64,000 nt of DNA from Pseudoflavonifractor sp. 60 (lineage in GTDB: Bacteria; Bacillota; Clostridia; Oscillospirales; Oscillospiraceae). The translations under genes and the position numbers were made by a program. A model generated the notes under the pieces. The model was not told where the DNA came from. It made no database searches and was given only the letters and a program-made list of their open reading frames with translations. The stretch's first letter is position 1; each line of letters begins with the position of its first letter. The stretch spans positions 1 through 64,000 of the forward strand of contig NZ_QWKI01000077.1 of assembly GCF_009911645.1 (NCBI RefSeq). Reading direction: 5' to 3'. Of the stretch, positions 1 through 64,000 are shown piece by piece.

Positions 1-3
1 TGA

Positions 4-20
4 GCCCTGCGAAGCAGGGC
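4..20. other. GC hairpin at window edge
   Basis: A perfect 7-bp stem (GCCCTGC / GCAGGGC) with a 3-nt loop. It may be the tail of a terminator of a gene left of the window, but no T-run follows on the plus strand. Nothing else is recognised between it and the first gene. Confidence 0.4.
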
Positions 21-117
21 CACAAAGCGGCAGGCTAGGGTCATCCCACCCTACCAAAGATACTTTACGAATTGAAGAATCCTTTGGAAACACCTTTTCT
101 TCCTCCGCCGCATTTGC

Positions 118-123
118 TATAAT
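118..123 (+). promoter_or_regulatory. Possible -10 box of amidohydrolase gene
   Basis: TATAAT lies 36 bases before the start codon of the amidohydrolase gene. The matching -35 position (95-100) is a poor TTTTCT, so the promoter is tentative. Confidence 0.4.
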
Positions 124-159
124 AGGAGTGCAAGCAGGTATCGGAAAGGAGATTTTTCT

Positions 160-981
160 ATGAACATCATCGACGCCCACCTCCACCTCTTCGCCCCCTC
201 CCCCCATACCGACGCCATGGCCCGGGAGGTGGGACACCAAAACTCCACCGAACACCTGCGGCAGGTCTACGGCCAGCTGGGCATGGTTCACGGAGTGGTT
301 ATGGGCAACCGAAGCCTGGACCCGGCCTATCACAGCTATCCTACCGACCTGTTTCACTACTGCATCGGCCTGGACAGCGCTCTGATGGACCGGGGGGAGC
401 GGGTCATCCCCGACCTGCCTGACCTGGTGGAGGCCAACCTGAAGCGGGAGTGCTGCTGCGGCGTCAAGCTCTACCCCGGATACAATAAGCTCTGGCTGTC
501 CGACCCCCTCTATCAGCCCATCTACGACCTGGCCGCCCGCTATGACAAGCCGGTGGCTGTCCATATGGGGCTGACCGCCTTTGCCCGGGCCCACCTGAAA
601 TATTGTCATCCCCTCTCCCTGGACGAGGTGGCGGCAAACAACCCCCGCACCCGCTTTGTCATGTGCCACTTTGGCAATCCTTTTTTGGAGAGCGCCGCCG
701 CAGTGGTAGAGAAGAACCCCAACGTGGCCGCCGACCTGTCGGGACTGCTGGAGGGGAGGGTTGACCTGGACCAGTACTTTCAGGAGCAGGCGGGCTACGC
801 GGGGCTGCTTACCACCTGGCTTGCCGCCATCTGCCAGTGGGATGATGTGATGTACGGCACCGACTGGCCCATTGTCAATCTGGAAGAATACATCCGCTTT
901 ATCCAGCGCCTGGTACCGGAGCGGCACTGGGAAAAGGTGTTTTTTCAAAACGCCAACCGCATTTACGGCCTTGGACTGTAA
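160..981 (+). CDS. Amidohydrolase family protein (TIM-barrel metal hydrolase)
   Basis: The 273-residue protein has the layout of the amidohydrolase-2 family (PF04909), metal-dependent TIM-barrel hydrolases or decarboxylases. The metal-binding HxH motif is His7/His9 at the end of strand 1. Further candidate metal-site residues are a Lys in GVKLYPG, a His in VAVHMG, a His in MCHFGN and the Asp of YGTDWP near the C-terminus. The substrate cannot be told from sequence. The ATG is preceded by AAAGGAGA at good spacing. It is a single-gene unit, with a possible promoter upstream and a strong hairpin directly after the stop codon. Confidence 0.85.
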   Translation: MNIIDAHLHLFAPSPHTDAMAREVGHQNSTEHLRQVYGQLGMVHGVVMGNRSLDPAYHSYPTDLFHYCIGLDSALMDRGERVIPDLPDLVEANLKRECCCGVKLYPGYNKLWLSDPLYQPIYDLAARYDKPVAVHMGLTAFARAHLKYCHPLSLDEVAANNPRTRFVMCHFGNPFLESAAAVVEKNPNVAADLSGLLEGRVDLDQYFQEQAGYAGLLTTWLAAICQWDDVMYGTDWPIVNLEEYIRFIQRLVPERHWEKVFFQNANRIYGLGL

Positions 982-987
982 CAAAAA

Positions 988-1022
988 CGGGCCCCCGGAG
1001 CACAGACGGCTCTGGGGGCCCG
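988..1022 (+). terminator. Rho-independent terminator after amidohydrolase
   Basis: A 14-bp GC-rich stem (988-1001 with 1009-1022, one G·U pair) closes a 7-nt loop. It starts seven bases after the stop codon and is followed by a short T-run at 1028-1032. Confidence 0.75.
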
Positions 1023-1274
1023 AAGACTTTTTGTGGCGGCCGGAAGGAGGTTCGGCCGCCGGTGCAGGGATATAGGATGCACAGGGGGGTCTTGCGACCA
1101 GTGATATTATAGCATGGTCCTGTCGGCAATTGCAAGAGGTGAACAACATTCTTTGGAACTTTTCCGCCTTGCGTCCAATTATGTTATAAAAAACAACATA
1201 TTTTCTAACATCTTTTTGGGCATAGCCGCGGTGCCCTGCTTGCTGTAAAATTGAGTCGAATTGAGGTGGGGTTT
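1023..1274. other. Intergenic region with GC hairpin
   Basis: No gene is seen here. An 8-bp perfect stem (1035-1042 with 1053-1060) follows the terminator. Beyond it the sequence becomes AT-rich towards 1200, which suits a promoter for the ribbon-helix-helix gene, but no pair of boxes with good spacing was found. Confidence 0.5.
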
Positions 1275-1499
1275 GTGGCAGCTGACGCGCTGATCGTAAC
1301 GGTAAAACGTCCCAAAGGAGAGGATGGTTATAAAACCTTTTCGGTTCGCCTGAGGGAGCCCATGGTCAACCGAATGGACGAAATATCCAGGGAGACCGGA
1401 CGCAGCCGGAATGAACTGATCGGTCTGTTTTTAGAGTACGCACTGGACCACTATATGCTGGAGGGAGGTGACAGCCATGGATCAGCAGAGCGAGCATGA
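1275..1499 (+). CDS. Ribbon-helix-helix (CopG/Arc-like) DNA-binding protein
   Basis: This small basic protein (74 residues) has one strand (KTFSVRLREP) followed by two helices (MVNRMDEISRETG, SRNELIGLFLEYALDHY), the pattern of ribbon-helix-helix repressors that bind DNA as dimers. The frame is open from a TTG at 1251, but GAGGTGGGG directly before the GTG at 1275 makes 1275 the better start. The downstream gene overlaps it by 23 bases, so the two are translationally coupled. Likely roles are autoregulation or an antitoxin-like function; neither is proven. Confidence 0.75.
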   Translation: MAADALIVTVKRPKGEDGYKTFSVRLREPMVNRMDEISRETGRSRNELIGLFLEYALDHYMLEGGDSHGSAERA

Positions 1500-1746
1500 T
1501 ATCTCTACCGCCCTCTACCATGCCGCCGTGGGCAAGCTGGTTTTGGACCATATGGAGCGGACCCACCCCGCTGTGATTTCCCAGGTGGTGGAAAACCAGG
1601 CGGTCCAGACCTTGGAGGCCATCCGCTGCATCCTGGAGAATAGCCGCCTGGACGACAGAGCCTGTGAGGAACGCATCCGCCACCTTGTTCAGCTGTTTTT
1701 CCAGGATTTAGGGATTGAAATCAGACGCCGCACCGGCCGCACCTGA
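1477..1746 (+). CDS. Small hypothetical protein overlapping RHH gene
   Basis: The product is an 89-residue, mostly helical, soluble protein with charged ends (a basic RRRTGRT tail). I do not recognise the family. GGGAGG at 1462-1467 sets the ATG at 1477, inside the end of the ribbon-helix-helix gene, so the two form one transcription unit closed by a terminator at 1779-1816. The arrangement recalls toxin-antitoxin or regulator-effector pairs, but no toxin fold or catalytic motif is visible. Confidence 0.6.
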   Translation: MDQQSEHDISTALYHAAVGKLVLDHMERTHPAVISQVVENQAVQTLEAIRCILENSRLDDRACEERIRHLVQLFFQDLGIEIRRRTGRT

Positions 1747-1778
1747 ATCCTGTCACTTTCCCCAAAAGAAAATCCAAG

Positions 1779-1816
1779 AAAAAGGCAGTGTTTTTCAAAA
1801 AAATGCTGTCTTTTTT
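1779..1816 (+). terminator. Terminator of RHH operon
   Basis: A 17-bp stem (1779-1795 with 1799-1815) contains three G·U pairs and has a 3-nt loop. Its 3' arm ends in a run of six T. It separates the ribbon-helix-helix pair from the ABC-F gene. Confidence 0.65.
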
Positions 1817-1875
1817 CCGCCCCATGTGGTATGATGGTCCAGTTGACAACGACCAAATGAAAAGGAGCAACGACA

Positions 1876-3471
1876 ATGATCACTGTCACCGACCTGAGCC
1901 TGAATTACAGCGGAACTCCGCTGTTCTCCCATGTGGACCTTCAATTTCTGCGGGGCAACTGCTACGGCATTATCGGAGCTAACGGCGCGGGAAAATCCAC
2001 CTTTTTGAAAATTCTATCCGGTGAGCTGGACTCCACCTCCGGCCAGGTGTCCATCCTGCCCAACATCCGTATGTCGGTGCTGAAGCAGGACCAAAACGCC
2101 TACGACGCCTACAATGTGATGGATACCGTTATCATGGGCAATCAGCGGCTGTACGACATCGGCAAGCAGAAGGAGGCCCTCTATGCCAAGGAGGAGATGA
2201 CCGACGAGGACGGTCTGCTGGCCTGCCAGCTGGAGGAGGAGTACGCCGAGCTGGGGGGCTGGGAGGCGGAGAGCGACGCCAGCCGCATCCTCCAGGGCCT
2301 GGGGCTGGGCACCGAGCTGCACTTTAACGATATGGCAACTCTGGACGCCCGTCTCAAGGTGAAGGTGCTGCTGGCCCAGGCCCTCTTCGGCAATCCCGAC
2401 CTGCTGATGATGGACGAGCCCACCAACAACCTGGATATCGACGCGGTGAACTGGCTGGAGGACTTCCTCCTGGACTTCGAGGGCACCGTGATCGTGGTCT
2501 CCCACGACCGGCACTTCCTGAACACCGTGTGTACCCACATCGTGGATATCGACTACGGCAAGATAAAGATGTACGTGGGCAACTACGACTTCTGGTATGA
2601 GTCCTCCCAGCTGGTTCAGCAGCTCATCAAGAGCCAGAACAAGCGCAACGAGGAGAAGATTAAGGAGCTGCAGGACTTCATCTCCCGGTTCTCCGCCAAC
2701 AAGTCCAAGAGCAAGCAGGCCACCGCCCGGCGCAAGCTGCTGGACAAGCTCACCGTGGAGGAGATGCCCGCCTCCTCCCGCCGCTATCCCTGGGTCGGCT
2801 TCTCCCCGGACCGGGAGGTGGGCAAGGATATCCTCTTCGTCACCGACGTCAGCAAGACCATTGACGGGGTCAAGGTGCTGGACAAGGTGTCCTTCATTGT
2901 GGGCCACAACGAGAAGATCGCCTTCGTGGGGGACAACGAGAACGCCCACACCGCCCTGTTTAAGATTCTGGCCGGCGAGCTGGAGCCCGACGAGGGCAGC
3001 GTCAAGTGGGGTCAGACCGCCACCTTCTCCTACTTCCCCAAGGACAACACCCCCTACTTCCAGGACAACGACGACGACCTGGTCCAGTGGCTGCGCCAGT
3101 TCTCCCCCGACCCCCAGGAGCAGTATCTCCGGGGCTTCCTGGGGCGGATGCTCTTCTCCGGGGACGAGGTCCACAAGCCGGTCAGAGTCCTCTCCGGCGG
3201 CGAGAAGGTGCGGTGTATGCTGTCCCGGATGATGCTCTCCGGCGCCAACGTGCTCATGCTGGACCAGCCCACCAACCACCTGGACCTGGAGTCCATCGCC
3301 GCCCTGAACAAGGGGCTGGAGGCCGTCAAGTGTAACGTGCTGGTGGCCTCCCACGACCATCAGCTGATCCAGACCGTCTGCAACCGGGTCTTCGATTTCA
3401 CCACCGACGGCAAGCTCATCGACCGAAAGATGACCTATGACGAGTATTTGGAGAGCCAGAAGGTCCAGTGA
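1876..3471 (+). CDS. ABC-F ATPase, YbiT/YkpA type
   Basis: This 531-residue soluble protein has two ABC domains and no membrane segment, the mark of ABC-F proteins that bind the ribosome E site. Domain 1 has Walker A GANGAGKST (34-42), Walker B LLMMDEPTNNLD and His-switch VSHDRHF. A charged linker (about 245-290, rich in SKSKQATARRK) follows. Domain 2 has LSGGEKVR (from 439), MLDQPTNHLD and VASHDHQ. Two motifs are degenerate: the domain 1 signature reads LDARLK (156-161), and the domain 2 Walker A reads GDNENAHTA (352-360) without GKS/T. From memory, YbiT relatives also have a poor first signature. Order and linker fit YbiT/YkpA rather than antibiotic-resistance ABC-F subgroups. Confidence 0.88.
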   Translation: MITVTDLSLNYSGTPLFSHVDLQFLRGNCYGIIGANGAGKSTFLKILSGELDSTSGQVSILPNIRMSVLKQDQNAYDAYNVMDTVIMGNQRLYDIGKQKEALYAKEEMTDEDGLLACQLEEEYAELGGWEAESDASRILQGLGLGTELHFNDMATLDARLKVKVLLAQALFGNPDLLMMDEPTNNLDIDAVNWLEDFLLDFEGTVIVVSHDRHFLNTVCTHIVDIDYGKIKMYVGNYDFWYESSQLVQQLIKSQNKRNEEKIKELQDFISRFSANKSKSKQATARRKLLDKLTVEEMPASSRRYPWVGFSPDREVGKDILFVTDVSKTIDGVKVLDKVSFIVGHNEKIAFVGDNENAHTALFKILAGELEPDEGSVKWGQTATFSYFPKDNTPYFQDNDDDLVQWLRQFSPDPQEQYLRGFLGRMLFSGDEVHKPVRVLSGGEKVRCMLSRMMLSGANVLMLDQPTNHLDLESIAALNKGLEAVKCNVLVASHDHQLIQTVCNRVFDFTTDGKLIDRKMTYDEYLESQKVQ

Positions 3472-3498
3472 GATCAACTCTTCCATCAGAGAAAAAAC

Positions 3499-3535
3499 GA
3501 GGCACTATGGGTCCCAGCCGGGCTCATAGTGCCTC
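3499..3535. terminator. Bidirectional terminator
   Basis: An 11-bp stem (3499-3509 with 3525-3535) is flanked by A-rich sequence on the left (GAAAAAAC) and T-rich sequence on the right (TCTTTCTT). It therefore serves both the ABC-F gene and the convergent birA gene. Confidence 0.8.
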
Positions 3536-3541
3536 TCTTTC

Positions 3542-4534
3542 TTAAACATATCCGTACATACCCCGCACCGACACCTCTCCGCTGGAGATGGTCTCCCGCC
3601 TGCCGTTGTGCAGCTCCACCACCAGGTTGAAGTCATCGTCGATCTCCAGGGCGAAGGCCTGGCGGCGGGTGGCGGGGGTGATGAGCTGAACCTGGTGGCC
3701 GGGGGTTATACAGTCCGCCCGGTATTTGGCCAGATACGCCTCCTTGTCCCGGGGGTAGCCGGCGTACATCCGGTCCAGGGCCAGGGCGATGTGGGCGCAC
3801 AGCTGGGTGCGGCGCACCGGGCGGCCCAGCTCCTGGGACAGGGAGGTGGCAATCTCCCGCACCTCGGGAGAGAAGTCCTCCGGGGTCTCGTTTACATTGA
3901 TCCCAATGCCGGTGACCAGATAGTCCAGGGCGTTGCTCTCGCTCTCCAGGCCCAGCTCGGTGAGGATGCCCACCAGCTTTTTTCCGCCTAGGATAATGTC
4001 GTTGGTCCACTTGATTTTGGGTCGGACGCCGCAGCAGGCCTCGATGCCGTCACACACCGCCACCGCAACCCAGGCGGTGAAGTCTGCCGTTTTGGATGGC
4101 TCCAGATTGGGACGGAAGAGGGCGGACAGGTACAAGCCCTTTCCCTTGGGAGACTGGAAGGACCGGCCCCGGCGGCCCCGCCCTCCCGTCTGCTCCTCCG
4201 CCGTTACCAGAAGTCCCTCCGCCGCCCCGGCCATGGCTTGGCGCTTACATTCGGTGTTGGTGGAATCCACCACATCCAGACACAGCAGCCGCGACCCCAC
4301 CAGGCAGTCAGACAGCGGCCCGGCCAGCTCCCCTGCCCGCAGCTTGTCGGGGGCCTCCTCCAGCAGGTAGCCCCGGTTGGGCGCGGAGGCGATGACATAG
4401 CCCTCCTGCCGCAGGGCCTCAATGGCCTTCCAGACCCCCGCCCGGCTGATGCCCAGGGTGCGGCTCATGGCCTCGCCGGACAAATATTCCCCCTGCTGCT
4501 CCCGCAGGAGGGACAGTACCCGTTCTCTGCTCAT
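3542..4534 (-). CDS. birA: Biotin ligase / biotin operon repressor BirA
   Basis: The protein activates biotin to biotinyl-AMP, attaches it to carboxylase carrier domains, and can repress transcription. An N-terminal winged helix (SRERVLSLL to VIASAPNRGYLL, about 1-60) precedes the catalytic domain. That domain has DSTNTE, the GRGRRGRSF biotin/ATP loop, IKWTNDIILGGKKLVGILTE and GIGINVN. The frame opens at 4546, but the ATG at 4534 has AAGGATGG at the right distance and is preferred (330 residues). It is the last gene of a minus-strand group with the LysR and HIT genes. Confidence 0.93.
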   Translation of the reverse strand: MSRERVLSLLREQQGEYLSGEAMSRTLGISRAGVWKAIEALRQEGYVIASAPNRGYLLEEAPDKLRAGELAGPLSDCLVGSRLLCLDVVDSTNTECKRQAMAGAAEGLLVTAEEQTGGRGRRGRSFQSPKGKGLYLSALFRPNLEPSKTADFTAWVAVAVCDGIEACCGVRPKIKWTNDIILGGKKLVGILTELGLESESNALDYLVTGIGINVNETPEDFSPEVREIATSLSQELGRPVRRTQLCAHIALALDRMYAGYPRDKEAYLAKYRADCITPGHQVQLITPATRRQAFALEIDDDFNLVVELHNGRRETISSGEVSVRGMYGYV

Positions 4535-4575
4535 ATTTGGTCCCATCCTTTTGTTTGATTTGGCGGCCTCCTCCG

Positions 4576-5508
4576 CTACTCCGCCGTCCGGTCATATCGG
4601 CTGTAAAATTCCTGGGTCAGGTCGATGAAGGCCCGGGCGGCGGGGGAAAGGAAGCCGTTCTTTTTATAGACCACCGCCAGGGAACAGGCCAGCGGAGGGT
4701 CGCCGATGGTGAAGCAGGCCAGCTGGTCCAGATAGGGTGTGCGGGAGACGCCGCTCTCCGGCAAAAAGGCAAAGCCCAGCTTCTCCTCCGCCAGATTGAT
4801 GGCGGTGGTGGTGTTGGTGGTCACCAGAATATTCTGGGGTTCCACACTGTGGACGGAGAAGAGATTGTGCAGCTGCTTGGACAGCCGCCAGTCGGGGGGC
4901 AGCATCACCAGCCGCTGATGCTCCAGCAGCCGCAGGCTGGGGAAAGGTGTGGGGTCGGCGCAGCTGCTGGTCAGCCCCTGGAACAGGGGGTGGTCCCGGT
5001 GGCCCACCAGGAAAATGCGCTCCTGCATCACCGGCTCATAGGTCAGCTCGGACAGGTCGCCGGGAACCTGCATCACGCAGAAGTCGATGACATTGGCCTC
5101 GGCCAGCTGCCCCAGCTCGGGCACCGGGGCCTCGTGGAGGATCACCTGAACGTCGGGGTATTGCTCCTCAAACAGGGGCAGCACGTCGGGCAGGAGGATG
5201 GACCCCCGCCAGGGCGACACCCCAATGTGGAGCAGAGGCCGCTTCTTGTTTTGCAAATCCCGCAGGTCGCTGACCAGCTGGCGGTCCAGAAAGCTCTGCC
5301 GCTCCAGATAGGCGTGGAACAGCTCTCCCGCCGGGGTCAGCTTCAGTGGGGAGTGGGAGCGGTCCAGCAGCACCACGCCCAAACTCCCCTCCAGCTTGGC
5401 CAGGTACTGGCTCAGGTAGGGCTGGGACAGATAGAGCCGCTCCGCCGCCTTGGAGATGCTGTGTTCCTTGACAATGGTCAGGAAGTACTCCGGATTTTTG
5501 ACAAACAT
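4576..5508 (-). CDS. LysR-family transcriptional regulator
   Basis: The protein (310 residues) has an N-terminal winged helix-turn-helix (SISKAAERLYLSQPYLSQYLAKLEGSLG, about 17-45) and a C-terminal periplasmic-binding-like effector domain, the standard LysR plan. Its ATG lies only 7 bases after the HIT gene stop, and birA follows 41 bases later. It therefore seems co-transcribed rather than divergent from a target, so its target is not indicated by context. The effector is unknown. Confidence 0.88.
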   Translation of the reverse strand: MFVKNPEYFLTIVKEHSISKAAERLYLSQPYLSQYLAKLEGSLGVVLLDRSHSPLKLTPAGELFHAYLERQSFLDRQLVSDLRDLQNKKRPLLHIGVSPWRGSILLPDVLPLFEEQYPDVQVILHEAPVPELGQLAEANVIDFCVMQVPGDLSELTYEPVMQERIFLVGHRDHPLFQGLTSSCADPTPFPSLRLLEHQRLVMLPPDWRLSKQLHNLFSVHSVEPQNILVTTNTTTAINLAEEKLGFAFLPESGVSRTPYLDQLACFTIGDPPLACSLAVVYKKNGFLSPAARAFIDLTQEFYSRYDRTAE

Positions 5509-5515
5509 GGCCCGC

Positions 5516-5854
5516 TCAGCCCGGAGGCCAGGTCATATCCCGGCCCGACAGCACGTGAAAATGGAGGTGGGGCACACTCTGGCCGGCCTGCTCCCCAATA
5601 TTGGACACGACCCGGTAGCTGTCCAGCCCCAGCTCCCGGCAGAGCTTGGCGATGACGGTAAAGATGTGGGCCACCGCCCCGGCGTTCTCCTGGTCCACCG
5701 CGGCCACCGAGGGGATGTGGACCTTGGGGATCACCAGAAAGTGGGTCGGGGCCTGGGGGTCGATGTCGTAGAAGGCCAGGCAGGCGTCGTCCTCATAGAC
5801 CTTCCGGGACGGGATCTCTCCGGCGATGATTTTACAGAATAGACAGTCAGACAT
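5516..5854 (-). CDS. HIT-family nucleotide-binding hydrolase (HINT type)
   Basis: This 112-residue histidine-triad protein is a purine nucleoside phosphoramidase-type hydrolase. It has the CxxC pair at the N-terminus (SDCLFCKII), which often binds zinc in bacterial HINT proteins, and the triad HLHFHV near the C-terminus (His96, His98, His100). The full family length is present. An AGGAGG lies before the ATG. It is the first of three tightly spaced genes (HIT, LysR, birA), and galM ends 63 bases upstream of it on the same transcribed strand. Confidence 0.92.
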   Translation of the reverse strand: MSDCLFCKIIAGEIPSRKVYEDDACLAFYDIDPQAPTHFLVIPKVHIPSVAAVDQENAGAVAHIFTVIAKLCRELGLDSYRVVSNIGEQAGQSVPHLHFHVLSGRDMTWPPG

Positions 5855-5917
5855 GGGAAAACCTCCTTGATTTTCGGTAAGAATGGTGCAGCGTTTTGTG
5901 TGGGACTGGGGGGAGTT

Positions 5918-6964
5918 TCACCCCTCCAAAGAGAAGCGGAAGATGGTGGTCTGGTCGTATTTCTCCCCCGCTTTCAGCACTGCGCTGGGGAAGGAGGGCT
6001 GATTGGGGGAATCGGGGAAGTGCTGGGTCTCCAGACAGAAGGCGTGGCGGGGCCCGTAGACAGCGCCCCCCTTGCCGGGACGGCCCTCCTCAATGAAGTT
6101 GGCGGTGTAGAGCTGGATGCCGGGATTGGTGGTCTCCACCTCCATAACAACGCCGGAACGGGCGCTGCTGGCCCGGGCCGCCGGACGCAGGGTCCCCGCC
6201 TGGCCGTCCACTGCGAAGTTGTGGTCGTAGCCCCGGCCCCAGATCAGCTGCTGGAAATCCTCCCCGATATAGGCCCCGATGGGGGTTGGGGTCCGCAGGT
6301 CCATGGGGGTCCCCTCCACCGGCTCCAGGGTCCCCAGGGGGATGCTGGTGCTGTCGGTGGGGGTGTAGGCGGAGCAGTGGAGGGTGATCTCCTGGTCCAG
6401 AGCGCTGCCGCTGCTGTGGCCCGCCAGATTGAAGTAGCTGTGGTTGGTGAGATTGCACAGGGTGTCCCGGTCGGCGGCCGCCTGGTAGTGGATGGACAGG
6501 GCGGCGTCCTGGAGGGCGTAGGTGACCCGCACCTGGAGATGGCCGGGATACCCCTCCTCGCCGTCGGGGCTGTCCAGGGCGAGAACGGCCCGGCTGCCGG
6601 TCAGCTCCTCCACCGTCCATACCCGGTGGGAGTAGCCCACATTGCCGCCGTGGAGGTGGTTGGGGCCGTCGTTCACCGCCAGGGTACAGGTCTGGCCGTT
6701 CAGGGTAAAGCGTCCCTTGGCGATCCGGTTGGCAAAGCGGCCCACCAGCGCCCCCAGATAGCCCTCCCCATTTTCGTACTCCGCCAGGGTGTCGTAGCCC
6801 AGCACCACGTCAACGGGTCCCTCCCGGCCGGGGACCGTCAAGGTGCGCAGGATTCCGCCGAAGGTGAGGATGGTACAGGAGACGATGCCGTTGTCCAGCT
6901 TCAGCTCCCGGACCTCCTCCCCGTTTTTGGTGGTCCCGAAGGGGGTTCCAAATTCCTTGCTCAT
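5918..6964 (-). CDS. galM: Aldose 1-epimerase (galactose mutarotase)
   Basis: The enzyme interconverts alpha and beta anomers of galactose or glucose in the cytoplasm. GRFANRIAKGRF, NDGPNHLHGG (with the conserved catalytic-region His), LTNHSYFNLAGH and NPGIQLYTAN are all typical GalM motifs. The frame is open to 7021, but GGGAGG nine bases before the ATG at 6964 points to that start (348 residues). The gene diverges from the glmS promoter and is upstream of the HIT-LysR-birA group, with only 63 bases between stop and next start. Confidence 0.93.
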   Translation of the reverse strand: MSKEFGTPFGTTKNGEEVRELKLDNGIVSCTILTFGGILRTLTVPGREGPVDVVLGYDTLAEYENGEGYLGALVGRFANRIAKGRFTLNGQTCTLAVNDGPNHLHGGNVGYSHRVWTVEELTGSRAVLALDSPDGEEGYPGHLQVRVTYALQDAALSIHYQAAADRDTLCNLTNHSYFNLAGHSSGSALDQEITLHCSAYTPTDSTSIPLGTLEPVEGTPMDLRTPTPIGAYIGEDFQQLIWGRGYDHNFAVDGQAGTLRPAARASSARSGVVMEVETTNPGIQLYTANFIEEGRPGKGGAVYGPRHAFCLETQHFPDSPNQPSFPSAVLKAGEKYDQTTIFRFSLEG

Positions 6965-7025
6965 ATGAAAGGGCCTCCCTTTTACAAATTGTCCCCTACA
7001 GTGTATCAGATTTTCTGACAAAAGG

Positions 7026-7039
7026 CAAATTGCAATTTG
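7026..7039. promoter_or_regulatory. 14-bp perfect palindrome overlapping glmS -35
   Basis: CAAATTGCAATTTG is a perfect palindrome that covers the -35 box of the glmS promoter and lies in the galM-glmS divergent region. A second short inverted repeat, TCAGA-TTT-TCTGA, is at 7006-7018. Both look like operator sites for a dimeric regulator; no regulator is identified. Confidence 0.5.
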
Positions 7040-7058
7040 TCGAAATAGCCCGTATAAT
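7030..7058 (+). promoter_or_regulatory. Promoter of glmS transcript
   Basis: TTGCAA (7030-7035) and TATAAT (7053-7058) are spaced by 17 bases. Transcription would start near 7065, about 80 bases before the ribozyme cleavage site. Confidence 0.8.
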
Positions 7059-7145
7059 AGTCAGATGTATGGGACAAAGAGGATACCGCATAGGATCTCA
7101 TACATCGCAGAGAGAAAGGAGGCTATGGACACAGCTCCATCAATA

Positions 7146-7331
7146 GCGCCAGCGCCTGCTTCCCGCCCGCTCCGCCGTGGGAGGGGGAGGAAGACGGGAC
7201 GACGAGGAGAGGGGAGAATCGAAATTTTCGGCGGATGCCCCTCCGTGCCCAGCCCCGGGCGCGTACACAGTCCACAAAGCCCCCGGGTAACCGGGAGACA
7301 AACAGGCTGTGACCGGGGAACGAGGTCAAAT
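7146..7331 (+). ncRNA. glmS ribozyme (GlcN6P-activated self-cleaving riboswitch)
   Basis: The 370-base leader of glmS carries the conserved parts of the glmS ribozyme. These are ATA|GCGCCAG at the 5' end (cleavage expected between A7146 and G7147), GACGAGGAGAGGGG, then ATCGAAATTTTCGGCGGATG (about 7217-7236), CCCCTCC, and a distal GGGAGACAAACAGGCTGTGA stretch. GCGCC can pair with GGCG of the central core as in the known double-pseudoknot. The match is from memory of Bacillus and Thermoanaerobacter examples. In the family, glucosamine-6-phosphate triggers cleavage and lowers glmS expression. Confidence 0.87.
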
Positions 7332-7434
7332 GGCTGCGAGTTTGCCCTCCTATTTTTACCGCCGCAGAACAATATGCTTCCCTGTCTCCGGGCGGAGAGC
7401 AGACCGGACGGCGGAACAAGGAGGAAAATTGAAT

Positions 7435-9270
<1,836 letters not shown>

Positions 9271-9293
9271 GCGTCCCGGTACGCTGGAAGAAT

Positions 9294-9326
9294 GCTCCGC
9301 TCCGGACACCGGGGCGGAGCGTTTTT
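9294..9326 (+). terminator. Terminator of glmS
   Basis: A 12-bp GC stem (9294-9305 with 9309-9320, one wobble) with a 3-nt loop is followed by G and five T. Confidence 0.88.
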
Positions 9327-9379
9327 GTCTGCTCTATAAAATCCCAAATTCAGGGAAGACTGAATCTGGGGTGATAACA

Positions 9380-10264
9380 GTGAATTTTTTCCACAGCACA
9401 AAGGGACCCTGCTTTGAGGGATGGTATTTGAAGCACCAGAATCCTCAGGGGCAGACCCTGGCTCTGATTCCGGCCTTCCATATAGACGCGGGGGGACGGC
9501 GCACCGCCTCTCTCCAGGTTATCTCCAGGGACCGGGCTTGGTGGCTGGAGTACCCGGAGGCGCAAGTCTCCCGGCGGCCCTTTCGGATCCAAGTTGGGGA
9601 ATCCAGCTTTGACAGCCGGGAGATCGTCCTCCGCGTCCGGCAGGAGGGCCTCTCTCTCCACGGCGCACTGCGCTACGGGCCATTTACTGTTCCTGGCTCT
9701 GACATTATGGGGCCCTTTCGATTTCTCCCTGGAATGCAGTGCTCCCATGGGATCGTCAGCATGGCCCACTCCCTGGAGGGGACATTGGAGCTGAATGGGG
9801 AATGTCTGGACTTTACCGGGGGCACAGGCTATATCGAGACGGACCGGGGACGCTCCTTTCCCAGCGCGTATCTCTGGACCCAGTGTGTCTGGGGCGGGGG
9901 CAGTCTGATGCTGGCGGTGGCGGAAGTGCCCCTGCCTGTGGGGCGCTTTACCAGCTGTATCTGCTCCATTTTTTTCGGCGGCCAGGAGTACCGCCTAGCG
10001 ACCTACCGGGGCGTCCGCATTGAGGAGTGGTCCCCCAACGGCGCGGTGATCCGTCAGGGAACGCTCCGCCTGGAGGTGCGGCTGCTGCATGAACAGAGGC
10101 AGGCACTCCGGGCCCCGGTGGAGGGCCGCATGGAGCGCACCATTCATGAGAGCCTTTGCGCAGAAGTTTGCTACCGATTTTGGCGGGGAAAGGAGCTCCT
10201 GTTTCAGCACACCGACCCCAACGCCAGCTTTGAGTACTATCCTGACCCCCGCGCTGCGGAATGA
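9380..10264 (+). CDS. Tocopherol-cyclase-like (lipocalin-type) protein
   Basis: The protein (about 294 residues) opens with FHSTKGPCFEGWYLKHQ. FEGWY(F/L)K is the hallmark of bacterial proteins related to plant tocopherol cyclase (PF14249), which have a two-lipocalin-like barrel. Other recognisable parts are FHIDAGG, MQCSHGIVSMAHSLEG and GGTGYIETDRGRSFPSAYLW. The enzymatic role in anaerobic bacteria is unknown, and tocopherol synthesis is not implied. GGGGTG before the GTG at 9380 favours that start over the in-frame GTG at 9371. There is no signal peptide. It stands alone between a terminator and a new promoter. Confidence 0.75.
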   Translation: MNFFHSTKGPCFEGWYLKHQNPQGQTLALIPAFHIDAGGRRTASLQVISRDRAWWLEYPEAQVSRRPFRIQVGESSFDSREIVLRVRQEGLSLHGALRYGPFTVPGSDIMGPFRFLPGMQCSHGIVSMAHSLEGTLELNGECLDFTGGTGYIETDRGRSFPSAYLWTQCVWGGGSLMLAVAEVPLPVGRFTSCICSIFFGGQEYRLATYRGVRIEEWSPNGAVIRQGTLRLEVRLLHEQRQALRAPVEGRMERTIHESLCAEVCYRFWRGKELLFQHTDPNASFEYYPDPRAAE

Positions 10265-10272
10265 GGGGCTTC

Positions 10273-10301
10273 TTGACTTTCCGGGGCGGAAAGACTATAC
10301 T
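10273..10301 (+). promoter_or_regulatory. Promoter of membrane protein gene
   Basis: TTGACT (10273-10278) and TATACT (10296-10301) are spaced by 17 bases, 39 bases before the ATG at 10341. Confidence 0.75.
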
Positions 10302-10340
10302 GAGTTTATTCCAGCTTTCGGGAGAGAGGGGGCGCCGTCA

Positions 10341-11204
10341 ATGGCGAGAAGAAAGAGCGGAATCCGGACAATCCTCCGGGCAGCTGAGGATAAGCTGCGG
10401 CGCAAGCGGACGGTGGCGGCGGTCTATTTTCTGCTGCGTGTTCTGGTGATTGCCATAATGGCGGCCCGGTTCCTGCGGGGGGATTTTGAGAGCGTGTTCC
10501 TGTGCGCGCTGACCCTGATCCTCTTCCTGCTGCCCACAGTCTTTGAGCGGACGCTGATGATCGAGCTGCCCAACACCCTGGAGATCATTATTATGCTCTT
10601 CATTTTTGCGGCGGAAATTTTAGGAGAGATCAGCGCCTTTTACACCACCTTCAAGCACTGGGACACCATCCTGCACACCCTCAACGGCTTTCTCTGCGCT
10701 GCCATTGGCTTCGCGCTGGTGGATATGCTCAACCGGACGGAGAAATTTTCCCTCTCCCTGTCGCCGGTGTTCATGTCCATTGTAGCCTTTTGCTTCTCCA
10801 TGACCATCGGTGTGCTGTGGGAGTTTTTCGAGTGCGGCATGGACCAGCTGCTCTATCTGGATATGCAGAAGGATACGGTCATCCAGACCATCTCCTCCGT
10901 CATGTTGGACCCCACCGGGGGCAACAGGCGGATCGTCATCCGGGACATTGTGGATACCATTGTGGTCACCGCCGACGGCCAGGAGATCTCCCTGGGGCTG
11001 GGGGGCTATCTGGATGTGGGCATCCTGGACACCATGAAGGATCTGGCGGTGAACTTTGTGGGGGCGGTGGTCTTCTCCTTCATCGGATTCTTCTATGTGA
11101 AGAGCCGGGGCAAGGGAAAGTTCGCCAGGCGCTTTATTCCCCAGGTGGTGGATATTGCGCCGGAACACCTGAATCCCGTGGAGCCGGAGCACTTTAAAAA
11201 ATAA
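10341..11204 (+). CDS. Integral membrane protein, YjdF/DUF2238-like
   Basis: The 287-residue protein has a short basic N-terminus and about five to six hydrophobic segments. They lie roughly at residues 24-45, 50-70, 77-100, 113-135, 145-168 and 248-268. The stretch FYTTFKHWDTILHTLNGF resembles the W-D-x-x-L-H-x-x-x-G-F motif I associate with the DUF2238/YjdF family of membrane proteins, so that assignment is tentative. A soluble loop with VIRDIVDTIVV precedes the last segment. No function is known. Its own promoter lies directly upstream, and the DUF1540 gene follows by 62 bases. Confidence 0.6.
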   Translation: MARRKSGIRTILRAAEDKLRRKRTVAAVYFLLRVLVIAIMAARFLRGDFESVFLCALTLILFLLPTVFERTLMIELPNTLEIIIMLFIFAAEILGEISAFYTTFKHWDTILHTLNGFLCAAIGFALVDMLNRTEKFSLSLSPVFMSIVAFCFSMTIGVLWEFFECGMDQLLYLDMQKDTVIQTISSVMLDPTGGNRRIVIRDIVDTIVVTADGQEISLGLGGYLDVGILDTMKDLAVNFVGAVVFSFIGFFYVKSRGKGKFARRFIPQVVDIAPEHLNPVEPEHFKK

Positions 11205-11266
11205 AATATGAATAAAGGGAAACAGAGCGCCCATACTAAGCCCATCCGAGATAAGGAGGGTTTACA

Positions 11267-11440
11267 ATGGATAACAAGACCTGCAACACCAGCATCCGGT
11301 GCTCTGTGGATACCTGCGCCTATCACTCCGGCGCGCAGAACTGCTGCTGTCTGGAGTCGATCAAGGTGGGCTGCTGCGACTGCTCCCCCACCAAGTGCGA
11401 GGGGACCGAGTGCGCCTCCTTTAAGCTGGGCGCCCGCTGA
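11267..11440 (+). CDS. DUF1540 cysteine-rich small protein
   Basis: This 57-residue protein has nine cysteines spread over its length (CNTSIRC, CAYH, CCC, CCDC, KCEGTEC) in a pattern typical of DUF1540 (PF07561) proteins of Clostridia, probably metal-binding. ATAAGGAGGG lies six bases before the ATG. A strong hairpin follows the stop. The gene is in a frame different from the longer overlapping open frame and is clearly the real one. It could be read through from the membrane protein gene upstream. Function unknown. Confidence 0.85.
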   Translation: MDNKTCNTSIRCSVDTCAYHSGAQNCCCLESIKVGCCDCSPTKCEGTECASFKLGAR

Positions 11441-11456
11441 GGCGGAGAGAAAATCA

Positions 11457-11489
11457 ATATCCCACCCTGCGGTCCGCGGGGTGGGATAT
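11457..11489 (+). terminator. Terminator after DUF1540 gene
   Basis: A stem of about 15 bp (11457-11472 with 11474-11489, one wobble pair) has the form ATATCCCACCC...GGGTGGGATAT. Its T-tract is short (ATTTAC). Confidence 0.65.
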
Positions 11490-11542
11490 ATTTACAGGGG
11501 GCCAGGCGGGAAACCCATATCCCATAAAAACTGGTATAAAGA

Positions 11543-11571
11543 TTGACAGCAGAGGCTGAGATTGATAAAAT
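11543..11571 (+). promoter_or_regulatory. Promoter of sensor kinase pair
   Basis: Consensus TTGACA (11543-11548) and TAAAAT (11566-11571) have 17-base spacing, 65 bases before the kinase ATG at 11637. Confidence 0.82.
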
Positions 11572-11636
11572 AATATTAAAGGGATATTCCGGCTGCCGGA
11601 ATTCCGGGAAGAACACGGTCCAAAGGAGGAGCAGCG

Positions 11637-14600
11637 ATGTATCACTGTCTGGTTCAGTTTTATTTGGTGGGGCGCAGGCGGAGTGCCTTTGACCCCATTC
11701 GTGCCATAGAGCCCCTGGGGCGTTTTACCCATTTGTTTATGGACAGCGGCGAGCCAGACGCGGCGCTGGCGGCCAAGGCGGATGTGATCCTGGCCGACCT
11801 GCGGGAGATGGATGCCAGGCGGGTTCTGGAGGTGCTGACCCAGAGCAAGGGGGAGCGAACCGAACTGATCGTGCTGGCGGAGCAGGGGCAGACCTCGCAG
11901 CTGACAGAATATTATTCGGAGCTCTGGGATGTGTGGTTTGTCCCCTGCACCCAGGAGGAGCTGTGTTTTCGATTCTCCCGCTGGCAGCAGAACTATAAGC
12001 TGAGCCGGGACTACTGGCAGACCAGTCAATTCCTGGAGACTACCATTAACAGCGTACCCAATCTGGTTTGGTACAAGACCAAGGACGGCATCCACGAAAA
12101 GGTGAACGACAGCTTCTGCACCACGGTGAACAAGACCAAGGAGCAGGTCCAGGGCCGGGGCCACGCCTACATCTGGGATGTGGAGGCGGACGACCCCGCC
12201 TGTATCGAGTCGGAGCGGGTCGTGATGGAGACAGAATGTACCTGCGTTTCGGAGGAACAGGTCCAGACCGGCGAGGGGACGCGGCTGCTGACTACATACA
12301 AATCCCCCCTGTACGACCTGGACGGCAGTGTAATGGGAACGGTGGGGGTTGCCATCGACGTGACCCAGGAGCGGGCCTACGAGCAGGAGATCATCAATAA
12401 AAACCGCACCCTGGAGACCCTGTTCACCACTATGGACTGCGGCGTAATGTGCCACAGCCTGGACGGGAGCCGGATCATCAGCATTAACCGGGCCGCCCTT
12501 CAGATCTTGGGCTATGAGTCAGAGGAGGAGCTGTTTGCCGACGGCTTTGACATGGTGGCCAGCTCAGTGCTGGAGGAGGACAAGGAGCGGCTGCGCGAGT
12601 GTATCCAGACCCTGAAAAAGGCGCAGGACAACGTGAATATCGAGTATCGCGTGCGGCATCGGGACGGCCAGGTCATCCATGTGATGGGGAATGTGAAGCT
12701 GATGCAGGAGGGGGGCGAACTGTTCTACCAGCGGTTCCTGCTGGACTGCACCGCCCAGAAGCAGAAGGAGACCCGGGAGCGTCAGGAGGAGGAGCGCCGC
12801 CAGATGGAGCTGGTACAGGCGCTGAGCACCGATTACAGCCTGGTATGCGTCTTCGACCTGAGCACCGGCGAGGGCAAGACGCTGCGGATGGGCGAGTGCC
12901 CCGGCAATGTCCTGAGCGCTATTTTTTCCGGGAAGCTGGAGCTGGAACGGTGCATGAAAGAGTATATCGACACCTGTGTATACTCAGAGGATCAGGAGAT
13001 GATGCGCCAGGCCTGCGCTGCGGACAGCTTTCAGGAGAGCCTGGAGACCATCGGACTGTATTACACCAATTACCGCACCCTGTGCCTGGGGGAGGTGCGG
13101 TATTTCCAGATGAAAGCGGTGCGGGCGGGAGATTGGCAGGAGAACCGCTCCATGGTACTGGGCTTCCGCAATATGGATGAGGACACCCGGAAGGAGCTGG
13201 AGAAGAAGACCCTGCTGGAGGACGCCCTCTTCCAGGCCAATCGGGCCAACAAGGCCAAGAGCGTTTTCCTGTCCAATATGTCTCACGATATCCGCACCCC
13301 CATGAACGCCATTGTGGGCTTTACGACCCTGGCGATGACCAATATTGACAACAAGGAGCAGGTGGAGGAGTATTTAAAGAAAATCATCACCTCGGGCAAC
13401 CACCTGGTCAGTCTGATTAACGATGTGCTGGATATGAGCCGCATTGAGAGCGGGAAAATGAGTTTGGACGAGTCGCTGTGCAGCCTGCCCGATATTCTCC
13501 ACGGCCTGCGCAGCATTATCCAGGCGGATGTGCAGGCAAAACAGCTGGAGCTGTATATCGACGCAGTGGACGTGATTAATGAGGATATCTACTGTGACAA
13601 GCTGCGGCTGAACCAGGTGCTGCTGAATCTGCTGAGCAACGCCATCAAGTACACCGGGGCGGGCGGTGTGGTCAGCGTCCGCATTGAGGAGCGGCCCGGT
13701 GCGCCGTTGGGCTTTGCCAACTACGATTTTACCGTGAAGGACACAGGCATCGGCATGAGCGAGGAGTTCCTGACCCATATCTTCGAGCCCTTCGAGCGGG
13801 AGCGCAACTCTACCATCAGCGGCATCCAGGGCACCGGTCTGGGTATGGCCATCACCAAGAACATTGTGGACATGATGAACGGCTCCATTAAGGTGAAGAG
13901 CAAGCTGGGAGAGGGCTCAGAGTTTACTGTCCACTTCACCTTCCGGACGGGCGGCGGGACCCGGGAGAGCCTGTTGATTCCCGGGCTGAAAAACTGCCGT
14001 GCCCTGGTGGTGGACGACGATTTCAACACCTGTGACAGCGTGTCCTATATGCTCCAGCAGATGGGGCTGCGGGCGGAGTGGACCCTCTCCGGACGGGAGG
14101 CGGTGCTACGTACCCGCCAGGCGGTGAGCCGCGGGGACAACTACAGCGTCTACCTCATCGACTGGCTGATCCCCGACATGAACGGGGTCGAGGTGGCCCG
14201 GCGCATCCGCAAGGAGACTGGGGAGGATGTACCCATCATCATTCTCAGCGCCTACGACTGGTCGGATATCGAGGAGGAGGCCCGGGAGGCCGGGGTCACC
14301 GCCTTCTGCGCCAAACCGCTGTTCTTGTCAGAGCTGCGAAGGTGCCTCAACTCCATTGTGACCACCGGAGAGACGCTGGAGACCGCCGGGAAGCAGGAGC
14401 CCTCTGTCCAGCACACGGGGCACATCCTGTTGGCGGAGGACAACACCCTAAATCAGGAGATTGCAGTGGCTATTTTGGAGGGGGCTGGCTTTACCGTCGA
14501 GGTGGCGGAGAACGGGCAGATTGCAGTGGAGATGCTCAGCAATTCAGAGCCGGGCTACTACAACCTGGTGCTGATGGACGTGCAGATGCCGGTAATGGAC

Positions 14601-14813
14601 GGCTACGCCGCTACCAAGGCTATCCGCGCCCTGGAGAACCGGAAGCTGGCATCTGTTCCCATTTTGGCCATGACCGCCAATGCCTTTGAGGAGGATAAGC
14701 GGGAGGCCCTGAACAGCGGAATGAACGGGCATATCGTCAAGCCCATTAATGTAAAGAAGCTCTTTGAGACCCTGGATAAAATTCTGGTCAGACCGGAGAA
14801 GACGATCGAGTGA
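11637..14813 (+). CDS. Hybrid sensor histidine kinase with two receiver domains
   Basis: This 1058-residue soluble kinase has no transmembrane segment. Residues 1-115 look like a degenerate receiver (VILADLREMDARRVLEVL, VLAEQ). PAS domains follow at about 130-245 and 258-372, then a variable region, then HisKA with SNMSHDIRTPMNAI (phospho-acceptor His550). The ATPase domain has NLLSNAIKYT, DTGIGM and GTGLGM. Receiver 1 (784-900, Asp842 in LIDWLIPDMNG) and receiver 2 (928-1050, Asp981 in LMDVQMPVMDG) complete it. The ligand is unknown. No HPt domain or DNA-binding response regulator is nearby, so the output is not visible. AAAGGAGGAG precedes the ATG. Confidence 0.92.
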   Translation: MYHCLVQFYLVGRRRSAFDPIRAIEPLGRFTHLFMDSGEPDAALAAKADVILADLREMDARRVLEVLTQSKGERTELIVLAEQGQTSQLTEYYSELWDVWFVPCTQEELCFRFSRWQQNYKLSRDYWQTSQFLETTINSVPNLVWYKTKDGIHEKVNDSFCTTVNKTKEQVQGRGHAYIWDVEADDPACIESERVVMETECTCVSEEQVQTGEGTRLLTTYKSPLYDLDGSVMGTVGVAIDVTQERAYEQEIINKNRTLETLFTTMDCGVMCHSLDGSRIISINRAALQILGYESEEELFADGFDMVASSVLEEDKERLRECIQTLKKAQDNVNIEYRVRHRDGQVIHVMGNVKLMQEGGELFYQRFLLDCTAQKQKETRERQEEERRQMELVQALSTDYSLVCVFDLSTGEGKTLRMGECPGNVLSAIFSGKLELERCMKEYIDTCVYSEDQEMMRQACAADSFQESLETIGLYYTNYRTLCLGEVRYFQMKAVRAGDWQENRSMVLGFRNMDEDTRKELEKKTLLEDALFQANRANKAKSVFLSNMSHDIRTPMNAIVGFTTLAMTNIDNKEQVEEYLKKIITSGNHLVSLINDVLDMSRIESGKMSLDESLCSLPDILHGLRSIIQADVQAKQLELYIDAVDVINEDIYCDKLRLNQVLLNLLSNAIKYTGAGGVVSVRIEERPGAPLGFANYDFTVKDTGIGMSEEFLTHIFEPFERERNSTISGIQGTGLGMAITKNIVDMMNGSIKVKSKLGEGSEFTVHFTFRTGGGTRESLLIPGLKNCRALVVDDDFNTCDSVSYMLQQMGLRAEWTLSGREAVLRTRQAVSRGDNYSVYLIDWLIPDMNGVEVARRIRKETGEDVPIIILSAYDWSDIEEEAREAGVTAFCAKPLFLSELRRCLNSIVTTGETLETAGKQEPSVQHTGHILLAEDNTLNQEIAVAILEGAGFTVEVAENGQIAVEMLSNSEPGYYNLVLMDVQMPVMDGYAATKAIRALENRKLASVPILAMTANAFEEDKREALNSGMNGHIVKPINVKKLFETLDKILVRPEKTIE

Positions 14814-14844
14814 ACGGGTCCCGAAGGGCAAAGGGGAGAGTTCC

Positions 14845-17058
14845 ATGAGCAAACAGCAGCAATATCTGGTGGGACATATCCTCCATGTCCTCCAGGAGAA
14901 CCATATCAGCTTTGACCAGGTAATGGCGCGCACAGACTGGGAGTCCGCTCTGGCAGAGGACTCGGAACTACACGCGGCGGTGGAGCTGATCCGGTTTATG
15001 GATGAAATGCCCGGCGGTTTTTTGATCTACCAGGCGGAGGGCAGCGAGAAGATCGTCTATGCCAACCGGGCCCTGCTGCGCATCTTTCAGTGTGAGACCA
15101 TGGCCCAGTTCCGGGCGCTGACCCACAACTCCTTCCAGGGGCTGGTCCACCCGGACGACCTAAAGGACGTGGAGGAAAGTATCCGGGCCCAGATTGCCGC
15201 CAGCCAGTATGATCTGGACTATGTGGAGTACCGGATCATCCGGGCCGATGGGGCCATTCGCTGGATTGAGGATTACGGCCACTTTGTGCAGGACGAGACG
15301 GCGGGCAGCTATTTCTATGTGTTTTTAACCGACGCCACCGAGAAGCGGGAGCGCCACCAGGCGGAGCAGGCCCGGCTGATGGCCGAGAAGCTCCAGGGGG
15401 AGCAGCGGCTGGCGGAGCTTATCCGGGAATACGACGAGGAGCGGGCCCTCATCAACCAGGAGTATCTGCGCCGCCTGGAGGTGATCGAGGGGCTCAGCAT
15501 CAACTATGAGTCCATCTTCTATGTCGACCTGGCGGAGGACCAGATCCTGCCATACCGCCTGAGCATGCGCGGCGACCCAATTTTTGAAGGCCAGCTGATC
15601 ATGCGCAGCTTCTCCTGGGCAATGGCGGGATATGCGGACGTCTGTGTCTATCCGGAGGACCGGGAGATGTTTGCCAACGCCATGATCCCCGCCAACATTC
15701 GGGCACGGCTGGCGGACAGCAAAACCTGCTGTGTCAATTACCGGGGCCTGAACGGCGGAGAGGTCCAGTATCTCCAGCTGCGCATTGTGGATGTGGGCCG
15801 CCAGGGCGTGGTAAACCAGCTGGTGATGGGCTGCTGGCGCATGGACGAGGAGCTCCAGCGGGAGATGGAGCAGAGGCAGATGCTGGCCCAGGCCCTGAAG
15901 GAGGCCAATCTGGCCATTGACGCCAAAAACGCATTTTTAGCCAATATGTCCCACGATATGCGAACCCCGCTCAACGCCATCTTCGGCTGCCTCACCCTGG
16001 CCAGAGGCAGCCAGACCCTGGACGAGGCGGTGGAGAGCTATTTGGACCAGATCAAGGACGCCAGCCAGCGGCTGCTGGAGTTGATTAACAAGGTGCTGGA
16101 GCTGGCCCAGACGGAGTCAGGCGGCCTGTGCCTGGCGGAGGATTGGTGCAATGTGGGCGAGGTGCTGGAATCGGTCTACAACAGACTGTATCCCCTGGCA
16201 GAGGCGCGGAATATTGCCCTGTCGCTGGACTGCTCCGGGATCAAGCACCTGGAGGTGTGGAGCGACCGGGATAAGCTGCGGCAGATTATGCTGTATCTGG
16301 TGGACAACGCCATCCATTACACAAAGCCCGGAGGTCAGGTGAACATCTCCGCCCAGGAGGGGGAGATCATGCCCAACGGCTGTGCCCTCTACCAGCTGAA
16401 GGTGGAGGACAGCGGCGTGGGCATCAGCCCGGAGTTCCTGCCCCACATCTTTGAGTCCTTTGCCCGGGAGCGAAATACTACCTTCAGCGGTGTCCACGGG
16501 ATGGGGCTGGGTCTGACCATTGCCAAGAAGCTGGCGAACCTGCTGGACGGCCAAATCAAGGCGGCCAGCGTGCCGGGGGAGGGCAGCAGCTTCGTCCTCA
16601 AGCTCCGAATGCGGGCAAACCCTCAGAGCGCAAGCCACCAACAGCAGAGGAAGGCGAAGATGGGTGGAAAAAGTATCCTGCTGGTAGAGGATAACGAGAT
16701 CAATATGGAGATCGAGACGGAGATTTTAAAGAGCCTTGGCTTCTTCGTGACCCCCGCAGCAGATGGGAGAGAGGCTGTGGAGAAGCTCAGCGCCTCGTCG
16801 CCGGGGGACTACGACCTGATTCTGATGGACATTCAGATGCCGGTGATGGACGGGTGGAAGGCTACGGCGGCAATCAGGCGTCTGCCTGACCCTGCGCTGG
16901 CCAGCATTCCCATTATTGCTGTGTCCGCCAACTCCTTTGAAAGCGACGTGAGAAAATCCATGGAGAGCGGAATGGACGCCCATCTGCCCAAACCGCTGAA
17001 CGTGCCTCAGCTGCTGGAGACCATCGAGAGGGTCTCCAGGGGGCGCTTGGAGGAATAA
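14845..17058 (+). CDS. Hybrid sensor histidine kinase with one receiver domain
   Basis: This 737-residue cytoplasmic kinase is 31 bases downstream of the first and most likely in the same transcript. It has a PAS domain (about 45-160; YANRALLRIF, HPDDL), a charged coiled-coil (160-215) and a second, poorly defined sensor region. HisKA follows with ANMSHDMRTPLNAI (His370), then an ATPase domain (LVDNAIHYT, DSGVGIS, GMGLGLTI), and a C-terminal receiver from about 608 with Asp662 in LMDIQMPVMDG. AGGGGAGAG precedes the ATG at 14845. The two kinases share layout in the middle regions, suggesting an old duplication, with one receiver gained or lost. Confidence 0.92.
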   Translation: MSKQQQYLVGHILHVLQENHISFDQVMARTDWESALAEDSELHAAVELIRFMDEMPGGFLIYQAEGSEKIVYANRALLRIFQCETMAQFRALTHNSFQGLVHPDDLKDVEESIRAQIAASQYDLDYVEYRIIRADGAIRWIEDYGHFVQDETAGSYFYVFLTDATEKRERHQAEQARLMAEKLQGEQRLAELIREYDEERALINQEYLRRLEVIEGLSINYESIFYVDLAEDQILPYRLSMRGDPIFEGQLIMRSFSWAMAGYADVCVYPEDREMFANAMIPANIRARLADSKTCCVNYRGLNGGEVQYLQLRIVDVGRQGVVNQLVMGCWRMDEELQREMEQRQMLAQALKEANLAIDAKNAFLANMSHDMRTPLNAIFGCLTLARGSQTLDEAVESYLDQIKDASQRLLELINKVLELAQTESGGLCLAEDWCNVGEVLESVYNRLYPLAEARNIALSLDCSGIKHLEVWSDRDKLRQIMLYLVDNAIHYTKPGGQVNISAQEGEIMPNGCALYQLKVEDSGVGISPEFLPHIFESFARERNTTFSGVHGMGLGLTIAKKLANLLDGQIKAASVPGEGSSFVLKLRMRANPQSASHQQQRKAKMGGKSILLVEDNEINMEIETEILKSLGFFVTPAADGREAVEKLSASSPGDYDLILMDIQMPVMDGWKATAAIRRLPDPALASIPIIAVSANSFESDVRKSMESGMDAHLPKPLNVPQLLETIERVSRGRLEE

Positions 17059-17061
17059 GAG

Positions 17062-17093
17062 AACCCCCTGACAGAGAAATCTGTCAGGGGGTT
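17062..17093. terminator. Bidirectional terminator between kinase and carB
   Basis: A 13-bp stem (17062-17074 with 17081-17093) has A residues on one side and T residues on the other, and lies between convergent genes. Confidence 0.82.
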
Positions 17094-17114
17094 TCGCCTA
17101 TGGAGGTGTATACC

Positions 17115-20100
17115 TCAAATTTTTGTGATATCAATAGGGGTCAGGTCCTCGGCGCAGCCCTGCTGGCGGACGGTGAGCAGCGCCCGGGCGGTGTCCACCG
17201 AGGTGACAGAGCCCACCCCGTGCTCCACGGCGGAGCGCCGGATGCGGAAGCCGTCGCTGTCGTGCTTGCGGCCCCGGGTCGGGGTGTTGATAATCAGATC
17301 CACTGTGCCGGAGGAGATCATGTCCAGGATGTTGGGGTGGGCCTGGGATACCCGATTGACCACCTTACACTCGATGCCCGCCTCCTGAAGGACCCGGCAG
17401 GTGCCGGAGGTGGCGTACAGCTCGATCCCCATCTCCTCGAAGCCCCGGGCAATGGAGCGGATCTCCCCCTTGTCCTCGTCCTTCACGGTGATGATGATGC
17501 GGCCGCCCCGCTTGGGGACCCGCATTCCAGCCCCCTTGAATGCCTTCAGCAAGGCCTGGGGGTAGGTCTCGGCCAGCCCCAGCACCTCGCCGGTGGACTT
17601 CATCTCGGGGCCCAGGCCGGTGTCCACGTCGGTAAGCTTTTCGAAGGAGAACACTGGGGCCTTGACGGCGAAGTACTCCGCCTCCTTGTAGATGCCGGTG
17701 CCGTAGCCCAGGTCCTTCAGCTTTTCCCCCAGCATGACCCGGGTTGCCAGGTCGATGATGGGCACGCCGGTGACCTTGGAGATATAGGGGATGGTGCGGG
17801 AGGACCGGGGGTTGACCTCGATGACGTAGATATCGTCGTCATAGAGGATATACTGGGCGTTAATCAGGCCGATGACCCCCAGATGCCTGGCCATATTCTT
17901 GGTGTGCTGGAGGATGAGCTCCCTGTGCTTGTCCTCCAGATGGAGGGGCGGGTAGACGGCGATGGAGTCCCCGGAGTGGACCCCGGCCCGCTCCACGTGC
18001 TCCATAATGCCGGGGATCAGAACGTCCTCCCCGTCAAACACGCCGTCCACCTCCAGCTCCCGGCCCATCAGGTACTTGTCCACCAGAATTGGGTGCTCCT
18101 GGACGGTCATGTTGATGATCTTCATAAATTCCTCAATGTTTCGGTCGGAGTAGGCGATCTCCATGCCCTGGCCCCCCAGCACATAGGAGGGCCGCACCAG
18201 TACGGGGTAGCCCAGCTCCTTGGCGGCGGACAAGGCCTCCTGAGTGGTGTACACCGTCTTGCCCTTGGCCCGGGGGATACTGCATTTGGACAAAATCTCG
18301 TCGAACCGCTCCCGGTCCTCGGCGGCGTCCACTCCGTCGGAGGAGGTGCCCAGAATGCGGACCCCCATGTCGGTGAGGGCCTTCGCCAGCTTGATGGCCG
18401 TCTGACCGCCGAACTGGACCACCGCCCCCCAGGGCTTCTCCTGCTCCACAATGTTCTGCACGTCCTCCGCCGTCAAAGGCTCGAAGTACAGCTTGTCGGC
18501 CACGTCGAAGTCGGTGGAGACGGTCTCCGGGTTGTTGTTGACAATAATGGTCTCGCAGCCCAGCTTTTTCAGCGCCCAAACCGAATGGACCGAACAGTAA
18601 TCAAACTCGATTCCCTGGCCGATGCGGATGGGGCCGGAGCCCAGCACCAGCACCTTCTTCCGCCCAGAACCGTCGTCCCGGGCCTCGTTCTCCCCGTCGT
18701 AGGTGGAGTAGTAGTAGGGGGTTTCCGCGTCAAACTCAGCGGCACAGGTGTCTACCATCTTGAAGGCAGGGACAATGCCGTACCGCTCCCGCAGGGCCTT
18801 CACCTGGGCCTGCTCCATGCCGCACAGGGCGCCGATGTAGCTGTCGGCAAAGCACATCTCCTTGGCCTGCTTCAACGTGTCGGCGTCGGGCTCCCCCTTG
18901 CACCGCTTCAGGGCCTCCTCCATGTCGATGATGCGCTTGAAGCCGTCCAGAAACCAGATATCCATCTTGGTAATGTCGTTTATCATTTTCGGGGAGAAGC
19001 CCCGGCGCAGGGCCTCGGCCACCACAAACAGCCGCTCGTCGGTGACGTTGACCAACAGCTCCTCGATCTCGTCGGTGTACAGCCCCTCCAGCTTGTCCAG
19101 CTTCAGAGCCCGCACGTTCAGCTCCAGGGAGCGGATGGCCTTCATCACCGCCCCCTCGAAGGAGTTGGCAATGGCCATGACCTCGCCGGTAGCTTTCATC
19201 TGGGTCCCCAGCGTACGGCTGGCGGTGGTGAACTTGTCAAAGGGCAGGCGGGGGATCTTCAACACACAGTAATCAATGGTCGGTTCAAAACAGGCGGTAG
19301 TCTTTCCGGTGACGGCGTTGGGGATCTCGTCCAGGGTGTAGCCCAGGGCCACCTTGGCGGCCACCTTGGCAATGGGGTAGCCGGTGGCCTTGGAGGCTAG
19401 GGCAGAGGAGCGGGACACCCGGGGGTTGACCTCAATAACGGCGTACTCGAAGGAGTCGGGATTGAGAGCGAACTGTACGTTGCACCCGCCCTCGATCTCC
19501 AGGGCGGAGATGATCTCCAGGGCGGCGGAGCGGAGCATCTGGTACTCCTTGTTGGCCAGGGTCTGGGCAGGGGCCACCACAATGGAGTCGCCGGTGTGGA
19601 CGCCCACAGGGTCGATGTTCTCCATGGAGCAGATGGTAATCACATTGCCCGCCCCGTCCCGCATGACCTCAAACTCGATCTCCTTCCAGCCGGCAATGCA
19701 CCGCTCAATAAGCACCTGGCCGACCCGGCTCAGGTTGATGCCCCGGAGGGAGATCTCCTCCAGGGAGGCCCGGTCATAGGCGATGCCGCCGCCGGTGCCC
19801 CCCAGGGTGTAGGCGGGGCGGACGATGACGGGATAGCCGATGCTCTCGGCAAATTCCACCGCCCCCTCCACGCTCTCCACCACCAGGGAGGTGACGCAGG
19901 GCTGGTGGATGGACTCCATGCAGTCCTTGAAGCCCTGCCGGTCCTCCGCCTTGCGGATGGAGTCGGGGGAGGTGCCCAACAGGCGGACGCCGTACCGCTC
20001 CAGGGTCCCGTTCTCGTGGAGGGCCATAGCCAGGTTCAGGCCGGTCTGTCCCCCCAGGGTGGGCAGGATGGAGTCGGGACGTTCCATCTGAATGACCTGG

Positions 20101-20324
20101 GTCACCGAGGGGATGTTCAGCGGCTCAATATACACGTGGTCGGCAATGTCCTTGTCGGTCATAATGGTGGCGGGGTTGGAGTTGACCAGCACCACCTCCA
20201 GCCCCTCCTCCTTGAGGGCGCGGCAGGCCTGGGTCCCGGCGTAGTCAAATTCAGCGGCCTGTCCGATGACAATTGGGCCGGAGCCCAGCACCAGCACCTT
20301 TTTCACGTCAGTATACTTGGGCAT
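17115..20324 (-). CDS. carB: Carbamoyl-phosphate synthase large subunit
   Basis: CarB makes carbamoyl phosphate from ammonia, bicarbonate and two ATP for arginine and pyrimidine synthesis. The full 1069-residue protein shows the two homologous ATP-grasp halves. The first starts at [21 protein letters not shown] and the second at [19 protein letters not shown] (about residue 550). The last 120 residues form the MGS-like allosteric domain. Its ATG overlaps the carA stop codon (TAATG at 20322-20326), so the two subunits are translationally coupled. The gene ends against a bidirectional terminator. Confidence 0.97.
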
Positions 20325-21418
20325 TACTGCGCACCTCCCTTTTTGGCGGCCATATGGTCAATAAAGCGGTTGAAGAGATATTCTGTGTCCTTGGGGCCGG
20401 CGTTGGCCTCGGGGTGGAACTGGGTTGTGAAGCAGTGGGGCCGCTGGTACCGCAGGCCCTCGCAGGTGCCGTCGTTGACATTGATGTGGCTCACCTGGGC
20501 CACCCCGGGGTCCACCGAGTCGGAAAGGACCATATAGCCGTGGTTCTGGCTGGTGATGAAGACCCGGCCCTTCTCCAGGTCCCGGACGGGGTGGTTGCCC
20601 CCCCGGTGCCCGTAGGCCAGCCGCCCGGTCTGGGCCCCGGTGGCCAGGGCCAGCAGCTGGTGACCCAGGCAGACACCGAAAATGGGGATATCGCTGGCGT
20701 AGAGGGTCTTCAGCTCCTGGATGATTTGGACGTTCTCCGCTGGGTCGCCGGGGCCGTTGGACAGCATCACACCGTCGTAGCCCCCGGAGAGCACCTGGTC
20801 AGCGGAGGTGGAGGCGGGCAGGGCGGTCACCCGGCACCCCCGGCGGCGCAGACACTCGATCATGTTCTGCTTCACCCCGTAGTCCATCATAGCCACATGA
20901 TAGCGCTCCTCCCCGTGGGCGGGGAAGACCTCCGGCTCCTTCCGGGTCACCATGGCCACCGTGTCCGTGACCCGGTAGGCGTTGAGCTGCTCCAGAACCC
21001 GGTCAAGCTGAAAATGCTCCGCGCAGGTGAGCATTCCGTTCATGCTCCCCTGACTGCGGAGTATTTTGGTCAGCGCCCGGGTGTCCACACCCTGGATGCC
21101 GGTGATATTGTGTTCTTTCAGGTAGCTGCCCAGGTCGCCCTCACAGCGGAAGTTGCTCCCCCGAGGGGACAGGCGGCGGACCACAAGGGCCTCCACCCAG
21201 GGGCGGCTGGACTCGTTGTCCTCGCTGTTGACGCCGTAGTTGCCGATGAGGGGGTAGGACATGACCACACCCTGCCCGGCATAGGAGGGATCGGTGAGGA
21301 TCTCCTGGTAGCCGGTCATAGAGGTGTTGAAGACCATCTCACACACCCTCGTCTCGGCAGAGCCGATGCTCTCGCCGGTGAAGACACTGCCGTTGGCTAA
21401 AATCAAGGCCGCTTTCAT
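20324..21418 (-). CDS. carA: Carbamoyl-phosphate synthase small subunit
   Basis: CarA hydrolyses glutamine and channels ammonia to CarB. The 364-residue protein has the N-terminal CPSase domain ([20 protein letters not shown]) and a class I glutamine amidotransferase domain. That domain contains [11 protein letters not shown], the nucleophile in [16 protein letters not shown], and HPVRDL. It is first in a carAB operon with its own promoter about 50 bases upstream. No PyrR-type or arginine leader structure was recognised in the short untranslated region. Confidence 0.96.
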
Positions 21419-21469
21419 GGTTATCTCACTCGCTTTCTGCTGGATTCTTAAATGTGTATAATTTTAAAT

Positions 21470-21498
21470 ATTATATCGGAATCCGCCCGCCAATGCAA
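21470..21498 (-). promoter_or_regulatory. Promoter of carAB
   Basis: On the minus strand TTGCAT (21498-21493) and TATAAT (21475-21470) are spaced by 17 bases, 51 bases before the carA ATG. Confidence 0.78.
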
Positions 21499-21628
21499 GT
21501 GGCGTTTTCCCTTTTGTGAATAAATATCCGGCCCCGCCTTTGGACAATTCGCTCGCCGCCGTCCGCATAATTTTCCCGGAGCGGGAAAGACTGTATGGCA
21601 GACCGAAAATCACGTCTGGGGGTTGCCT

Positions 21629-22303
21629 ATGTTTACTGGTTTTGTGCGCACCATCATCCTATACATTTTAATTACCGCCGGTGTGCGGCTGATGGGCAAG
21701 CGGCAGGTGGGGGAGCTGGAACCCTCTGAGCTGGTGCTGTCCCTGATTATTGCCGACCTGGCCTCAGTGCCTATGCAGGACTATGGCATTCCTCTGCTCA
21801 CCGGAGTGGTGCCGATCATAACCCTGCTGTCCCTGACCATGATTCTGTCGGTGCTCACTATGAAGAGCGTCCGGTTTCGGACCATCATGTGCGGCAGGCC
21901 CAGCATAATTATTGCCAACGGGACGCTGGACCAGCGGGAGATGGCCAAGAACCGGCTGACGGTGGACGAGCTGCTGGAGGAGCTGCGGGGCAAGGGCTAT
22001 ACCGACCTGAGCCAGGTGCGTTACGCCATTCTGGAGACCAACGGCCAGCTGTCGGTGCTGCCCTACGCCAACCAGAAGCCCCCTACGGCCCGGGACCTGA
22101 AGGTGTCGGTGGAGGAGGGGGGCCTGCCCCGTGTCGTGGTCAGCGACGGGCGGCTGCTGGAGCATAACCTGAAAGCGCTGGGACACGACCGCCCCTGGCT
22201 GGAGCAGCAGCTGAAGCAGAAGGGGTGCCGGGAGCTGTCCAAGGTATTTCTGCTGCTGGTGGACGAGGCGGACGGGGTATACCTGGCCCAAAAGGAGACG
22301 TAG
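21629..22303 (+). CDS. DUF421 (YetF/YcaP-like) membrane protein
   Basis: The 224-residue protein has two to three N-terminal transmembrane segments (TIILYILITAGVRLMG, ELVLSLIIADLASVPM, VVPIITLLSLTMILSVL). A soluble domain with GRPSIIIANG...NRLTVDELLEELRGKGYTDLSQVRYAILETNG follows, diagnostic of the DUF421 family (YetF/YdfS in Bacillus spores). GGGGG at 21617-21622 supports the ATG at 21629 rather than an upstream TTG. A DUF4363 gene follows in the same direction, a common pairing in Clostridia. Function is unknown; spore or envelope roles are known only for some relatives. Confidence 0.88.
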   Translation: MFTGFVRTIILYILITAGVRLMGKRQVGELEPSELVLSLIIADLASVPMQDYGIPLLTGVVPIITLLSLTMILSVLTMKSVRFRTIMCGRPSIIIANGTLDQREMAKNRLTVDELLEELRGKGYTDLSQVRYAILETNGQLSVLPYANQKPPTARDLKVSVEEGGLPRVVVSDGRLLEHNLKALGHDRPWLEQQLKQKGCRELSKVFLLLVDEADGVYLAQKET

Positions 22304-22341
22304 GGGCGCGCCCCTGCACAGTGACATGGGAGGAGATGCCA

Positions 22342-22722
22342 ATGAGACGACTTTGGATCGCGGCGGGGCTGCTGGTTCTGCTGCTGTGCGCCAGCCTGGC
22401 CAACGGCTGGTATGCCGGGAAGCTCACCGGCGCCATGGGGGAGCAGCTGCGTCAGGCCCAGATCCAGGCGGAGCAGGGGAACTGGACCCAGGCGGAGTCC
22501 CTGACCAGGCAGGCCTACCTGGACTGGCAGAGGGACCACTTCTATTTCCACACCACCATGCGCCACAGCGACACCGACCAGATTCTGCGCTCCTTCCGCG
22601 CGGTGCTGGAATATGTGCGCCTTCAGGAGCCCGACCAGTACAACGCCGCCAACGCCGACCTCATCGCCCAGCTGGAGCTGTTGGCGGAGATGGAACAGCC
22701 GGCGGCGGTCAACGTGCTGTAA
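22342..22722 (+). CDS. DUF4363 family membrane-anchored protein
   Basis: This 126-residue protein has one N-terminal hydrophobic segment (LWIAAGLLVLLLCASLANGWYAG) that acts as an anchor or uncleaved signal. A helical domain rich in Gln and Trp (AEQGNWTQAESLTRQAYLDWQRDHFYFHTTMRHSD) faces outside. This is the DUF4363 pattern. GGGAGGAG before the ATG at 22342 decides against the closer in-frame ATG at 22336. It lies 38 bases after the DUF421 gene and probably acts with it. Confidence 0.8.
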   Translation: MRRLWIAAGLLVLLLCASLANGWYAGKLTGAMGEQLRQAQIQAEQGNWTQAESLTRQAYLDWQRDHFYFHTTMRHSDTDQILRSFRAVLEYVRLQEPDQYNAANADLIAQLELLAEMEQPAAVNVL

Positions 22723-22732
22723 AGAAGGAAGA

Positions 22733-22979
22733 GGGGCTGTAAAAAACTCTGCAAAAAAGACAGTGCTGGTTTCCTGCGGCTTTAATCTCCACAAATTCCA
22801 TCTGAACTCCCTGCGCAGACCTCTTGCCGCCTGATTTTTTTGATATGGTATCCACAGTTCGGCGGTTTTCCACACCAGTTCCCTTTTTGCGCCCGTTTTC
22901 CGTTCCTTTTTGCAGAAAGCAAAGGCCTCCTCTGATTCGAGGGGCCTTTGCTTTCATAGAGACGCTTTTTTACAGCCCC
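22733..22979. repeat. Possible small mobile repeat with 14-bp terminal inverted repeats
   Basis: GGGGCTGTAAAAAA (22733-22746) is repeated exactly inverted at 22966-22979, enclosing 247 bases in total. The interior has AT-rich patches, a near-perfect 17-bp hairpin at 22915-22955, and a minus-strand open frame without clear coding character. It lies between the stops of two convergent genes. No target-site duplication was seen. It could be a MITE-like element or an extended terminator region. Confidence 0.4.
22915..22955. terminator. Hairpin between DUF4363 gene and citXG
   Basis: GAAAGCAAAGGCC (from 22915) pairs with GGCCTTTGCTTTC (ending 22955), with one bulge near the loop. It is A-rich on the left and T-rich on the right, so it can end transcription from both convergent genes. 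Confidence 0.65.
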
Positions 22980-23006
22980 CATTGATATCTTCCGCATACT
23001 GATCCC

Positions 23007-24371
23007 CTAAGGCAGGAGGGCGGACCAATCCAACAGGAATAGGGCCGCCGACAGCAAATCGGCACAGCCGCCGGGCGAGAGGTTTCTGCGGATAAATTCT
23101 CTGTCCAGCGCAGCGATCTCCTCCATCTCAGGCATGGGGCAGCCCTCCAGCAGCCGGGCACAGTTCTCCGCCCCCTTTTTGGCACCCTCCGCCCCGCCCC
23201 GGGCGGCCATATTGGTATCGGCCACCTGGGCAATCAGGTGGAGCAGGGCGATAGCCCCGGCATCGTTTCGGCTCCGGCCCGCCGCCAGCGCCTGCCGCAG
23301 GGCGGGGAGGGCAATCCGGGAGACGCCGGGAAAGCCCTGGGCCGCCTCCCCCCGAATCCCGGACAGCCCCCGCTCCAGGTAGAGCCGTTCCCCGGCGGTG
23401 CGGGCCGTCCTCCCCTCCAATTCGGCCATGTCGGCCGTCACGGCGGAGGAGACCATGCGGGCACACTCCTCTAAAATGGCCTCCGGCTCCCGGCAGGGCT
23501 GTTCCGCCCTCCACAGCCGGCCCACCGCGCCGCAGATGGTCCCCAGGGTAAAGATGGCTCCCTTGTGGGTATTGACCCCCTCTGTGGCAGTGAACATGGT
23601 GCGCTCCGCCTGGCGGCCCGCCTCCCGCAGCAACCGGAAGGTCTCCTCCGGTCTCTGCCGGGCGCTCTCCTGGCCCCTTTGGACGCACCGGCTCCAGTAG
23701 GGGGCCAGGGCGGCGGCGGCGGCGGTGAAGGTGAAGATGTCCATATCCCGGTGACTGCCGTTGTTGGCCCGATCTACCAGACCGGGCTTGGGAGTTACAC
23801 ACACCTCGTCCAGCAGGGCTCGGGTCACCAGGGCGGCGGCCTGCTCCCGGTCAGCAATACGAAAGTGCTCCTCCATAATGCGGCGGGCAGCCCCCTGGAG
23901 CTGCTCCACCCTGTGGACCCTGCGGGAGGCGCAGCCCTTCCCTGCCGCGCCGCACACAATACAGTTCCGGGGCCCGCCCCCCACCTCCTCCCGGCCCAGC
24001 TTCCGCCCGCCTGCGTCCAGCACGTCCATATCAAACAGCCGCCCCAGAGGGGAACCGTCCTCAATGGAAGTACACAGCGCTTTCAGCTCCCGGGCGCCGC
24101 CGCCGGTGGCCCAGATGGACTCCATGCCGGTGTTCTCGCTCCACTGGACGGTCTCCCACAGCGGAATCCGGGCGGCCTGGAGGGCGGCGCGCAGCTGCTG
24201 GACCCCTGCGTGGTAGGCCCGGGCAATCAGGGGGGACTGTTTCACCGGCCCGGGGATGTTCATGGTAAAGGAGATCAGCGGCGTCCCCCATTTCTCCCGC
24301 ATCTGCTCCTGCCGGAGGACCCGGCGCTCCCGGGCCTCCAGCATCTCCATCAAGGTCACTTCCTGTTCCAT
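23007..24371 (-). CDS. citXG: Fused CitX-CitG citrate lyase prosthetic group enzyme
   Basis: The 454-residue protein joins two steps of citrate lyase activation. The N-terminal part (about 1-170) is CitX-like (holo-ACP transferase; LISFTMNIPGPVK, LFDMDVLDAGG, CIVCG). The C-terminal part is CitG-like, making 2'-(5''-triphosphoribosyl)-3'-dephospho-CoA (LLDEVCVTPKPGLVDRANNGSHRDMD, TEGVNTHKGAIF). The fused order is known from some other bacteria. The ATG at 24371, behind GGAGGGG, is chosen over the ORF start at 24386. It lies 11 bases after citC and is the last gene of the cit operon. Confidence 0.9.
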   Translation of the reverse strand: MEQEVTLMEMLEARERRVLRQEQMREKWGTPLISFTMNIPGPVKQSPLIARAYHAGVQQLRAALQAARIPLWETVQWSENTGMESIWATGGGARELKALCTSIEDGSPLGRLFDMDVLDAGGRKLGREEVGGGPRNCIVCGAAGKGCASRRVHRVEQLQGAARRIMEEHFRIADREQAAALVTRALLDEVCVTPKPGLVDRANNGSHRDMDIFTFTAAAAALAPYWSRCVQRGQESARQRPEETFRLLREAGRQAERTMFTATEGVNTHKGAIFTLGTICGAVGRLWRAEQPCREPEAILEECARMVSSAVTADMAELEGRTARTAGERLYLERGLSGIRGEAAQGFPGVSRIALPALRQALAAGRSRNDAGAIALLHLIAQVADTNMAARGGAEGAKKGAENCARLLEGCPMPEMEEIAALDREFIRRNLSPGGCADLLSAALFLLDWSALLP

Positions 24372-24382
24372 GCCGCCCCTCC

Positions 24383-25420
24383 TCATTGGTGAATCACATT
24401 CTGTGCGCGCTGAATGGCGTCAATCACCGCCCTGGCCTCCGGGGCGTGAAAGTAGTTCCAGGTACAATCCGGCACCAGAGGCCGGATGTCCTCCAGCTGC
24501 TCGTCGTGGATTAGCTGCCGCACTGCGCTGGCGCTCACTGGTTTGCCGTTCTTCTCCAGCCGGGGGACCACCCGGCACTCAAGCCCCAGCTCCGGCAGGC
24601 GGCGGATCATCTCCTGGTTGTACAGAGCGGTAACACGGCTGGCCCGCTCCTCCCCCACGTAGCGGCGGGTTATATTCAGGCAGGGGGCAATTTTCCTGAA
24701 GACTGCCAAGTCCAGGGCGGCATGGGTCCGGACCACGGTATCCTCATCCTTTAAAAAGTAGCTGGGAAAGGTGGCGGCGCTGACCATGTAGGGCCCGGAG
24801 TCGTGGCAGATCACGTTGGACAGGTGGGCCGTCCCCTCTTGAACCCGTCTCTTCCGCACCGCAAAGGGAATGGGCCCCGCCTCCTCGCTGAGGACAAAGA
24901 GGTGGACGACGTCGCTCTCCGCTGCCGCCCGCTCCACCAGATGGAGGTGGCCCAGAGTGAAAGGATTGGCGTTCATCACAATGGCGGCGGAGGTCCCCTT
25001 CCGGCGGTTCTTCTCCAGGGCAGCGCAGTACCTGGCAAAGCCCTGGCAGCGGTTCTCCATAAAGACCAGGTTGTCCAGGCGGACGATCTGATAAAAACCC
25101 AGGTCCCCGAAAAATTTAGCGCTCTGGGGCTTGGTGCAGAGAAACAGGTGGGTGTTCCCCCGTTCCGCCTGGACCTCCATCAGGCGGCCCACAATCTGAT
25201 TCAGCAGCCCCGCCCCCTGACGCTCCCGGTCCACCGCCAGACAGCGGATGGTATTTCCATAGCAGCTCCCGGTGGCGGCCAGCCGCCAGTCACTATCAAA
25301 AATACCGCAGGTGTAGTCCAGATTGCCGTCCCGCTGGATGCCCTCCTGCTCCAGGAGCCGGTCCACCTGCCTCTGGGCCCTTGCGTCTCGGGGGGAGATG
25401 ACGGTCAGTGTGTCGCCCAT
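24383..25420 (-). CDS. citC: [Citrate (pro-3S)-lyase] ligase
   Basis: CitC acetylates the CitD prosthetic group with acetate and ATP to activate citrate lyase. The 345-residue protein has an N-terminal GNAT-like region (CGIFDSDWRLAATGSCYGNTIRCLAVD, QGAGLLNQIVGRLM). A nucleotidyltransferase domain follows, with IVMNANPFTLGHLHLVERAA and SASAVRQLI. GAGGTG before the ATG at 25420 sets the start; the longer open frame upstream overlaps the transporter terminator region. It is the fifth gene of the cit operon. Confidence 0.93.
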   Translation of the reverse strand: MGDTLTVISPRDARAQRQVDRLLEQEGIQRDGNLDYTCGIFDSDWRLAATGSCYGNTIRCLAVDRERQGAGLLNQIVGRLMEVQAERGNTHLFLCTKPQSAKFFGDLGFYQIVRLDNLVFMENRCQGFARYCAALEKNRRKGTSAAIVMNANPFTLGHLHLVERAAAESDVVHLFVLSEEAGPIPFAVRKRRVQEGTAHLSNVICHDSGPYMVSAATFPSYFLKDEDTVVRTHAALDLAVFRKIAPCLNITRRYVGEERASRVTALYNQEMIRRLPELGLECRVVPRLEKNGKPVSASAVRQLIHDEQLEDIRPLVPDCTWNYFHAPEARAVIDAIQRAQNVIHQ

Positions 25421-25520
25421 GAAAATCACCTCAAATTTCAGTATAGCACAAACCCGGCGGTTCAAAAAGCCCCTGACGCCGCGGGTTCGCAAACGCCAGG
25501 GGAGTGGGGAAAGGGGGGGC

Positions 25521-26924
25521 TTACAGCGGTATGATGCCCAGCAGGATGGCAAACAACATGCACAGGATGGAGAAGCCCCACACATAGAGGAAGCTGTGCT
25601 TGATGTGGTCCTTGATGTCCACGTCGGCCAGACCGGTGCCCAGCAGGGTTGCGGGGACCATAGGGCTGATGAAGGTGGCGCAGTTGCGGCAGACCACCAT
25701 AGCTACGGCGATGGGCAGGGCCTCCACGCCAAAGCCCTGACCAATGGCGATCATCACAGGGAGCATACCATAGAAGTAGCTGTCGGTGTCGAAGGCCAGG
25801 GCCAGAGGCACAGACAGAATCCCGATGACCAGCGGCAGCTGCTGGCCCAGGGCGCCGGGCAGAATATCCCGGATGATGTTGGCCAGACAGCGGACCACGC
25901 TGAGGGTCGCGTCCGGGGGAATCTCCATGGTCTTGGCGCTGATGACCGCGCCGGAGGCGTCAAAGCTGGTGGTAAGAACCCCCATAAGCACCGCGGCCCC
26001 CATCAGAGTGGAGCACATCATCAGGGCGGGGCCGGCGTGAAGGTTGATGATTTTCTTGTGCATTTTAGAGTCCAGGCCGTAGTTGATTAGAATGGAGGCG
26101 GCCACGCCCAGCATGAAGGGGAGGTAGCTGGGGAATTTGTCCCAGACCAGCAGGGCAATCACCCCGAGGGTCAGCAGGATATTGAACAGGAACAGCTTGG
26201 GGCGGGCCAGGTCGTTCTGCGCCTCCCGGGCGGCCTCATCCAGGACCACGTCCCCCTCCAGTTGGGCCAGCCTGCCGTTGAGACCGGCCCCCCGCCGCTG
26301 CTCCTGGACACCGGCCAGAACGGCGTGGGCCAGGCAGAGCACAATCCCAAAGGCCTGGATGGGCAGCAGGGTACTCCACAGGTCGCTGGCCTCAATGCCC
26401 AGCACGGTGGCCGCCCGGGCGGTGGGGCCCGACCAGGGCATCAGATTCAGCACGCCCATGGCCAGCACGCTGACCCGCAGCAGGGTTGTGGGCCGCATGT
26501 GCATCTTCTTGTAGACGGGCAGCATGGAGGGGACCACAATGCAGAAGGTGGAGGCCCCGCCGCCGTCCAGATGTCCGATAAGAGCAATCACGGTGGTCAT
26601 CACGGTGACCCCAATAACACTGTTGCCCACCAGTTTCATCAGCCTGCCGATGATGACGTCAACCATCCCGGCGTCGGTCATAATGCCGAAATACAGCACC
26701 GAGAAGACAAACAGAGCGGCGGTGGGAGCGGTGGAGCTGAAGCCGGTCTTAATCATGGCCTCCACACCGTCCAGGGGGATATAGCCGCCCAAAACCAGGA
26801 CCATCGCCAGGATAAAGGGGAACACAATGAAGGCAATGCTGGGAAGGGTCCTGCTCTGGAACAGAGTCACCACAATGGCGACAATACACAGCAGTCCCAG
26901 AATACCTACTACAGTTTCCGTCAT
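25521..26924 (-). CDS. Citrate transporter, CitMHS-type
   Basis: This 467-residue polytopic protein of about 11-12 membrane segments has the features of CitMHS/CitN citrate-metal symporters. It carries GHLDGGGASTFCIVVPSMLPVYKKMHM, NLMPWSGPTARAATVLG, and C-terminal DSYFYGMLPVMI and CRNCATFISPMVPATLLGTGLADVD. It would import citrate with Mg2+, Ca2+ or protons. Its position between citF and citC within the cit operon supports citrate as substrate. The 29-base gap to citF indicates co-transcription. Confidence 0.9.
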   Translation of the reverse strand: MTETVVGILGLLCIVAIVVTLFQSRTLPSIAFIVFPFILAMVLVLGGYIPLDGVEAMIKTGFSSTAPTAALFVFSVLYFGIMTDAGMVDVIIGRLMKLVGNSVIGVTVMTTVIALIGHLDGGGASTFCIVVPSMLPVYKKMHMRPTTLLRVSVLAMGVLNLMPWSGPTARAATVLGIEASDLWSTLLPIQAFGIVLCLAHAVLAGVQEQRRGAGLNGRLAQLEGDVVLDEAAREAQNDLARPKLFLFNILLTLGVIALLVWDKFPSYLPFMLGVAASILINYGLDSKMHKKIINLHAGPALMMCSTLMGAAVLMGVLTTSFDASGAVISAKTMEIPPDATLSVVRCLANIIRDILPGALGQQLPLVIGILSVPLALAFDTDSYFYGMLPVMIAIGQGFGVEALPIAVAMVVCRNCATFISPMVPATLLGTGLADVDIKDHIKHSFLYVWGFSILCMLFAILLGIIPL

Positions 26925-26953
26925 AATACGTACCTCTTTCCGTTCGGTTTCGC

Positions 26954-28513
26954 TCAGTCCAGCGTGAAGGGCTTAATCTTCCGCACCACGTCCAGGATGG
27001 TGCCGTCCCGGGCCTCCAGCACAGCCACCACTTTGTCCTCCCACTTCAGACTATCGGGGCGGCCCACCAGGGAGTAGGCCTTTTCCTTCAGCGCCTCAAT
27101 GGGGACATGGGGGATGCCGGCCTTGTCCAGACATTCCATCAGGTCGGGGCGCAGGGGATTGACGGCGACGCCGTAGTCGGTGACCAGCACGTCCACGCAG
27201 TCGCCGGGGGTGGTGACGGTGACCACGTGCTCGCAGACGGTGGCCATCCGCCCCCGGACCAGGGGGGCCACGATGACGCACACCTTGCTCCCCGCCGTCG
27301 CGTCCGGGTGACCTCCGGGGGCCCCCCGCAGGACGCCGTCGGAGCCGGTGAGGACGTTGACGTTGAAGCCGGTGTCGATCTCCAGGGCGGCCAGCACCAC
27401 AAAGTCCAGCTTGTTGACGAAGGCCCCCTTGTTGGCGGGGTTGGCGTACTGGCTGGCGCTCATCTCGCAGTGGCCCGGGGTTGTGTGGATGGACTGCACC
27501 GCGTCCAAGTCGAAGTCCTGCACGTCGATAACCTTGCCCACCTTGCCCTTTTTCAACAGCTCCACCATAGGGCCGCAGATGCCGCCAATGGCCCAGCCCA
27601 TTTTGATGTTCCGCTGGTCCATGTACTGCTCCAGAAACAGGTTGGCGGCCAGACTGGGCCCGCCCACGCCGGTCTGGAAGGAAAAACCGTCCTTGAACCA
27701 GGGGGTTGAGGCAATCACCTTGGCCACGTTTTCAGCCATCATCAGGTCCCGGGGATTCTGGGAAATCCGGGCGGCGGCAGAGGCAATTTTTTGGGGATTG
27801 CCGATGGAGTCCACCACTACAACTGCGTCCACGTCGATGGCCTCCACGCTGGCGGGGAGGTTGGGAAAGTCCACCAGGCAGTCGGTGACCACCACCACGT
27901 GGTCGGCGTATTTGGCGTCGGTCATGGCGTAGCCCATGGAGCCGCAGTCCGACTTGCCGCCAATCCCCCGGCAGTTGCCCGCGCAGTCGCTGGTGGGGGC
28001 GGCAATGAAGGCAATGTCAATGTGGACCTCGCCCCCCTCAATGGCCCTGGGGCGTCCCCCGTGGGAGCGGATGATCGCAGGGGTCTTCAGCTTTCCGGCG
28101 GACACCACCTCACCCATCCGCCCCCGAATGCCGGAGGTCTGGAGGCCCACCACCTTGCCCGCCTCAATGTAACCGGCAATGGGATCGTGGGCGGCGCCCA
28201 GGCTGGAGGCGGCAATGGTCAGCTCCTCCAGGCCCAGCTCCTCAATGGCGGCCTGCATCACCATGTTCACCACATAGTCCCCGTCCCGGAGATGGTGGTG
28301 GAAGGAGAAGGTCATGCCGCTTTTGGCCCCGCAGTCCTTCAAAGCCTGGACAATGGAGTCCACCACCTTGCTCTCCCGGGGGGTCTCGTACCGCCGGGTG
28401 CGGGGGGCAGCCTTCTGGAGATACTTGCCGTCCATGTAGTTCTTGCCCTGGTAGACCTCCCTGCCGTTGACCAGCAGGGCGTCGGGAATTTCTCTTCCAA
28501 CCGCGTTCTTCAT
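26954..28513 (-). CDS. citF: Citrate lyase alpha subunit
   Basis: CitF is the citrate:acetyl-ACP transferase subunit of citrate lyase. The 519-residue protein is full length and shows MTFSFHHHLRDGDYVVNMV, GGRPRAIEGGEVHIDIAFIAAPTSD, FQTGVGGPSLAANLFL, GHCEMSASQYANP and VLTGSDGVLRGAPGGHPD. Its ATG overlaps the citE stop (ATGA at 28513-28510), so expression is coupled to the beta subunit. It belongs to the cit operon transcribed leftward. Confidence 0.96.
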   Translation of the reverse strand: MKNAVGREIPDALLVNGREVYQGKNYMDGKYLQKAAPRTRRYETPRESKVVDSIVQALKDCGAKSGMTFSFHHHLRDGDYVVNMVMQAAIEELGLEELTIAASSLGAAHDPIAGYIEAGKVVGLQTSGIRGRMGEVVSAGKLKTPAIIRSHGGRPRAIEGGEVHIDIAFIAAPTSDCAGNCRGIGGKSDCGSMGYAMTDAKYADHVVVVTDCLVDFPNLPASVEAIDVDAVVVVDSIGNPQKIASAAARISQNPRDLMMAENVAKVIASTPWFKDGFSFQTGVGGPSLAANLFLEQYMDQRNIKMGWAIGGICGPMVELLKKGKVGKVIDVQDFDLDAVQSIHTTPGHCEMSASQYANPANKGAFVNKLDFVVLAALEIDTGFNVNVLTGSDGVLRGAPGGHPDATAGSKVCVIVAPLVRGRMATVCEHVVTVTTPGDCVDVLVTDYGVAVNPLRPDLMECLDKAGIPHVPIEALKEKAYSLVGRPDSLKWEDKVVAVLEARDGTILDVVRKIKPFTLD

Positions 28514-29424
28514 ACCAAATCCCCCTCATACATGCCGCAGGCCCGGGCCAGCCGGAGGGTCCGCTCCGCGCCGGGCAGGAAGGCGATGTCAATCATTTTT
28601 CCGTCCACTGTAAACACGCCCAGGCCCTGCTCCGCGTTCTCCTTGATGGCCCGGACGATCTTCTCCGCCTGGATGACCTCCTTCTCAGTGGGGGCAAAGA
28701 CCTCGTGGACAAAGCGGATCTGCTTGGGATTGATAAGGCTCTTGCCGTCAAAGCCCATGGCCTTGTTCTGCCGGACCTCCGCCTCAAAGCCCTCCTGGTC
28801 GTCCAGGTCGGTGAACACCGTGTCGAAGCACTGGATGCCCGCCGCTCGGGCCGCCAGCAGCATCTGGCCCCGGGCGAAGAGCATATCAATACCGTCATGC
28901 TGGGGGGTTGTCTGCATACACTTGCGGAAGTCGCCGCCGGAGATGGCGACCCCGAACATCCGCTCGGAGGCGGAACAGATCTCATAGGCGTTCAAAATGC
29001 CCTTGGGACTCTCCAGAGCAGCCATGAGAAGGGTGCGGCCCACCTCTGCGCCAAACTCTTGTTCAGCCTCCTCCACCGCCTGTTCCACGGTGTGGACGTC
29101 CTGGGCGCTCTCGCACTTGGCAATGCGAATGCCGTCGGCCCCGCCGGCCACGCACACTCGCACGTCCTCCCGCCAGTGGGGGGTGTCCAGGCCGTTGATG
29201 CGGACAATGACCTCGGTACCGCCGTAGTCGATGGTGGTCAGGGCGTGGTACAGGGAGAAGCGGGCGGCGTCCTTCTGATTCTCGGCCACCGCGTCCTCCA
29301 GGTCCAGCATGATGGAGTCGCAGCCATAGATGTAGGCGTCCTTGATAAGGCCGGGCTTCTGGGCGTTCATAAACATCATGGTCCGGCGCAGGCGGAACCG
29401 CTCCGGCTTGGGACGAGGGATCAT
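28510..29424 (-). CDS. citE: Citrate lyase beta subunit
   Basis: CitE is the citryl-ACP lyase that releases oxaloacetate from citryl-ACP. The 304-residue TIM-barrel protein carries RRTMMFMNAQKPGLIKDAYIYGCDSIMLDLEDAV with the Mg2+-binding acidic residues, VIVRINGLD, and SLINPKQI. GGGAGG upstream and the ATGA overlap with citD decide the ATG at 29424; the upstream extension to 29487 is not used. Confidence 0.96.
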   Translation of the reverse strand: MIPRPKPERFRLRRTMMFMNAQKPGLIKDAYIYGCDSIMLDLEDAVAENQKDAARFSLYHALTTIDYGGTEVIVRINGLDTPHWREDVRVCVAGGADGIRIAKCESAQDVHTVEQAVEEAEQEFGAEVGRTLLMAALESPKGILNAYEICSASERMFGVAISGGDFRKCMQTTPQHDGIDMLFARGQMLLAARAAGIQCFDTVFTDLDDQEGFEAEVRQNKAMGFDGKSLINPKQIRFVHEVFAPTEKEVIQAEKIVRAIKENAEQGLGVFTVDGKMIDIAFLPGAERTLRLARACGMYEGDLV

Positions 29425-29723
29425 CGCACCGCACCTCCCCAGGGGATATTTGCCGCCGACTGGCCGCAGCTGCGGAACACCGCGCACTCCACCCGGGCTT
29501 TCAGGGTACAGTCCAGGGCCCCCTTGTCTACCACAATAACCCGGGCATTTTTGACCTCCAGCCGCTCCAGGGTCTCCAGCACCGTGGCCTTGATCTGGCG
29601 GCCATAGGGGTTCATCACACTGCTGGTGAGGGTCAGCTCAATGCCCCTCTCTCCCGGCTCCACCGTCACCTGGGCGTCGCTGGACTCCAGGGTCCCCGCA
29701 ATGGCCGGCTTCAAAATTTCCAT
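29421..29723 (-). CDS. citD: Citrate lyase acyl carrier protein (gamma subunit)
   Basis: CitD carries the phosphoribosyl-dephospho-CoA arm of citrate lyase. The 100-residue protein is near full length, and Ser14 in GTLESSDAQV is the expected attachment site. It is the first gene of the operon citD-citE-citF-transporter-citC-citXG and overlaps citE by 4 bases. A promoter lies about 50 bases upstream, facing away from the divergent LysR gene. Confidence 0.95.
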   Translation of the reverse strand: MEILKPAIAGTLESSDAQVTVEPGERGIELTLTSSVMNPYGRQIKATVLETLERLEVKNARVIVVDKGALDCTLKARVECAVFRSCGQSAANIPWGGAVR

Positions 29724-29771
29724 TTCCTGCGCCTCCTTGATTGTTCGGTGTATTGTCCCTTTGATGGGTCC

Positions 29772-29800
29772 AGTTTAACATTCCAGGCATTAGGTTTCAA
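29772..29800 (-). promoter_or_regulatory. Promoter of cit operon
   Basis: On the minus strand TTGAAA (29800-29795) and TAAACT (29777-29772) are spaced by 17 bases, 49 bases before citD. Confidence 0.7.
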
Positions 29801-29853
29801 ATACGCTTTTTCCAAATTAAGAATAAGTTTTTTATTATAAGCCGGGAAAATAG

Positions 29854-29881
29854 TTGACAATCATAATCTATATGTTATGAT
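29854..29881 (+). promoter_or_regulatory. Promoter and inverted-repeat operator of lysR gene
   Basis: TTGACA (29854-29859) and TATGAT (29876-29881) are spaced by 16 bases. ATCATAA (29860-29866) and TTATGAT (29875-29881) form a 7-8-7 inverted repeat over the spacer and -10 box. This is a good candidate for autoregulatory LysR binding. Confidence 0.7.
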
Positions 29882-29941
29882 TAACAAAATGTTTTCCCTA
29901 TCGCTTTTGTGGATTGTGCCGTACCGGAGGGAGGATTTTCT

Positions 29942-30853
29942 GTGAATCTGAAACAGGCCCATTATATCCGCACCATCGCTCAGGAGGGCAGCATCACCGG
30001 GGCAGCCAAGAAGCTCTATGTCAGCCAGCCCTCTCTCAGCCAGATGCTTAAGCAGGTGGAGGGGGAGCTGGGGCTTGCGCTGTTTGACCGCAGCGTCTCC
30101 CCCTTCTGCCTCACCTACGCCGGGGAGAAGTACCTCCAGGCCGCCGAGGTGATTCTGGCCGTCCACGAGAGGCTGGAGAACCAGATGCAGGAGATTCGGG
30201 AGGAAAACAGCGGCCGCCTGCGCCTGGGCATCAGCGTCCAGCGGGCGATGCAGGTGCTCCCCCTGGCTCTGCCCTGGTTTGCCGCCCAGTTTCCCCACGT
30301 GACTCTGGAGCTCATAGAGCGGGGCAGCGCCGACCTGGAGGAGCTGGTGGTGCAGGGCAAGGTGGATCTGGCGCTGGCCGCCATTGAGTCCACCAGTCCC
30401 CGGCTGGCCTATGAGCTCATTGAGGAGGAGGTGATTGGCATCTTGGCGGGGAAGCACGCGGGACTGGCCTCCAAGTACCCGAACGGGACCCCCATCTCCC
30501 TGGATATGGCCGGCGAGGAAACCTTTGTCTGCCTGAAGAAGGGCCACAGCATTCGGATTGTCCAGGATGACCTGTTCCGGCGCTGCGGCCTTGAGCCAAA
30601 TATTCTGTTGGAGACCGACTCGCTGGAGGTGGCCCGCCGGGTTGCGCTGGGGACGGGGAGCTGTATGCTGTGCTCCAACATCTACGCCGACGATCTGGTC
30701 CGCCGTCAGGGAGTCTTTTATCCCCTCCGGGGCCACGAAAACCCCCGTCATTTCTACGCCTGCTACCCCAAAGACGCGGACCTGCCCCACTACGCCCGGG
30801 AATTGATTCAAATTGTGACCCGAGTTCTGCGCCAGGCAAGTTTGGGCGCTTGA
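29942..30853 (+). CDS. LysR-family regulator, likely of citrate operon
   Basis: This 303-residue LysR protein has a winged helix-turn-helix (GSITGAAKKLYVSQPSLSQMLKQVEGELG, about 15-45) and a C-terminal effector domain. The GTG at 29942 follows a strong GGAGGGAGG and is preferred to the open-frame start at 29909. It is divergent from citD, with a 218-base shared region holding both promoters and an inverted repeat. By the usual LysR logic it would control the cit operon in response to citrate or a related tricarboxylate; that is inference. Confidence 0.85.
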   Translation: MNLKQAHYIRTIAQEGSITGAAKKLYVSQPSLSQMLKQVEGELGLALFDRSVSPFCLTYAGEKYLQAAEVILAVHERLENQMQEIREENSGRLRLGISVQRAMQVLPLALPWFAAQFPHVTLELIERGSADLEELVVQGKVDLALAAIESTSPRLAYELIEEEVIGILAGKHAGLASKYPNGTPISLDMAGEETFVCLKKGHSIRIVQDDLFRRCGLEPNILLETDSLEVARRVALGTGSCMLCSNIYADDLVRRQGVFYPLRGHENPRHFYACYPKDADLPHYARELIQIVTRVLRQASLGA

Positions 30854-30878
30854 ACGGAGGGCTGGGTTGTGGTAAAAT
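30850..30878 (+). promoter_or_regulatory. Promoter of nucleoside phosphorylase gene
   Basis: TTGAAC (30850-30855, overlapping the lysR stop codon) and TAAAAT (30873-30878) are spaced by 17 bases, 32 bases before the start codon. Confidence 0.72.
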
Positions 30879-30910
30879 AGGGCTATCAAATTACGGGGGA
30901 GGCTATTCGG

Positions 30911-32152
30911 ATGAACGAACAGGCCAGAGAGAGACAATTCCACATCCAGTGCGCGGCTGGAGAGGTGGGGGGCTACTGCATTCTGCCCGGCGACCCGGGG
31001 CGGTGCGAAGCCATTGCCCAGCACTTCGACAGCCCGGTCCACGTCCAGACCAACCGGGAGTATGTCACCTACACCGGTACCCTGCTTGGGGAGAAGGTGA
31101 GCGTGGTATCCACCGGCATCGGCGGCCCCTCCGCCTCCATCGCCATGGAGGAGCTGGTCAACCTGGGGGTCCACACCTTTGTCCGGGTGGGCACCTGCGG
31201 CGGCATCGACCTGCCGGTTCAGAGCGGCGACCTGGTGGTGGCCACCGGAGCGGTGCGCATGGAGGGGACTAGCCGGGAGTACGCCCCCATCGAGTGGCCC
31301 GCCGTCCCCGATTTTACGGTGACCTGCGCCCTGGTGGAGGCCTGTAAGGGGCTGGACTACCCCTGGCACGCCGGGGTCGTCCAGTGCAAGGACTCCTTCT
31401 ACGGCCAGCACTCCCCCGCCCGGATGCCGGTGAGCTATGAGCTGGAGCAGAAGTGGGAGGCCTGGAAGCGGCTGGGAGTGCTGGCCTCTGAGATGGAGTC
31501 CGCCGCCCTCTTCACCGTGGCCGCCGCCCGCCGGGTCCGGTGCGGCTCCGTGTTCCACGTCATCTGGAACCAGGAGCGGGAGAAAGCCGGCCTGGACCAG
31601 AAGGAGTCCCACGACACCCAGGCGGCCATCACCGTGGGGGTTGAGGCGCTGAAAATTTTGATTCAGCAGGACCGGTCTGAGCGGCGGTTGGACCGCTTCC
31701 TGGAGGAGCTGAGGGCTATCCCCTGGCTGGAGCACTGCGGAGAGTCCAGCCAGGCGTACCGGGTTGAGCCCTCCCTGTTCCAGGCCTGGGACAACTGGAA
31801 CGGAGAGATGCTGGCGGTGTGGGAGCCGGAGACCTGCCGCCTGGAGGAGCAGGCCCGGGCGCGGTTGGGAGATGACGAGATTGACAAGGTGTTTGAAGCT
31901 GTCTCCGACGCGGTGAGTGAACGGCTGTGGCAGAGCTGGCGCACCTTTGTCCAGCGGATGTCGCTGGAGGAGGAGAGCGGCCTGGAACAGGAGTGGATGG
32001 ACTTTGTGAAGCGGGACCTGGCCTGGGCCTGCGTGGAGCGTCTGATGGGGGAGGAGGGATTTTTCACCTCCATCCTAGGGGTCTACCGGCAGGGACGCCT
32101 GCCCTGCGCCTGGGAGGGGACCTATCCGGAGGGACGCTTTGTGGTGCTGTAA
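30911..32152 (+). CDS. udp: Uridine phosphorylase-like enzyme with C-terminal extra domain
   Basis: Residues 1 to about 255 form a nucleoside phosphorylase of the Udp/PNP-UDP-1 family. It has [13 protein letters not shown] phosphate binding, [28 protein letters not shown] and [11 protein letters not shown], and cleaves uridine (or another nucleoside) with phosphate. Normal family members stop near residue 255. Here about 158 further residues follow, rich in Trp and acidic residues ([21 protein letters not shown], ending [19 protein letters not shown]). I do not recognise this region. No frameshift or start signal separates the parts. It has its own promoter and GGGGGAGG site. Confidence 0.88.
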
Positions 32153-32176
32153 GGGACGCGCCCTGTGAGATTCCCG

Positions 32177-32196
32177 GCCCGCCCTCCAGGGCGGGC
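32177..32196 (+). terminator. Hairpin after udp gene
   Basis: A 9-bp perfect GC stem (32177-32185 with 32188-32196) lies 25 bases after the stop. There is no T-run, so termination would be weak or Rho-assisted. Confidence 0.45.
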
Positions 32197-32239
32197 TGGT
32201 TCCTCAGGGGAAAACCGTCAAGATTTTTGACGAAAATTA

Positions 32240-32268
32240 TTGACATTTCTCTCATAACCCGCTATAGT
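32240..32268 (+). promoter_or_regulatory. Promoter of polyamine transporter operon
   Basis: TTGACA (32240-32245) and TATAGT (32263-32268) are spaced by 17 bases. The transcript has a leader of about 115 bases with a 7-bp hairpin (32304-32310 with 32316-32322). Confidence 0.85.
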
Positions 32269-32388
32269 GTATCTCGCTATCCGTGAAAGCCGGTCACCAC
32301 ACCACCGTCCCCCCAGGACGGTCTAGCCGCCCGGTGAATAAATCGAGGGAGCTGAAAAGGTAAAAAAGAAAGAAATGGGGGAGGATAC

Positions 32389-33552
32389 ATGTCCAAGGAG
32401 TTGATCCGCCTGGCCAACTGCACCATGGCGTTCGACGAGGATATCGTACTCGACAAAATCAATTTAAGCATCAAGGATAAGGAATTCCTCACACTGCTCG
32501 GGCCCAGCGGGTGCGGCAAGACAACCACGCTCAGAATCATTGGTGGTTTTCAGACGCCTACCGCTGGAGATGTATGGTTCGACGGGGTGAGGATTAATGC
32601 TGTCCCGCCCCACAAGCGGACCATCAACACGGTCTTCCAGAAATACGCCCTGTTCCCGCACCTGAACGTGTATGAGAACATCGCCTTTGGCCTGCGCATT
32701 CCCAAGGCGGACGCCAGCGGGAAGAAGGTCAAGCTCCCCGAGGAGGAGATCGACCAGCGGGTTACCGAGATGCTGGAGATCGTCAACCTCCGGGGTTTCG
32801 ACAAGCGGCGGATCACCCAGCTCTCCGGCGGTCAGCAGCAGCGGGTCGCCATTGCCCGGGCGCTGGTCAACCGGCCCAAGGTGCTGCTGCTGGACGAGCC
32901 CCTGGGGGCGCTGGACTTAAAGCTGCGCAAGGATATGCAGAATGAACTCAAGCGCATCCAGAAGGCCATGGAGATCACTTTCATCTATGTGACCCACGAC
33001 CAGGAGGAGGCCCTGGCCATGTCCGACACGGTGGTGGTGATGGACGCGGGCAAGATCCAGCAGATTGGCAGCCCGGAGGATATTTACAACGAGCCCCAAA
33101 ACGCCTTTGTGGCCGACTTCATCGGGGAGTCCAACATCATCGACGGCATTATGCGCAGCGACGGGGTCGTAGAGATCTTCAACCGCAGATTTCACTGCCT
33201 GGACGGGGGCTTCGACAGGGACGAGCCGGTGGACGTGGTCATCCGCCCCGAGGACGTGGACATTGTCCCCGAGGACCAGGGCCAGCTGAAGGGGACAGTG
33301 ACCTCCGTCACCTTCAAGGGGATGCAGTACGATATCATTGTGGATTTCTATGGCTTCAAGTGGCTGATCCAGACCACCGACCTGTCCCCGGTGGGCAGCC
33401 GCATCGGCATCAAGATCGACCCCGACGGTATCCACGTGATGAAGAAGAGCGAGTACTCCGGCATATTCGGCGACTACTCCTCCTACTCCGAGGAGTACGA
33501 GGAGATCACCAGCTTTGAGCCGGATGAGGAGGAGCGCGGAGATGAAGAGTAG
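32389..33552 (+). CDS. potA: Spermidine/putrescine ABC transporter ATPase
   Basis: PotA drives polyamine import. The 387-residue protein has Walker [19 protein letters not shown] (about 36-53), the Q-loop [12 protein letters not shown], signature [15 protein letters not shown], Walker [13 protein letters not shown] and switch [17 protein letters not shown]-type C-terminal domain ([12 protein letters not shown]) and an acidic tail ([17 protein letters not shown]) follow. GGGGGAGG sets the ATG. Its end overlaps the potB start by 11 bases. Confidence 0.94.
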
Positions 33553-34423
33553 ACTTTCCGGGTTCGCCGTCCCCTATGTGGTGTGGATGGCTCTGATGGT
33601 GGTCATCCCCATCCTCATTATGGTTGTGTACGCCTTCACCACGTCGGAGTTTGAGGGCACACTGGAAAATTTTGCTGAGATGGGGGTCTACGCCTCCGTC
33701 TTTACGCGCTCCTTCCGGCTGGCGCTGATTGCCACGCTGGTATGTCTGCTCATCGGCTATCCGGTGTCCTACTGGATGGCCCACGAGGGTCCGGGCTTCC
33801 AGCGGGTTGCAATGGCGCTGATCATGCTCCCCATGTGGATGAACTTCCTTCTGCGCACCTACTCCTGGATGTCCATCCTGGAGAACAACGGCCTGCTGAA
33901 TCAGCTGTTCCGGAATATCGGCCTGGTGGATGTGTATAATCAGATTGCTGTTCGCTTTGCCGCCGACCCGGCGCTCTATAAGCCCACCGACTATATCCCC
34001 ATCATCGGCACCTCCGGGGCGGTGGTGCTGGGGATGGTGTACAACTACCTGCCCTTTATGATCCTGCCCATCTACTCGGTCATCGTCAAGCTGGACCACT
34101 CCCTGCTGGAGGCCGCCCGGGACCTGGGCGCCGACAGCCGGCGGGTGTTCCGGAAGGTGATCCTGCCCCTGTCCCTACCCGGGGTCCTGTCCGGAGTTAC
34201 CATGGTGTTCGTCCCCTCCGTGTCCACCTTTGCCATCTCCCGCCTGCTGGGCGGCGGGACTCAGCTGATGCTGGGAGACTTGATTGAACAGCAGTTCCTG
34301 GGCGGCGCCTACAATCCCCACCTGGGGGCGGCCATCTCCATGGTGATGATGGTCATTGTGGTAGTGTGTATGGTGGTGATGAATCGCTTCGGTGAGGGCG
34401 AGGAACAGGCGGTGATGCTATGA
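33542..34423 (+). CDS. potB: Spermidine/putrescine ABC permease
   Basis: This 293-residue permease has six membrane segments, starting [25 protein letters not shown]. It carries the ABC-permease EAA loop ([31 protein letters not shown]) that contacts PotA. The ATG at 33542 lies inside the end of potA behind GGAGGAG. Its stop overlaps the potCD start by 4 bases (ATGA). Confidence 0.93.
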
Positions 34424-36423
34424 AAAAGCAAAACCGTCTGGGCAGCCGGCTGCTCATTGGACTGATGTTCCTGTTCCTCTATGCCCCCATCCTTCTGTTG
34501 ATCGTATTCTCCTTCAACGCGGGGGACTCCAGCGCCGTGTGGAAGGGCTTTTCCCTCCACTGGTATGGAAAGCTGTTCCAGAACCGGCTGATTATGGAGA
34601 GCGTCTATACTACTCTGCTGGTCTCCCTGCTGGCCACCGCCATTGCCACAGCGGCGGGCACCTTTGCCGCCATCGGTCTGTACAGTCTGGGCCGGAAAAA
34701 GCGGGAGGCTCTGCTCACTGTGAACAACATCCCCATGATGAACGCCGACATTGTCACCGGCGTCAGCCTGTGCCTGTTCTTCGTGGCCTTCTTCCAGGGC
34801 TGGGGGACCTTTGCTAGGTGGTTTAACGACCTTCAGAGCGTGGTGGAGCTGCCGGAACGGCTGGTACTGGGCTTTGGGACCCTGCTGCTGGCCCATGTGT
34901 CCTTCAACATCCCCTACGTCATCCTCAACGTGGCCCCCAAGCTGCGCCAGATGGACCGGAACCTGATGGACGCGGCCCAGGACCTGGGCTGCACCTGGAT
35001 GCAGGCCTTCTGGAAGGTGATGCTGCCGGAGATCAAGCCGGGGATCGTGTCCGGGGCCCTTATCGCCTTCACCATGTCCATTGACGACTTTATTATCTCC
35101 TACTTTACCGCCGGGTCGGCCAGCTCCACCCTGGCCATGACCATCTACGGCATGACCAAGAAGCGGGTCACCCCGGAGATCAACGCGGTTTCCACTTTGC
35201 TGTTCCTGTCGGTGCTGGTGCTGCTGGTGCTGTCCAACCTGAAGGAAGTCCGCGCGGAGGCCCGGAGCCGGAAAGGGGCGGCCCACCGGTCCACCGCTCT
35301 GGAGAAGCTGGGACAGAGGATTGCGGAGCCCCGCTTCCGCTGGGTTCGCCGGGGGACGGCGGCGGCGCTGGCCTGCGCCTTCCTTTTCACTGTGGTGGTG
35401 CTGGCCAAGGAGACCGGCTCCCGTCCGGTGGTCAATGTGTGCTCCTGGGGGGAGTATATTGACGAGGACCTGATAACCCAGTTTGAGGACACCACCGGCA
35501 TTCGGGTCAACTACCAGACCGCCGAGAGCAACGAGACTCTGTACTCCCTGCTGAAAAGCGGCGGCGCGGACTACGACGTGGTGGTCCCCTCTGACTATAT
35601 GATTGGCCGCCTGATTCAGGAGGACATGCTGGACAAGCTGGACTACAGTCAGATTCCCAATTTCTCCCTGATTGACGACCGGTTCAAGCATCTCTCCTAC
35701 GACCCCGCCAACGAGTACACCGTGCCCTACGCCTGGGGGACTTTGGGCATCATCTACAACACCGCCATGGTGGAGGAGGAGATCACCAGCTGGAGCGCCC
35801 TCTATGACGACCGGTACGCCGGCAATGTGCTGCTGATCAACAACTCCCGGGACGCCCTGGGGGAGGCACTGCTCTATCTGGGCTACTCGGTCAACACCAC
35901 CGACGAGGGGGAGATCCGCCAGGCCTATGAGCTGGTGGCTGACGCCAACCGCCGGGGCGTGTTCCAGGGCCGGGTTATGGACGAGGTATTGCAGAAGATG
36001 GAGGGGGGCAACGCTGCCATTGCCACCTACTACGCTGGTGACTATATCTCCATGCTGGAGAACAACGAGGACCTGGCCTTTGTCATCCCGGAGGAGGGCT
36101 CCAACTGGTTTGTGGACGCCATGTGTATGCTCAAGGACGCCCCCCACCAGAAGGAGGCCCATATGTGGATGAACTTTATCGCCTCCACAGAGTCTAATCT
36201 GATGAATATGGACTACATCGGCTATGCCTCCCCCAACCGGGAGGCGCTGGAGCGGTACCCCGCCTACTACGAGGAACTGTACGGCGAGGAGCTGGAGCCC
36301 GAGATCTACGATATCATGGTCACGCCCCCCGAGATCCTGGAGCGCTGCGAGGCCTACCTCAACCTGCCCGCCGCGACGCTGAATCTGTACAACACCCTCT
36401 GGACCCAGATGGGCGTGAATTGA
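34420..36423 (+). CDS. potCD: Fused polyamine permease and binding protein (PotC-PotD)
   Basis: One 667-residue protein joins two subunits normally encoded separately. Residues 1 to about 285 are PotC-like permease with six segments and the EAA loop LMDAAQDLGCTWMQAFWKVMLPEIKPGIVSG. A basic linker and a transmembrane anchor (about 307-328, AAALACAFLFTVVVLA) follow. The rest is a PotD-like substrate-binding domain (VNVCSWGEYIDEDLITQFEDTTGI, YDVVVPSDYMI, VPYAWGTLGIIYN, WMNFIASTESN). The binding domain lacks its own signal peptide or lipobox and is tethered through the anchor. The open frame is uninterrupted, so the fusion is real. Confidence 0.93.
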   Translation: MKKQNRLGSRLLIGLMFLFLYAPILLLIVFSFNAGDSSAVWKGFSLHWYGKLFQNRLIMESVYTTLLVSLLATAIATAAGTFAAIGLYSLGRKKREALLTVNNIPMMNADIVTGVSLCLFFVAFFQGWGTFARWFNDLQSVVELPERLVLGFGTLLLAHVSFNIPYVILNVAPKLRQMDRNLMDAAQDLGCTWMQAFWKVMLPEIKPGIVSGALIAFTMSIDDFIISYFTAGSASSTLAMTIYGMTKKRVTPEINAVSTLLFLSVLVLLVLSNLKEVRAEARSRKGAAHRSTALEKLGQRIAEPRFRWVRRGTAAALACAFLFTVVVLAKETGSRPVVNVCSWGEYIDEDLITQFEDTTGIRVNYQTAESNETLYSLLKSGGADYDVVVPSDYMIGRLIQEDMLDKLDYSQIPNFSLIDDRFKHLSYDPANEYTVPYAWGTLGIIYNTAMVEEEITSWSALYDDRYAGNVLLINNSRDALGEALLYLGYSVNTTDEGEIRQAYELVADANRRGVFQGRVMDEVLQKMEGGNAAIATYYAGDYISMLENNEDLAFVIPEEGSNWFVDAMCMLKDAPHQKEAHMWMNFIASTESNLMNMDYIGYASPNREALERYPAYYEELYGEELEPEIYDIMVTPPEILERCEAYLNLPAATLNLYNTLWTQMGVN

Positions 36424-36454
36424 TGGAGGAATCCCCACCGCAAACAAAATGACC

Positions 36455-36483
36455 GCCCCCGCCTTTCCATCAAAGGCGGGGGC
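36455..36483 (-). terminator. Terminator between potCD and ABC ATPase gene
   Basis: A perfect 12-bp stem (36455-36466 with 36472-36483) has a 5-nt loop. On the minus strand it is followed by GGTCATTTTGTTT, so it mainly ends the leftward ABC/nag operon. Confidence 0.82.
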
Positions 36484-36502
36484 AATCGTGTGTTGGGGAG
36501 GA

Positions 36503-37690
36503 TTAGAATTCCAGGTTCTTGCCGTCCTTGTTGAAGACGTGGCAGACGTTGCCGCTGAAGGTGAGGTTGAGCTTATCACCGCGGTGGAAGGAGTCGATGT
36601 GCTCGCCGTTGGCATCCATCGTGGGCACGATGACCACCACGTCCTTGCCGTCGGCATTGGCGTGGAAGTGGACCTCGGAGCCCATCATCTCGGAGACCTC
36701 GACAGTGGCGGTGAGGGTGTTCCCCGCCTGCTTGGCCAGCACCATGTGGCTGGGACGCACACCCAGGGTGATATCCTGAGCCGCCACCTTGTGGGCCGCC
36801 AGATTTTTCTGCTTCTCGGCGGACAGCTCCACCTTGCAGCCGCCCACGGAGACGAAGTACTTGCCGCCCTCGCTGAGCAGCTTGGCGTTGAAGAAGTTCA
36901 TCTGCGGCATTCCGATGAAGCCCGCAACAAAGATGTTAGCGGGGTGGTCAAAGACCTCCTGAGGAGTGCCAATCTGCTGGATGTAGCCGTCCTTCATAAT
37001 AACGATCCGGTCACCCAGAGTCATGGCCTCGGTCTGGTCATGGGTGACGTAGATGAAGGTGGTGTTGATCTTCTGACGCAGCTTGATAATCTCGGCCCGC
37101 ATCTGATTACGCAGCTTGGCGTCCAGGTTGGACAGAGGCTCATCCATCAACAGCACCTTGGGCTCGCGGACGATGGCGCGACCGATGGCCACACGCTGAC
37201 GCTGGCCGCCGGACAGAGCCTTGGGCTTCCGGTCCAGATACTGGGTGATGTCCAGGATCTCGGCGGCTTCCTTCACGCGGCGGTCGATCTCGCCCTTGTC
37301 CATCTTGCGCAGCTTGAGGGGGAAGGCCATGTTCTCGTACACGGTCATATGGGGATAGAGCGCGTAGGACTGGAACACCATGGCGATGTCCCGGTTCTTG
37401 GGCTCCACGTCGTTGACCAACTTGCCGTCAATGTACAGCTCGCCGCCGCTGATCTCCTCCAGACCGGCCACCATCCGCAGAGTGGTGGACTTGCCGCAGC
37501 CGGAGGGGCCGACCAGCACGATGAACTCCTTGTCGGCGATGTCCAGGTTGAACTGCTGGACCGCGATGACACCCTGGTCCGTGATCTGAAGATTGGTCTT
37601 CTTCTCAGGCTCGCCCTTCTTCTTGGCTTTCTTCTGGTCTCCGCTGTGGGGGTAGATTTTGGTGATGCCCTTCAGATTCAGTGTTGCCAT
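36503..37690 (-). CDS. ugpC: Carbohydrate ABC transporter ATPase (MsmK/UgpC/MalK type)
   Basis: This 395-residue ATPase energises CUT1-type sugar importers. It has Walker [19 protein letters not shown]-loop [12 protein letters not shown], signature [15 protein letters not shown], Walker [13 protein letters not shown] and the C-terminal TOBE/regulatory region with [11 protein letters not shown] Lys-rich insertion (about 17-32, [18 protein letters not shown]) follows the first strand. No Shine-Dalgarno sequence is visible before the ATG. It is downstream of nagA and probably serves the binding protein and permeases of the same cluster, perhaps others too. Confidence 0.92.
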
Positions 37691-37916
37691 TTGCGTTCGG
37701 CTTTGATGGAGCGGCCTCCGCCGTCACCATCTCGTCCTGCGGGAGCGAAACCCGCAGGAACTTTACGACAGGTCTCCACACTGCCGCACCGCAAGCCGCG
37801 GCGGTTTTTTTCCTCCTTTTGTTTGGTGCCGGGCACTATAGTGATGGAGTAGTGTCCCGACCCGTGGATTATATTTGGAAAGGCGGGCGGACCCGCCCGT
37901 TCCAACAGAGAGGATG
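37691..37916 (-). other. nagA-ugpC intergenic leader with hairpins
   Basis: This 226-base gap holds a 7-bp GC hairpin soon after the nagA stop and an 8-bp perfect hairpin CCTGCGGG/CCCGCAGG (37736-37743 with 37751-37758) about 45 bases before the ugpC start. There is a TATAAT-like patch near 37871, but no well-spaced promoter was found. An AGGAGG near 37810-37820 has no sensible start codon after it. Confidence 0.4.
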
Positions 37917-39050
37917 TCAGACCTCCGCCGTCTGACCTTTGAAGAGGATTGTCCGGATGGACAGATCCTTCTGTTCCAGCAGGACCAGGCTGGCCTCCTT
38001 GCCCACATCCAGCGTACCAGCCCGGTTGTCAATGCCGATGGACTGGGCAGGATTGTAGGTACAGGCCCGCACCGCGTCGGCCAGCGGGATCCCGAAGGCC
38101 ACCGCCTGGCGCAGGCAGCCCATCAGGCTGGTGACGGAGCCGGCCAAGGTCTCCGGGTGGTCCAGGATGGTGGCCCGGTTGCCGTGGACCTCGATCATCT
38201 GTCCGCCGAAGGGATACTCCCCGTCGGGCATACCGGTGGCCCGGAGGGAGTCGGAAATGAGGATCATCCTCTCCTTTCCAAAGAGACCAAAGGTGAGCCG
38301 GACCACGCCGCCGTGGATATGGATGCCATCGCAGATCAGCTCGGGCTGGACGGCGGGATTTTCCCAGGCCGCACCAATCACGCTGGGCTCCCGGTGATGC
38401 AGGCCAGGCATACCGTTGTACAGATGGGTCGCGTGGCTGGCCCCCGCCTCGAAGGCGGCCTTGGCGGTGTTGTAGTCCGCCACAGTGTGGCCCACCGAGA
38501 CGGTAATGCCCATATCCACAGCGGCCTTGATAAACTCCATAGCTCCGGGCTGCTCGGGGGCCACCGTCACCAGCTTGACACAGCCCTCTGCCGCCTGCTG
38601 GAGGCGCTGGAGCATGGGGATGTCGGGGTCGTGGAGGTAGTCGGCGTTCTGCGCCCCCTTCTTGGCAGTACACAGGAAGGGACCCTCCAGATGGAGACCC
38701 ACCACCTCCGCGCCGCCGGAGTTCTTGGCCCGGTGGGCGGCGGTGTTTTTGCAGATGGCGGTAAGCTGGTCCTCGGGCAGGGTCATGCCTGCGGGACAGA
38801 TATAGGTGACGCCCTGGGACAGCTCGTAGTCGGCAATTTTTTGCAGGCCGTCAGGGGTTGCGTCGCTGAAATCCTCCCCCACGCAGCCGTGGAAGTGGAC
38901 GTCCACCAGTCCGGGGATGACATAGCAGCCGCTGGCGTCCAGCAGTTGGCCGTCGCCGTTGGACTGGGAAATCAGGGGACCGTTGGTGCAGAGGTCCCGG
39001 GGCGTGAATCCCTGTTCCAGGTCAAAGACCAGTCCGCCGGTAATTCTCAT
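37917..39050 (-). CDS. nagA: N-acetylglucosamine-6-phosphate deacetylase
   Basis: NagA deacetylates GlcNAc-6-phosphate. The 377-residue amidohydrolase has VIPGLVDVHFHGCVGEDFSD, HLEGPFL, SVGHTVADYNTA, HATHLYNGMPGLHHREP and the catalytic Asp region ILISDSLRATGMPDGEYPFGG. Its ATG overlaps the nagB stop (ATGA), so the two are co-translated. With nagB it feeds amino sugars into glycolysis as fructose-6-phosphate. Confidence 0.95.
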   Translation of the reverse strand: MRITGGLVFDLEQGFTPRDLCTNGPLISQSNGDGQLLDASGCYVIPGLVDVHFHGCVGEDFSDATPDGLQKIADYELSQGVTYICPAGMTLPEDQLTAICKNTAAHRAKNSGGAEVVGLHLEGPFLCTAKKGAQNADYLHDPDIPMLQRLQQAAEGCVKLVTVAPEQPGAMEFIKAAVDMGITVSVGHTVADYNTAKAAFEAGASHATHLYNGMPGLHHREPSVIGAAWENPAVQPELICDGIHIHGGVVRLTFGLFGKERMILISDSLRATGMPDGEYPFGGQMIEVHGNRATILDHPETLAGSVTSLMGCLRQAVAFGIPLADAVRACTYNPAQSIGIDNRAGTLDVGKEASLVLLEQKDLSIRTILFKGQTAEV

Positions 39051-39793
39051 AGGGCGACCCCCGCAGCAATCAGCTTGCTCAGCGCCGCCTCGTCGGCCAC
39101 CAGCACCACGTTGGGATGGAGCTGGAGAATAGAGCCGGGGCAGTTGGGCGTGATGGGTCTGCAGACGGAGCGGTAAACGGCGTCTGCCTTCTCCTCACCG
39201 CTGGCGCACAGCAGCACCTTTTTGGCCCCCATAATGGCACCGATGCCCATACTCAAAGCCTGCTTGGGCACATCGTCCCGGGTTGCGAAGAAGCGGGCGT
39301 TGGCGTCGATGGTGCTCTCGGCCAGGTCCACCACGTGGGTCTCCTTGATGAAGCAGTCCCCCGGCTCGTTAAAGCCGATGTGGCCGTTGCGGCCGATGCC
39401 CAGCAGCTGGAGGTCCACATAGCCCAGAGAGCGGATGTAGGCATCGTACTGGGCGCACTCGGCGTCGGAGTCGGCGGCCAGGCCGTCGGGGACCCGGGTG
39501 TTTTCAGGGCAGATGTCCACGTGGTCAAAGAGGTTGGACTGCATAAAGTAGCGATAGCTCTGGTCGTGGTCGGGAGCCAAGCCCTTGTACTCGTCCAGGT
39601 TGACGCTGCGCACGTCCTTAAAGCTGAGGAGACCTTGCTTGTACCAGTCCACCAGGCACTTGTAAGCCCCTTCGGGAGTGGAGCCGGTGGCCAGGCCCAG
39701 GATACAGTTGGCCTTGTGGACCACCTCGGCAGCAATGACCTGGGCGGCCCGACGGCTCATAGCGTCATAGTCCTTCTCACGGTAAATAATCAT
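39047..39793 (-). CDS. nagB: Glucosamine-6-phosphate deaminase
   Basis: NagB converts glucosamine-6-phosphate to fructose-6-phosphate and ammonia. The 248-residue protein has LGLATGSTPEGAY, VNLDEYKGL, LLGIGRNGHIGFNEPG and SMGIGAIMGAKKVLLCASG, all diagnostic. AGGAGG eight bases before the ATG at 39793 rules out the upstream open-frame start. It follows the sugar permease genes by 68 bases and overlaps nagA. Confidence 0.96.
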   Translation of the reverse strand: MIIYREKDYDAMSRRAAQVIAAEVVHKANCILGLATGSTPEGAYKCLVDWYKQGLLSFKDVRSVNLDEYKGLAPDHDQSYRYFMQSNLFDHVDICPENTRVPDGLAADSDAECAQYDAYIRSLGYVDLQLLGIGRNGHIGFNEPGDCFIKETHVVDLAESTIDANARFFATRDDVPKQALSMGIGAIMGAKKVLLCASGEEKADAVYRSVCRPITPNCPGSILQLHPNVVLVADEAALSKLIAAGVAL

Positions 39794-39860
39794 AATACAT
39801 TCCTCCTTTATTATTGTAATATGAACAGCCAGTATTTTCAAGTATTGTTTGAAAGAAAAT

Positions 39861-40703
39861 TTATCCCTTTACACCGCCGGAGGCCAGACCGCTGACCAGA
39901 TTCTTCTCGATGCACATAAACAGGATGACCACCGGGATAATGGCGAAGATGGAGGCGGCGAACAGATACTGCCACTCGATCATGTTGTAGCCGTTAAAGG
40001 TGTTGATGCCCACGGTGAGGGGCTTGAGGGTATCGGTGGAGATGAGGCACAGGGCCACGGTGTACTCGTTCCAGGCGTTGATGAAGATGAAAATCAGGGT
40101 CGTGACGATGCCGGGGGCGGCCACCGGCAGGAGCACCTTAATCATGGACTGGATGCGGTTGCAGCCGTCGATGGTGGCGGCCTGCTCCATATCCGCCGAG
40201 ATGCCCATAAAGGTGCCCCGGAGCAGCCAGATGGTGAAAGCCTGATTAAAGGCGGCGTTGATGAAGATCAGGCCCCAGAGGCTGTCCGTCAGGTGGAGGA
40301 CCTGCATCACCTGGTAGATACCGATGAGCAGCACCACCGGGGCGAACATCTGGGAGACGATGACAAAGCCCAAAAAGGCGGTCTGCCCCTTGAACTTCAT
40401 GCGGGACAGGGCATAGGCGGCGGGGATGCCACACAGCATGGCGATGATGGTGGAGCCGCTGGCGATAAGCAGGGAGTTGAGCATATACTTTGCCATGGGG
40501 GCGCGGCTCCAGATGTCAATGAAGTTGGACCACAGAGCGGTGACGGGCAGAATGGTATCGCCAGAGAAAATCTCAACCCGATTTTTCAGGGCGGTACACA
40601 GCATGGCGAAGTAGGGATACAGGGTTATGACGCACACGTCCAGCACCACAAAGTAGAGCAGCAGGCGCAGGACCACCTTTTTCAGGGAGAGGGGCTTTTT
40701 CAC
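39861..40703 (-). CDS. Carbohydrate ABC permease (MalG/UgpE-like)
   Basis: This 280-residue permease has six membrane segments and the C-terminal EAA loop (MEQAATIDGCNRIQSMIKVLLPVAAPGIVTT), typical of the second permease of CUT1 sugar transporters. Its start overlaps the stop of the first permease by 4 bases (ATGA at 40703-40700). Substrate is not readable from the permease; the nag genes beside it suggest an N-acetylhexosamine-containing sugar. Confidence 0.93.
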   Translation of the reverse strand: MKKPLSLKKVVLRLLLYFVVLDVCVITLYPYFAMLCTALKNRVEIFSGDTILPVTALWSNFIDIWSRAPMAKYMLNSLLIASGSTIIAMLCGIPAAYALSRMKFKGQTAFLGFVIVSQMFAPVVLLIGIYQVMQVLHLTDSLWGLIFINAAFNQAFTIWLLRGTFMGISADMEQAATIDGCNRIQSMIKVLLPVAAPGIVTTLIFIFINAWNEYTVALCLISTDTLKPLTVGINTFNGYNMIEWQYLFAASIFAIIPVVILFMCIEKNLVSGLASGGVKG

Positions 40704-41662
40704 AGTTCCTCATCTCCTTTCCGCAGGGTGTAGATCATGTACACACTGGCGCACATCAGCAGGATGATAAAGCCGATCACTGAGACGGCGGACGCCTCGC
40801 CCTGCTTGCCGTTATAGAAGGCCAGCTTATAGAGGTAGGTGACCAGGGTGTCGGTGCGGTTGGCGGGGTCACCCTTGGTCATGGTCCAGATGATGGGGAA
40901 GGAGTTGAACACGTAGATAATGTTCAGCACGGTGGACACCGTCAGGGAGGACTTCACCAGAGGCAGGGTGATGCTGAACAGTTTCTGGAAGTAGCCCGCT
41001 CCGTCCACGGTGGCGGCCTCGTAGTAAGATGCGTCGATGCTCTGCAGTCCTGACAGCACGCAGAAGCAGACGAAGGGGATGGTGACAAAGATGCCGCAGG
41101 CGATTTCCCAGGCGAAATAGGCCGTGGGAGTGGGGGTGAAGTTGATGGACGCGTTCTTGCCGATGATGTGCAGGGTCCGCAGCAGGGTGTTCAGCGTTCC
41201 GTAGTCCTTATTGATGATGAAGTTCCACGCGCTGGCCTGGATGACCAGGGTCGTGGCCCAGGGGAAGACCACAATCGCCCGGGCCACTTTGCGTCCCTTG
41301 AACTGGTTGTTGAGGATCAGGGCCAGGATGAAGCCCAGCAGGGTTGAGATGAGCACCACGGCGATGGTCCAGAGGATGGTGTTTTTCAGCACAATGGAGA
41401 AAGCGGGGTCCTTGATGACCGAGGTGAAGTTTTCAAAATTGTTGAAGCCCTTCAGCTTGCCTGCCCGGGTCACCCTGTTCATGGACAGCTGGAACACCTT
41501 GAAGATAGGGGTCACAATGAAAATAGCCATCAGGATAATGCTGGGAGCAATCCAGATATAAGGCTCGATGGTGCGCAGCAGCTTTTTGTTTTGGGGGTTG
41601 GGCAGACGGGGCTCTTGCTGGGTCTTTTTTGTCGTGGGGGCTGCCGGGGTTTTTGTACTCAC
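40700..41662 (-). CDS. Carbohydrate ABC permease (MalF/UgpA-like)
   Basis: This 320-residue permease has a basic, Pro/Lys-rich cytoplasmic N-terminus (about 1-30) and six membrane segments. The EAA loop is YYEAATVDGAGYFQKLFSITLPLVKSSLTVS. It pairs with the next permease gene, which it overlaps. It is separated from the binding-protein gene by 148 bases that hold two strong hairpins. Confidence 0.93.
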   Translation of the reverse strand: MSTKTPAAPTTKKTQQEPRLPNPQNKKLLRTIEPYIWIAPSIILMAIFIVTPIFKVFQLSMNRVTRAGKLKGFNNFENFTSVIKDPAFSIVLKNTILWTIAVVLISTLLGFILALILNNQFKGRKVARAIVVFPWATTLVIQASAWNFIINKDYGTLNTLLRTLHIIGKNASINFTPTPTAYFAWEIACGIFVTIPFVCFCVLSGLQSIDASYYEAATVDGAGYFQKLFSITLPLVKSSLTVSTVLNIIYVFNSFPIIWTMTKGDPANRTDTLVTYLYKLAFYNGKQGEASAVSVIGFIILLMCASVYMIYTLRKGDEEL

Positions 41663-41690
41663 GGAGACACCTCCTTAAATCGTTGAGCGC

Positions 41691-41780
41691 CTTCCGGCCG
41701 TTTTCCAAAGGCGAATTGCGCTGCCGTCCTTGGAAAACGGCTGGAAGAGCCGGGGGGCCGGGCCGTTGTGGCCCGGCCCC
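41691..41780 (-). terminator. Two intercistronic hairpins after binding-protein gene
   Basis: One 18-bp stem (41691-41708 with 41730-41747, one mismatch) and one perfect 11-bp GC stem (41754-41764 with 41770-41780) lie between the binding-protein stop and the first permease. No T-run follows. Such hairpins commonly stabilise or partly terminate mRNA so that the binding protein is made in excess. Confidence 0.6.
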
Positions 41781-41810
41781 GCGGTCGTTTACGAGCAGAG
41801 TTGGGGAAAC

Positions 41811-43130
41811 TTAGCCGGCAATCTTCGCCTGGAGTGCGTCCAGCAGCTCCTTGACATTGCCGCCCAGAAGGGCCTGCTGCTCCACGTCGATCACGCCCTG
41901 CTTCACGTCGGCCCACTCGGCCTTAGCGGTGGGATAGAACTTGCAGGAGCCCACGATCTCAACCCAGGGAGCCATGGAGGGGTCGGACGCAGCCACGATC
42001 TCGCCGCCGGCGGAGGTAGCGGGCAGGAAGCCCTCCATCAGGACCCAGTTGGAGTAGCGGGTATCCTCATAGAAGAAGTCAAAGAACTCCTTGATGGCCT
42101 CGATCTTCTCGGCAGAGTCCTCGTTGTCAAAGACCATGAAACGGTCCATAACGCCGGCGGAGACGGAGGCGTTGCCGCCGTTGGAGGGGATGGCGGCGAA
42201 GGCGTAGTTGATCTGCTCCTCCTCGGGGGTGTTGGCCTTGGCGTAGTTGTCAGCGATGTAGGTGGGGATGGAGTTGGGGCCGATGACCATGGCCAGCTTG
42301 CCGGCGCCGAACAGGTCCTGGAGGTTGTAGCGGGTCTCGGTGGCGGGGTCGGTGTTGGTGTAGCCGGCATTGTACAGGCCGATGGCGTACTCAATGGCCT
42401 CCACGTTCTTGTCAGCGTTCAGGGTCCAGTTGCCCTCGGCGTCGGTAAAGTCGCTGCCGTTGTTCCAGATATAGTAAGCGAAAGCGGCCTGACCCTCGTC
42501 GGTGGTCATGTCGATGCCCCAGGGATAGATGGTGGAGTCGTACTCCTTGATCTTCTTGCAGGCCTCGGTCAGCTCATCCCAAGTGGTGGGCACTGCCACT
42601 CCGGCGGCGTCCAGGATATCCTGGTTATAGTACATAGCGCGGGCGGAGGCCAGGTCGGGGATGGCCCAGATGGTGCCGTCGATGTTGGACTGCTCCAGGA
42701 AAGCGGGGTACATCTTGGCGTAGGTCTCGGGGGAGACGCACTCCTGGATGGGCAGGAGCAGGTCGTCGGCCACGTAGTCGGCGAACACGTCAATGTTCAG
42801 AATGTCGGGGGCGTCGTTATTGGAGACGCGGGTATTGACCACAGTGTAAATGTCGTTCCAGGAGACAACCTCCACCGTCAGGTCGATGCTGTCGTGGCTG
42901 CCGTTAAACTCCGTCTGGAAGTCGGCCCACCACTGCTTGGTGTTCTGGCCATACTCCGCAGCGATGACCTTAATGGCGGTCTTGTCGCCGCCGCCGGAGG
43001 GCGCGGGATCGGAGGCACCGGCGCCGCCGCCGGCAGAGGAACCGCCGCCGTTGCTGTTGTTTCCGCCGCCGCAGGCGACCAGGGAAAGGGCCATAGCTGT
43101 GGCAAGTAAGGCTGCAAGAACTTTCTTCAT
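41811..43130 (-). CDS. Carbohydrate ABC transporter substrate-binding lipoprotein
   Basis: The 439-residue extracellular binding protein has a lipoprotein signal peptide with lipobox LVAC (Cys20), then a Gly/Ser/Asn linker and a family 1 binding fold (VVSWNDIYTVVNTRVSNNDAPDILNID, GTIWAIPDLASARAMYYNQDILDAAGV). It captures the sugar for the two permeases downstream. AAGGAG at seven bases favours the ATG at 43130 over 43136. Upstream is a TATAAT and GTACG-containing repeats that may bind the neighbouring PocR-AraC regulator. Confidence 0.92.
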   Translation of the reverse strand: MKKVLAALLATAMALSLVACGGGNNSNGGGSSAGGGAGASDPAPSGGGDKTAIKVIAAEYGQNTKQWWADFQTEFNGSHDSIDLTVEVVSWNDIYTVVNTRVSNNDAPDILNIDVFADYVADDLLLPIQECVSPETYAKMYPAFLEQSNIDGTIWAIPDLASARAMYYNQDILDAAGVAVPTTWDELTEACKKIKEYDSTIYPWGIDMTTDEGQAAFAYYIWNNGSDFTDAEGNWTLNADKNVEAIEYAIGLYNAGYTNTDPATETRYNLQDLFGAGKLAMVIGPNSIPTYIADNYAKANTPEEEQINYAFAAIPSNGGNASVSAGVMDRFMVFDNEDSAEKIEAIKEFFDFFYEDTRYSNWVLMEGFLPATSAGGEIVAASDPSMAPWVEIVGSCKFYPTAKAEWADVKQGVIDVEQQALLGGNVKELLDALQAKIAG

Positions 43131-43211
43131 TTTCATTCTCCTTTTTGTCGATTTTGACCCTAGGGAACCGGATGCATAGAGATATTCCACAAATGCGTCC
43201 TTTCAAAAGCA

Positions 43212-43217
43212 ATTATA
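43212..43217 (-). promoter_or_regulatory. -10 box of sugar transporter operon
   Basis: A perfect TATAAT on the minus strand lies about 80 bases before the binding-protein ATG. No good -35 box is at the proper distance, which suits activator-dependent transcription. Confidence 0.55.
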
Positions 43218-43247
43218 CTTGTTCATTGTGTAAATCTATAGAGTGAA

Positions 43248-43299
43248 ACGTACAATTTATAGAAAAATCGTACAAACCGTGAATGTTCGTACGATTTTT
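43248..43299. promoter_or_regulatory. Repeated GTAC motifs upstream of transporter operon
   Basis: CGTACAA occurs at about 43249-43255 and 43269-43275, and TCGTACGA at about 43288-43295, 30-85 bases upstream of the -10 box. A similar TCGTACG is upstream of galE (47426-47432). They are candidate binding sites for the PocR-AraC regulator encoded between the two units. Confidence 0.4.
43263..43299 (-). terminator. Terminator after PocR-AraC gene
   Basis: AAAAATCGTAC pairs with GTACGATTTTT (11 bp, 15-nt loop). On the minus strand it is followed by TTTTTC, ending the galE-to-regulator transcript. The same bases contain two of the GTAC motifs. Confidence 0.65.
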
Positions 43300-43328
43300 T
43301 TGGTGTAAATTGACCTCTGGAAGAGGGT

Positions 43329-44168
43329 TCAGCCCAGATGCTGCTTGCGAAAGGCGCTGGGTGTGGTGCCGGTCATGGAGCGGAAGACCTTGGAAAAATA
43401 GTTGTAATCGCTGATGCCCACCTCCTCCGCAATGGCAGAGATGGGCAGACTGGTCTGCACCAGCAGACGCTGGGCAGCCTGAATGCGCCGCTGGGCAATC
43501 AGGTAGGACAGGGTATGGCCGCCGGACAGCTCCTTGGCCAGGATACACAGCTTGGTGCGTCCAATGTGCATCTCCTTGGAGATGGAGGCCAGGGAGAGCT
43601 TTTCCATGTAGTGCTCCTCCAGGTACAGCGCCAGCTTTTGCAGGTCGGTCTGCTCCGTGGCCCGGATCATCCCCTTCAGCTGGATATAGGCGGACAGGGC
43701 CTCCAGAGTCTCGGTGTAGGCGTGGATCTCCACCTGGGAGTACTGGCGGAACTGGAAGAAGGCGTCCCTCAGCGCGTCGGGGCCGTCGGGCCACCAGTCC
43801 AGCAGGGCCCGGGTGTGCTCCCACTGCTCCTCCACGGGGGTGTCGTCCAGATAGCACCCCACCGCCAGGTAGGCCAGGGGATTTTTCTTGTCGTAGAGGG
43901 GCATAATGGCCTCGCAGATACCCAGATGACAGCGGTAGAACTGAAAGCCCTGCTCCGCCGTGTAGTGGCGGATCTTGCACTGGTCGCAGGCGACACAGCG
44001 CTCGTGTCCCTCGGGCAGGTCATTGACGGCCCGGCAGAAGGGGGGATGGCCGCGAAACAGGTTGATATCCCGGCCCTCCGGGTCCAGGATGTTGGCGGGA
44101 AGACCGGTGAGAATCTTCAAATTGGCAATCAGCTTGCGCAGCTGCTCTTCATCAAAGAGAATGTTCAT
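43329..44168 (-). CDS. PocR-domain AraC-family regulator
   Basis: Residues about 5-160 form a PocR-type ligand-binding domain (LANLKILTGLPANILDPEG, CDQCKIRHYTAEQGFQFYRCHLGICEAIMPL), with Cys pairs CVAC and CDQC. The C-terminal 100 residues are an AraC double helix-turn-helix (LSLASISKEMHIGRTKLCILAKEL, ISAIAEEVGISDYNYFSKVFRSMTGTTPSAFR). The start overlaps the NahK gene stop (ATGA). It probably senses a sugar intermediate and activates the transporter-nag operon directly downstream. Confidence 0.9.
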   Translation of the reverse strand: MNILFDEEQLRKLIANLKILTGLPANILDPEGRDINLFRGHPPFCRAVNDLPEGHERCVACDQCKIRHYTAEQGFQFYRCHLGICEAIMPLYDKKNPLAYLAVGCYLDDTPVEEQWEHTRALLDWWPDGPDALRDAFFQFRQYSQVEIHAYTETLEALSAYIQLKGMIRATEQTDLQKLALYLEEHYMEKLSLASISKEMHIGRTKLCILAKELSGGHTLSYLIAQRRIQAAQRLLVQTSLPISAIAEEVGISDYNYFSKVFRSMTGTTPSAFRKQHLG

Positions 44169-45277
44169 TTCTGATATTGTCCCGTGATGGCCTCCAATTC
44201 AGCCCAGTGGGCCTCCATATCCGCAACCAGCTTAAACTGGGTCCGGCAGCGGTCCAGGTTATGCCCCTCCCGGGCGATATGGAAGTAGACGTCCCCTTCC
44301 AGATGGTCTGTAAGGAAGCGCATCCCGCACTCCAGGGTCATCAGCTTGGCCCCCCAGGGGAGATAGGCGATCTCCTCTCCGGTGAGGGAGCCGCCGGTCC
44401 CCTCCAGGAAAGCGGCGGTGTAGGCGGCGAAAAGGTCTATGTCCAGATTGACCTTGGACAGGTCGGTCTCGTCCTCGGCGCAGTGGTTGGCCCCGAAGCG
44501 GATAGAGTCGCCGAAGTCGTAGAGCACCAGGCCGGGCATCACGGTGTCCAGGTCAATGATGCACTTACCCTCGCCAGTCTCCTCGTCCATGAGGACGTTA
44601 TTCAGCTTGGTATCATTGTGGGTGACCCGCAGAGGCAGCTTCCCGGCCCGCATGGCGTCCAGGGCCACCGAACAGTCCTTCTCCCGGGCCAGGACAAAGT
44701 CGATCTCTGCTTGGCAGCCCGCCGCCCGGCCCAGCCGGTCCGCCTCCACGGCGGCCTTGAACTTGGCCAGCCGGTCCTCGGTGTTGTGAAAATTGGGGAT
44801 GGTCTCATACAGGGTCCCGGCGGGGTAGTCCTTCAAAAGCTGCTGGAACCGGCCAAAGGCCCGGCCGGAGGCGGCGAAGAGCTCCGGGGTGTCCGCCGAC
44901 TGATAGCAGATGGTGTGCTCCACAAAGTGGTACAGCCGCCAGGCGCCCCCCTGGCTGTCGGTGTAGTAGTCCTGACCGTTTTTGGGGCGGAGGACCTCCA
45001 TGGCCTCCCGGCTGCGGTCGCCCCCCCGAGCCTCAATCTGCCGGCCCAGGTACTCGGTGACGCCGATGATGTTCTCCATCAGCTGGTCGGGCCGCTTAAA
45101 GGCGGCGGCGCTCATTCGCTGGAGGATGAACCGGCGGCAGCACATATTTTCCGGCTGGGTGTGGACCACAAAGGTGTCGTTGATGTGGCCGTGGCCGTAC
45201 CGGATGGCCCCCACCACGGGCGCGCCGAAGTCAAAGGCCTCCAATACCTCCTGGAGGGTCTGCTCTGCCTGGACCAT
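44165..45277 (-). CDS. nahK: N-acetylhexosamine 1-kinase (NahK-like)
   Basis: This 370-residue protein-kinase-fold (APH) enzyme closely matches, from memory, bifidobacterial NahK, which phosphorylates C1 of GlcNAc and GalNAc with ATP. Shared stretches include GHGHINDTF, GGAWRLYHFVEHTI, the catalytic loop LRVTHNDTKLNNVLMD, the metal-binding IIDLDTVMPG, YDFGDSIRFGA and LTLECGMRFLTDHLEGDVYF. GGAGGTG supports the ATG at 45277, whose first base is the last base of the preceding nucleotidyltransferase stop (TGATG). The neighbouring nucleotidyltransferase and galE complete an activation route to UDP-HexNAc. Confidence 0.87.
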   Translation of the reverse strand: MVQAEQTLQEVLEAFDFGAPVVGAIRYGHGHINDTFVVHTQPENMCCRRFILQRMSAAAFKRPDQLMENIIGVTEYLGRQIEARGGDRSREAMEVLRPKNGQDYYTDSQGGAWRLYHFVEHTICYQSADTPELFAASGRAFGRFQQLLKDYPAGTLYETIPNFHNTEDRLAKFKAAVEADRLGRAAGCQAEIDFVLAREKDCSVALDAMRAGKLPLRVTHNDTKLNNVLMDEETGEGKCIIDLDTVMPGLVLYDFGDSIRFGANHCAEDETDLSKVNLDIDLFAAYTAAFLEGTGGSLTGEEIAYLPWGAKLMTLECGMRFLTDHLEGDVYFHIAREGHNLDRCRTQFKLVADMEAHWAELEAITGQYQK

Positions 45278-46200
45278 CACTTCACCTCCCACAGCCGGTC
45301 GGGGTAGAGGCCCGAGGCGGTCTTCTCGGCAATGGCGGCCACCACGGCGGGCTTATCCTCCCGATAGGTGACGCCGTACCACTTGTCATGACTGCGCAGC
45401 ACCTTCACCCGGGCCCTGCCCTCCCCGATGAGCTGGCTGACCACGGTGGGCAGGAAGTACTCCCCCTTCTCGGGGTTTTCCGCCAGGGCCCTGTCCAAAA
45501 AGGCGGGGAAGCGGGCCAGGGCCTCATCCAGAAAGCTGCGGTTGAAGCCCCACAGGTTCAGCGAGACGATGGTGTCCTCGGGCAGCTGGGTCCAGGTCTG
45601 CCCGTCGTCCTCGGTGAAGCGCAGGGGCGGCCCCTGCTCAATCTTGGTGCGCTCGGTGATCTGGGAGAGATAGTGGTCCCCAGTCTCCTCGCACACCCCC
45701 CGGGCCACGGTGCCGTTTTCGGTGACGGTGTTTTTCAGCAGATAGCCCACCATCACATACTCATACACATCCCCGTCCGGGTTAGCGGAGAGGTAGTCAA
45801 AGATCTTTTGAAAGGCCTCCGGGCCGTAGTAGTCGTCGGCGTTGATGACCGCGAAGGGACCGTCGATGAGCTTCCGGGCGGCCAGGGTTGCGTGGGCGGT
45901 GCCCCAGGGCTTGCTCCGGCCGGCGGGGACTGAGTAGCCCTGGGGCAGGTCCTCCTTCAGCTGATAGGCGTACTTTACTTCCATCACCTGGGACACCCGG
46001 TCGCCGATGGCAGACTTGAAATCGGCCTCGATCTCGGGCTTGATGACGAAGATCACCGTCTCAAACCCCGCCCGGCGGGCGTCAAAAATGGAGTAGTCGA
46101 TGATAAGCTGGCCGTGGTTCCCCACCGGGTCCAGCTGCTTGAGACCGCCGTACCGGCTGCCCATGCCAGCGGCCATGATAACGAGAACAGGCTTGTTCAC
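45277..46200 (-). CDS. Sugar-1-phosphate nucleotidyltransferase
   Basis: This 307-residue NTP-transferase fold protein has the N-terminal signature VLVIMAAGMGSRYGGLKQLDPVG, the divalent-metal NADDYYG, and SLNLWGFNRSF. It is related to UTP-glucose-1-phosphate uridylyltransferases but of the family often found beside nahK and galE. In this setting it most likely converts the HexNAc-1-phosphate made by the kinase to a UDP-sugar; the sugar and nucleotide are inferred. The start is a GTG at 46200 behind AGGAGG. Confidence 0.82.
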   Translation of the reverse strand: MNKPVLVIMAAGMGSRYGGLKQLDPVGNHGQLIIDYSIFDARRAGFETVIFVIKPEIEADFKSAIGDRVSQVMEVKYAYQLKEDLPQGYSVPAGRSKPWGTAHATLAARKLIDGPFAVINADDYYGPEAFQKIFDYLSANPDGDVYEYVMVGYLLKNTVTENGTVARGVCEETGDHYLSQITERTKIEQGPPLRFTEDDGQTWTQLPEDTIVSLNLWGFNRSFLDEALARFPAFLDRALAENPEKGEYFLPTVVSQLIGEGRARVKVLRSHDKWYGVTYREDKPAVVAAIAEKTASGLYPDRLWEVK

Positions 46201-46297
46201 AGTCTGTTGTCCTCCTTAAAATAATATCATATGGGTTGTATGTATGGCGGGTCGATTCGGCCCGCCCCTGTTTCAGATCAGCTGTCTCCCGGGGGAT

Positions 46298-47317
46298 TTA
46301 GCCCTTGTAGCCGTTGGGATTCATGGACTGCCACTTCCAGGAGGAGGCGCACATCTCCTCGATGCCCAGCTGCGCCTCCCAGCCCAGCTCCTCCCGGGCC
46401 TTGGCGGGGTCGGCGTAGCAGGCGGCAATGTCGCCGGGACGGCGGGCCTCGATGACATAGGGCAGCTGGTGGCCGCAGGCCTTCTCATAGGCGTGGAGCA
46501 CGTCCAGCACGGAGTAGCCCTTGCCGGTGCCCAGGTTGCACACAAACAGACCGCAGCCGGTGTCCAGCTTCTTCAGCGCCGCCACGTGGCCCTTTGCCAG
46601 GTCCACCACGTGGATATAGTCCCGCACGCCGGTGCCGTCGGGGGTGTTGTAGTCGTTTCCGTAGACGTGGACCTTCTCCAGCTGGCCCACCGCCACCTTG
46701 GCGATATAGGGCACCAGGTTGTTGGGGATGCCGTTGGGGTCCTCGCCGATGAGGCCGGATTCGTGGGCGCCGATGGGGTTAAAGTAGCGCAGCAGAGCAA
46801 CATTCAGGGTCGGATCGGCGGCGCAGATGTCCATGAGCATTTTTTCCTGGAACAGCTTGGTGGTGCCGTAGGGATTGGTGGTGCCGCCGGTGGGGAAGTC
46901 CTCCCGGATGGGAACGGTGGCGGGATCGCCGTAGACGGTGGCGGAGGAGGAGAAGACGAAGTTCTTGACTCCGTGGCGGCGCATGGCCTGGAGCAGGTAC
47001 AGGGTGCTGATGAGGTTGTTGGAGTAGTACTCCAGGGGCTTGGATACGCTCTCGCCCACGGCCTTCAGCCCGGCGAAGTGGATCACCGCGTCAATGTCGG
47101 GGTGCTTGGCGAACAGGGCCTCCACCTCGGCCTCATTGCACAGCTCCGTCTTGAGGAAGGGGACCTTCTTTCCGGTGATCTTCTCAACCCGGACCAGCGC
47201 CTCCTCACAGGAGTTGTAGAGGTTGTCGGCCACTACGATCTCGTAGCCCGCCTGAAGAAGCTCCACACAGGTATGGCTGCCGATATAACCGGCGCCGCCG
47301 CAGACAAGAATGGACAT
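46298..47317 (-). CDS. galE: UDP-glucose 4-epimerase
   Basis: GalE interconverts UDP-Glc/UDP-Gal, and often UDP-GlcNAc/UDP-GalNAc. The 339-residue Rossmann protein has GGAGYIGSHTCVEL, the catalytic SSSATVYG and NPYGTTK (Ser-x-Tyr-x3-Lys pattern), and RYFNPIGAH. The ATG at 47317 follows AAAGGAGCG; the longer open frame upstream crosses the promoter region. It is the first gene of galE-nucleotidyltransferase-nahK-pocR/araC, which suggests it serves amino-sugar epimerisation. Confidence 0.95.
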   Translation of the reverse strand: MSILVCGGAGYIGSHTCVELLQAGYEIVVADNLYNSCEEALVRVEKITGKKVPFLKTELCNEAEVEALFAKHPDIDAVIHFAGLKAVGESVSKPLEYYSNNLISTLYLLQAMRRHGVKNFVFSSSATVYGDPATVPIREDFPTGGTTNPYGTTKLFQEKMLMDICAADPTLNVALLRYFNPIGAHESGLIGEDPNGIPNNLVPYIAKVAVGQLEKVHVYGNDYNTPDGTGVRDYIHVVDLAKGHVAALKKLDTGCGLFVCNLGTGKGYSVLDVLHAYEKACGHQLPYVIEARRPGDIAACYADPAKAREELGWEAQLGIEEMCASSWKWQSMNPNGYKG

Positions 47318-47368
47318 AATAAACGCTCCTTTATTATAATGTTGCGCGGTGCTTTTGCTGCTGTTTCT

Positions 47369-47397
47369 ATTGTATCCTCTGTACAGCAAAATGAAAA
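47369..47397 (-). promoter_or_regulatory. Promoter of galE operon
   Basis: On the minus strand TTTTCA (47397-47392) and TACAAT (47374-47369) are spaced by 17 bases. The -35 box is weak. A TCGTACG motif lies 30 bases further upstream (47426-47432). Confidence 0.55.
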
Positions 47398-47510
47398 TAG
47401 ACGATTTCACCAATAATCTGGAATATCGTACGTCAATTTGACTATTTTTATAGTTCCGGGGAGGGATGGGGTACCGCCAGCAAAAGTTTAACGGAATCCG
47501 GATTTGACCG

Positions 47511-47539
47511 TTGCTTTTTTGTGCAAAATGTAGTATACT
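47511..47539 (+). promoter_or_regulatory. Promoter of sodium symporter gene
   Basis: TTGCTT (47511-47516) and TATACT (47534-47539) are spaced by 17 bases, 55 bases before the symporter ATG. Confidence 0.72.
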
Positions 47540-47594
47540 CCTGTGGGTATGTTTGCCGGCAGGATGGAATTGTAAAGAGAAAAAGGAGTTTACT

Positions 47595-48926
47595 ATGGGA
47601 GCTGAAAAGAAGAAACACCAGTTTACCAGCGGCTGGGGCTTTGTCCTCTCTGCGGTGGGGTCGGCGGTGGGGATGGCCAATGTGTGGGGCTTCCCCTCCA
47701 AGATGGGCAGCTATGGCGGCGGGGCCTTCCTGCTGGCCTATCTGTTCTTTATTATGCTGTTCGGCACGGTGGGCCTGTCTGCGGAGTACGCCGCCGGACG
47801 CCGGGCCCATACAGGTACGCTGGGGGCCTACCGCATGGCCTGGTCCAGCCGGAAAAAGGAACTGGGATCCGCCGGCGCAACCCTGGGCTGGCTGCCCCTG
47901 GCCGGTTCCATGTGTATCGCCATTGGCTATGCGGTCATTATCGCCTATGTGCTCAAGGCCTTTGCCGCCTCGGCGGTGGGGTCGCTGATGACTGCCGATA
48001 CCTCCGTCTGGTTTGACAGCTTCTCTCTGGCGGACTACTCGGTGGTCCCCTTCCACGTCATTGTGGTGGTGGGGACGCTGCTGACTCTGCTGCTGGGAGC
48101 CCGGAGCATCGAGCGGACCAACAAGGTGATGATGCCCCTGTTTTTCCTGATCTTCCTGATTCTGGCGGTGCGGGTCGCCTTTCTGCCCGGCGCTGCAGAG
48201 GGTTACAAGTATATGTTTACGCCCCGCTGGGAGGACCTGCTGGACCCCATGGTGTGGATCTGGGCCATGGGTCAGGCCTTCTTCTCCCTGTCTATTACCG
48301 GCAGCGGCATGATTGTGTATGGGGCTTACCTGGGGAAGGATGAGGATGTGGTATCCCTGGCCAAGCAGACCGCCCTCTTTGACACGATAGCCGCCCTGGT
48401 GGCCGCTCTGGTCATTATTCCTGCCTGCTTTGCCTATGGGCTGGACGTGGGGGCGGGCCCCTCTCTGCTGTTCGTGACTCTGCCCCGCATTTTGCAGGAC
48501 ATCCCTCTGGGGCGGCTGTTCGCCATTATCCTGTACACCGCCATGGTCTTTGCCGGGGTCAGTTCCCTGCAAAACATGTTTGAGGCGGTAGGCGAGTCCC
48601 TGCTCCACCGCTTCCCCAAACTCAACCGCAAGGCCATGCTGGGACTGCTGTGTATCATCTGTCTGGGGATCGGCCTGAATATGGAGCCCATTTTCAAGTG
48701 GGGTCCCTGGATGGACATTGTCTCCATCTATATCATCCCCATTGGAGCAACTCTGGGCGCGGTCTCCTGGTTCTGGATGATGAGACGGGAGGAGCTGCTG
48801 GAGGAGATCAACCGGGGGGCGAAAAAGCCCTCGGGCCAGGTGTGGTATTCCCTGGGGCGGTATCTCTATGTGCCCTGTGCGGTGATTTTGTGCTGTGTAG
48901 CACTGTTTTTAAAGGTAGCATTTTAA
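47595..48926 (+). CDS. Sodium-dependent transporter (NSS/SNF family)
   Basis: The 443-residue protein is a bacterial neurotransmitter:sodium symporter of the MhsT/Tyt1 type. It would take up an amino acid with Na+. The first segment carries the sodium-site motif FVLSAVGSAVGMANVWGFP. There are about 11 hydrophobic segments, and GQAFFSLSITGSGMIVYGAYL in segment 6 is typical. AAAGGAG precedes the ATG at 47595. The mutarotase-like gene follows by 46 bases, probably in the same transcript. Confidence 0.9.
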   Translation: MGAEKKKHQFTSGWGFVLSAVGSAVGMANVWGFPSKMGSYGGGAFLLAYLFFIMLFGTVGLSAEYAAGRRAHTGTLGAYRMAWSSRKKELGSAGATLGWLPLAGSMCIAIGYAVIIAYVLKAFAASAVGSLMTADTSVWFDSFSLADYSVVPFHVIVVVGTLLTLLLGARSIERTNKVMMPLFFLIFLILAVRVAFLPGAAEGYKYMFTPRWEDLLDPMVWIWAMGQAFFSLSITGSGMIVYGAYLGKDEDVVSLAKQTALFDTIAALVAALVIIPACFAYGLDVGAGPSLLFVTLPRILQDIPLGRLFAIILYTAMVFAGVSSLQNMFEAVGESLLHRFPKLNRKAMLGLLCIICLGIGLNMEPIFKWGPWMDIVSIYIIPIGATLGAVSWFWMMRREELLEEINRGAKKPSGQVWYSLGRYLYVPCAVILCCVALFLKVAF

Positions 48927-48972
48927 ACTTGTTTCCGTCCAACGGGTGGAGCAGAATCAAGGAGGCGCAAGC

Positions 48973-49848
48973 ATGACCTATGAACTGAAAAAAGGAAATT
49001 TGCGGGCTGTGGCTCAGACGAAGGGCGGGGAGCTGGTCTCCCTCCAAGACGGGGACGGCCTGGAATATATCTGGCAGGGGGACCCGGCTTTCTGGACGGG
49101 ACAAAATCCCATTTTGTTCCCCATCGTCGGGTCGCTGAAGGACGGAAGGGTTGATATCAACGGCCAGAGCTATGAGATGGGCCGCCACGGTTTTGCCCGG
49201 GGAATGGAGTTCAGCCCTGTGGAACAGGGGGATGACTTTGTAACGCTGGAGCTGCGGGAGACCCAGGAGACGCTGGAGCGCTATCCCTTCCCCTTCTCTC
49301 TGAAGGTGACCCACCGGCTGCTGGAGGAGGGCTTTTCCACCACCTTCACCGTGACCAATACCGGAACCGCCTCCATGCCCTTTTGCATCGGGGCCCACAC
49401 CGCAATCCGCTGCCCCCTTCGTGCCGGGGAGCGATTTGAGGAGTATGAGCTGCTCTTTGAGGAGTCCGAGTGTGCCGACAGCCACCTCCTCAATGAACAG
49501 GGCGTCATCCGCCACGATGGCCGCAAGCCTATGGTCAATGAGAGCGGGAAGATCGCCCTGGACTACAATGTCTTCGCAGAGATGGACACCATCATTTTCA
49601 GTATGCTGCGTTCCGGCAAGGTGACGCTGCTCCACAAGGGAACCGGCCATGGGACTATTCTGGACTTCCACGAGTTCCCCATGGTGGCCTTCTGGACCAA
49701 ATCGGGTGCCCCCTACCTGTGCCTGGAACCCTGGCACGGCTGTGCCGCCTGGGACAACGAGAGCGGGAAGTTTAGTGATAAGCCCTTCTGTATTACACTC
49801 CACCCCGGAAAGCAGAAGGAATTGACCTACACTTTTTACATTAAGTGA
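48973..49848 (+). CDS. Aldose 1-epimerase family protein (LacX-like)
   Basis: The 291-residue protein belongs to the galactose-mutarotase-like superfamily, in the LacX/YeaD-type branch rather than canonical GalM. It has NPILFPIVGSLKDGR, GRHGFARGMEF, FTVTNTGTASMPFCIGAHTA and LCLEPWHGCA. Substrate unknown, probably a sugar or sugar phosphate anomer. GGAGGCGCAAGC places the ATG at 48973. It follows the sodium symporter closely and is closed by a hairpin about 90 bases later. Confidence 0.88.
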   Translation: MTYELKKGNLRAVAQTKGGELVSLQDGDGLEYIWQGDPAFWTGQNPILFPIVGSLKDGRVDINGQSYEMGRHGFARGMEFSPVEQGDDFVTLELRETQETLERYPFPFSLKVTHRLLEEGFSTTFTVTNTGTASMPFCIGAHTAIRCPLRAGERFEEYELLFEESECADSHLLNEQGVIRHDGRKPMVNESGKIALDYNVFAEMDTIIFSMLRSGKVTLLHKGTGHGTILDFHEFPMVAFWTKSGAPYLCLEPWHGCAAWDNESGKFSDKPFCITLHPGKQKELTYTFYIK

Positions 49849-49935
49849 TTTTTTATCTCGAAAATCCAAATGGTATTAAAAATGGGCAGTGCGTACTTTG
49901 ACCGCAGATGTGCGCTCCTTTTCCATTAAAAACGA

Positions 49936-49979
49936 AATGCCGCAGCATTCCCTTGGAAGCAGGGGGACGCTGCGGCGTT
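49936..49979 (+). terminator. Hairpin after LacX-like gene
   Basis: An 11-bp stem (49936-49946 with 49969-49979, one wobble) has a 22-nt loop and a short TTCTTA tail. Confidence 0.5.
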
Positions 49980-50090
49980 CTTACGGTGTGGACCCACAGA
50001 GGTCCTGGAACAACTTTTTGTATTTGAGAGCGGATTTTTAACTCCTTGTTGTGGAATACTAGGACCATCCAAGACAAGGGGGTTTTTCCT

Positions 50091-50246
50091 ATGAGTAAGA
50101 AAAAACAAAATCGCAGCCAGGGCCGGGACCTGCGGGGCTCCGCGCCCATCGCCGGGCAGAACCGCACCGACACACCCACCAACGCCCAGGACCCCATGGC
50201 GGACCAGCTGGAGATGCGCATGAAACGGGAGGGCCACGATATGTGA
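50091..50246 (+). CDS. Small hydrophilic hypothetical protein
   Basis: This 51-residue protein is very polar (Lys, Arg, Asn, Gln, Asp-rich; MSKKKQNRSQGRD start) with no hydrophobic core, so it may be disordered or nucleic-acid binding. I do not recognise a family; small spore-type proteins are one possibility. GGGGG eight bases before the ATG at 50091 is a good ribosome binding site. No promoter was found directly upstream. Confidence 0.55.
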   Translation: MSKKKQNRSQGRDLRGSAPIAGQNRTDTPTNAQDPMADQLEMRMKREGHDM

Positions 50247-50582
50247 CCGGGTCCCGGCACTCTTCACACATTCTTCACAAAAAGTTCCAATTCTGGTGAA
50301 GATTACTTCAGCGCAGTGTGGTATCCTATGGACAGTTCAGACAGCTGATCCGATACTCCTCCCGAAACGGCAGCCGCTGTTTCATCGTCCGGCAACACGC
50401 GCGAAATACCGGACACCCTGGCAGCTTCCAGACCTCTCTGCGCGAGGTAACGCGCTCCACTGCCGCCCCATGGGCAGCGTCCTGGTGCGGCAGACCAAAA
50501 ATCCCCGTTTTCGGACTCCATATTTCATGGAGCCAAGACGGTTTATATAAAAAACATTAGTACTTCCTTCTCTTTTTCTGCG
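50247..50582. other. Intergenic region without recognised gene
   Basis: Several short stem-loops occur, for example CTCCAT/ATGGAG near 50518-50535. Open frames on both strands lack ribosome binding sites and coding character. It could encode a structured RNA, but no known class was recognised. Confidence 0.35.
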
Positions 50583-50616
50583 CACAGCCCCTCCGGTTTC
50601 GGCCGGAGGGGCTGTG
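50583..50616. terminator. Strong hairpin near queH 3' end
   Basis: A perfect 14-bp stem (50583-50596 with 50603-50616) with loop TTTCGG lies 38 bases beyond the queH stop on the minus strand. The flanks lack a clear T-run, so terminator strength is uncertain. Confidence 0.55.
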
Positions 50617-50653
50617 TGTATGTGAGGGCAGTTTCCAGCTCCAAGCCGCCTGT

Positions 50654-51217
50654 TTACGTGGATTGCGCGGCGGCCTTCTTTTTCCGCTTTTGGGCCATAT
50701 ATCGGTCCTCCTCGCTGAAGATGCAGCCGCAGTACTTCTGCATATAGAAGCCGTGTTCCCGGGCAAACTGCTGTCCCTCCTGGAAGAGGGGGCGGAAATC
50801 CCGGTAGAGGAACGCCACACCGTACCGTTCTCCCATCTCCCGGGCGGCGGCGGCAATGGCCTCGTGCTTCTGGTAGGGGGAGATGAGCAGCGAGGTGGTA
50901 AAGCTGTCATAGCCATTTTCCGCCGCATATTGGGCCGTACGCTCCATCCGGGTCCGGTAGCAGTAGATACACCGACGGTCAATGTCCCCGGCCACCGCAG
51001 TAATAAAGGGCCGCAGGTCGTAGGTGCCGCCAATCGCCAGCTTCATACCAATCTCTTTGGCGTACTCCTCCAGCGTCCGCTTTCTGGCCTGGTACTCGGT
51101 GTAGGGGTGGATGTTGGGGTTGAACCAGAAGCCGGTAACGGGAATCCCCTCCTCCCGCAGTGCGGCAATGGGCCGGTTGGCGCAGGGCGCGCAGCAGATG
51201 TGCATAAGCGTGTTCAT
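50654..51217 (-). CDS. queH: Epoxyqueuosine reductase QueH
   Basis: QueH (formerly DUF208) reduces epoxyqueuosine to queuosine in tRNA. The 187-residue protein carries the cysteine motif HICCAPC (Cys8, Cys9, Cys12), GDIDRRCIYCYRTRM, SPYQKHE and YCGCIFSEEDRY, the conserved Fe-S and active-site cysteines. Its ATG overlaps the stop of the YpsA-like gene (ATGA at 51217-51214), so the two are coupled. Confidence 0.92.
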   Translation of the reverse strand: MNTLMHICCAPCANRPIAALREEGIPVTGFWFNPNIHPYTEYQARKRTLEEYAKEIGMKLAIGGTYDLRPFITAVAGDIDRRCIYCYRTRMERTAQYAAENGYDSFTTSLLISPYQKHEAIAAAAREMGERYGVAFLYRDFRPLFQEGQQFAREHGFYMQKYCGCIFSEEDRYMAQKRKKKAAAQST

Positions 51218-51732
51218 TGGGAAAAATCCTCCAGATTCAGAATTTGAATGTCCAGCTTCCGTCTTCTGGCATAGACCAGCGTCTGATGGGTTCCGCCCCC
51301 GGGTGCGCCGTTGTAGACCGCAATCAGCCGCCCGGCGTGGTCCACCATGTAGCGGTTGCGCCGCATCATGCAGGCCCGGTCATAGCGACGCTGAACCAGC
51401 GTCTCAAAATTACAGTGGTCCAGAATCGCCTGATATCGCGTCCGCTCCCGGGAGGGCCACCGGTCCGCCTGCTCCTCACAGGGGCGGGCACACTCCAGGG
51501 TCACATCCTCCCGCCACTCCCGCAGCTCCAGAACCGCCTCCGCAAAGTAGAGGTCGCAGCCCCGGGCCATGCCAACAATAAAGTGCCGGCTCCCCGCCTG
51601 ATAGGCCTCCTCCACCGCCCGGGCCAGCGCCTCCTTCAGCCGCCCGCACCGGGGATCGTCCTCCTCCTCACCCCAGGGCAGCTTCTCCGGCCTGTGCCCC
51701 GTAAAGCAGCAGCTCCTTTCCCGTTCTAACAT
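51214..51732 (-). CDS. SLOG-family protein (YpsA/DUF1273-like)
   Basis: The 172-residue protein has CCFTGHRPEKLPWGEEED at the N-terminus, HFIVGMARGCDLYFAEAVLELR in the middle and RNRYMVDHAGRLIAVYNGAPGGGTHQTLVYA, the Rossmann-like SLOG fold of the YpsA group thought to bind nucleotide-like ligands. Biological role uncertain. It is the first gene of a two-gene unit with queH. The upstream region is a large repeat element, so its promoter may lie inside that element. Confidence 0.82.
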   Translation of the reverse strand: MLERERSCCFTGHRPEKLPWGEEEDDPRCGRLKEALARAVEEAYQAGSRHFIVGMARGCDLYFAEAVLELREWREDVTLECARPCEEQADRWPSRERTRYQAILDHCNFETLVQRRYDRACMMRRNRYMVDHAGRLIAVYNGAPGGGTHQTLVYARRRKLDIQILNLEDFSQ

Positions 51733-51747
51733 ACCTCACCCCTCTCT

Positions 51748-52056
51748 CTTCTTTTCTTTTTTAAAAAAAAGAAAAGAAGCAAAAGAAAAAACTTCTGGAA
51801 AAAACTCCGCTGCGCTCCGTTTTTTCCCTGCGCTCACCTGCCAGCCTTTGCTTTTCATTGCATCATGCGTTGAGGCCATAATACAATGATGAATCCATTC
51901 ATATACTTTATATTCTTCATTCGTATTGTAGCTTAAGCGTATTCAACTTTAGGACGACTGGCGGGAGAAGGTCAGGAAGCAAAACGGAGCGCAGCGGAGT
52001 TTTGCGCAAAAGTTTCTTTTTTCGCTTCCTTTTTTCTTTTCAAAGAAAAAAGGAAG
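51748..52056. repeat. 309-bp nearly symmetrical inverted-repeat element (MITE-like)
   Basis: The element begins with a 15-bp self-hairpin (51748-51762 with 51765-51779) and ends with another (52025-52039 with 52042-52056). Inside, a 23-bp perfect inverted repeat joins 51801-51823 (core CTCCGCTGCGCTCCG) to 51981-52003. Further weaker pairing connects the flanks. The central 157 bases are AT-rich and non-coding. No transposase is present. It occupies the whole gap between the YpsA-like gene and the peptidase gene. Confidence 0.65.
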
Positions 52057-52062
52057 AAGGGG

Positions 52063-53127
52063 TTAGAGGACGATCAGGTCTTTCGGAGAGCGGGTTATGT
52101 TCTCGCAGCCGGTTTCATGGAGGATCAGCACGTCCTCAATGCGCACACCGAAGCGGCCCGGGATATAGACGCCGGGTTCGGCAGAGATGACGGCCCCCAC
52201 GGGCATGGGGCGGGTCTCCTTCGAGTTGGCGCCGGGGGCCTCGTGGATATCAACCCCCAGAGAATGGCCGAAGCTGTGGGTGAAATATGCGCCGAAGCCG
52301 GTCTCCTGAAGGACGCGGCGGGCGGCGGCGTCAATTTCCTGGCCGGTGACCCACGCTCTGGCGGCGTTGATGCCCGCCTTCTGGGCGGCCAGGACGGCGG
52401 CATACACGTCCTCCATCTCCTGGCTGGGCTGGCCGATGGCCACGGTGCGGGTCATATCGGAGCAGTAGCCCTCCACCTTGCAGCCGAAATCCATGGTGAC
52501 GAACATCCCCTCCTCCACCATCCGGTCACCGGGGACGGCGTGGGGCCGTGAGCCGTTGGAGCCGGCGGCCACGATGGGGTCAAAGGACACCTTTTCTCCG
52601 CCCCGGCTGAGCAGCTCATAGACCAGCCGCGCCGCAATCTCCCGCTCCGTCATACCGGGACGAATGAAATTAAGAATGGCCTTGAACGCCTCGTCAGTAA
52701 TGGCCTGAGCCCGGCGCATGAGGGCAAGCTCCCCCTCGTCCTTGGCGGCGCGCAGGCCGTCCAGCAGTTTCTGGGCGGGAACCAGGATGCAGGGCAGCTC
52801 CTGGGCATACCTCTTGTGGCCGTCCACCGTCATGGCCCCGCTCTCAAAGCCCACGTTGTGCAGTTTTTTCTCCTCTATATACTCCTTGGCAAAGCTCATA
52901 TGGCCCTTCTCCGGGGTCGTAAGGCAGATCTCCGGGCCGGTGATCTGCTCCCGGGCGGCCTCGATGTACCGGCCATCGGTGGAGTACTGAGCCCCGTCCC
53001 GAGTCACCAGCAGCAGGCCCTCCCCGTGGAAGCCCAGGGCATACCGCTCCCCCGACTCGCTGGTTATCATCATAGCGTCCAGGCCGTACTCCGGCAGTTG
53101 GGCGGCGATCTTTTCAATATGATTCAT
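52063..53127 (-). CDS. Xaa-Pro aminopeptidase (M24 family)
   Basis: This 354-residue metallopeptidase removes N-terminal residues before proline. The N-terminal creatinase-like domain (1-120) precedes the pita-bread catalytic domain. Metal ligands are visible: Asp in MDFGCKVEGY, Asp in CSDMTRT, His in HSFGHSLGVDIHE, Glu in ISAEPGVYIPG and Glu in VRIEDV. CAGGAG sets the ATG at 53127, which overlaps the stop of the preceding gene by 4 bases. It is the last gene of a yqeG-led operon. Confidence 0.93.
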   Translation of the reverse strand: MNHIEKIAAQLPEYGLDAMMITSESGERYALGFHGEGLLLVTRDGAQYSTDGRYIEAAREQITGPEICLTTPEKGHMSFAKEYIEEKKLHNVGFESGAMTVDGHKRYAQELPCILVPAQKLLDGLRAAKDEGELALMRRAQAITDEAFKAILNFIRPGMTEREIAARLVYELLSRGGEKVSFDPIVAAGSNGSRPHAVPGDRMVEEGMFVTMDFGCKVEGYCSDMTRTVAIGQPSQEMEDVYAAVLAAQKAGINAARAWVTGQEIDAAARRVLQETGFGAYFTHSFGHSLGVDIHEAPGANSKETRPMPVGAVISAEPGVYIPGRFGVRIEDVLILHETGCENITRSPKDLIVL

Positions 53128-53978
53128 GGCAGACACTCCTGATAAATTTTCTTCATGGTCAGTGCGTCCTCCGCCTGGGTCCCGGCGGACTCGCAGATGA
53201 ACGTAGGGGACCAGCCCCGGCGGGCGATTTCAGCGGCCAGGGGCGCCCAGTGGGGCCCGTAGCCCCCGTCGTCCTCGAAGGTGCGGTGGCACTTCTCCCC
53301 GCCCCCCGGGGTAAACTCAATATGGGAGAAGTGACTGTGGAAACCGGAGGCCCGCTCGGCTCCTAAGACCTCCTCCATCCGGTCCAGCATCCGTGAGAAC
53401 GCCTCTTGGCCGTCGTCCGCCCCCAGGGAGCGGGCGTAGAGGTGGCCGAAGTCGATGCAGGGGACCAGCCGCTCATCCAGGGTACACAGCTCCAGCACCT
53501 CGTCCAGGTCGCCCAGCTGATTGATCTTTCCCATGGTCTCAGGGCACAGGGTCTGGGGGAAACCCCGCCCGTCGCAGACGGCGACCACCTCCCGCAGGGA
53601 TTTTTTCGCAATATCCAACGCCTCCCGACGGCTGCGCTTCATGAGAGCCCCGGAGTGAATGACGACCCGCCGGGCCCCCATCCAGCCAGCCGCCTGGCAG
53701 GCCCCGGTGATATAGCCGATGGTCTTTTTGAAGGAATCCGGGTCCGGGTTGGCCAGGTTGATAAAGTAAGGGGCGTGAAGAGACAGGACGATCCCCGCCG
53801 CCTGGGCATTCTCGCCCACCTTGCGGGCGGTGTCCTCCCCCACGTGGACCCCCTTGCCGCACTGGTACTCATAGCAGTCCAGACCGAAGTCCGCAATCCA
53901 CTTGGGGGCGGCCAACGAGGACTTGTGGACCTTGGAAAAGCTGTCGCAGTTGCCCGCAGGGCCGAATTCCGCGCTCAC
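53124..53978 (-). CDS. TIM-barrel AP endonuclease 2 family protein (Nfo-like)
   Basis: The 284-residue protein resembles endonuclease IV and xylose-isomerase-like TIM barrels. It has LSLHAPYFINLANPD, ARRVVIHSG, LCPETMGKINQLGDLDEVLEL, VPCIDFGHLYAR and FHSHFSHIEFTPGG, with His, Glu and Asp residues in the positions of the trinuclear zinc site. It may act at abasic sites, but a role on another substrate is possible. ATGA overlaps link it to yqeG upstream and the peptidase downstream. Confidence 0.85.
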   Translation of the reverse strand: MSAEFGPAGNCDSFSKVHKSSLAAPKWIADFGLDCYEYQCGKGVHVGEDTARKVGENAQAAGIVLSLHAPYFINLANPDPDSFKKTIGYITGACQAAGWMGARRVVIHSGALMKRSRREALDIAKKSLREVVAVCDGRGFPQTLCPETMGKINQLGDLDEVLELCTLDERLVPCIDFGHLYARSLGADDGQEAFSRMLDRMEEVLGAERASGFHSHFSHIEFTPGGGEKCHRTFEDDGGYGPHWAPLAAEIARRGWSPTFICESAGTQAEDALTMKKIYQECLP

Positions 53979-54481
53979 AGGAAGGCCCTCCCTCTGCCCA
54001 GCAGCCGGAAGGGGGTCTCCACAGCGTAGCGGATATACCGCCCCGGGTTACCCGCCAGGCGGATGGGCTGAACCAGCAGGGGGGTGACTCCAGCGTTGTT
54101 GGCCCCCAGGGTATCGGTAAAAATCTGGTCCCCCACCATAACGGTCTGCTCCGGGGTCACGCCCATACGCTCCATGGCCCGCAGGTAGCCGGCCTTGCTG
54201 GGTTTCCGGGAGTGGCCTTGGTAGGGGATGCCCAGCTGCTCTGCGAAGTGCTGAGCCCGGCCCGGTTTGCGGCTGTTGGACAGCAAAAACAGTCGGATGC
54301 CCTGGGCCTCCAGCGCCTCCTTCCAGGCCACCACCTCCCTGGGGGGCTGGGTCACCTTGTAAGGGACCAGCGTGTTGTCCAGGTCGGCAAGCACCAGGCG
54401 GATCCCCTTTTCCGCCAGCAGTTTGGGGGAGATATCGGTCACCGAGGGGTACACCCCCCGGGGGATCGGCGATAAGGACAT
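53975..54481 (-). CDS. yqeG: YqeG-type HAD phosphatase
   Basis: The 168-residue HAD subfamily IIIA protein has the nucleophile motif LVLADLDNTLVPY, FLLSNSRKPGRA, KPSKAGYLRAM and MVGDQIFTDTLGANNAG. YqeG homologues are widespread in Firmicutes, with a proposed phosphatase activity (phosphatidylglycerophosphatase-like in some relatives). The ATG at 54481 follows AAGGAG at eight bases; the longer open frame is ignored. First of three coupled genes. Confidence 0.9.
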   Translation of the reverse strand: MSLSPIPRGVYPSVTDISPKLLAEKGIRLVLADLDNTLVPYKVTQPPREVVAWKEALEAQGIRLFLLSNSRKPGRAQHFAEQLGIPYQGHSRKPSKAGYLRAMERMGVTPEQTVMVGDQIFTDTLGANNAGVTPLLVQPIRLAGNPGRYIRYAVETPFRLLGRGRAFL

Positions 54482-54522
54482 GTCATGTTCTCCTTGTGAT
54501 AAAGTGGATTGGTCTGAGGGGC

Positions 54523-55338
54523 TCAGGGGACCCGCTCCATAATCCCGTAAGCGCAGCCCACCGCTCCCCCCTCCAGGAGCAGGGCCTTCACCCTCCTTTG
54601 CAGGGAGGTGGCGGCGGGCAGGCGGTCTGCGGCGGTATCCTGGGGGCTCTGGAACAGCCACCGGATAAACTCCCGGTCCTCCGGTCTCTCCCGCAAAATC
54701 TGGAAGCGGCTTTGAAAGGAGAGAATATGGGAGTCCGGCCCCAGGAGCGGTCCCAGGGCGGGGGACAGCAGCCAGGAGTCACAGATGTATTTCTCATAGG
54801 AAACATCCGGGAAACAGTTCTTAAAGAAGACCTCCGCCTGGGCCAGAGAGGCGTCTACCCCCTCCCGAGACAGGTCTGCATCAGAGGGGATGTGAAGGGC
54901 CAGGGCCGGCTTTCCCTGATGGGTGGAAAACTCATACTCCAGCGCCCCGACCCGGAACAGGGTCATGCTGGTCTGGCGGTAGGTCCACCAGGCCCGGTCG
55001 AAGGCGAGGGTCCCCGTCTCCCGCTGGCACTCCCAAAGAAAGCGGGAAAAGCACCCCATGGTATCGAAATAGATGGAGTCCGGGATCCCCCGTTTTTGAT
55101 AGCCCTCATAGGCCCGGCGGGCGCATTCCAGATAGCAGTACAGCAGCTTGAAGCCGTCAGAGTCCTCCCCCAGCAGGGCGCGGAGCTGGCGGTAGGCGGC
55201 TTGGGCGGTTTGCGGGGCCATCAGCCGGTCCAGGAGGGGGGCGGTCTGTGCGCGGTCGATTACCCGGCCAGCCCGGTCCAGGGCCTGGACGGCGTCGGGC
55301 TTGAGGCCGATGTGCTGATACAGCTGTTGTAAATCCAT
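54523..55338 (-). CDS. Acyltransferase-like protein (NAT_N/GNAT_C type)
   Basis: The 271-residue soluble protein has an N-terminal helical domain (DLQQLYQHIGLKPDAVQAL) and a C-terminal domain (TLAFDRAWWTYRQTSMTLFRVGALEYEF, ALHIPSDADLSREGVDASLAQAEVFF, ICDSWLLSPAL). This fits a GNAT-like family I associate with PF18082/PF18164. No substrate is known. GGGAGC lies before the ATG. It ends 41 bases before yqeG on the same strand and may be co-transcribed. Confidence 0.65.
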   Translation of the reverse strand: MDLQQLYQHIGLKPDAVQALDRAGRVIDRAQTAPLLDRLMAPQTAQAAYRQLRALLGEDSDGFKLLYCYLECARRAYEGYQKRGIPDSIYFDTMGCFSRFLWECQRETGTLAFDRAWWTYRQTSMTLFRVGALEYEFSTHQGKPALALHIPSDADLSREGVDASLAQAEVFFKNCFPDVSYEKYICDSWLLSPALGPLLGPDSHILSFQSRFQILRERPEDREFIRWLFQSPQDTAADRLPAATSLQRRVKALLLEGGAVGCAYGIMERVP

Positions 55339-55382
55339 AAAAAGCTCCCAAAAAGCGCACTCCCACCGGAGGGCTTGTGTTC

Positions 55383-56147
55383 TCAGGCCTGTGTGTCAAA
55401 GCGATAGAGCGTCTGTGCACATTTGTCGATGCGGTCCAGCAGTTCATCGGTGATGATCCGGTCGAAATTCTCATTTTTATAATCCACCGCTCCCTCGGGG
55501 TGCTCCTGGTCAGGAGATGTGGTTACTGCGTGGCGGATCAACGTCTCATACCGGGAGACCTGGGTTTGTCCGCCGCCGGACTGGGTGATGGTGAGGGAGG
55601 AGCGGTATCCGCTGACGGTGGCCGTGGGACAGGGGCCGAACTGGGCCAGAGAAAAGGTCCCGTCCTCGTTCTTGTGGGCTGGGATATACCAGGAAGGTAT
55701 TCCGCTCATACGGAAGCTGTACGCGGCCTGCTGCAACTCGGCCTTCAGACTGCTGCCGTCCTTCCAGTTTTGGACAAGCTGCGAAGCGAAACTGGCATAG
55801 GCAAAGGAGCCGCCGGAGGTGAAAACGCCGGCGCTGGTGGAGATGTTCTGGTAGGTGGCCTCATTGACTACATCGAAGAAGGTATGTTGGTAGTTCGAGA
55901 TAAAATGGGTCATAGTAAAGCCGTCCCCACGGGTTTCGGTGGCCACCTGCTTCGAGGCGGAAACGCTGCCATAGCCCAGAATACCGGCATTGCGCATACG
56001 TTCTGCCTGTTCCGGCGTAGGAGGCTTAGACATATCGATCACGTCGGTCTTCGGCGCCGCCGCTTCTGCCCTGGCGGTTACAGTCTGGCCTGTAGGGGCG
56101 GTGCGAACGACCGCGGCGGACAGCGGGCGAATTGGCATATTGATCAT
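55383..56147 (-). CDS. Hypothetical protein
   Basis: This 254-residue protein is of unknown family. The first 50 residues are Ala/Pro/Thr-rich and likely disordered. The rest is a soluble mixed domain with VVNEATYQNISTSAGVFTSGGSFAYASFASQL and PSWYIPAHKNEDGTFSLAQFG. There is no signal peptide, membrane segment or catalytic motif. GGGGG before the ATG is a good ribosome binding site. Upstream, TTTACA and TATTCC are spaced by 17 bases around a GGAACGTTCC palindrome (56177-56186), a possible regulated promoter. Confidence 0.6.
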   Translation of the reverse strand: MINMPIRPLSAAVVRTAPTGQTVTARAEAAAPKTDVIDMSKPPTPEQAERMRNAGILGYGSVSASKQVATETRGDGFTMTHFISNYQHTFFDVVNEATYQNISTSAGVFTSGGSFAYASFASQLVQNWKDGSSLKAELQQAAYSFRMSGIPSWYIPAHKNEDGTFSLAQFGPCPTATVSGYRSSLTITQSGGGQTQVSRYETLIRHAVTTSPDQEHPEGAVDYKNENFDRIITDELLDRIDKCAQTLYRFDTQA

Positions 56148-56233
56148 GGAAAAACCCCCAATATGGAATAGATTGCGGAACGTTCCATGTAAAGTATCGG
56201 AAAAATTATCAAGAAATTAAGGGCAGACAATGA

Positions 56234-56260
56234 AAAAGCGCCCCCCGCTGGGGTGCGCTT
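56234..56260 (-). terminator. Terminator of infC-rpmI-rplT
   Basis: A GC-rich hairpin (GCGCACCCC...GGGGGCGC on the minus strand) lies just after rplT and is followed by TTTTTC. Confidence 0.85.
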
Positions 56261-56271
56261 CCAATTTAAAA

Positions 56272-56628
56272 TCAGGCCAGGGCCTTTTTGGCGGTGTCGG
56301 TGAGCTGGGTGAAGGCGGCCTTGTCGTTGACTGCCATCTCGGCCAGCATCTTGCGGTTGATGATGATGCCGGACTTCTTCAGGCCGTTCATAAAGGTGGA
56401 GTAGTTCATGCCGTTCATCTTGCAGCCGGCGCTGATACGGGTGATCCACAGCTGGCGGAAGTCGCGCTTCTTCAGCTTGCGGCCGGTATAAGCGTACACG
56501 CCGGACTTCATCACGGCCTGATTGGCCATCTTAAAGTGCTTGGATTTGGAGCCCCAATAGCCCTTGGCCATCTTCAGGATCTTATTTCTTCTCTTGCGCG
56601 TCATCATCGCGCCTTTCACTCTTGCCAT
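56272..56628 (-). CDS. rplT: 50S ribosomal protein L20
   Basis: L20 is an early 23S rRNA assembly protein. The 118-residue sequence is full length ([60 protein letters not shown]). It is last in infC-rpmI-rplT and in Firmicutes often represses this operon through the infC leader. Confidence 0.98.
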
Positions 56629-56648
56629 AACTCGTTCCCTCCCTCGTC

Positions 56649-56861
56649 TTACTTATACAGGATCATGCGCTTAATGGCGGCCTCGTTGGTCTTGTCGGCG
56701 TAAGTGGTGCCGCGCAGAGCCCGCTTCAGCTTGGTGGTTTTGCCGTGGCCGTTAAGCAGGTGACGCTTCTTGGTCATGGCACGCTTGACCTTGCCGGTCT
56801 TAGTGAGGGAGAAGCGCTTTTTGGCGCCGCTGTGCGTTTTAATCTTGATTTTCTTCGCCAT
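56649..56861 (-). CDS. rpmI: 50S ribosomal protein L35
   Basis: L35 is a small basic protein of the large subunit. The 70 residues start [17 protein letters not shown] and contain the conserved [15 protein letters not shown]. The start at 56861 is fixed by alignment and by AAGGAG upstream. It lies 20 bases after infC and 20 before rplT. Confidence 0.97.
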
Positions 56862-56881
56862 AACTGTTTGAACTCCTTTAC

Positions 56882-57412
56882 TTACTTTTTCGCGTCCTTC
56901 ATGGGCTTGGGGGACAGGAAGATGGACATGTGGCGTCCCTCCAGCTTGGGGGATTTGTCCATCACGGCGACCTCGCCGCACTCCTCTGCAAACTTGAGCA
57001 GCAGATCCTGGCCGATGTTGGTGTGGGCCATCTCGCGCCCGCGAAAACGGACGGTGACCTTGCACCGGTTGCCCTCGGACAGAAACTTCTGGGCGTTGCG
57101 CAGCTTTACATTGAAGTCGTTGACATCAATGCTGGGAGACATCCGGATCTCCTTGATCTCCACCACCCGCTGGTTTTTGCGGGCTTCCTTCTCGCGCTTG
57201 GTCTGCTCGAACCGGTACTTGCCGTAGTCCATGAGCTTACACACGGGGGGGACGGCATTGGGGGAGATTTTGACCAGATCCAGACTCCGCTCCTCGGCCA
57301 GGCGCAGCGCCTCCTGGGAGGACATGATGCCCAGCTGCTCACCGGATTCAGAAATCAGGCGCACCTCTTTGTCCCGGATATCTTCATTGGTTTGATGACC
57401 TGTGTTAGCGAT
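56882..57412 (-). CDS. infC: Translation initiation factor IF-3, AUC start
   Basis: IF-3 keeps ribosomal subunits apart and checks start codons. The protein has both domains (IRDKEVRLISESGEQLGIMSSQEAL; VEIKEIRMSPSIDVNDFNVKL, GREMAHTNIGQDLLLKF). The first in-frame ATG (57478) would add 22 unlike residues. Instead an ATC at 57412-57410 lies six bases behind a perfect TGGAGGTG, giving a normal 176-residue IF-3. Non-AUG starts (AUU, AUC, AUA) are typical of infC and let IF-3 limit its own synthesis. First gene of infC-rpmI-rplT. Confidence 0.95.
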   Translation of the reverse strand: MANTGHQTNEDIRDKEVRLISESGEQLGIMSSQEALRLAEERSLDLVKISPNAVPPVCKLMDYGKYRFEQTKREKEARKNQRVVEIKEIRMSPSIDVNDFNVKLRNAQKFLSEGNRCKVTVRFRGREMAHTNIGQDLLLKFAEECGEVAVMDKSPKLEGRHMSIFLSPKPMKDAKK

Positions 57413-57566
57413 GGGAAGCACCTCCAGACAAAATGAAATGTGGGCTGCCAGTATGGCCCCCACATCACAGCAAAACAACGCCGGAACTCCGGCGGTATGT
57501 CTCCATGTTGACCCTTCGGCTCTGGCCTGGGGTGAGGACGGGGAACCGTACCTGCTTTATTGTGCA
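57413..57566 (-). promoter_or_regulatory. infC leader with attenuator-like hairpin
   Basis: The leader of about 150 bases contains a GC hairpin CGCCGGA/TCCGGCG (57479-57494) followed on the minus strand by TTGTTTTG, which looks like a transcription attenuator. A second pairing near 57441-57460 (GGCCA/TGGCA-type) could compete. L20-controlled leaders occupy this place in other Firmicutes; identity with that RNA family is inferred. Confidence 0.5.
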
Positions 57567-57572
57567 AGGCGC

Positions 57573-57601
57573 ATTATATCACCCACCCGCCCCAGTGTCA
57601 A
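57573..57601 (-). promoter_or_regulatory. Promoter of infC operon
   Basis: Perfect consensus on the minus strand: TTGACA (57601-57596) and TATAAT (57578-57573) with 17-base spacing. Confidence 0.92.
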
Positions 57602-57865
57602 GGGTATTTTTTCACTTTTTCCAGGAATTTTTCCGATAAAAGAGGGGACGGGCGCTTTACATAACGGAGGGGTGTAATAAAACTCCACATAGAGTTTTCA
57701 ACATTTTCCACATCTTTCTCCACACCGGTGGAAAAAAGTCCTGGAGCCCCGGGAGGGCGCTGGAGAAGTCCCGCCAAAACGCGGTGGATTTTTCTCACAG
57801 TAAAGCGCGCGGGGGCTACATAACGCCAAATTCCTATCGGACAGCCGGCCCTTCGGAGCGGAACA
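57602..57865. other. Intergenic region with TCCACA repeats
   Basis: No gene was found. TTTTCCACA (57704-57712), TTCTCCACA (57716-57724) and ACTCCACA (near 57682-57689) resemble DnaA boxes with one or more mismatches. No tsaD terminator with a T-run was seen on the minus strand. Confidence 0.35.
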
Positions 57866-58876
57866 TCATCCCAGCGAGATATCCCGAGTGGCATAGGCGT
57901 TCAAATCCCAGCCGGCGGTGTGGCCCGCCTGGAGCTCGTAAAAGCCCTGACAGCCGATCATGGCGGCGTTGTCCCCGCAGTATTTCAGCTCTGGGAGGAA
58001 CAGCCGGTCCCCGCTGCGGGCGCAGGCGGCTTGCAGATCGGCCCGAATGCGACTGTTGGCGGCCACCCCCCCGGCCACGGCGATTTTGCCATAGCCCTTC
58101 TCCCGGGCGGCCAGCATGACCCGGGGAATCAGGGAGTCGCTCACCGCCCTGCCGAAGCTGGCGGCAAAGGCGGGCAGGTCCAGCACCTCCCCCTTCTGCT
58201 CGCTGTTGTGGATCAGGTTGAGGCTGGCGGTTTTCAGCCCGGAGAAGGACATATCCAGCTCCGCTCCGGACACGTGGGCCACGGGGAGCTCATACCGCCT
58301 GTCGTCTCCCCCCTGGGCCAGCTTGTCCATGGGACCGCCCCCGGGGTAGCCGATGCCCAGAACCCGGGCCACCTTGTCAAAGCACTCCCCGGCGGCGTCG
58401 TCCCGGGTCCCGCCCAGCACGGACATCCGGGTGTAGGACTGCACGTCCACAATGGCGGTGGTCCCCCCGGAGACGCACAGGCAGACGAAGGGGGGCTCCA
58501 GCGACCGGTGGGTTATATAGTTGGCGGCGATGTGGCCCCGGACATGGTGGACGGGAATCAGGGGCAGGTCCAGGGCCATAGCCGCCCCCTTGGCGAAGTT
58601 GACCCCCACCAGCACCGCTCCGATGAGACCGGGGGCATAGGTGACGGCGATGGCGTCCAGCTCCCCCTTGGTCAGGCCGGCGTCGGAGACCGCCCGGTCC
58701 GCCAGGGCGGAGATGGCCTCGATGTGCTTGCGGGAGGCAATCTCGGGCACCACGCCGCCGTAGATGGTGTGCATTTCGATTTGAGAGGAGACACAGCTGG
58801 ACAGCACCGTCCGTCCGTCCCGCACCACGGCAGCGGCGGTGTCGTCGCAGGAGGACTCAATGGCTAAAATGTTCAT
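57866..58876 (-). CDS. tsaD: tRNA threonylcarbamoyladenosine transferase TsaD
   Basis: TsaD places the threonylcarbamoyl group on A37 of ANN-decoding tRNAs. The 336-residue ASKHA-fold protein has ILAIESSCDDTAAAVV, GGVVPEIASRKHIE, metal-binding HHVRGHIAAN, VSGGTTAIV and GAVLVG. Its start overlaps the upstream hypothetical gene by 4 bases (ATGA), which in turn overlaps rimI. The tsaB partner is not in this window. Confidence 0.97.
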   Translation of the reverse strand: MNILAIESSCDDTAAAVVRDGRTVLSSCVSSQIEMHTIYGGVVPEIASRKHIEAISALADRAVSDAGLTKGELDAIAVTYAPGLIGAVLVGVNFAKGAAMALDLPLIPVHHVRGHIAANYITHRSLEPPFVCLCVSGGTTAIVDVQSYTRMSVLGGTRDDAAGECFDKVARVLGIGYPGGGPMDKLAQGGDDRRYELPVAHVSGAELDMSFSGLKTASLNLIHNSEQKGEVLDLPAFAASFGRAVSDSLIPRVMLAAREKGYGKIAVAGGVAANSRIRADLQAACARSGDRLFLPELKYCGDNAAMIGCQGFYELQAGHTAGWDLNAYATRDISLG

Positions 58877-59256
58877 TCTTCCGCCTCCCGGTCACAGTCC
58901 AGCTCAACCTGCCGGCGTATTTCCTCGCTGAAATCCATATAATTATCAAAGTCCTTCAGGGTAAAAGGCTCAATGGATGTGCCGGAGGTCAAAATCCGGG
59001 TCAAGGTCATCTCCAGCCGGGCCCCCTGGGCCTCCAGCTCCTCCAACAGCCGGCGAAAGATTTTTCTGCGGTCGATGCCATTCAGGTCCTCCACCACATC
59101 GTAGTACTCCAAATCAAAGGAGAACGCGGGCCTGCCCGCCTTGATGTTGGCGCCCAGCTCCCCCACAGTCAAGGTGGGGTCGAAGGCTCGAATCAGCTTG
59201 ATACAGGGCGCGGGAGCCCCCTGGGAATGGACGGTGACGCTTACGATGCTGTTCAT
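58873..59256 (-). CDS. Hypothetical protein coupled to tsaD and rimI
   Basis: This 127-residue soluble acidic protein begins MNSIVSVTVHSQGAPAPCIKLIRAFDP, then has FSFDLEYYDVVEDLNGIDRRKIFRRLLEELEAQG and SIEPFTLKDFDNYMDFSEEIRRQ. I do not recognise the family. Overlaps of 4 bases with both rimI and tsaD tie its translation to tRNA/ribosome modification enzymes, but that does not define its role. Confidence 0.7.
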   Translation of the reverse strand: MNSIVSVTVHSQGAPAPCIKLIRAFDPTLTVGELGANIKAGRPAFSFDLEYYDVVEDLNGIDRRKIFRRLLEELEAQGARLEMTLTRILTSGTSIEPFTLKDFDNYMDFSEEIRRQVELDCDREAEE

Positions 59257-59711
59257 TTCTCGTCCTCCTTGGAAAACTCCCGAGTCATAATCACCGCGTC
59301 CTCCCGGGGGTGTTGGTAGTAGCCGGGCCGCAGTCCCACACGCTGGAAGCCGTGCTTCTCGTACAGGGCAATGGCGGCGGCGTTGGACTGGCGCACCTCC
59401 AGGGACAGGAAGGCCAGGTTTACCGCTCCAAACCGGCAGAACACATCCAGCAGGGCGGAGGCAACCCCGTGCCGCCGGGCGTCGGCTGCCACGGCGATGT
59501 TGTCAATATAGCCCTCGTCCAGCACCGCGTGGAGCCCGGCGTAGCCCAGAATCATCCCCTCGTCGTCCTCGGCCACGATGAAGCTGGCCTGGGGGTCAAA
59601 CAGGGCGTCCTCCAGCAGGGTTTCGCTCCAGGGGTCGGGGAAGCACTCCCGCTCCAGGGCGGCAATCTGGGGAATGTGGCTGCGGTCCATGGGGACGATC
59701 TCGTAGTACAT
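59253..59711 (-). CDS. rimI: Ribosomal protein S18 alanine N-acetyltransferase
   Basis: The 152-residue GNAT protein has ALERECFPDPWSETLL, DNIAVAADARRHGVASALL (acetyl-CoA-binding loop) and LEVRQSNAAAIALYEKHGF, matching RimI. It would acetylate the N-terminal Ala of S18. AAGGAG lies before the ATG. The operon rimI-hypothetical-tsaD is a common neighbourhood. The first 13 codons and the binding site are duplicated about 330 bases upstream. Confidence 0.92.
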   Translation of the reverse strand: MYYEIVPMDRSHIPQIAALERECFPDPWSETLLEDALFDPQASFIVAEDDEGMILGYAGLHAVLDEGYIDNIAVAADARRHGVASALLDVFCRFGAVNLAFLSLEVRQSNAAAIALYEKHGFQRVGLRPGYYQHPREDAVIMTREFSKEDEK

Positions 59712-59713
59712 AG
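59682..59713 (-). repeat. Direct repeat copy 1 (rimI 5' end)
   Basis: These 32 bases over the rimI start codon match 60011-60042 with three differences. The upstream AAGGAG site is also shared. Confidence 0.75.
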
Positions 59714-59723
59714 AAAAGACTCC

Positions 59724-59957
59724 TTAATGTTTCTTCTTGAGTTTTGCGGTGGATATTGCAATCAAAACAGCTCCAACCACATAGGCCGGCCAGTACAACA
59801 AGATCCAGATAAACAGGTACTCCAAAAATGATGTCTTATGAAACCCTACGCCGCCGAAATCCAGCAGACTTGTGACCAGGCAATAGATTAAGGCAATCAC
59901 AAAAGGAGCGCACCCCAAGAGCAGGAGGAACCCCCAGACCCATTTCTCGTGTTTCAT
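59724..59957 (-). CDS. Small membrane protein
   Basis: The 77-residue protein has two hydrophobic segments (about 8-30, FLLLLGCAPFVIALIYCLV, and 47-70, YLFIWILLYWPAYVVGAVLIA) and a basic C-terminus (STAKLKKKH). No family is recognised. A GGGGGTGG-like site precedes the ATG. It sits exactly between two copies of the rimI 5' end, so it may have been inserted with, or trapped by, that duplication. Confidence 0.6.
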   Translation of the reverse strand: MKHEKWVWGFLLLLGCAPFVIALIYCLVTSLLDFGGVGFHKTSFLEYLFIWILLYWPAYVVGAVLIAISTAKLKKKH

Positions 59958-60002
59958 TCAGGCCACCCCCCGTCAGAATCCGCAGGGCCAGCCGTCCAAC
60001 AT

Positions 60003-60055
60003 GGCGGGCGGCGGTCCATGGAGACGATTTCGTAATACATAGCGCGCTGCTCCTT
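60003..60055 (-). pseudogene. Remnant of rimI 5' end (direct repeat copy 2)
   Basis: An ATG at 60041 begins MYYEIVSMDRR, matching rimI MYYEIVPMDRS over nine of eleven residues, with two silent changes in the first codons and an AAGGAG upstream. After about 13 codons the similarity ends and the frame does not encode a GNAT domain. It is best read as a leftover duplicate. Confidence 0.65.
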
Positions 60056-60176
60056 CCATGCCCTTGCCAGGCGGGGGGCTCCTGTGGGGGCCGCAGGTTC
60101 TAATCCCTTGTCCCGCCGCATACTGTGTACTGCGCAGTATATCATAGGATCAAACTTCGGACAAGGGGGAACTCCC

Positions 60177-60974
60177 ATGGACACCTTTATTGTCACTCTG
60201 CCGCCCAAACAACTGCCCCTGCTCCGGGGCTGGCAGGCCGTCCCTGCCCACCTGGCCTACCGCCTGGGGCCGGGTCCCCACCTGTTTCGGGCGGACAGCG
60301 CCGCGCTCCCCAAGGGCGGACTGATGGTAATAGACGACCGGGATTTTGACGGTCTGGGGCAGACCGGGCCGCTGTGTCAGGAGGTCTTCCGAGAGTGTCA
60401 GGCCCGGGGCTTCTCCGGGGCGGTCCTGGACTTTGAAAACCGCCTGCCCCCTCTGGAGAGTATTGTGGCGCGTCTGGACGAACAGTTTGCCCGCCGGGGC
60501 TGGACCCTCTACGTCAACGAGCGGTACGCCCCTCACGCCCCCCACGCCCGGGTCATGATCCCCTCCGCCCTCTCCGGCGGCTCCCTTCAGCGGCGGCTGG
60601 AGGAGGCTTTGGAGCGCTTTGGGGAGAGCCGGGTCACCCTGGCCCTGGAGAAGCGGGCGGAGGATTTTGCCCTGCCCTCCCCCACCGGCAGCGGCCAGCC
60701 TCTCAGCGGCCAGGAGCTGGAGCAGCTGCGGCAGCGGCTGTCCCCCTCCATCTTCTTCTCCTCTGAGCTGTGCGCCCGGTACTTCACCTACATGGGCCGG
60801 GAGGGTGTGGGCCACTTCGTCCTCTTTGACGACAGCGACACTCTGACCCGGAAGGTGGAGGTGGCGCACCGGTTGGGTATCCACATCTTCCTGGCCCCCT
60901 GGGCGGAAATTTCCTCCTGCGCCGCCCAGCTGGGCATTCCCCGCCGGCAGGAGCCCCGGCCCCAGCGCCGTTAG
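60177..60974 (+). CDS. Hypothetical protein, possible TIM-barrel hydrolase-like
   Basis: This 265-residue protein is of unknown family. The pattern of alternating strands and helices (GGLMVIDDRDF, GFSGAVLDFENRLPPLESIVARL, WTLYVNERYAP, VTLALEKRAEDFAL, FVLFDDSDTLTRKVEVAHRLGIHIFLAPWAEI) suggests a barrel. The GAVLDFEN segment recalls the DxxDxE strand of GH18-like proteins, without proof. There is no signal peptide. AAGGGGG precedes the ATG at 60177. It converges on polA, with four bases between stops and no visible terminator. Confidence 0.6.
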   Translation: MDTFIVTLPPKQLPLLRGWQAVPAHLAYRLGPGPHLFRADSAALPKGGLMVIDDRDFDGLGQTGPLCQEVFRECQARGFSGAVLDFENRLPPLESIVARLDEQFARRGWTLYVNERYAPHAPHARVMIPSALSGGSLQRRLEEALERFGESRVTLALEKRAEDFALPSPTGSGQPLSGQELEQLRQRLSPSIFFSSELCARYFTYMGREGVGHFVLFDDSDTLTRKVEVAHRLGIHIFLAPWAEISSCAAQLGIPRRQEPRPQRR

Positions 60975-60978
60975 GGGG

Positions 60979-63666
60979 TCAGTGGGCCTGAGCCCAGGTC
61001 CTGCCGGCGTGGGTCTCGGCCAGGAGGGGGACGGACAGCCTGGCGACCCCCTCCATCTCCTCCTCCACGACCCGGCAGATGGTCTCCGCCTCCTCCTCCG
61101 GGCACTCCACAATCAGCTCGTCGTGGACCTGGAGGACCAGCTTTCCCGTCAGCCCCTCGGCCCTCAGCCGGTCCCGGACCCGAATCATAGCCAGCTTGAT
61201 AATGTCGGCGGCGGTGCCCTGGATGGGGGCGTTGAGGGCGACCCGTTCCCCGAAGGAGCGGGTATTAAAGTTGGAGGATTTGATTTCGGGAATCCACCGA
61301 CGGCGGCCCCACAGGGTTGCCACATAACCCGCCTGCCTGGCCTGCTCCACCACGGCGTCCATATAGGTGCGTACTCCGGCGTAGTGGGCGAAGTATTTAT
61401 TCATATACTCCTTGGCCTCCTGGACGGTGACCCCGATATCCTCGGACAGGGAGTAGGGGGAGATGCCGTAGACGATGCCGAAATTCACCGCCTTGGCGCT
61501 CCTTCTCATCTGGGGGGTCACCTCCCCCAAGGGCACATTGAACACCTGGGAGGCGGTGATGGTGTGGATGTCCTCGCCGCTCTGGAAGCCGTCAATCATG
61601 GCCTGGTCCCCCGCCATATGGGCCAGCAGGCGCAGCTCAATCTGGGAGTAGTCCGCATCCACCAGCACCTTCCCCGCCGGAGCGGCAAACATCTTCCGCA
61701 GCTCGGCCCCCAGCGGGGTCCGCACGGGGATGTTCTGCAAATTGGGCTCGGTGGAACTGAGGCGACCGGTGGCGGTGACGGTGTTCTGGAAGGAGGTGTG
61801 AATCCGCCCGTCGGGGCCGATGACCTTGGCCAGGCCGTCGGCGTAGGTGGACTTCAGCTTGGTCAGCTGGCGGTACTCCAGAATGCTGTCTATGATGGGG
61901 TGCTGGCCCCTGAGCTTCTCCAGTACGTCGGCGTTGGTGGACCAGCCGCTCTTGGTCTTCTTCACCGGGGGCAGCTCCAGCTTATCAAAGAGGATGTGGC
62001 CCAGCTGCTGGGTGGAGTTGATGTTGAAGCCGTCCTCCCCGGCCAGCTCATAGATGGTCTTTTGCGCCTGGTCGATGCGCCCAGAGAGCATTTTGCCAAA
62101 CTCCGCCAGGGCTCCCCTGTCGATGAGAAAGCCCTCGGTCTCCATCTCGGCCAGCACAGAGCACAGGGGAAGGTCCACTTGTTCATACAGCTCCCACATC
62201 CCCAATTGTTTCAGCCGCTTTTCCAGTACGTCCCTCAGTGCGTCGATCCAGGCGCAGTGGGACATCAGGGCCCCCAGCGGGACCGCCGGGTCGGACAGGG
62301 GGCTGAAGGCACCCTCCTCCAGGTAGAAGGAGGCCGGCTCCGCCTGGACCTTGAAATAGGTGAGGGCCAGCTTTTCCAGCTCGTAACTGCCGTCGGTGGG
62401 GGCCAGGAGGTAGGCGGCCACCTCAGTATCGAAGACAAACCCGGCGGGGGAGATGCCCTCGGCCAGCAGGGCCCGGCACAGGTCCTTCACCCCGTGGGCC
62501 GCCTTTTTGAGGGCGGGGTCGGAGAAGAAGGTCTTTAAAAAGTCGTTGTAGCAGTCCAGCCTGTCCGCGAAGAACAGAGCAGCACAGCCGGAATTTTCCT
62601 CCTGCCACTCCACGCACACCCGGTCCAGCCCGGGCAGAGCCAGCACGCTGACATGGTCCAGGGTCCGCCACAGCTCCAGCAGCGCCTCCATCCGCCCCCG
62701 GTCCTCTACAGTCTCGCTGGTGCAGGTCCCCGCAAAGACGGGGGCCTCCTCCGGCGCACCCTCCCCCTGGGGTGCGGTGAGGTGGTACTTGTCAATGAGC
62801 TTGGCAAACTCCAGTTCCAGAAACAGCTGATAGAGCCTGTCGTTGTCCGGCGGCCGGCGCAGGTTGGCCTCGGGCTGAAAGTCGATGGGGGCGTCGGTGC
62901 GGATGGTGGCCAGGTCGTAGGACAGCCGGGCGCTCTCCCGGCCCTCCTCCAGCTTTTTCACCAGGCCGGGCTTGGCGGGGACGTTGGGCGCGGAACAGAT
63001 ATCGGGCATGTGGTCGTAGAGATGAGCGATGGTGTGGTAGAGCTGGATGAGGGCCATAGCGGTCTTCTCCCCCACGCCCTTGACCCCGGGGTAGTTGTCG
63101 GAGGAGTCCCCCATGAGGGCCTTCAGGTCGATGATGCTCCTGGGCTCAAAGCCGTAGTCCCCCCGGAAGACCTCCGGAGTGACATCCCTGGTGGTGGTGC
63201 GGCTCATACGGGTCGACACCAGCTTGACAGTGGTCTGCTCGGTCACCAACTGGAGGGCGTCCTTGTCCCCGGTGACGATCACTGTCTCCCAGCCCGCCTC
63301 CTGGTCCAGCCGGGCGATGGTGCCCAGCAGATCGTCGGCCTCCCAGCCGTCCAGCTCGTACATGGGCACGTTCATGGCAGACAGCACACCCTTCAACAGG
63401 GGCATCTGGCTGGCCAGCTCCTCGGGCATCCCCTTCCGGTTGGCCTTGTAGCCCTCGTATGCCTGGTGGCGGAAGGTGGGGGCGGAGCGGTCAAAGGTGA
63501 CGCACAGGGCGTCGGGGGCGGTCTCCTCCAGCAGCTTATTCAGGATGTTCAAAAAGCCGAAAATGGCGTTGGTGGGCTGCCCCTCCCGGGTCGTCAGCGT
63601 CTGGCTGACCCCGTAAAAGGCCCGGTTGACAATGGAATTACCGTCAATCACCATCAGTTTCTTCAT
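60979..63666 (-). CDS. polA: DNA polymerase I
   Basis: PolA fills repair gaps and removes RNA primers. The 895-residue protein has the 5'-3' nuclease domain (MVIDGNSIVNRAFYG, ELDGWEADDLLGTIAR, GDSSDNYPGVKGVGEKTA), a central 3'-5' exonuclease-like domain and a complete polymerase domain (LVDADYSQIELRLLAHM, RRSAKAVNFGIVYG, QVHDELIVECP). The central domain lacks the DxE exonuclease motif, so proofreading is probably absent, as in other Firmicute Pol I. GGGAG before the ATG at 63666 decides the start. Confidence 0.96.
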   Translation of the reverse strand: MKKLMVIDGNSIVNRAFYGVSQTLTTREGQPTNAIFGFLNILNKLLEETAPDALCVTFDRSAPTFRHQAYEGYKANRKGMPEELASQMPLLKGVLSAMNVPMYELDGWEADDLLGTIARLDQEAGWETVIVTGDKDALQLVTEQTTVKLVSTRMSRTTTRDVTPEVFRGDYGFEPRSIIDLKALMGDSSDNYPGVKGVGEKTAMALIQLYHTIAHLYDHMPDICSAPNVPAKPGLVKKLEEGRESARLSYDLATIRTDAPIDFQPEANLRRPPDNDRLYQLFLELEFAKLIDKYHLTAPQGEGAPEEAPVFAGTCTSETVEDRGRMEALLELWRTLDHVSVLALPGLDRVCVEWQEENSGCAALFFADRLDCYNDFLKTFFSDPALKKAAHGVKDLCRALLAEGISPAGFVFDTEVAAYLLAPTDGSYELEKLALTYFKVQAEPASFYLEEGAFSPLSDPAVPLGALMSHCAWIDALRDVLEKRLKQLGMWELYEQVDLPLCSVLAEMETEGFLIDRGALAEFGKMLSGRIDQAQKTIYELAGEDGFNINSTQQLGHILFDKLELPPVKKTKSGWSTNADVLEKLRGQHPIIDSILEYRQLTKLKSTYADGLAKVIGPDGRIHTSFQNTVTATGRLSSTEPNLQNIPVRTPLGAELRKMFAAPAGKVLVDADYSQIELRLLAHMAGDQAMIDGFQSGEDIHTITASQVFNVPLGEVTPQMRRSAKAVNFGIVYGISPYSLSEDIGVTVQEAKEYMNKYFAHYAGVRTYMDAVVEQARQAGYVATLWGRRRWIPEIKSSNFNTRSFGERVALNAPIQGTAADIIKLAMIRVRDRLRAEGLTGKLVLQVHDELIVECPEEEAETICRVVEEEMEGVARLSVPLLAETHAGRTWAQAH

Positions 63667-63722
63667 AGCGGAAGCTCCCTCTTGTCCCGCCCAGGAGCGG
63701 GACATAAAATTTCATGTGGTAT

Positions 63723-63751
63723 AGTATACCAGTTTTTCCGCCTGCGGGCAA
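63723..63751 (-). promoter_or_regulatory. Promoter of polA
   Basis: On the minus strand TTGCCC (63751-63746) and TATACT (63728-63723) are spaced by 17 bases, 57 bases before the polA ATG. Confidence 0.72.
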
Positions 63752-63828
63752 GGGGAGAAAACTGCCGGTTCCTGGCTTTCCTCCGAAAAATGGAGGGAAA
63801 ACGGAGATATTTCGAGATACTTTGCCCA

Positions 63829-63857
63829 TTGACTTCCCAAATACTGGTGGCTATAAT
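63829..63857 (+). promoter_or_regulatory. Promoter of riboswitch-like leader
   Basis: TTGACT (63829-63834) and TATAAT (63852-63857) are spaced by 17 bases. The start of transcription would be near 63864. Confidence 0.85.
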
Positions 63858-63865
63858 CAAGAGAC

Positions 63866-63930
63866 TTCAAAAAAGAGGGGCCGCATCGCTGCGGAGACGT
63901 CCGGGGAGACCCGGGCGGTTATTTTTTGGG
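63866..63930 (+). promoter_or_regulatory. Riboswitch-like leader, possibly nhaA-I (Li+/Na+) class
   Basis: The leader has a small hairpin CCGCA-TCGC-TGCGG (63881-63894), GAGACG, and a terminator-shaped hairpin CGTCCGGG-GAGA-CCCGGGCG (63898-63917). TTATTTTTT (63919-63927) follows. CAAAAAA (63868-63874) can pair with TTTTTTG (63922-63928), closing the structure and hiding the T-run. The ribosome binding site follows at once. The compact form and the membrane-transport-like gene behind it recall, from memory, the nhaA-I motif. Confidence 0.5.
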
Positions 63931-63940
63931 AGGCATACTT

Positions 63941-64000
63941 ATGGAATCCTATACCTATTTGCTGCTGCTGGCCATCATCCTGCTCTCTACCAAGGTCTTC
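63941..64000 (+). CDS. N-terminus of membrane protein (likely cation:proton antiporter), cut by window edge
   Basis: Only 20 codons are inside the window: MESYTYLLLLAIILLSTKVF, a single hydrophobic helix. GGGAGG seven bases before the ATG is an excellent ribosome binding site. The hydrophobic start ending in STKVF is like many CPA2-type sodium or potassium/proton antiporters, and the leader suits ion control, but the family is inferred from 20 residues and context. Confidence 0.5.
   Translation, partial: MESYTYLLLLAIILLSTKVF

Follow-up and report, generated by a model that had tools for sequence, protein, structure and literature searches.

The closest described counterpart of the locus reported here is the bifidobacterial pathway for galacto-N-biose and lacto-N-biose (GNB/LNB), the lnp pathway, which according to the consulted parts of PMC6668579, PMC9599254 and PMC4252021 comprises GltABC, LnpA (GH112), LnpB (NahK), LnpC and LnpD (GalE). 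In the literature found, this pathway is treated in bifidobacteria and Roseburia. The consulted part of PMC9599254 states that no prokaryotic enzyme has been described for the conversion of GlcNAc-1-P to GlcNAc-6-P, and that of PMC11992087, which concerns the Bacteroides thetaiotaomicron kinase BT4240, leaves the later fate of phosphorylated GalNAc open.

In this study, we analyzed a cluster of Pseudoflavonifractor sp. 60 that carries nagA and nagB near nahK, a compact gene set for probing the entry of GlcNAc-1-P into catabolism. Much of what was found is ordinary; the unusual points are a nucleotidyltransferase (NTase) and the last step, from GlcNAc-1-P to GlcNAc-6-P.

Organization of the cluster

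The cluster occupies positions 36503-47317 of the window (the whole analyzed stretch of 64,000 nucleotides) and lies on the minus strand throughout, in the order galE, nucleotidyltransferase, nahK, PocR-AraC regulator, ABC importer, nagB, nagA and MalK-type ATPase. The genes, their order, their common direction and the outer coordinates given in an earlier note on this DNA were confirmed, with Pfam and NCBIfam matches for the genes. The features are:

47420..47432, minus: candidate operator CGTACGATATTCC upstream of galE, from motif analysis
46298..47317, minus: galE, UDP-hexose/UDP-HexNAc 4-epimerase, scoring above the thresholds of two GalE models
45277..46200, minus: nucleotidyltransferase of the 3PNN type with a GTG start (Pfam NTP_transferase; 3PNN, E 4.6e-78)
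44165..45277, minus: nahK, N-acetylhexosamine 1-kinase (PDB 4WH1/4OCJ, E 3.5e-100; PF01636)
43329..44168, minus: AraC-family regulator with PocR sensor (PF10114 and HTH_18)
43262..43274, minus: candidate operator TGTACGATTTTTC upstream of the gene for the cluster's binding protein, from motif analysis
41811..43136, minus: CUT1 solute-binding lipoprotein (SBP_bac_1); start set by eye, queries beginning at 43142 (two codons more)
40700..41662, minus: CUT1 permease 1 (BPD_transp_1)
39861..40703, minus: CUT1 permease 2 (BPD_transp_1)
39047..39793, minus: nagB, glucosamine-6-phosphate deaminase (TIGR00502, 273 bits, over cut-off); start set by eye, queries beginning at 39799 (two codons more)
37917..39050, minus: nagA, N-acetylglucosamine-6-phosphate deacetylase (TIGR00221, 320 bits, over cut-off)
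37685..37868, minus: malK-I RNA leader of the ATPase gene (Rfam RF03069, 134 bits, E 6.1e-26)
36503..37690, minus: MalK/UgpC-type ATPase, over the NF008653 cut-off

Translational coupling had been proposed from galE through to pocR. It is consistent with the overlaps of the NTase gene with nahK (1 bp) and of nahK with pocR (4 bp), but does not extend to galE, which is followed by a gap of 97 bp. The ATPase gene does continue in the same direction, but it starts 226 bp behind nagA and has a leader of its own. Pfam searches (E ≤ 0.001) placed none of the ten cluster proteins in a phosphorylase or glycosidase family, and no such family was among the NCBIfam matches listed for them (the first 25 for three of the proteins); nor is any of the ten a GalT-type enzyme (LnpC).

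Residues 4-366 of the kinase align with solved N-acetylhexosamine 1-kinases (phmmer, E 3.5e-100). This full-length homology bears out its description as a close NahK homologue, and on sequence grounds it is a member of that family. The best solved match of GalE is the B. longum enzyme (6K0G/6K0I, E 1.7e-146), and equivalents of Asn200 and of Cys299, the cysteine of the C5 pocket, are retained; at the residue level, the epimerase is thus predicted to be of the HexNAc type, admitting UDP-HexNAc. The binding protein is less telling: it falls below the cut-off of the NgcE model, its structural model comes close to binders of the maltose, sophorose and dinucleotide types without favouring one, and sequence and fold searches gave no ligand assignment. 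Such a model would suit an anomeric kinase acting mainly on another sugar in a cluster for a different glycoside, but the close full-length match of the kinase to solved HexNAc 1-kinases and the HexNAc-type residues of GalE make this most improbable.

A GH112 phosphorylase in the same genome

The search for GH112 that the earlier note had recommended returned one full-length enzyme in the same draft genome, on contig C66 (23864-25159, 721.6 bits in the profile search). It has three LBP domains and matches lacto-N-biose phosphorylase in the PDB with an E value of 2.3e-216. The absence of a phosphorylase, correct for the cluster's ten proteins, is therefore ruled out for the genome as a whole. 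GH112 and nahK lie on separate contigs of the draft (C66 and C138), and do not form one locus here. An importer adjoins the GH112 gene, and its binding protein matches 9H0N (E 5.7e-118). It retains all seven residues that directly touch GNB/LNB in Blon_0883 (contacts as given in section 6 of PMC12345172), while the water-mediated contacts Q98 and S163 are not retained. Homology and contact residues together suggest that the genome encodes a GNB/LNB-specific importer.

Among 150 genomes of the family, GH112 was found in 11 and NahK in 29, with 10 genomes having both, 19 NahK only, 1 GH112 only and 120 neither (Fisher 1.7e-7). Five of these 10 genomes (the source genome is one of the 10) have the two genes 2.2-8.1 kb apart. 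In four of the five, L223, L224, L226 and L227, the GH112-importer and galE-nahK genes form divergent operons, and the same neighbourhood recurs in the relatives L044, L056 and L065. On a quick, unrooted NahK tree, the linked or unlinked state of nahK and GH112 required 7 changes, compared with 12.5 in shuffles. GH112 was also present in 35 of the 50 genomes reached via L001-L050, and Flintibacter muris, a culturable relative, carries both GH112 and NahK.

The cluster could instead serve the scavenging of GalNAc and GlcNAc independently of GH112. Free HexNAc would be imported, NahK, the NTase and GalE would make UDP-GlcNAc from GalNAc for the cell wall, and NagA and NagB would degrade GlcNAc-6-P made by another kinase. 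The counts can be read this way, as 19 of the 29 NahK genomes gave no GH112 match, although many of these, like many of the 15 without a match among the 50 genomes reached via L001-L050, are incomplete assemblies. Furthermore, GH112 is visible in the local sequence of only 10 of 80 nahK-type loci, compared with a close pocR in 39 and a close nagB in 16 (at least 60% identity); galE and the cluster importer have a motif in common; and BT4240, a relative of NahK, serves free GalNAc according to the consulted part of PMC11992087. We nevertheless consider independent scavenging quite unlikely, given that NahK accompanies GH112 in all but one of the GH112 genomes, that the two sets of genes stand as divergent operons in relatives, and that the source genome itself has both GH112 and a GNB/LNB-type binding protein.

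Because of this co-occurrence, the neighbouring operons in relatives, and the GH112 and GNB/LNB-type importer in the genome, a split GNB/LNB pathway is the most likely reading, and we think it probable that the cluster is its amino-sugar half, with the C66 importer and GH112 acting first and NahK, the NTase, GalE and NagA/NagB following. The basis is that the genes are present, with their homology and key residues, their co-occurrence across genomes, their proximity in relatives and a common motif, from which we infer every reaction and ligand. The C66 importer would take up GNB/LNB, which GH112 would cleave with phosphate to Gal-1-P and GalNAc or GlcNAc. NahK would phosphorylate the HexNAc at C1, the NTase would join UMP to HexNAc-1-P (and probably to hexose-1-P), and GalE would interconvert UDP-GalNAc and UDP-GlcNAc as well as UDP-Gal and UDP-Glc. 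UDP-GlcNAc could then enter the cell wall or, in reverse, yield GlcNAc-1-P, which a putative mutase would convert to GlcNAc-6-P for NagA and then NagB. The second importer, that of the cluster, would bring in HexNAc or a HexNAc glycoside. The earlier proposal of a HexNAc 1-kinase leading to UDP-HexNAc or to NagBA thus survives by homology as regards the kinase and the HexNAc-type GalE, with the feed into NagA/NagB presumed; that the cluster works in place of a GNB/LNB route is not supported, given the GH112 evidence.

The nucleotidyltransferase and a proposed mutase step

The predicted structure of the NTase (pLDDT 92.7) is nearest to 3PNN, followed by RmlA, UDP-glucose pyrophosphorylases and GlmU. 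No characterized member of the 3PNN family was encountered among the matches and literature examined; the family is the probable uridylylation step of the pathway. The NTase is present in 88 of the 150 family genomes, 63 of them without NahK, which rules out an enzyme dedicated to NahK and, likewise, to the GNB/LNB pathway. Of the 25 genomes with both enzymes, 12 have the NTase gene immediately next to nahK. At 20 NTase loci away from nahK, ABC-ATPase-like frames recurred (six frames) and galE was nearby in two, with no specific gene in more than 2 of the 20, by a crude picking that took the longest frames and in several loci let a frame over the NTase displace the NTase itself.

One explanation, compatible with the split pathway, is that the NTase replaces GalU as the UDP-glucose pyrophosphorylase of the organism, feeding GalT and GalE, while GlmU or GalT handles the uridylylation of HexNAc-1-P. 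A single GalT-type hexose-1-phosphate uridylyltransferase (PF01087) is encoded in the genome, on contig C198. The GalU model TIGR01099 is absent from the three families matched by the NTase. A profile of the NTase family ranks GalU structures after 3PNN. Profile searches found no GalU over the TIGR01099 cut-off in the genome, and across the 150 genomes the two enzymes avoid each other: 17 genomes have both, 71 have the NTase without GalU, 29 have GalU without the NTase and 33 have neither (Fisher 5.5e-4). The lack of a recurring partner in the crude survey points the same way. However, GalU is also present in 12 of the 18 genomes with close NTase orthologues (at least 70% identity), and the position beside nahK described above also counts against it. 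In addition, E. coli GalU is listed as accepting GlcNAc-1-P and Gal-1-P in the consulted part of PMC13101873, and an enzyme resembling GalU is therefore not necessarily restricted to glucose. On balance, we give this explanation somewhat less than an even chance.

More doubtful, and put forward tentatively, is a broad UTP-dependent sugar-1-phosphate uridylyltransferase covering the roles of both LnpC and GalU, which together with GalE would carry GalNAc to GlcNAc-1-P in a reversible UTP/PPi shuttle. The gap before the NagA substrate, pointed out in the earlier note, is real for the cluster, and the genome search found three PGM/PMM-type mutases, all encoded elsewhere (contigs C127, C192 and C267), as candidates for the conversion to GlcNAc-6-P; one of these phosphohexomutases would provide the bridge to NagA. 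If true, the shuttle and mutase would close the step that PMC9599254, in the part consulted, calls undescribed in prokaryotes.

A probably shared ATPase, and regulation

The cluster ATPase is the only one of 73 genome matches over the NF008653 cut-off, and L001 and L003 likewise have the malK-I leader between nagA and malK. As the sole MalK/UgpC-type ATPase over this curated cut-off, with its own leader, it probably drives both importers.

A matrix trained on galE sites was present in all 27 distinct binding-protein upstreams, and a genome-wide scan gave 8 matches (six outside the window), compared with 2 for the reversed pattern. The regulator of galE probably controls the cluster importer as well, with the PocR-AraC protein as the putative binder of the motif. 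The earlier note had named as a refuting result two transcription units responding to unrelated sugars, which the common motif makes less likely. TGTACGATTTTTC falls within an inverted repeat that is conserved and follows pocR closely; this repeat could alternatively be a terminator. The motif occurred in none of 13 upstreams of C66-type, GH112-linked importers, whose promoters carry another conserved block. One regulon for both halves through this motif is therefore ruled out; the halves may be under some other common control.

Comparison with known systems

The analysis turns the cluster from an orphan into what is probably half of a pathway by which Oscillospiraceae-like gut bacteria (Flintibacter, Lawsonibacter, Oscillibacter and their relatives) would use mucin and milk sugars. 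Like the source cluster, B. thetaiotaomicron has an APH-family HexNAc 1-kinase for mucin sugars, BT4240. In contrast to the source cluster, BT4240 is encoded in a PUL that has Sus transport together with GH2 and GH109, and the main text of PMC11992087 does not contain 'epimerase', 'uridyl' or 'nucleotidyl'. The Roseburia GH112 loci (PMC7335108, whose main text is without 'nucleotidyl' or 'epimerase') are similar in that a clostridial gut bacterium keeps importer and GH112 together, with LNB/GNB as likely substrates.

In contrast to the bifidobacterial lnp pathway, the source genome has GH112 with its importer in a place apart from galE-nahK, and a 3PNN-type nucleotidyltransferase adjoins nahK. 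The regulator is of the PocR-AraC type, unlike NagR of B. infantis (PMC9599254, in part), and the near solved relative of the GH112-adjoining binding protein is Blon_0883 and not GltA. Whereas B. longum keeps LnpC in its cluster, the source cluster has no GalT-type enzyme. Like the lnp pathway, the source genome has GH112, NahK, a GalE with group-2-type residues, a GNB/LNB-type importer, nagA and nagB; and its GalT lies elsewhere, as does galT2 of B. breve UCC2003, which is outside the galE-nahK-lnbP cluster according to the consulted part of PMC4252021.

Gene content and the phosphorylase locus

We read the galE-nahK cluster as part of a variant of the galacto-/lacto-N-biose (GNB/LNB) phosphorylase pathway that is divided over two loci. 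Its ten genes all lie on the minus strand within 36503-47317, the span given in the earlier note; Pfam and NCBIfam assign them to GalE, an NTP_transferase protein, an APH-family kinase, a PocR-AraC regulator, a CUT1 binding protein, two permeases, NagB, NagA, and a UgpC/MalK ATPase. The kinase had been called a close NahK homologue and indeed aligns over residues 4-366 with solved N-acetylhexosamine 1-kinases (E 3.5e-100). The proposed translational coupling to the regulator fits the nucleotidyltransferase gene and nahK, which overlap by 1 base, and nahK and pocR, which overlap by 4 bases, but not galE, which lies 97 bases ahead of the nucleotidyltransferase gene and is therefore not translationally coupled; the binding-protein and nagB starts used in measuring gaps were two codons too long. 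Outside the cluster, a 667-aa open frame (34420-36423, plus strand) appears by eye to combine a permease resembling PotC and a binding protein resembling PotD; upstream of it lie an ATPase resembling PotA (32389-33552) and a permease resembling PotB (33515-34423).

The same note saw no phosphorylase in the cluster. This is correct, but the genome carries a GH112 enzyme on another contig, C66 (a single match in the genome search, 721.6 bits), with three lacto-N-biose phosphorylase domains and E 2.3e-216 against the solved enzyme. Its gene is preceded by those of a binding protein and two permeases and followed by a chemoreceptor gene; in locus L085, a methyl-accepting chemotaxis protein is encoded directly behind GH112 (12196-14004). 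Chemotaxis toward the disaccharide of GH112 is possible, given this adjoining gene.

The best solved match of the C66 binding protein is 9H0N (E 5.7e-118), which is Blon_0883, a binder of GNB and fucosylated LNB according to PMC12345172. All seven residues listed there as direct GNB/LNB contacts (G47, T205, Y208, D210, W290, E294, and E327) are kept, while the water-mediated Q98 and S163 and the fucose-site residues F44, S100, and T101 are not conserved. From this pattern of kept and lost residues, GNB/LNB would be the expected ligand, with fucosylated forms less likely.

Distribution of nahK and GH112

Among 150 family genomes, evenly drawn from a larger group and some of them incomplete, NahK occurs in 29, GH112 in 11, and both in 10 (Fisher 1.7e-7, or 7.8e-7 minus the window's genome, the genomes being related and hence not independent draws). 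The two genes lie 2.2-8.1 kb apart in five of the ten genomes with both and on separate contigs in the other five, including that of the window. Four of the five linked loci (L223, L224, L226, and L227) share one plan, in which nahK-(nucleotidyltransferase)-galE diverges from binding protein-permease-permease-GH112, with PocR-AraC-similar stretches between the operons; L227 lacks the nucleotidyltransferase gene in the nahK-galE operon, and the fifth locus (L225) has a gene order of its own. The divergent plan recurs in L044, L056, and L065. In one genome (G118:C1:36207-37314), nahK is broken into two segments that lie in different reading frames, one of them containing a TGA; either the gene has decayed or the assembly is in error.

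A wider search found 96 relatives, from which 80 loci were kept; GH112 lies within the sequence at hand in 10 of the 80, many loci being cut short, and somewhere in 35 of the 50 genomes behind L001-L050. In Colidextribacter sp. OB.20, a GH112 operon is convergent to galE-NTase-nahK-pocR-importer, and in Oscillibacter sp. 1-3 both loci are on a single contig, about 0.9 Mb apart. In a quick unrooted NahK tree of 42 rows, the linked or unlinked state takes 7 changes versus 12.5 in shuffles, and the unlinked rows cluster in the window's part. The split may be a derived state, as far as an unrooted tree can suggest.

Regulation and a probably shared ATPase

The galE and binding-protein promoters have a common motif. 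Its pattern, composed after the two window sites had been seen, occurs twice in the window and in none of 100 shuffles. A matrix was built from 22 distinct galE sites, and its threshold was the 99% level of scores in shuffled copies of the set being scanned; the scanned upstream sequences are related, and the shuffles preserve base content only.

Upstream sequences above the matrix threshold (galE count includes training sites)
Binding protein: 27 of 27 distinct
galE: 30 of 54
nagB: 1 of 17
malK: 2 of 16
Nucleotidyltransferase: 1 of 73
C66-type importer (beside GH112): 0 of 13
GH112: 0 of 47
pocR: 0 of 40

Across 54 galE loci, 22 have both motif and pocR, 4 the motif only (one of which stops at nahK, so that pocR is not visible), 10 pocR only, and 18 neither (Fisher 3.2e-4, relatedness ignored). 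PocR is the probable binder of this motif. The binding-protein site falls within an inverted repeat that is conserved, with the consensus AATCGTACGAAC...GTTCGTACGATT among relatives (window about 43258-43300). This repeat lies directly behind pocR and before the binding-protein gene, and may be an operator, a terminator, or both. Upstream of the GH112-linked binding-protein gene, 13 loci (including L085, L044, and L192) have a conserved block, AGCAA.AT.TCTAAA.A....CGCAA, which is unlike the galE motif and likely serves another regulator.

The UgpC/MalK model has 73 matches in the genome, and only the window's ATPase is above cut-off. No ATPase is found among ten C66 proteins scanned around GH112, and the C66 ABC ATPases further away are all far under that cut-off. 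We infer that the window's ATPase is common to both importers. Its gene is led by a malK-I RNA (RF03069, a curated family; 37685-37868, minus strand, 134 bits), also present between nagA and malK in two relatives (L001 and L003); among the papers listed by a literature search, none on what it senses was noticed.

Nucleotide sugars and the mutase step

The best solved match of GalE is the Bifidobacterium longum GalE of the GNB/LNB pathway (6K0G-6K0I), in which Asn200 and Cys299 make up the C2 and C5 pockets that permit UDP-HexNAc, according to PMC6668579. The equivalent positions in the window's GalE, located by manual counting along the alignment, hold Asn and Cys, which supports, without proving, UDP-GalNAc epimerisation.

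The nucleotidyltransferase is a 3PNN-type protein by sequence match. Its model (pLDDT 92.7) is nearest to 3PNN in the 50 rows listed, followed by RmlA, UDP-glucose pyrophosphorylases, and GlmU, and in a 45-row profile GalU entries rank after 3PNN. It occurs in 88 of the 150 genomes. Of the 29 genomes with NahK, 25 have it, and in 12 of these its gene directly adjoins nahK; distances were measured for 14 pairs, and the remaining 11 lie on separate contigs or, in the case of G004, about 18 kb from each other. The genome search gave no GalU above cut-off in the window's genome, where the other NTP_transferase matches (two on C267, one each on C161 and C194) would, by reading alone, be GlgC/GlgD, RmlA, and GlmU. 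Across the sample, 17 genomes have both the nucleotidyltransferase and GalU, 71 the former only, 29 GalU only, and 33 neither (Fisher 5.5e-4), a mutual avoidance hinting that GalU has been replaced. GalU is also present in 12 of 18 cases with close orthologues, however, which speaks against a role purely as GalU. We read the protein as a putative broad uridylyltransferase. Galactose 1-phosphate has a standard route, as GalT on C198 adjoins a frame read as galK.

The genome search also found three PGM/PMM-type mutases, which by reading alone would be GlmM-like (C127), PGM-like (C192), and PMM-like (C267). The accessible portion of PMC9599254 states that no prokaryotic enzyme has been described for converting GlcNAc-1-P to GlcNAc-6-P, and that of a paper on a Bacteroides thetaiotaomicron GalNAc kinase assigns the later steps to 'downstream metabolism' (PMC11992087).

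Comparison with known systems

A search of titles and abstract beginnings, with many journals outside its coverage, gave no description of the cluster with its nucleotidyltransferase. The system is mostly ordinary; the features that merit enzymological work are its nucleotidyltransferase and the gap at the mutase step. Among its differences from the GNB/LNB phosphorylase pathway is the placement of its genes at two separate loci.
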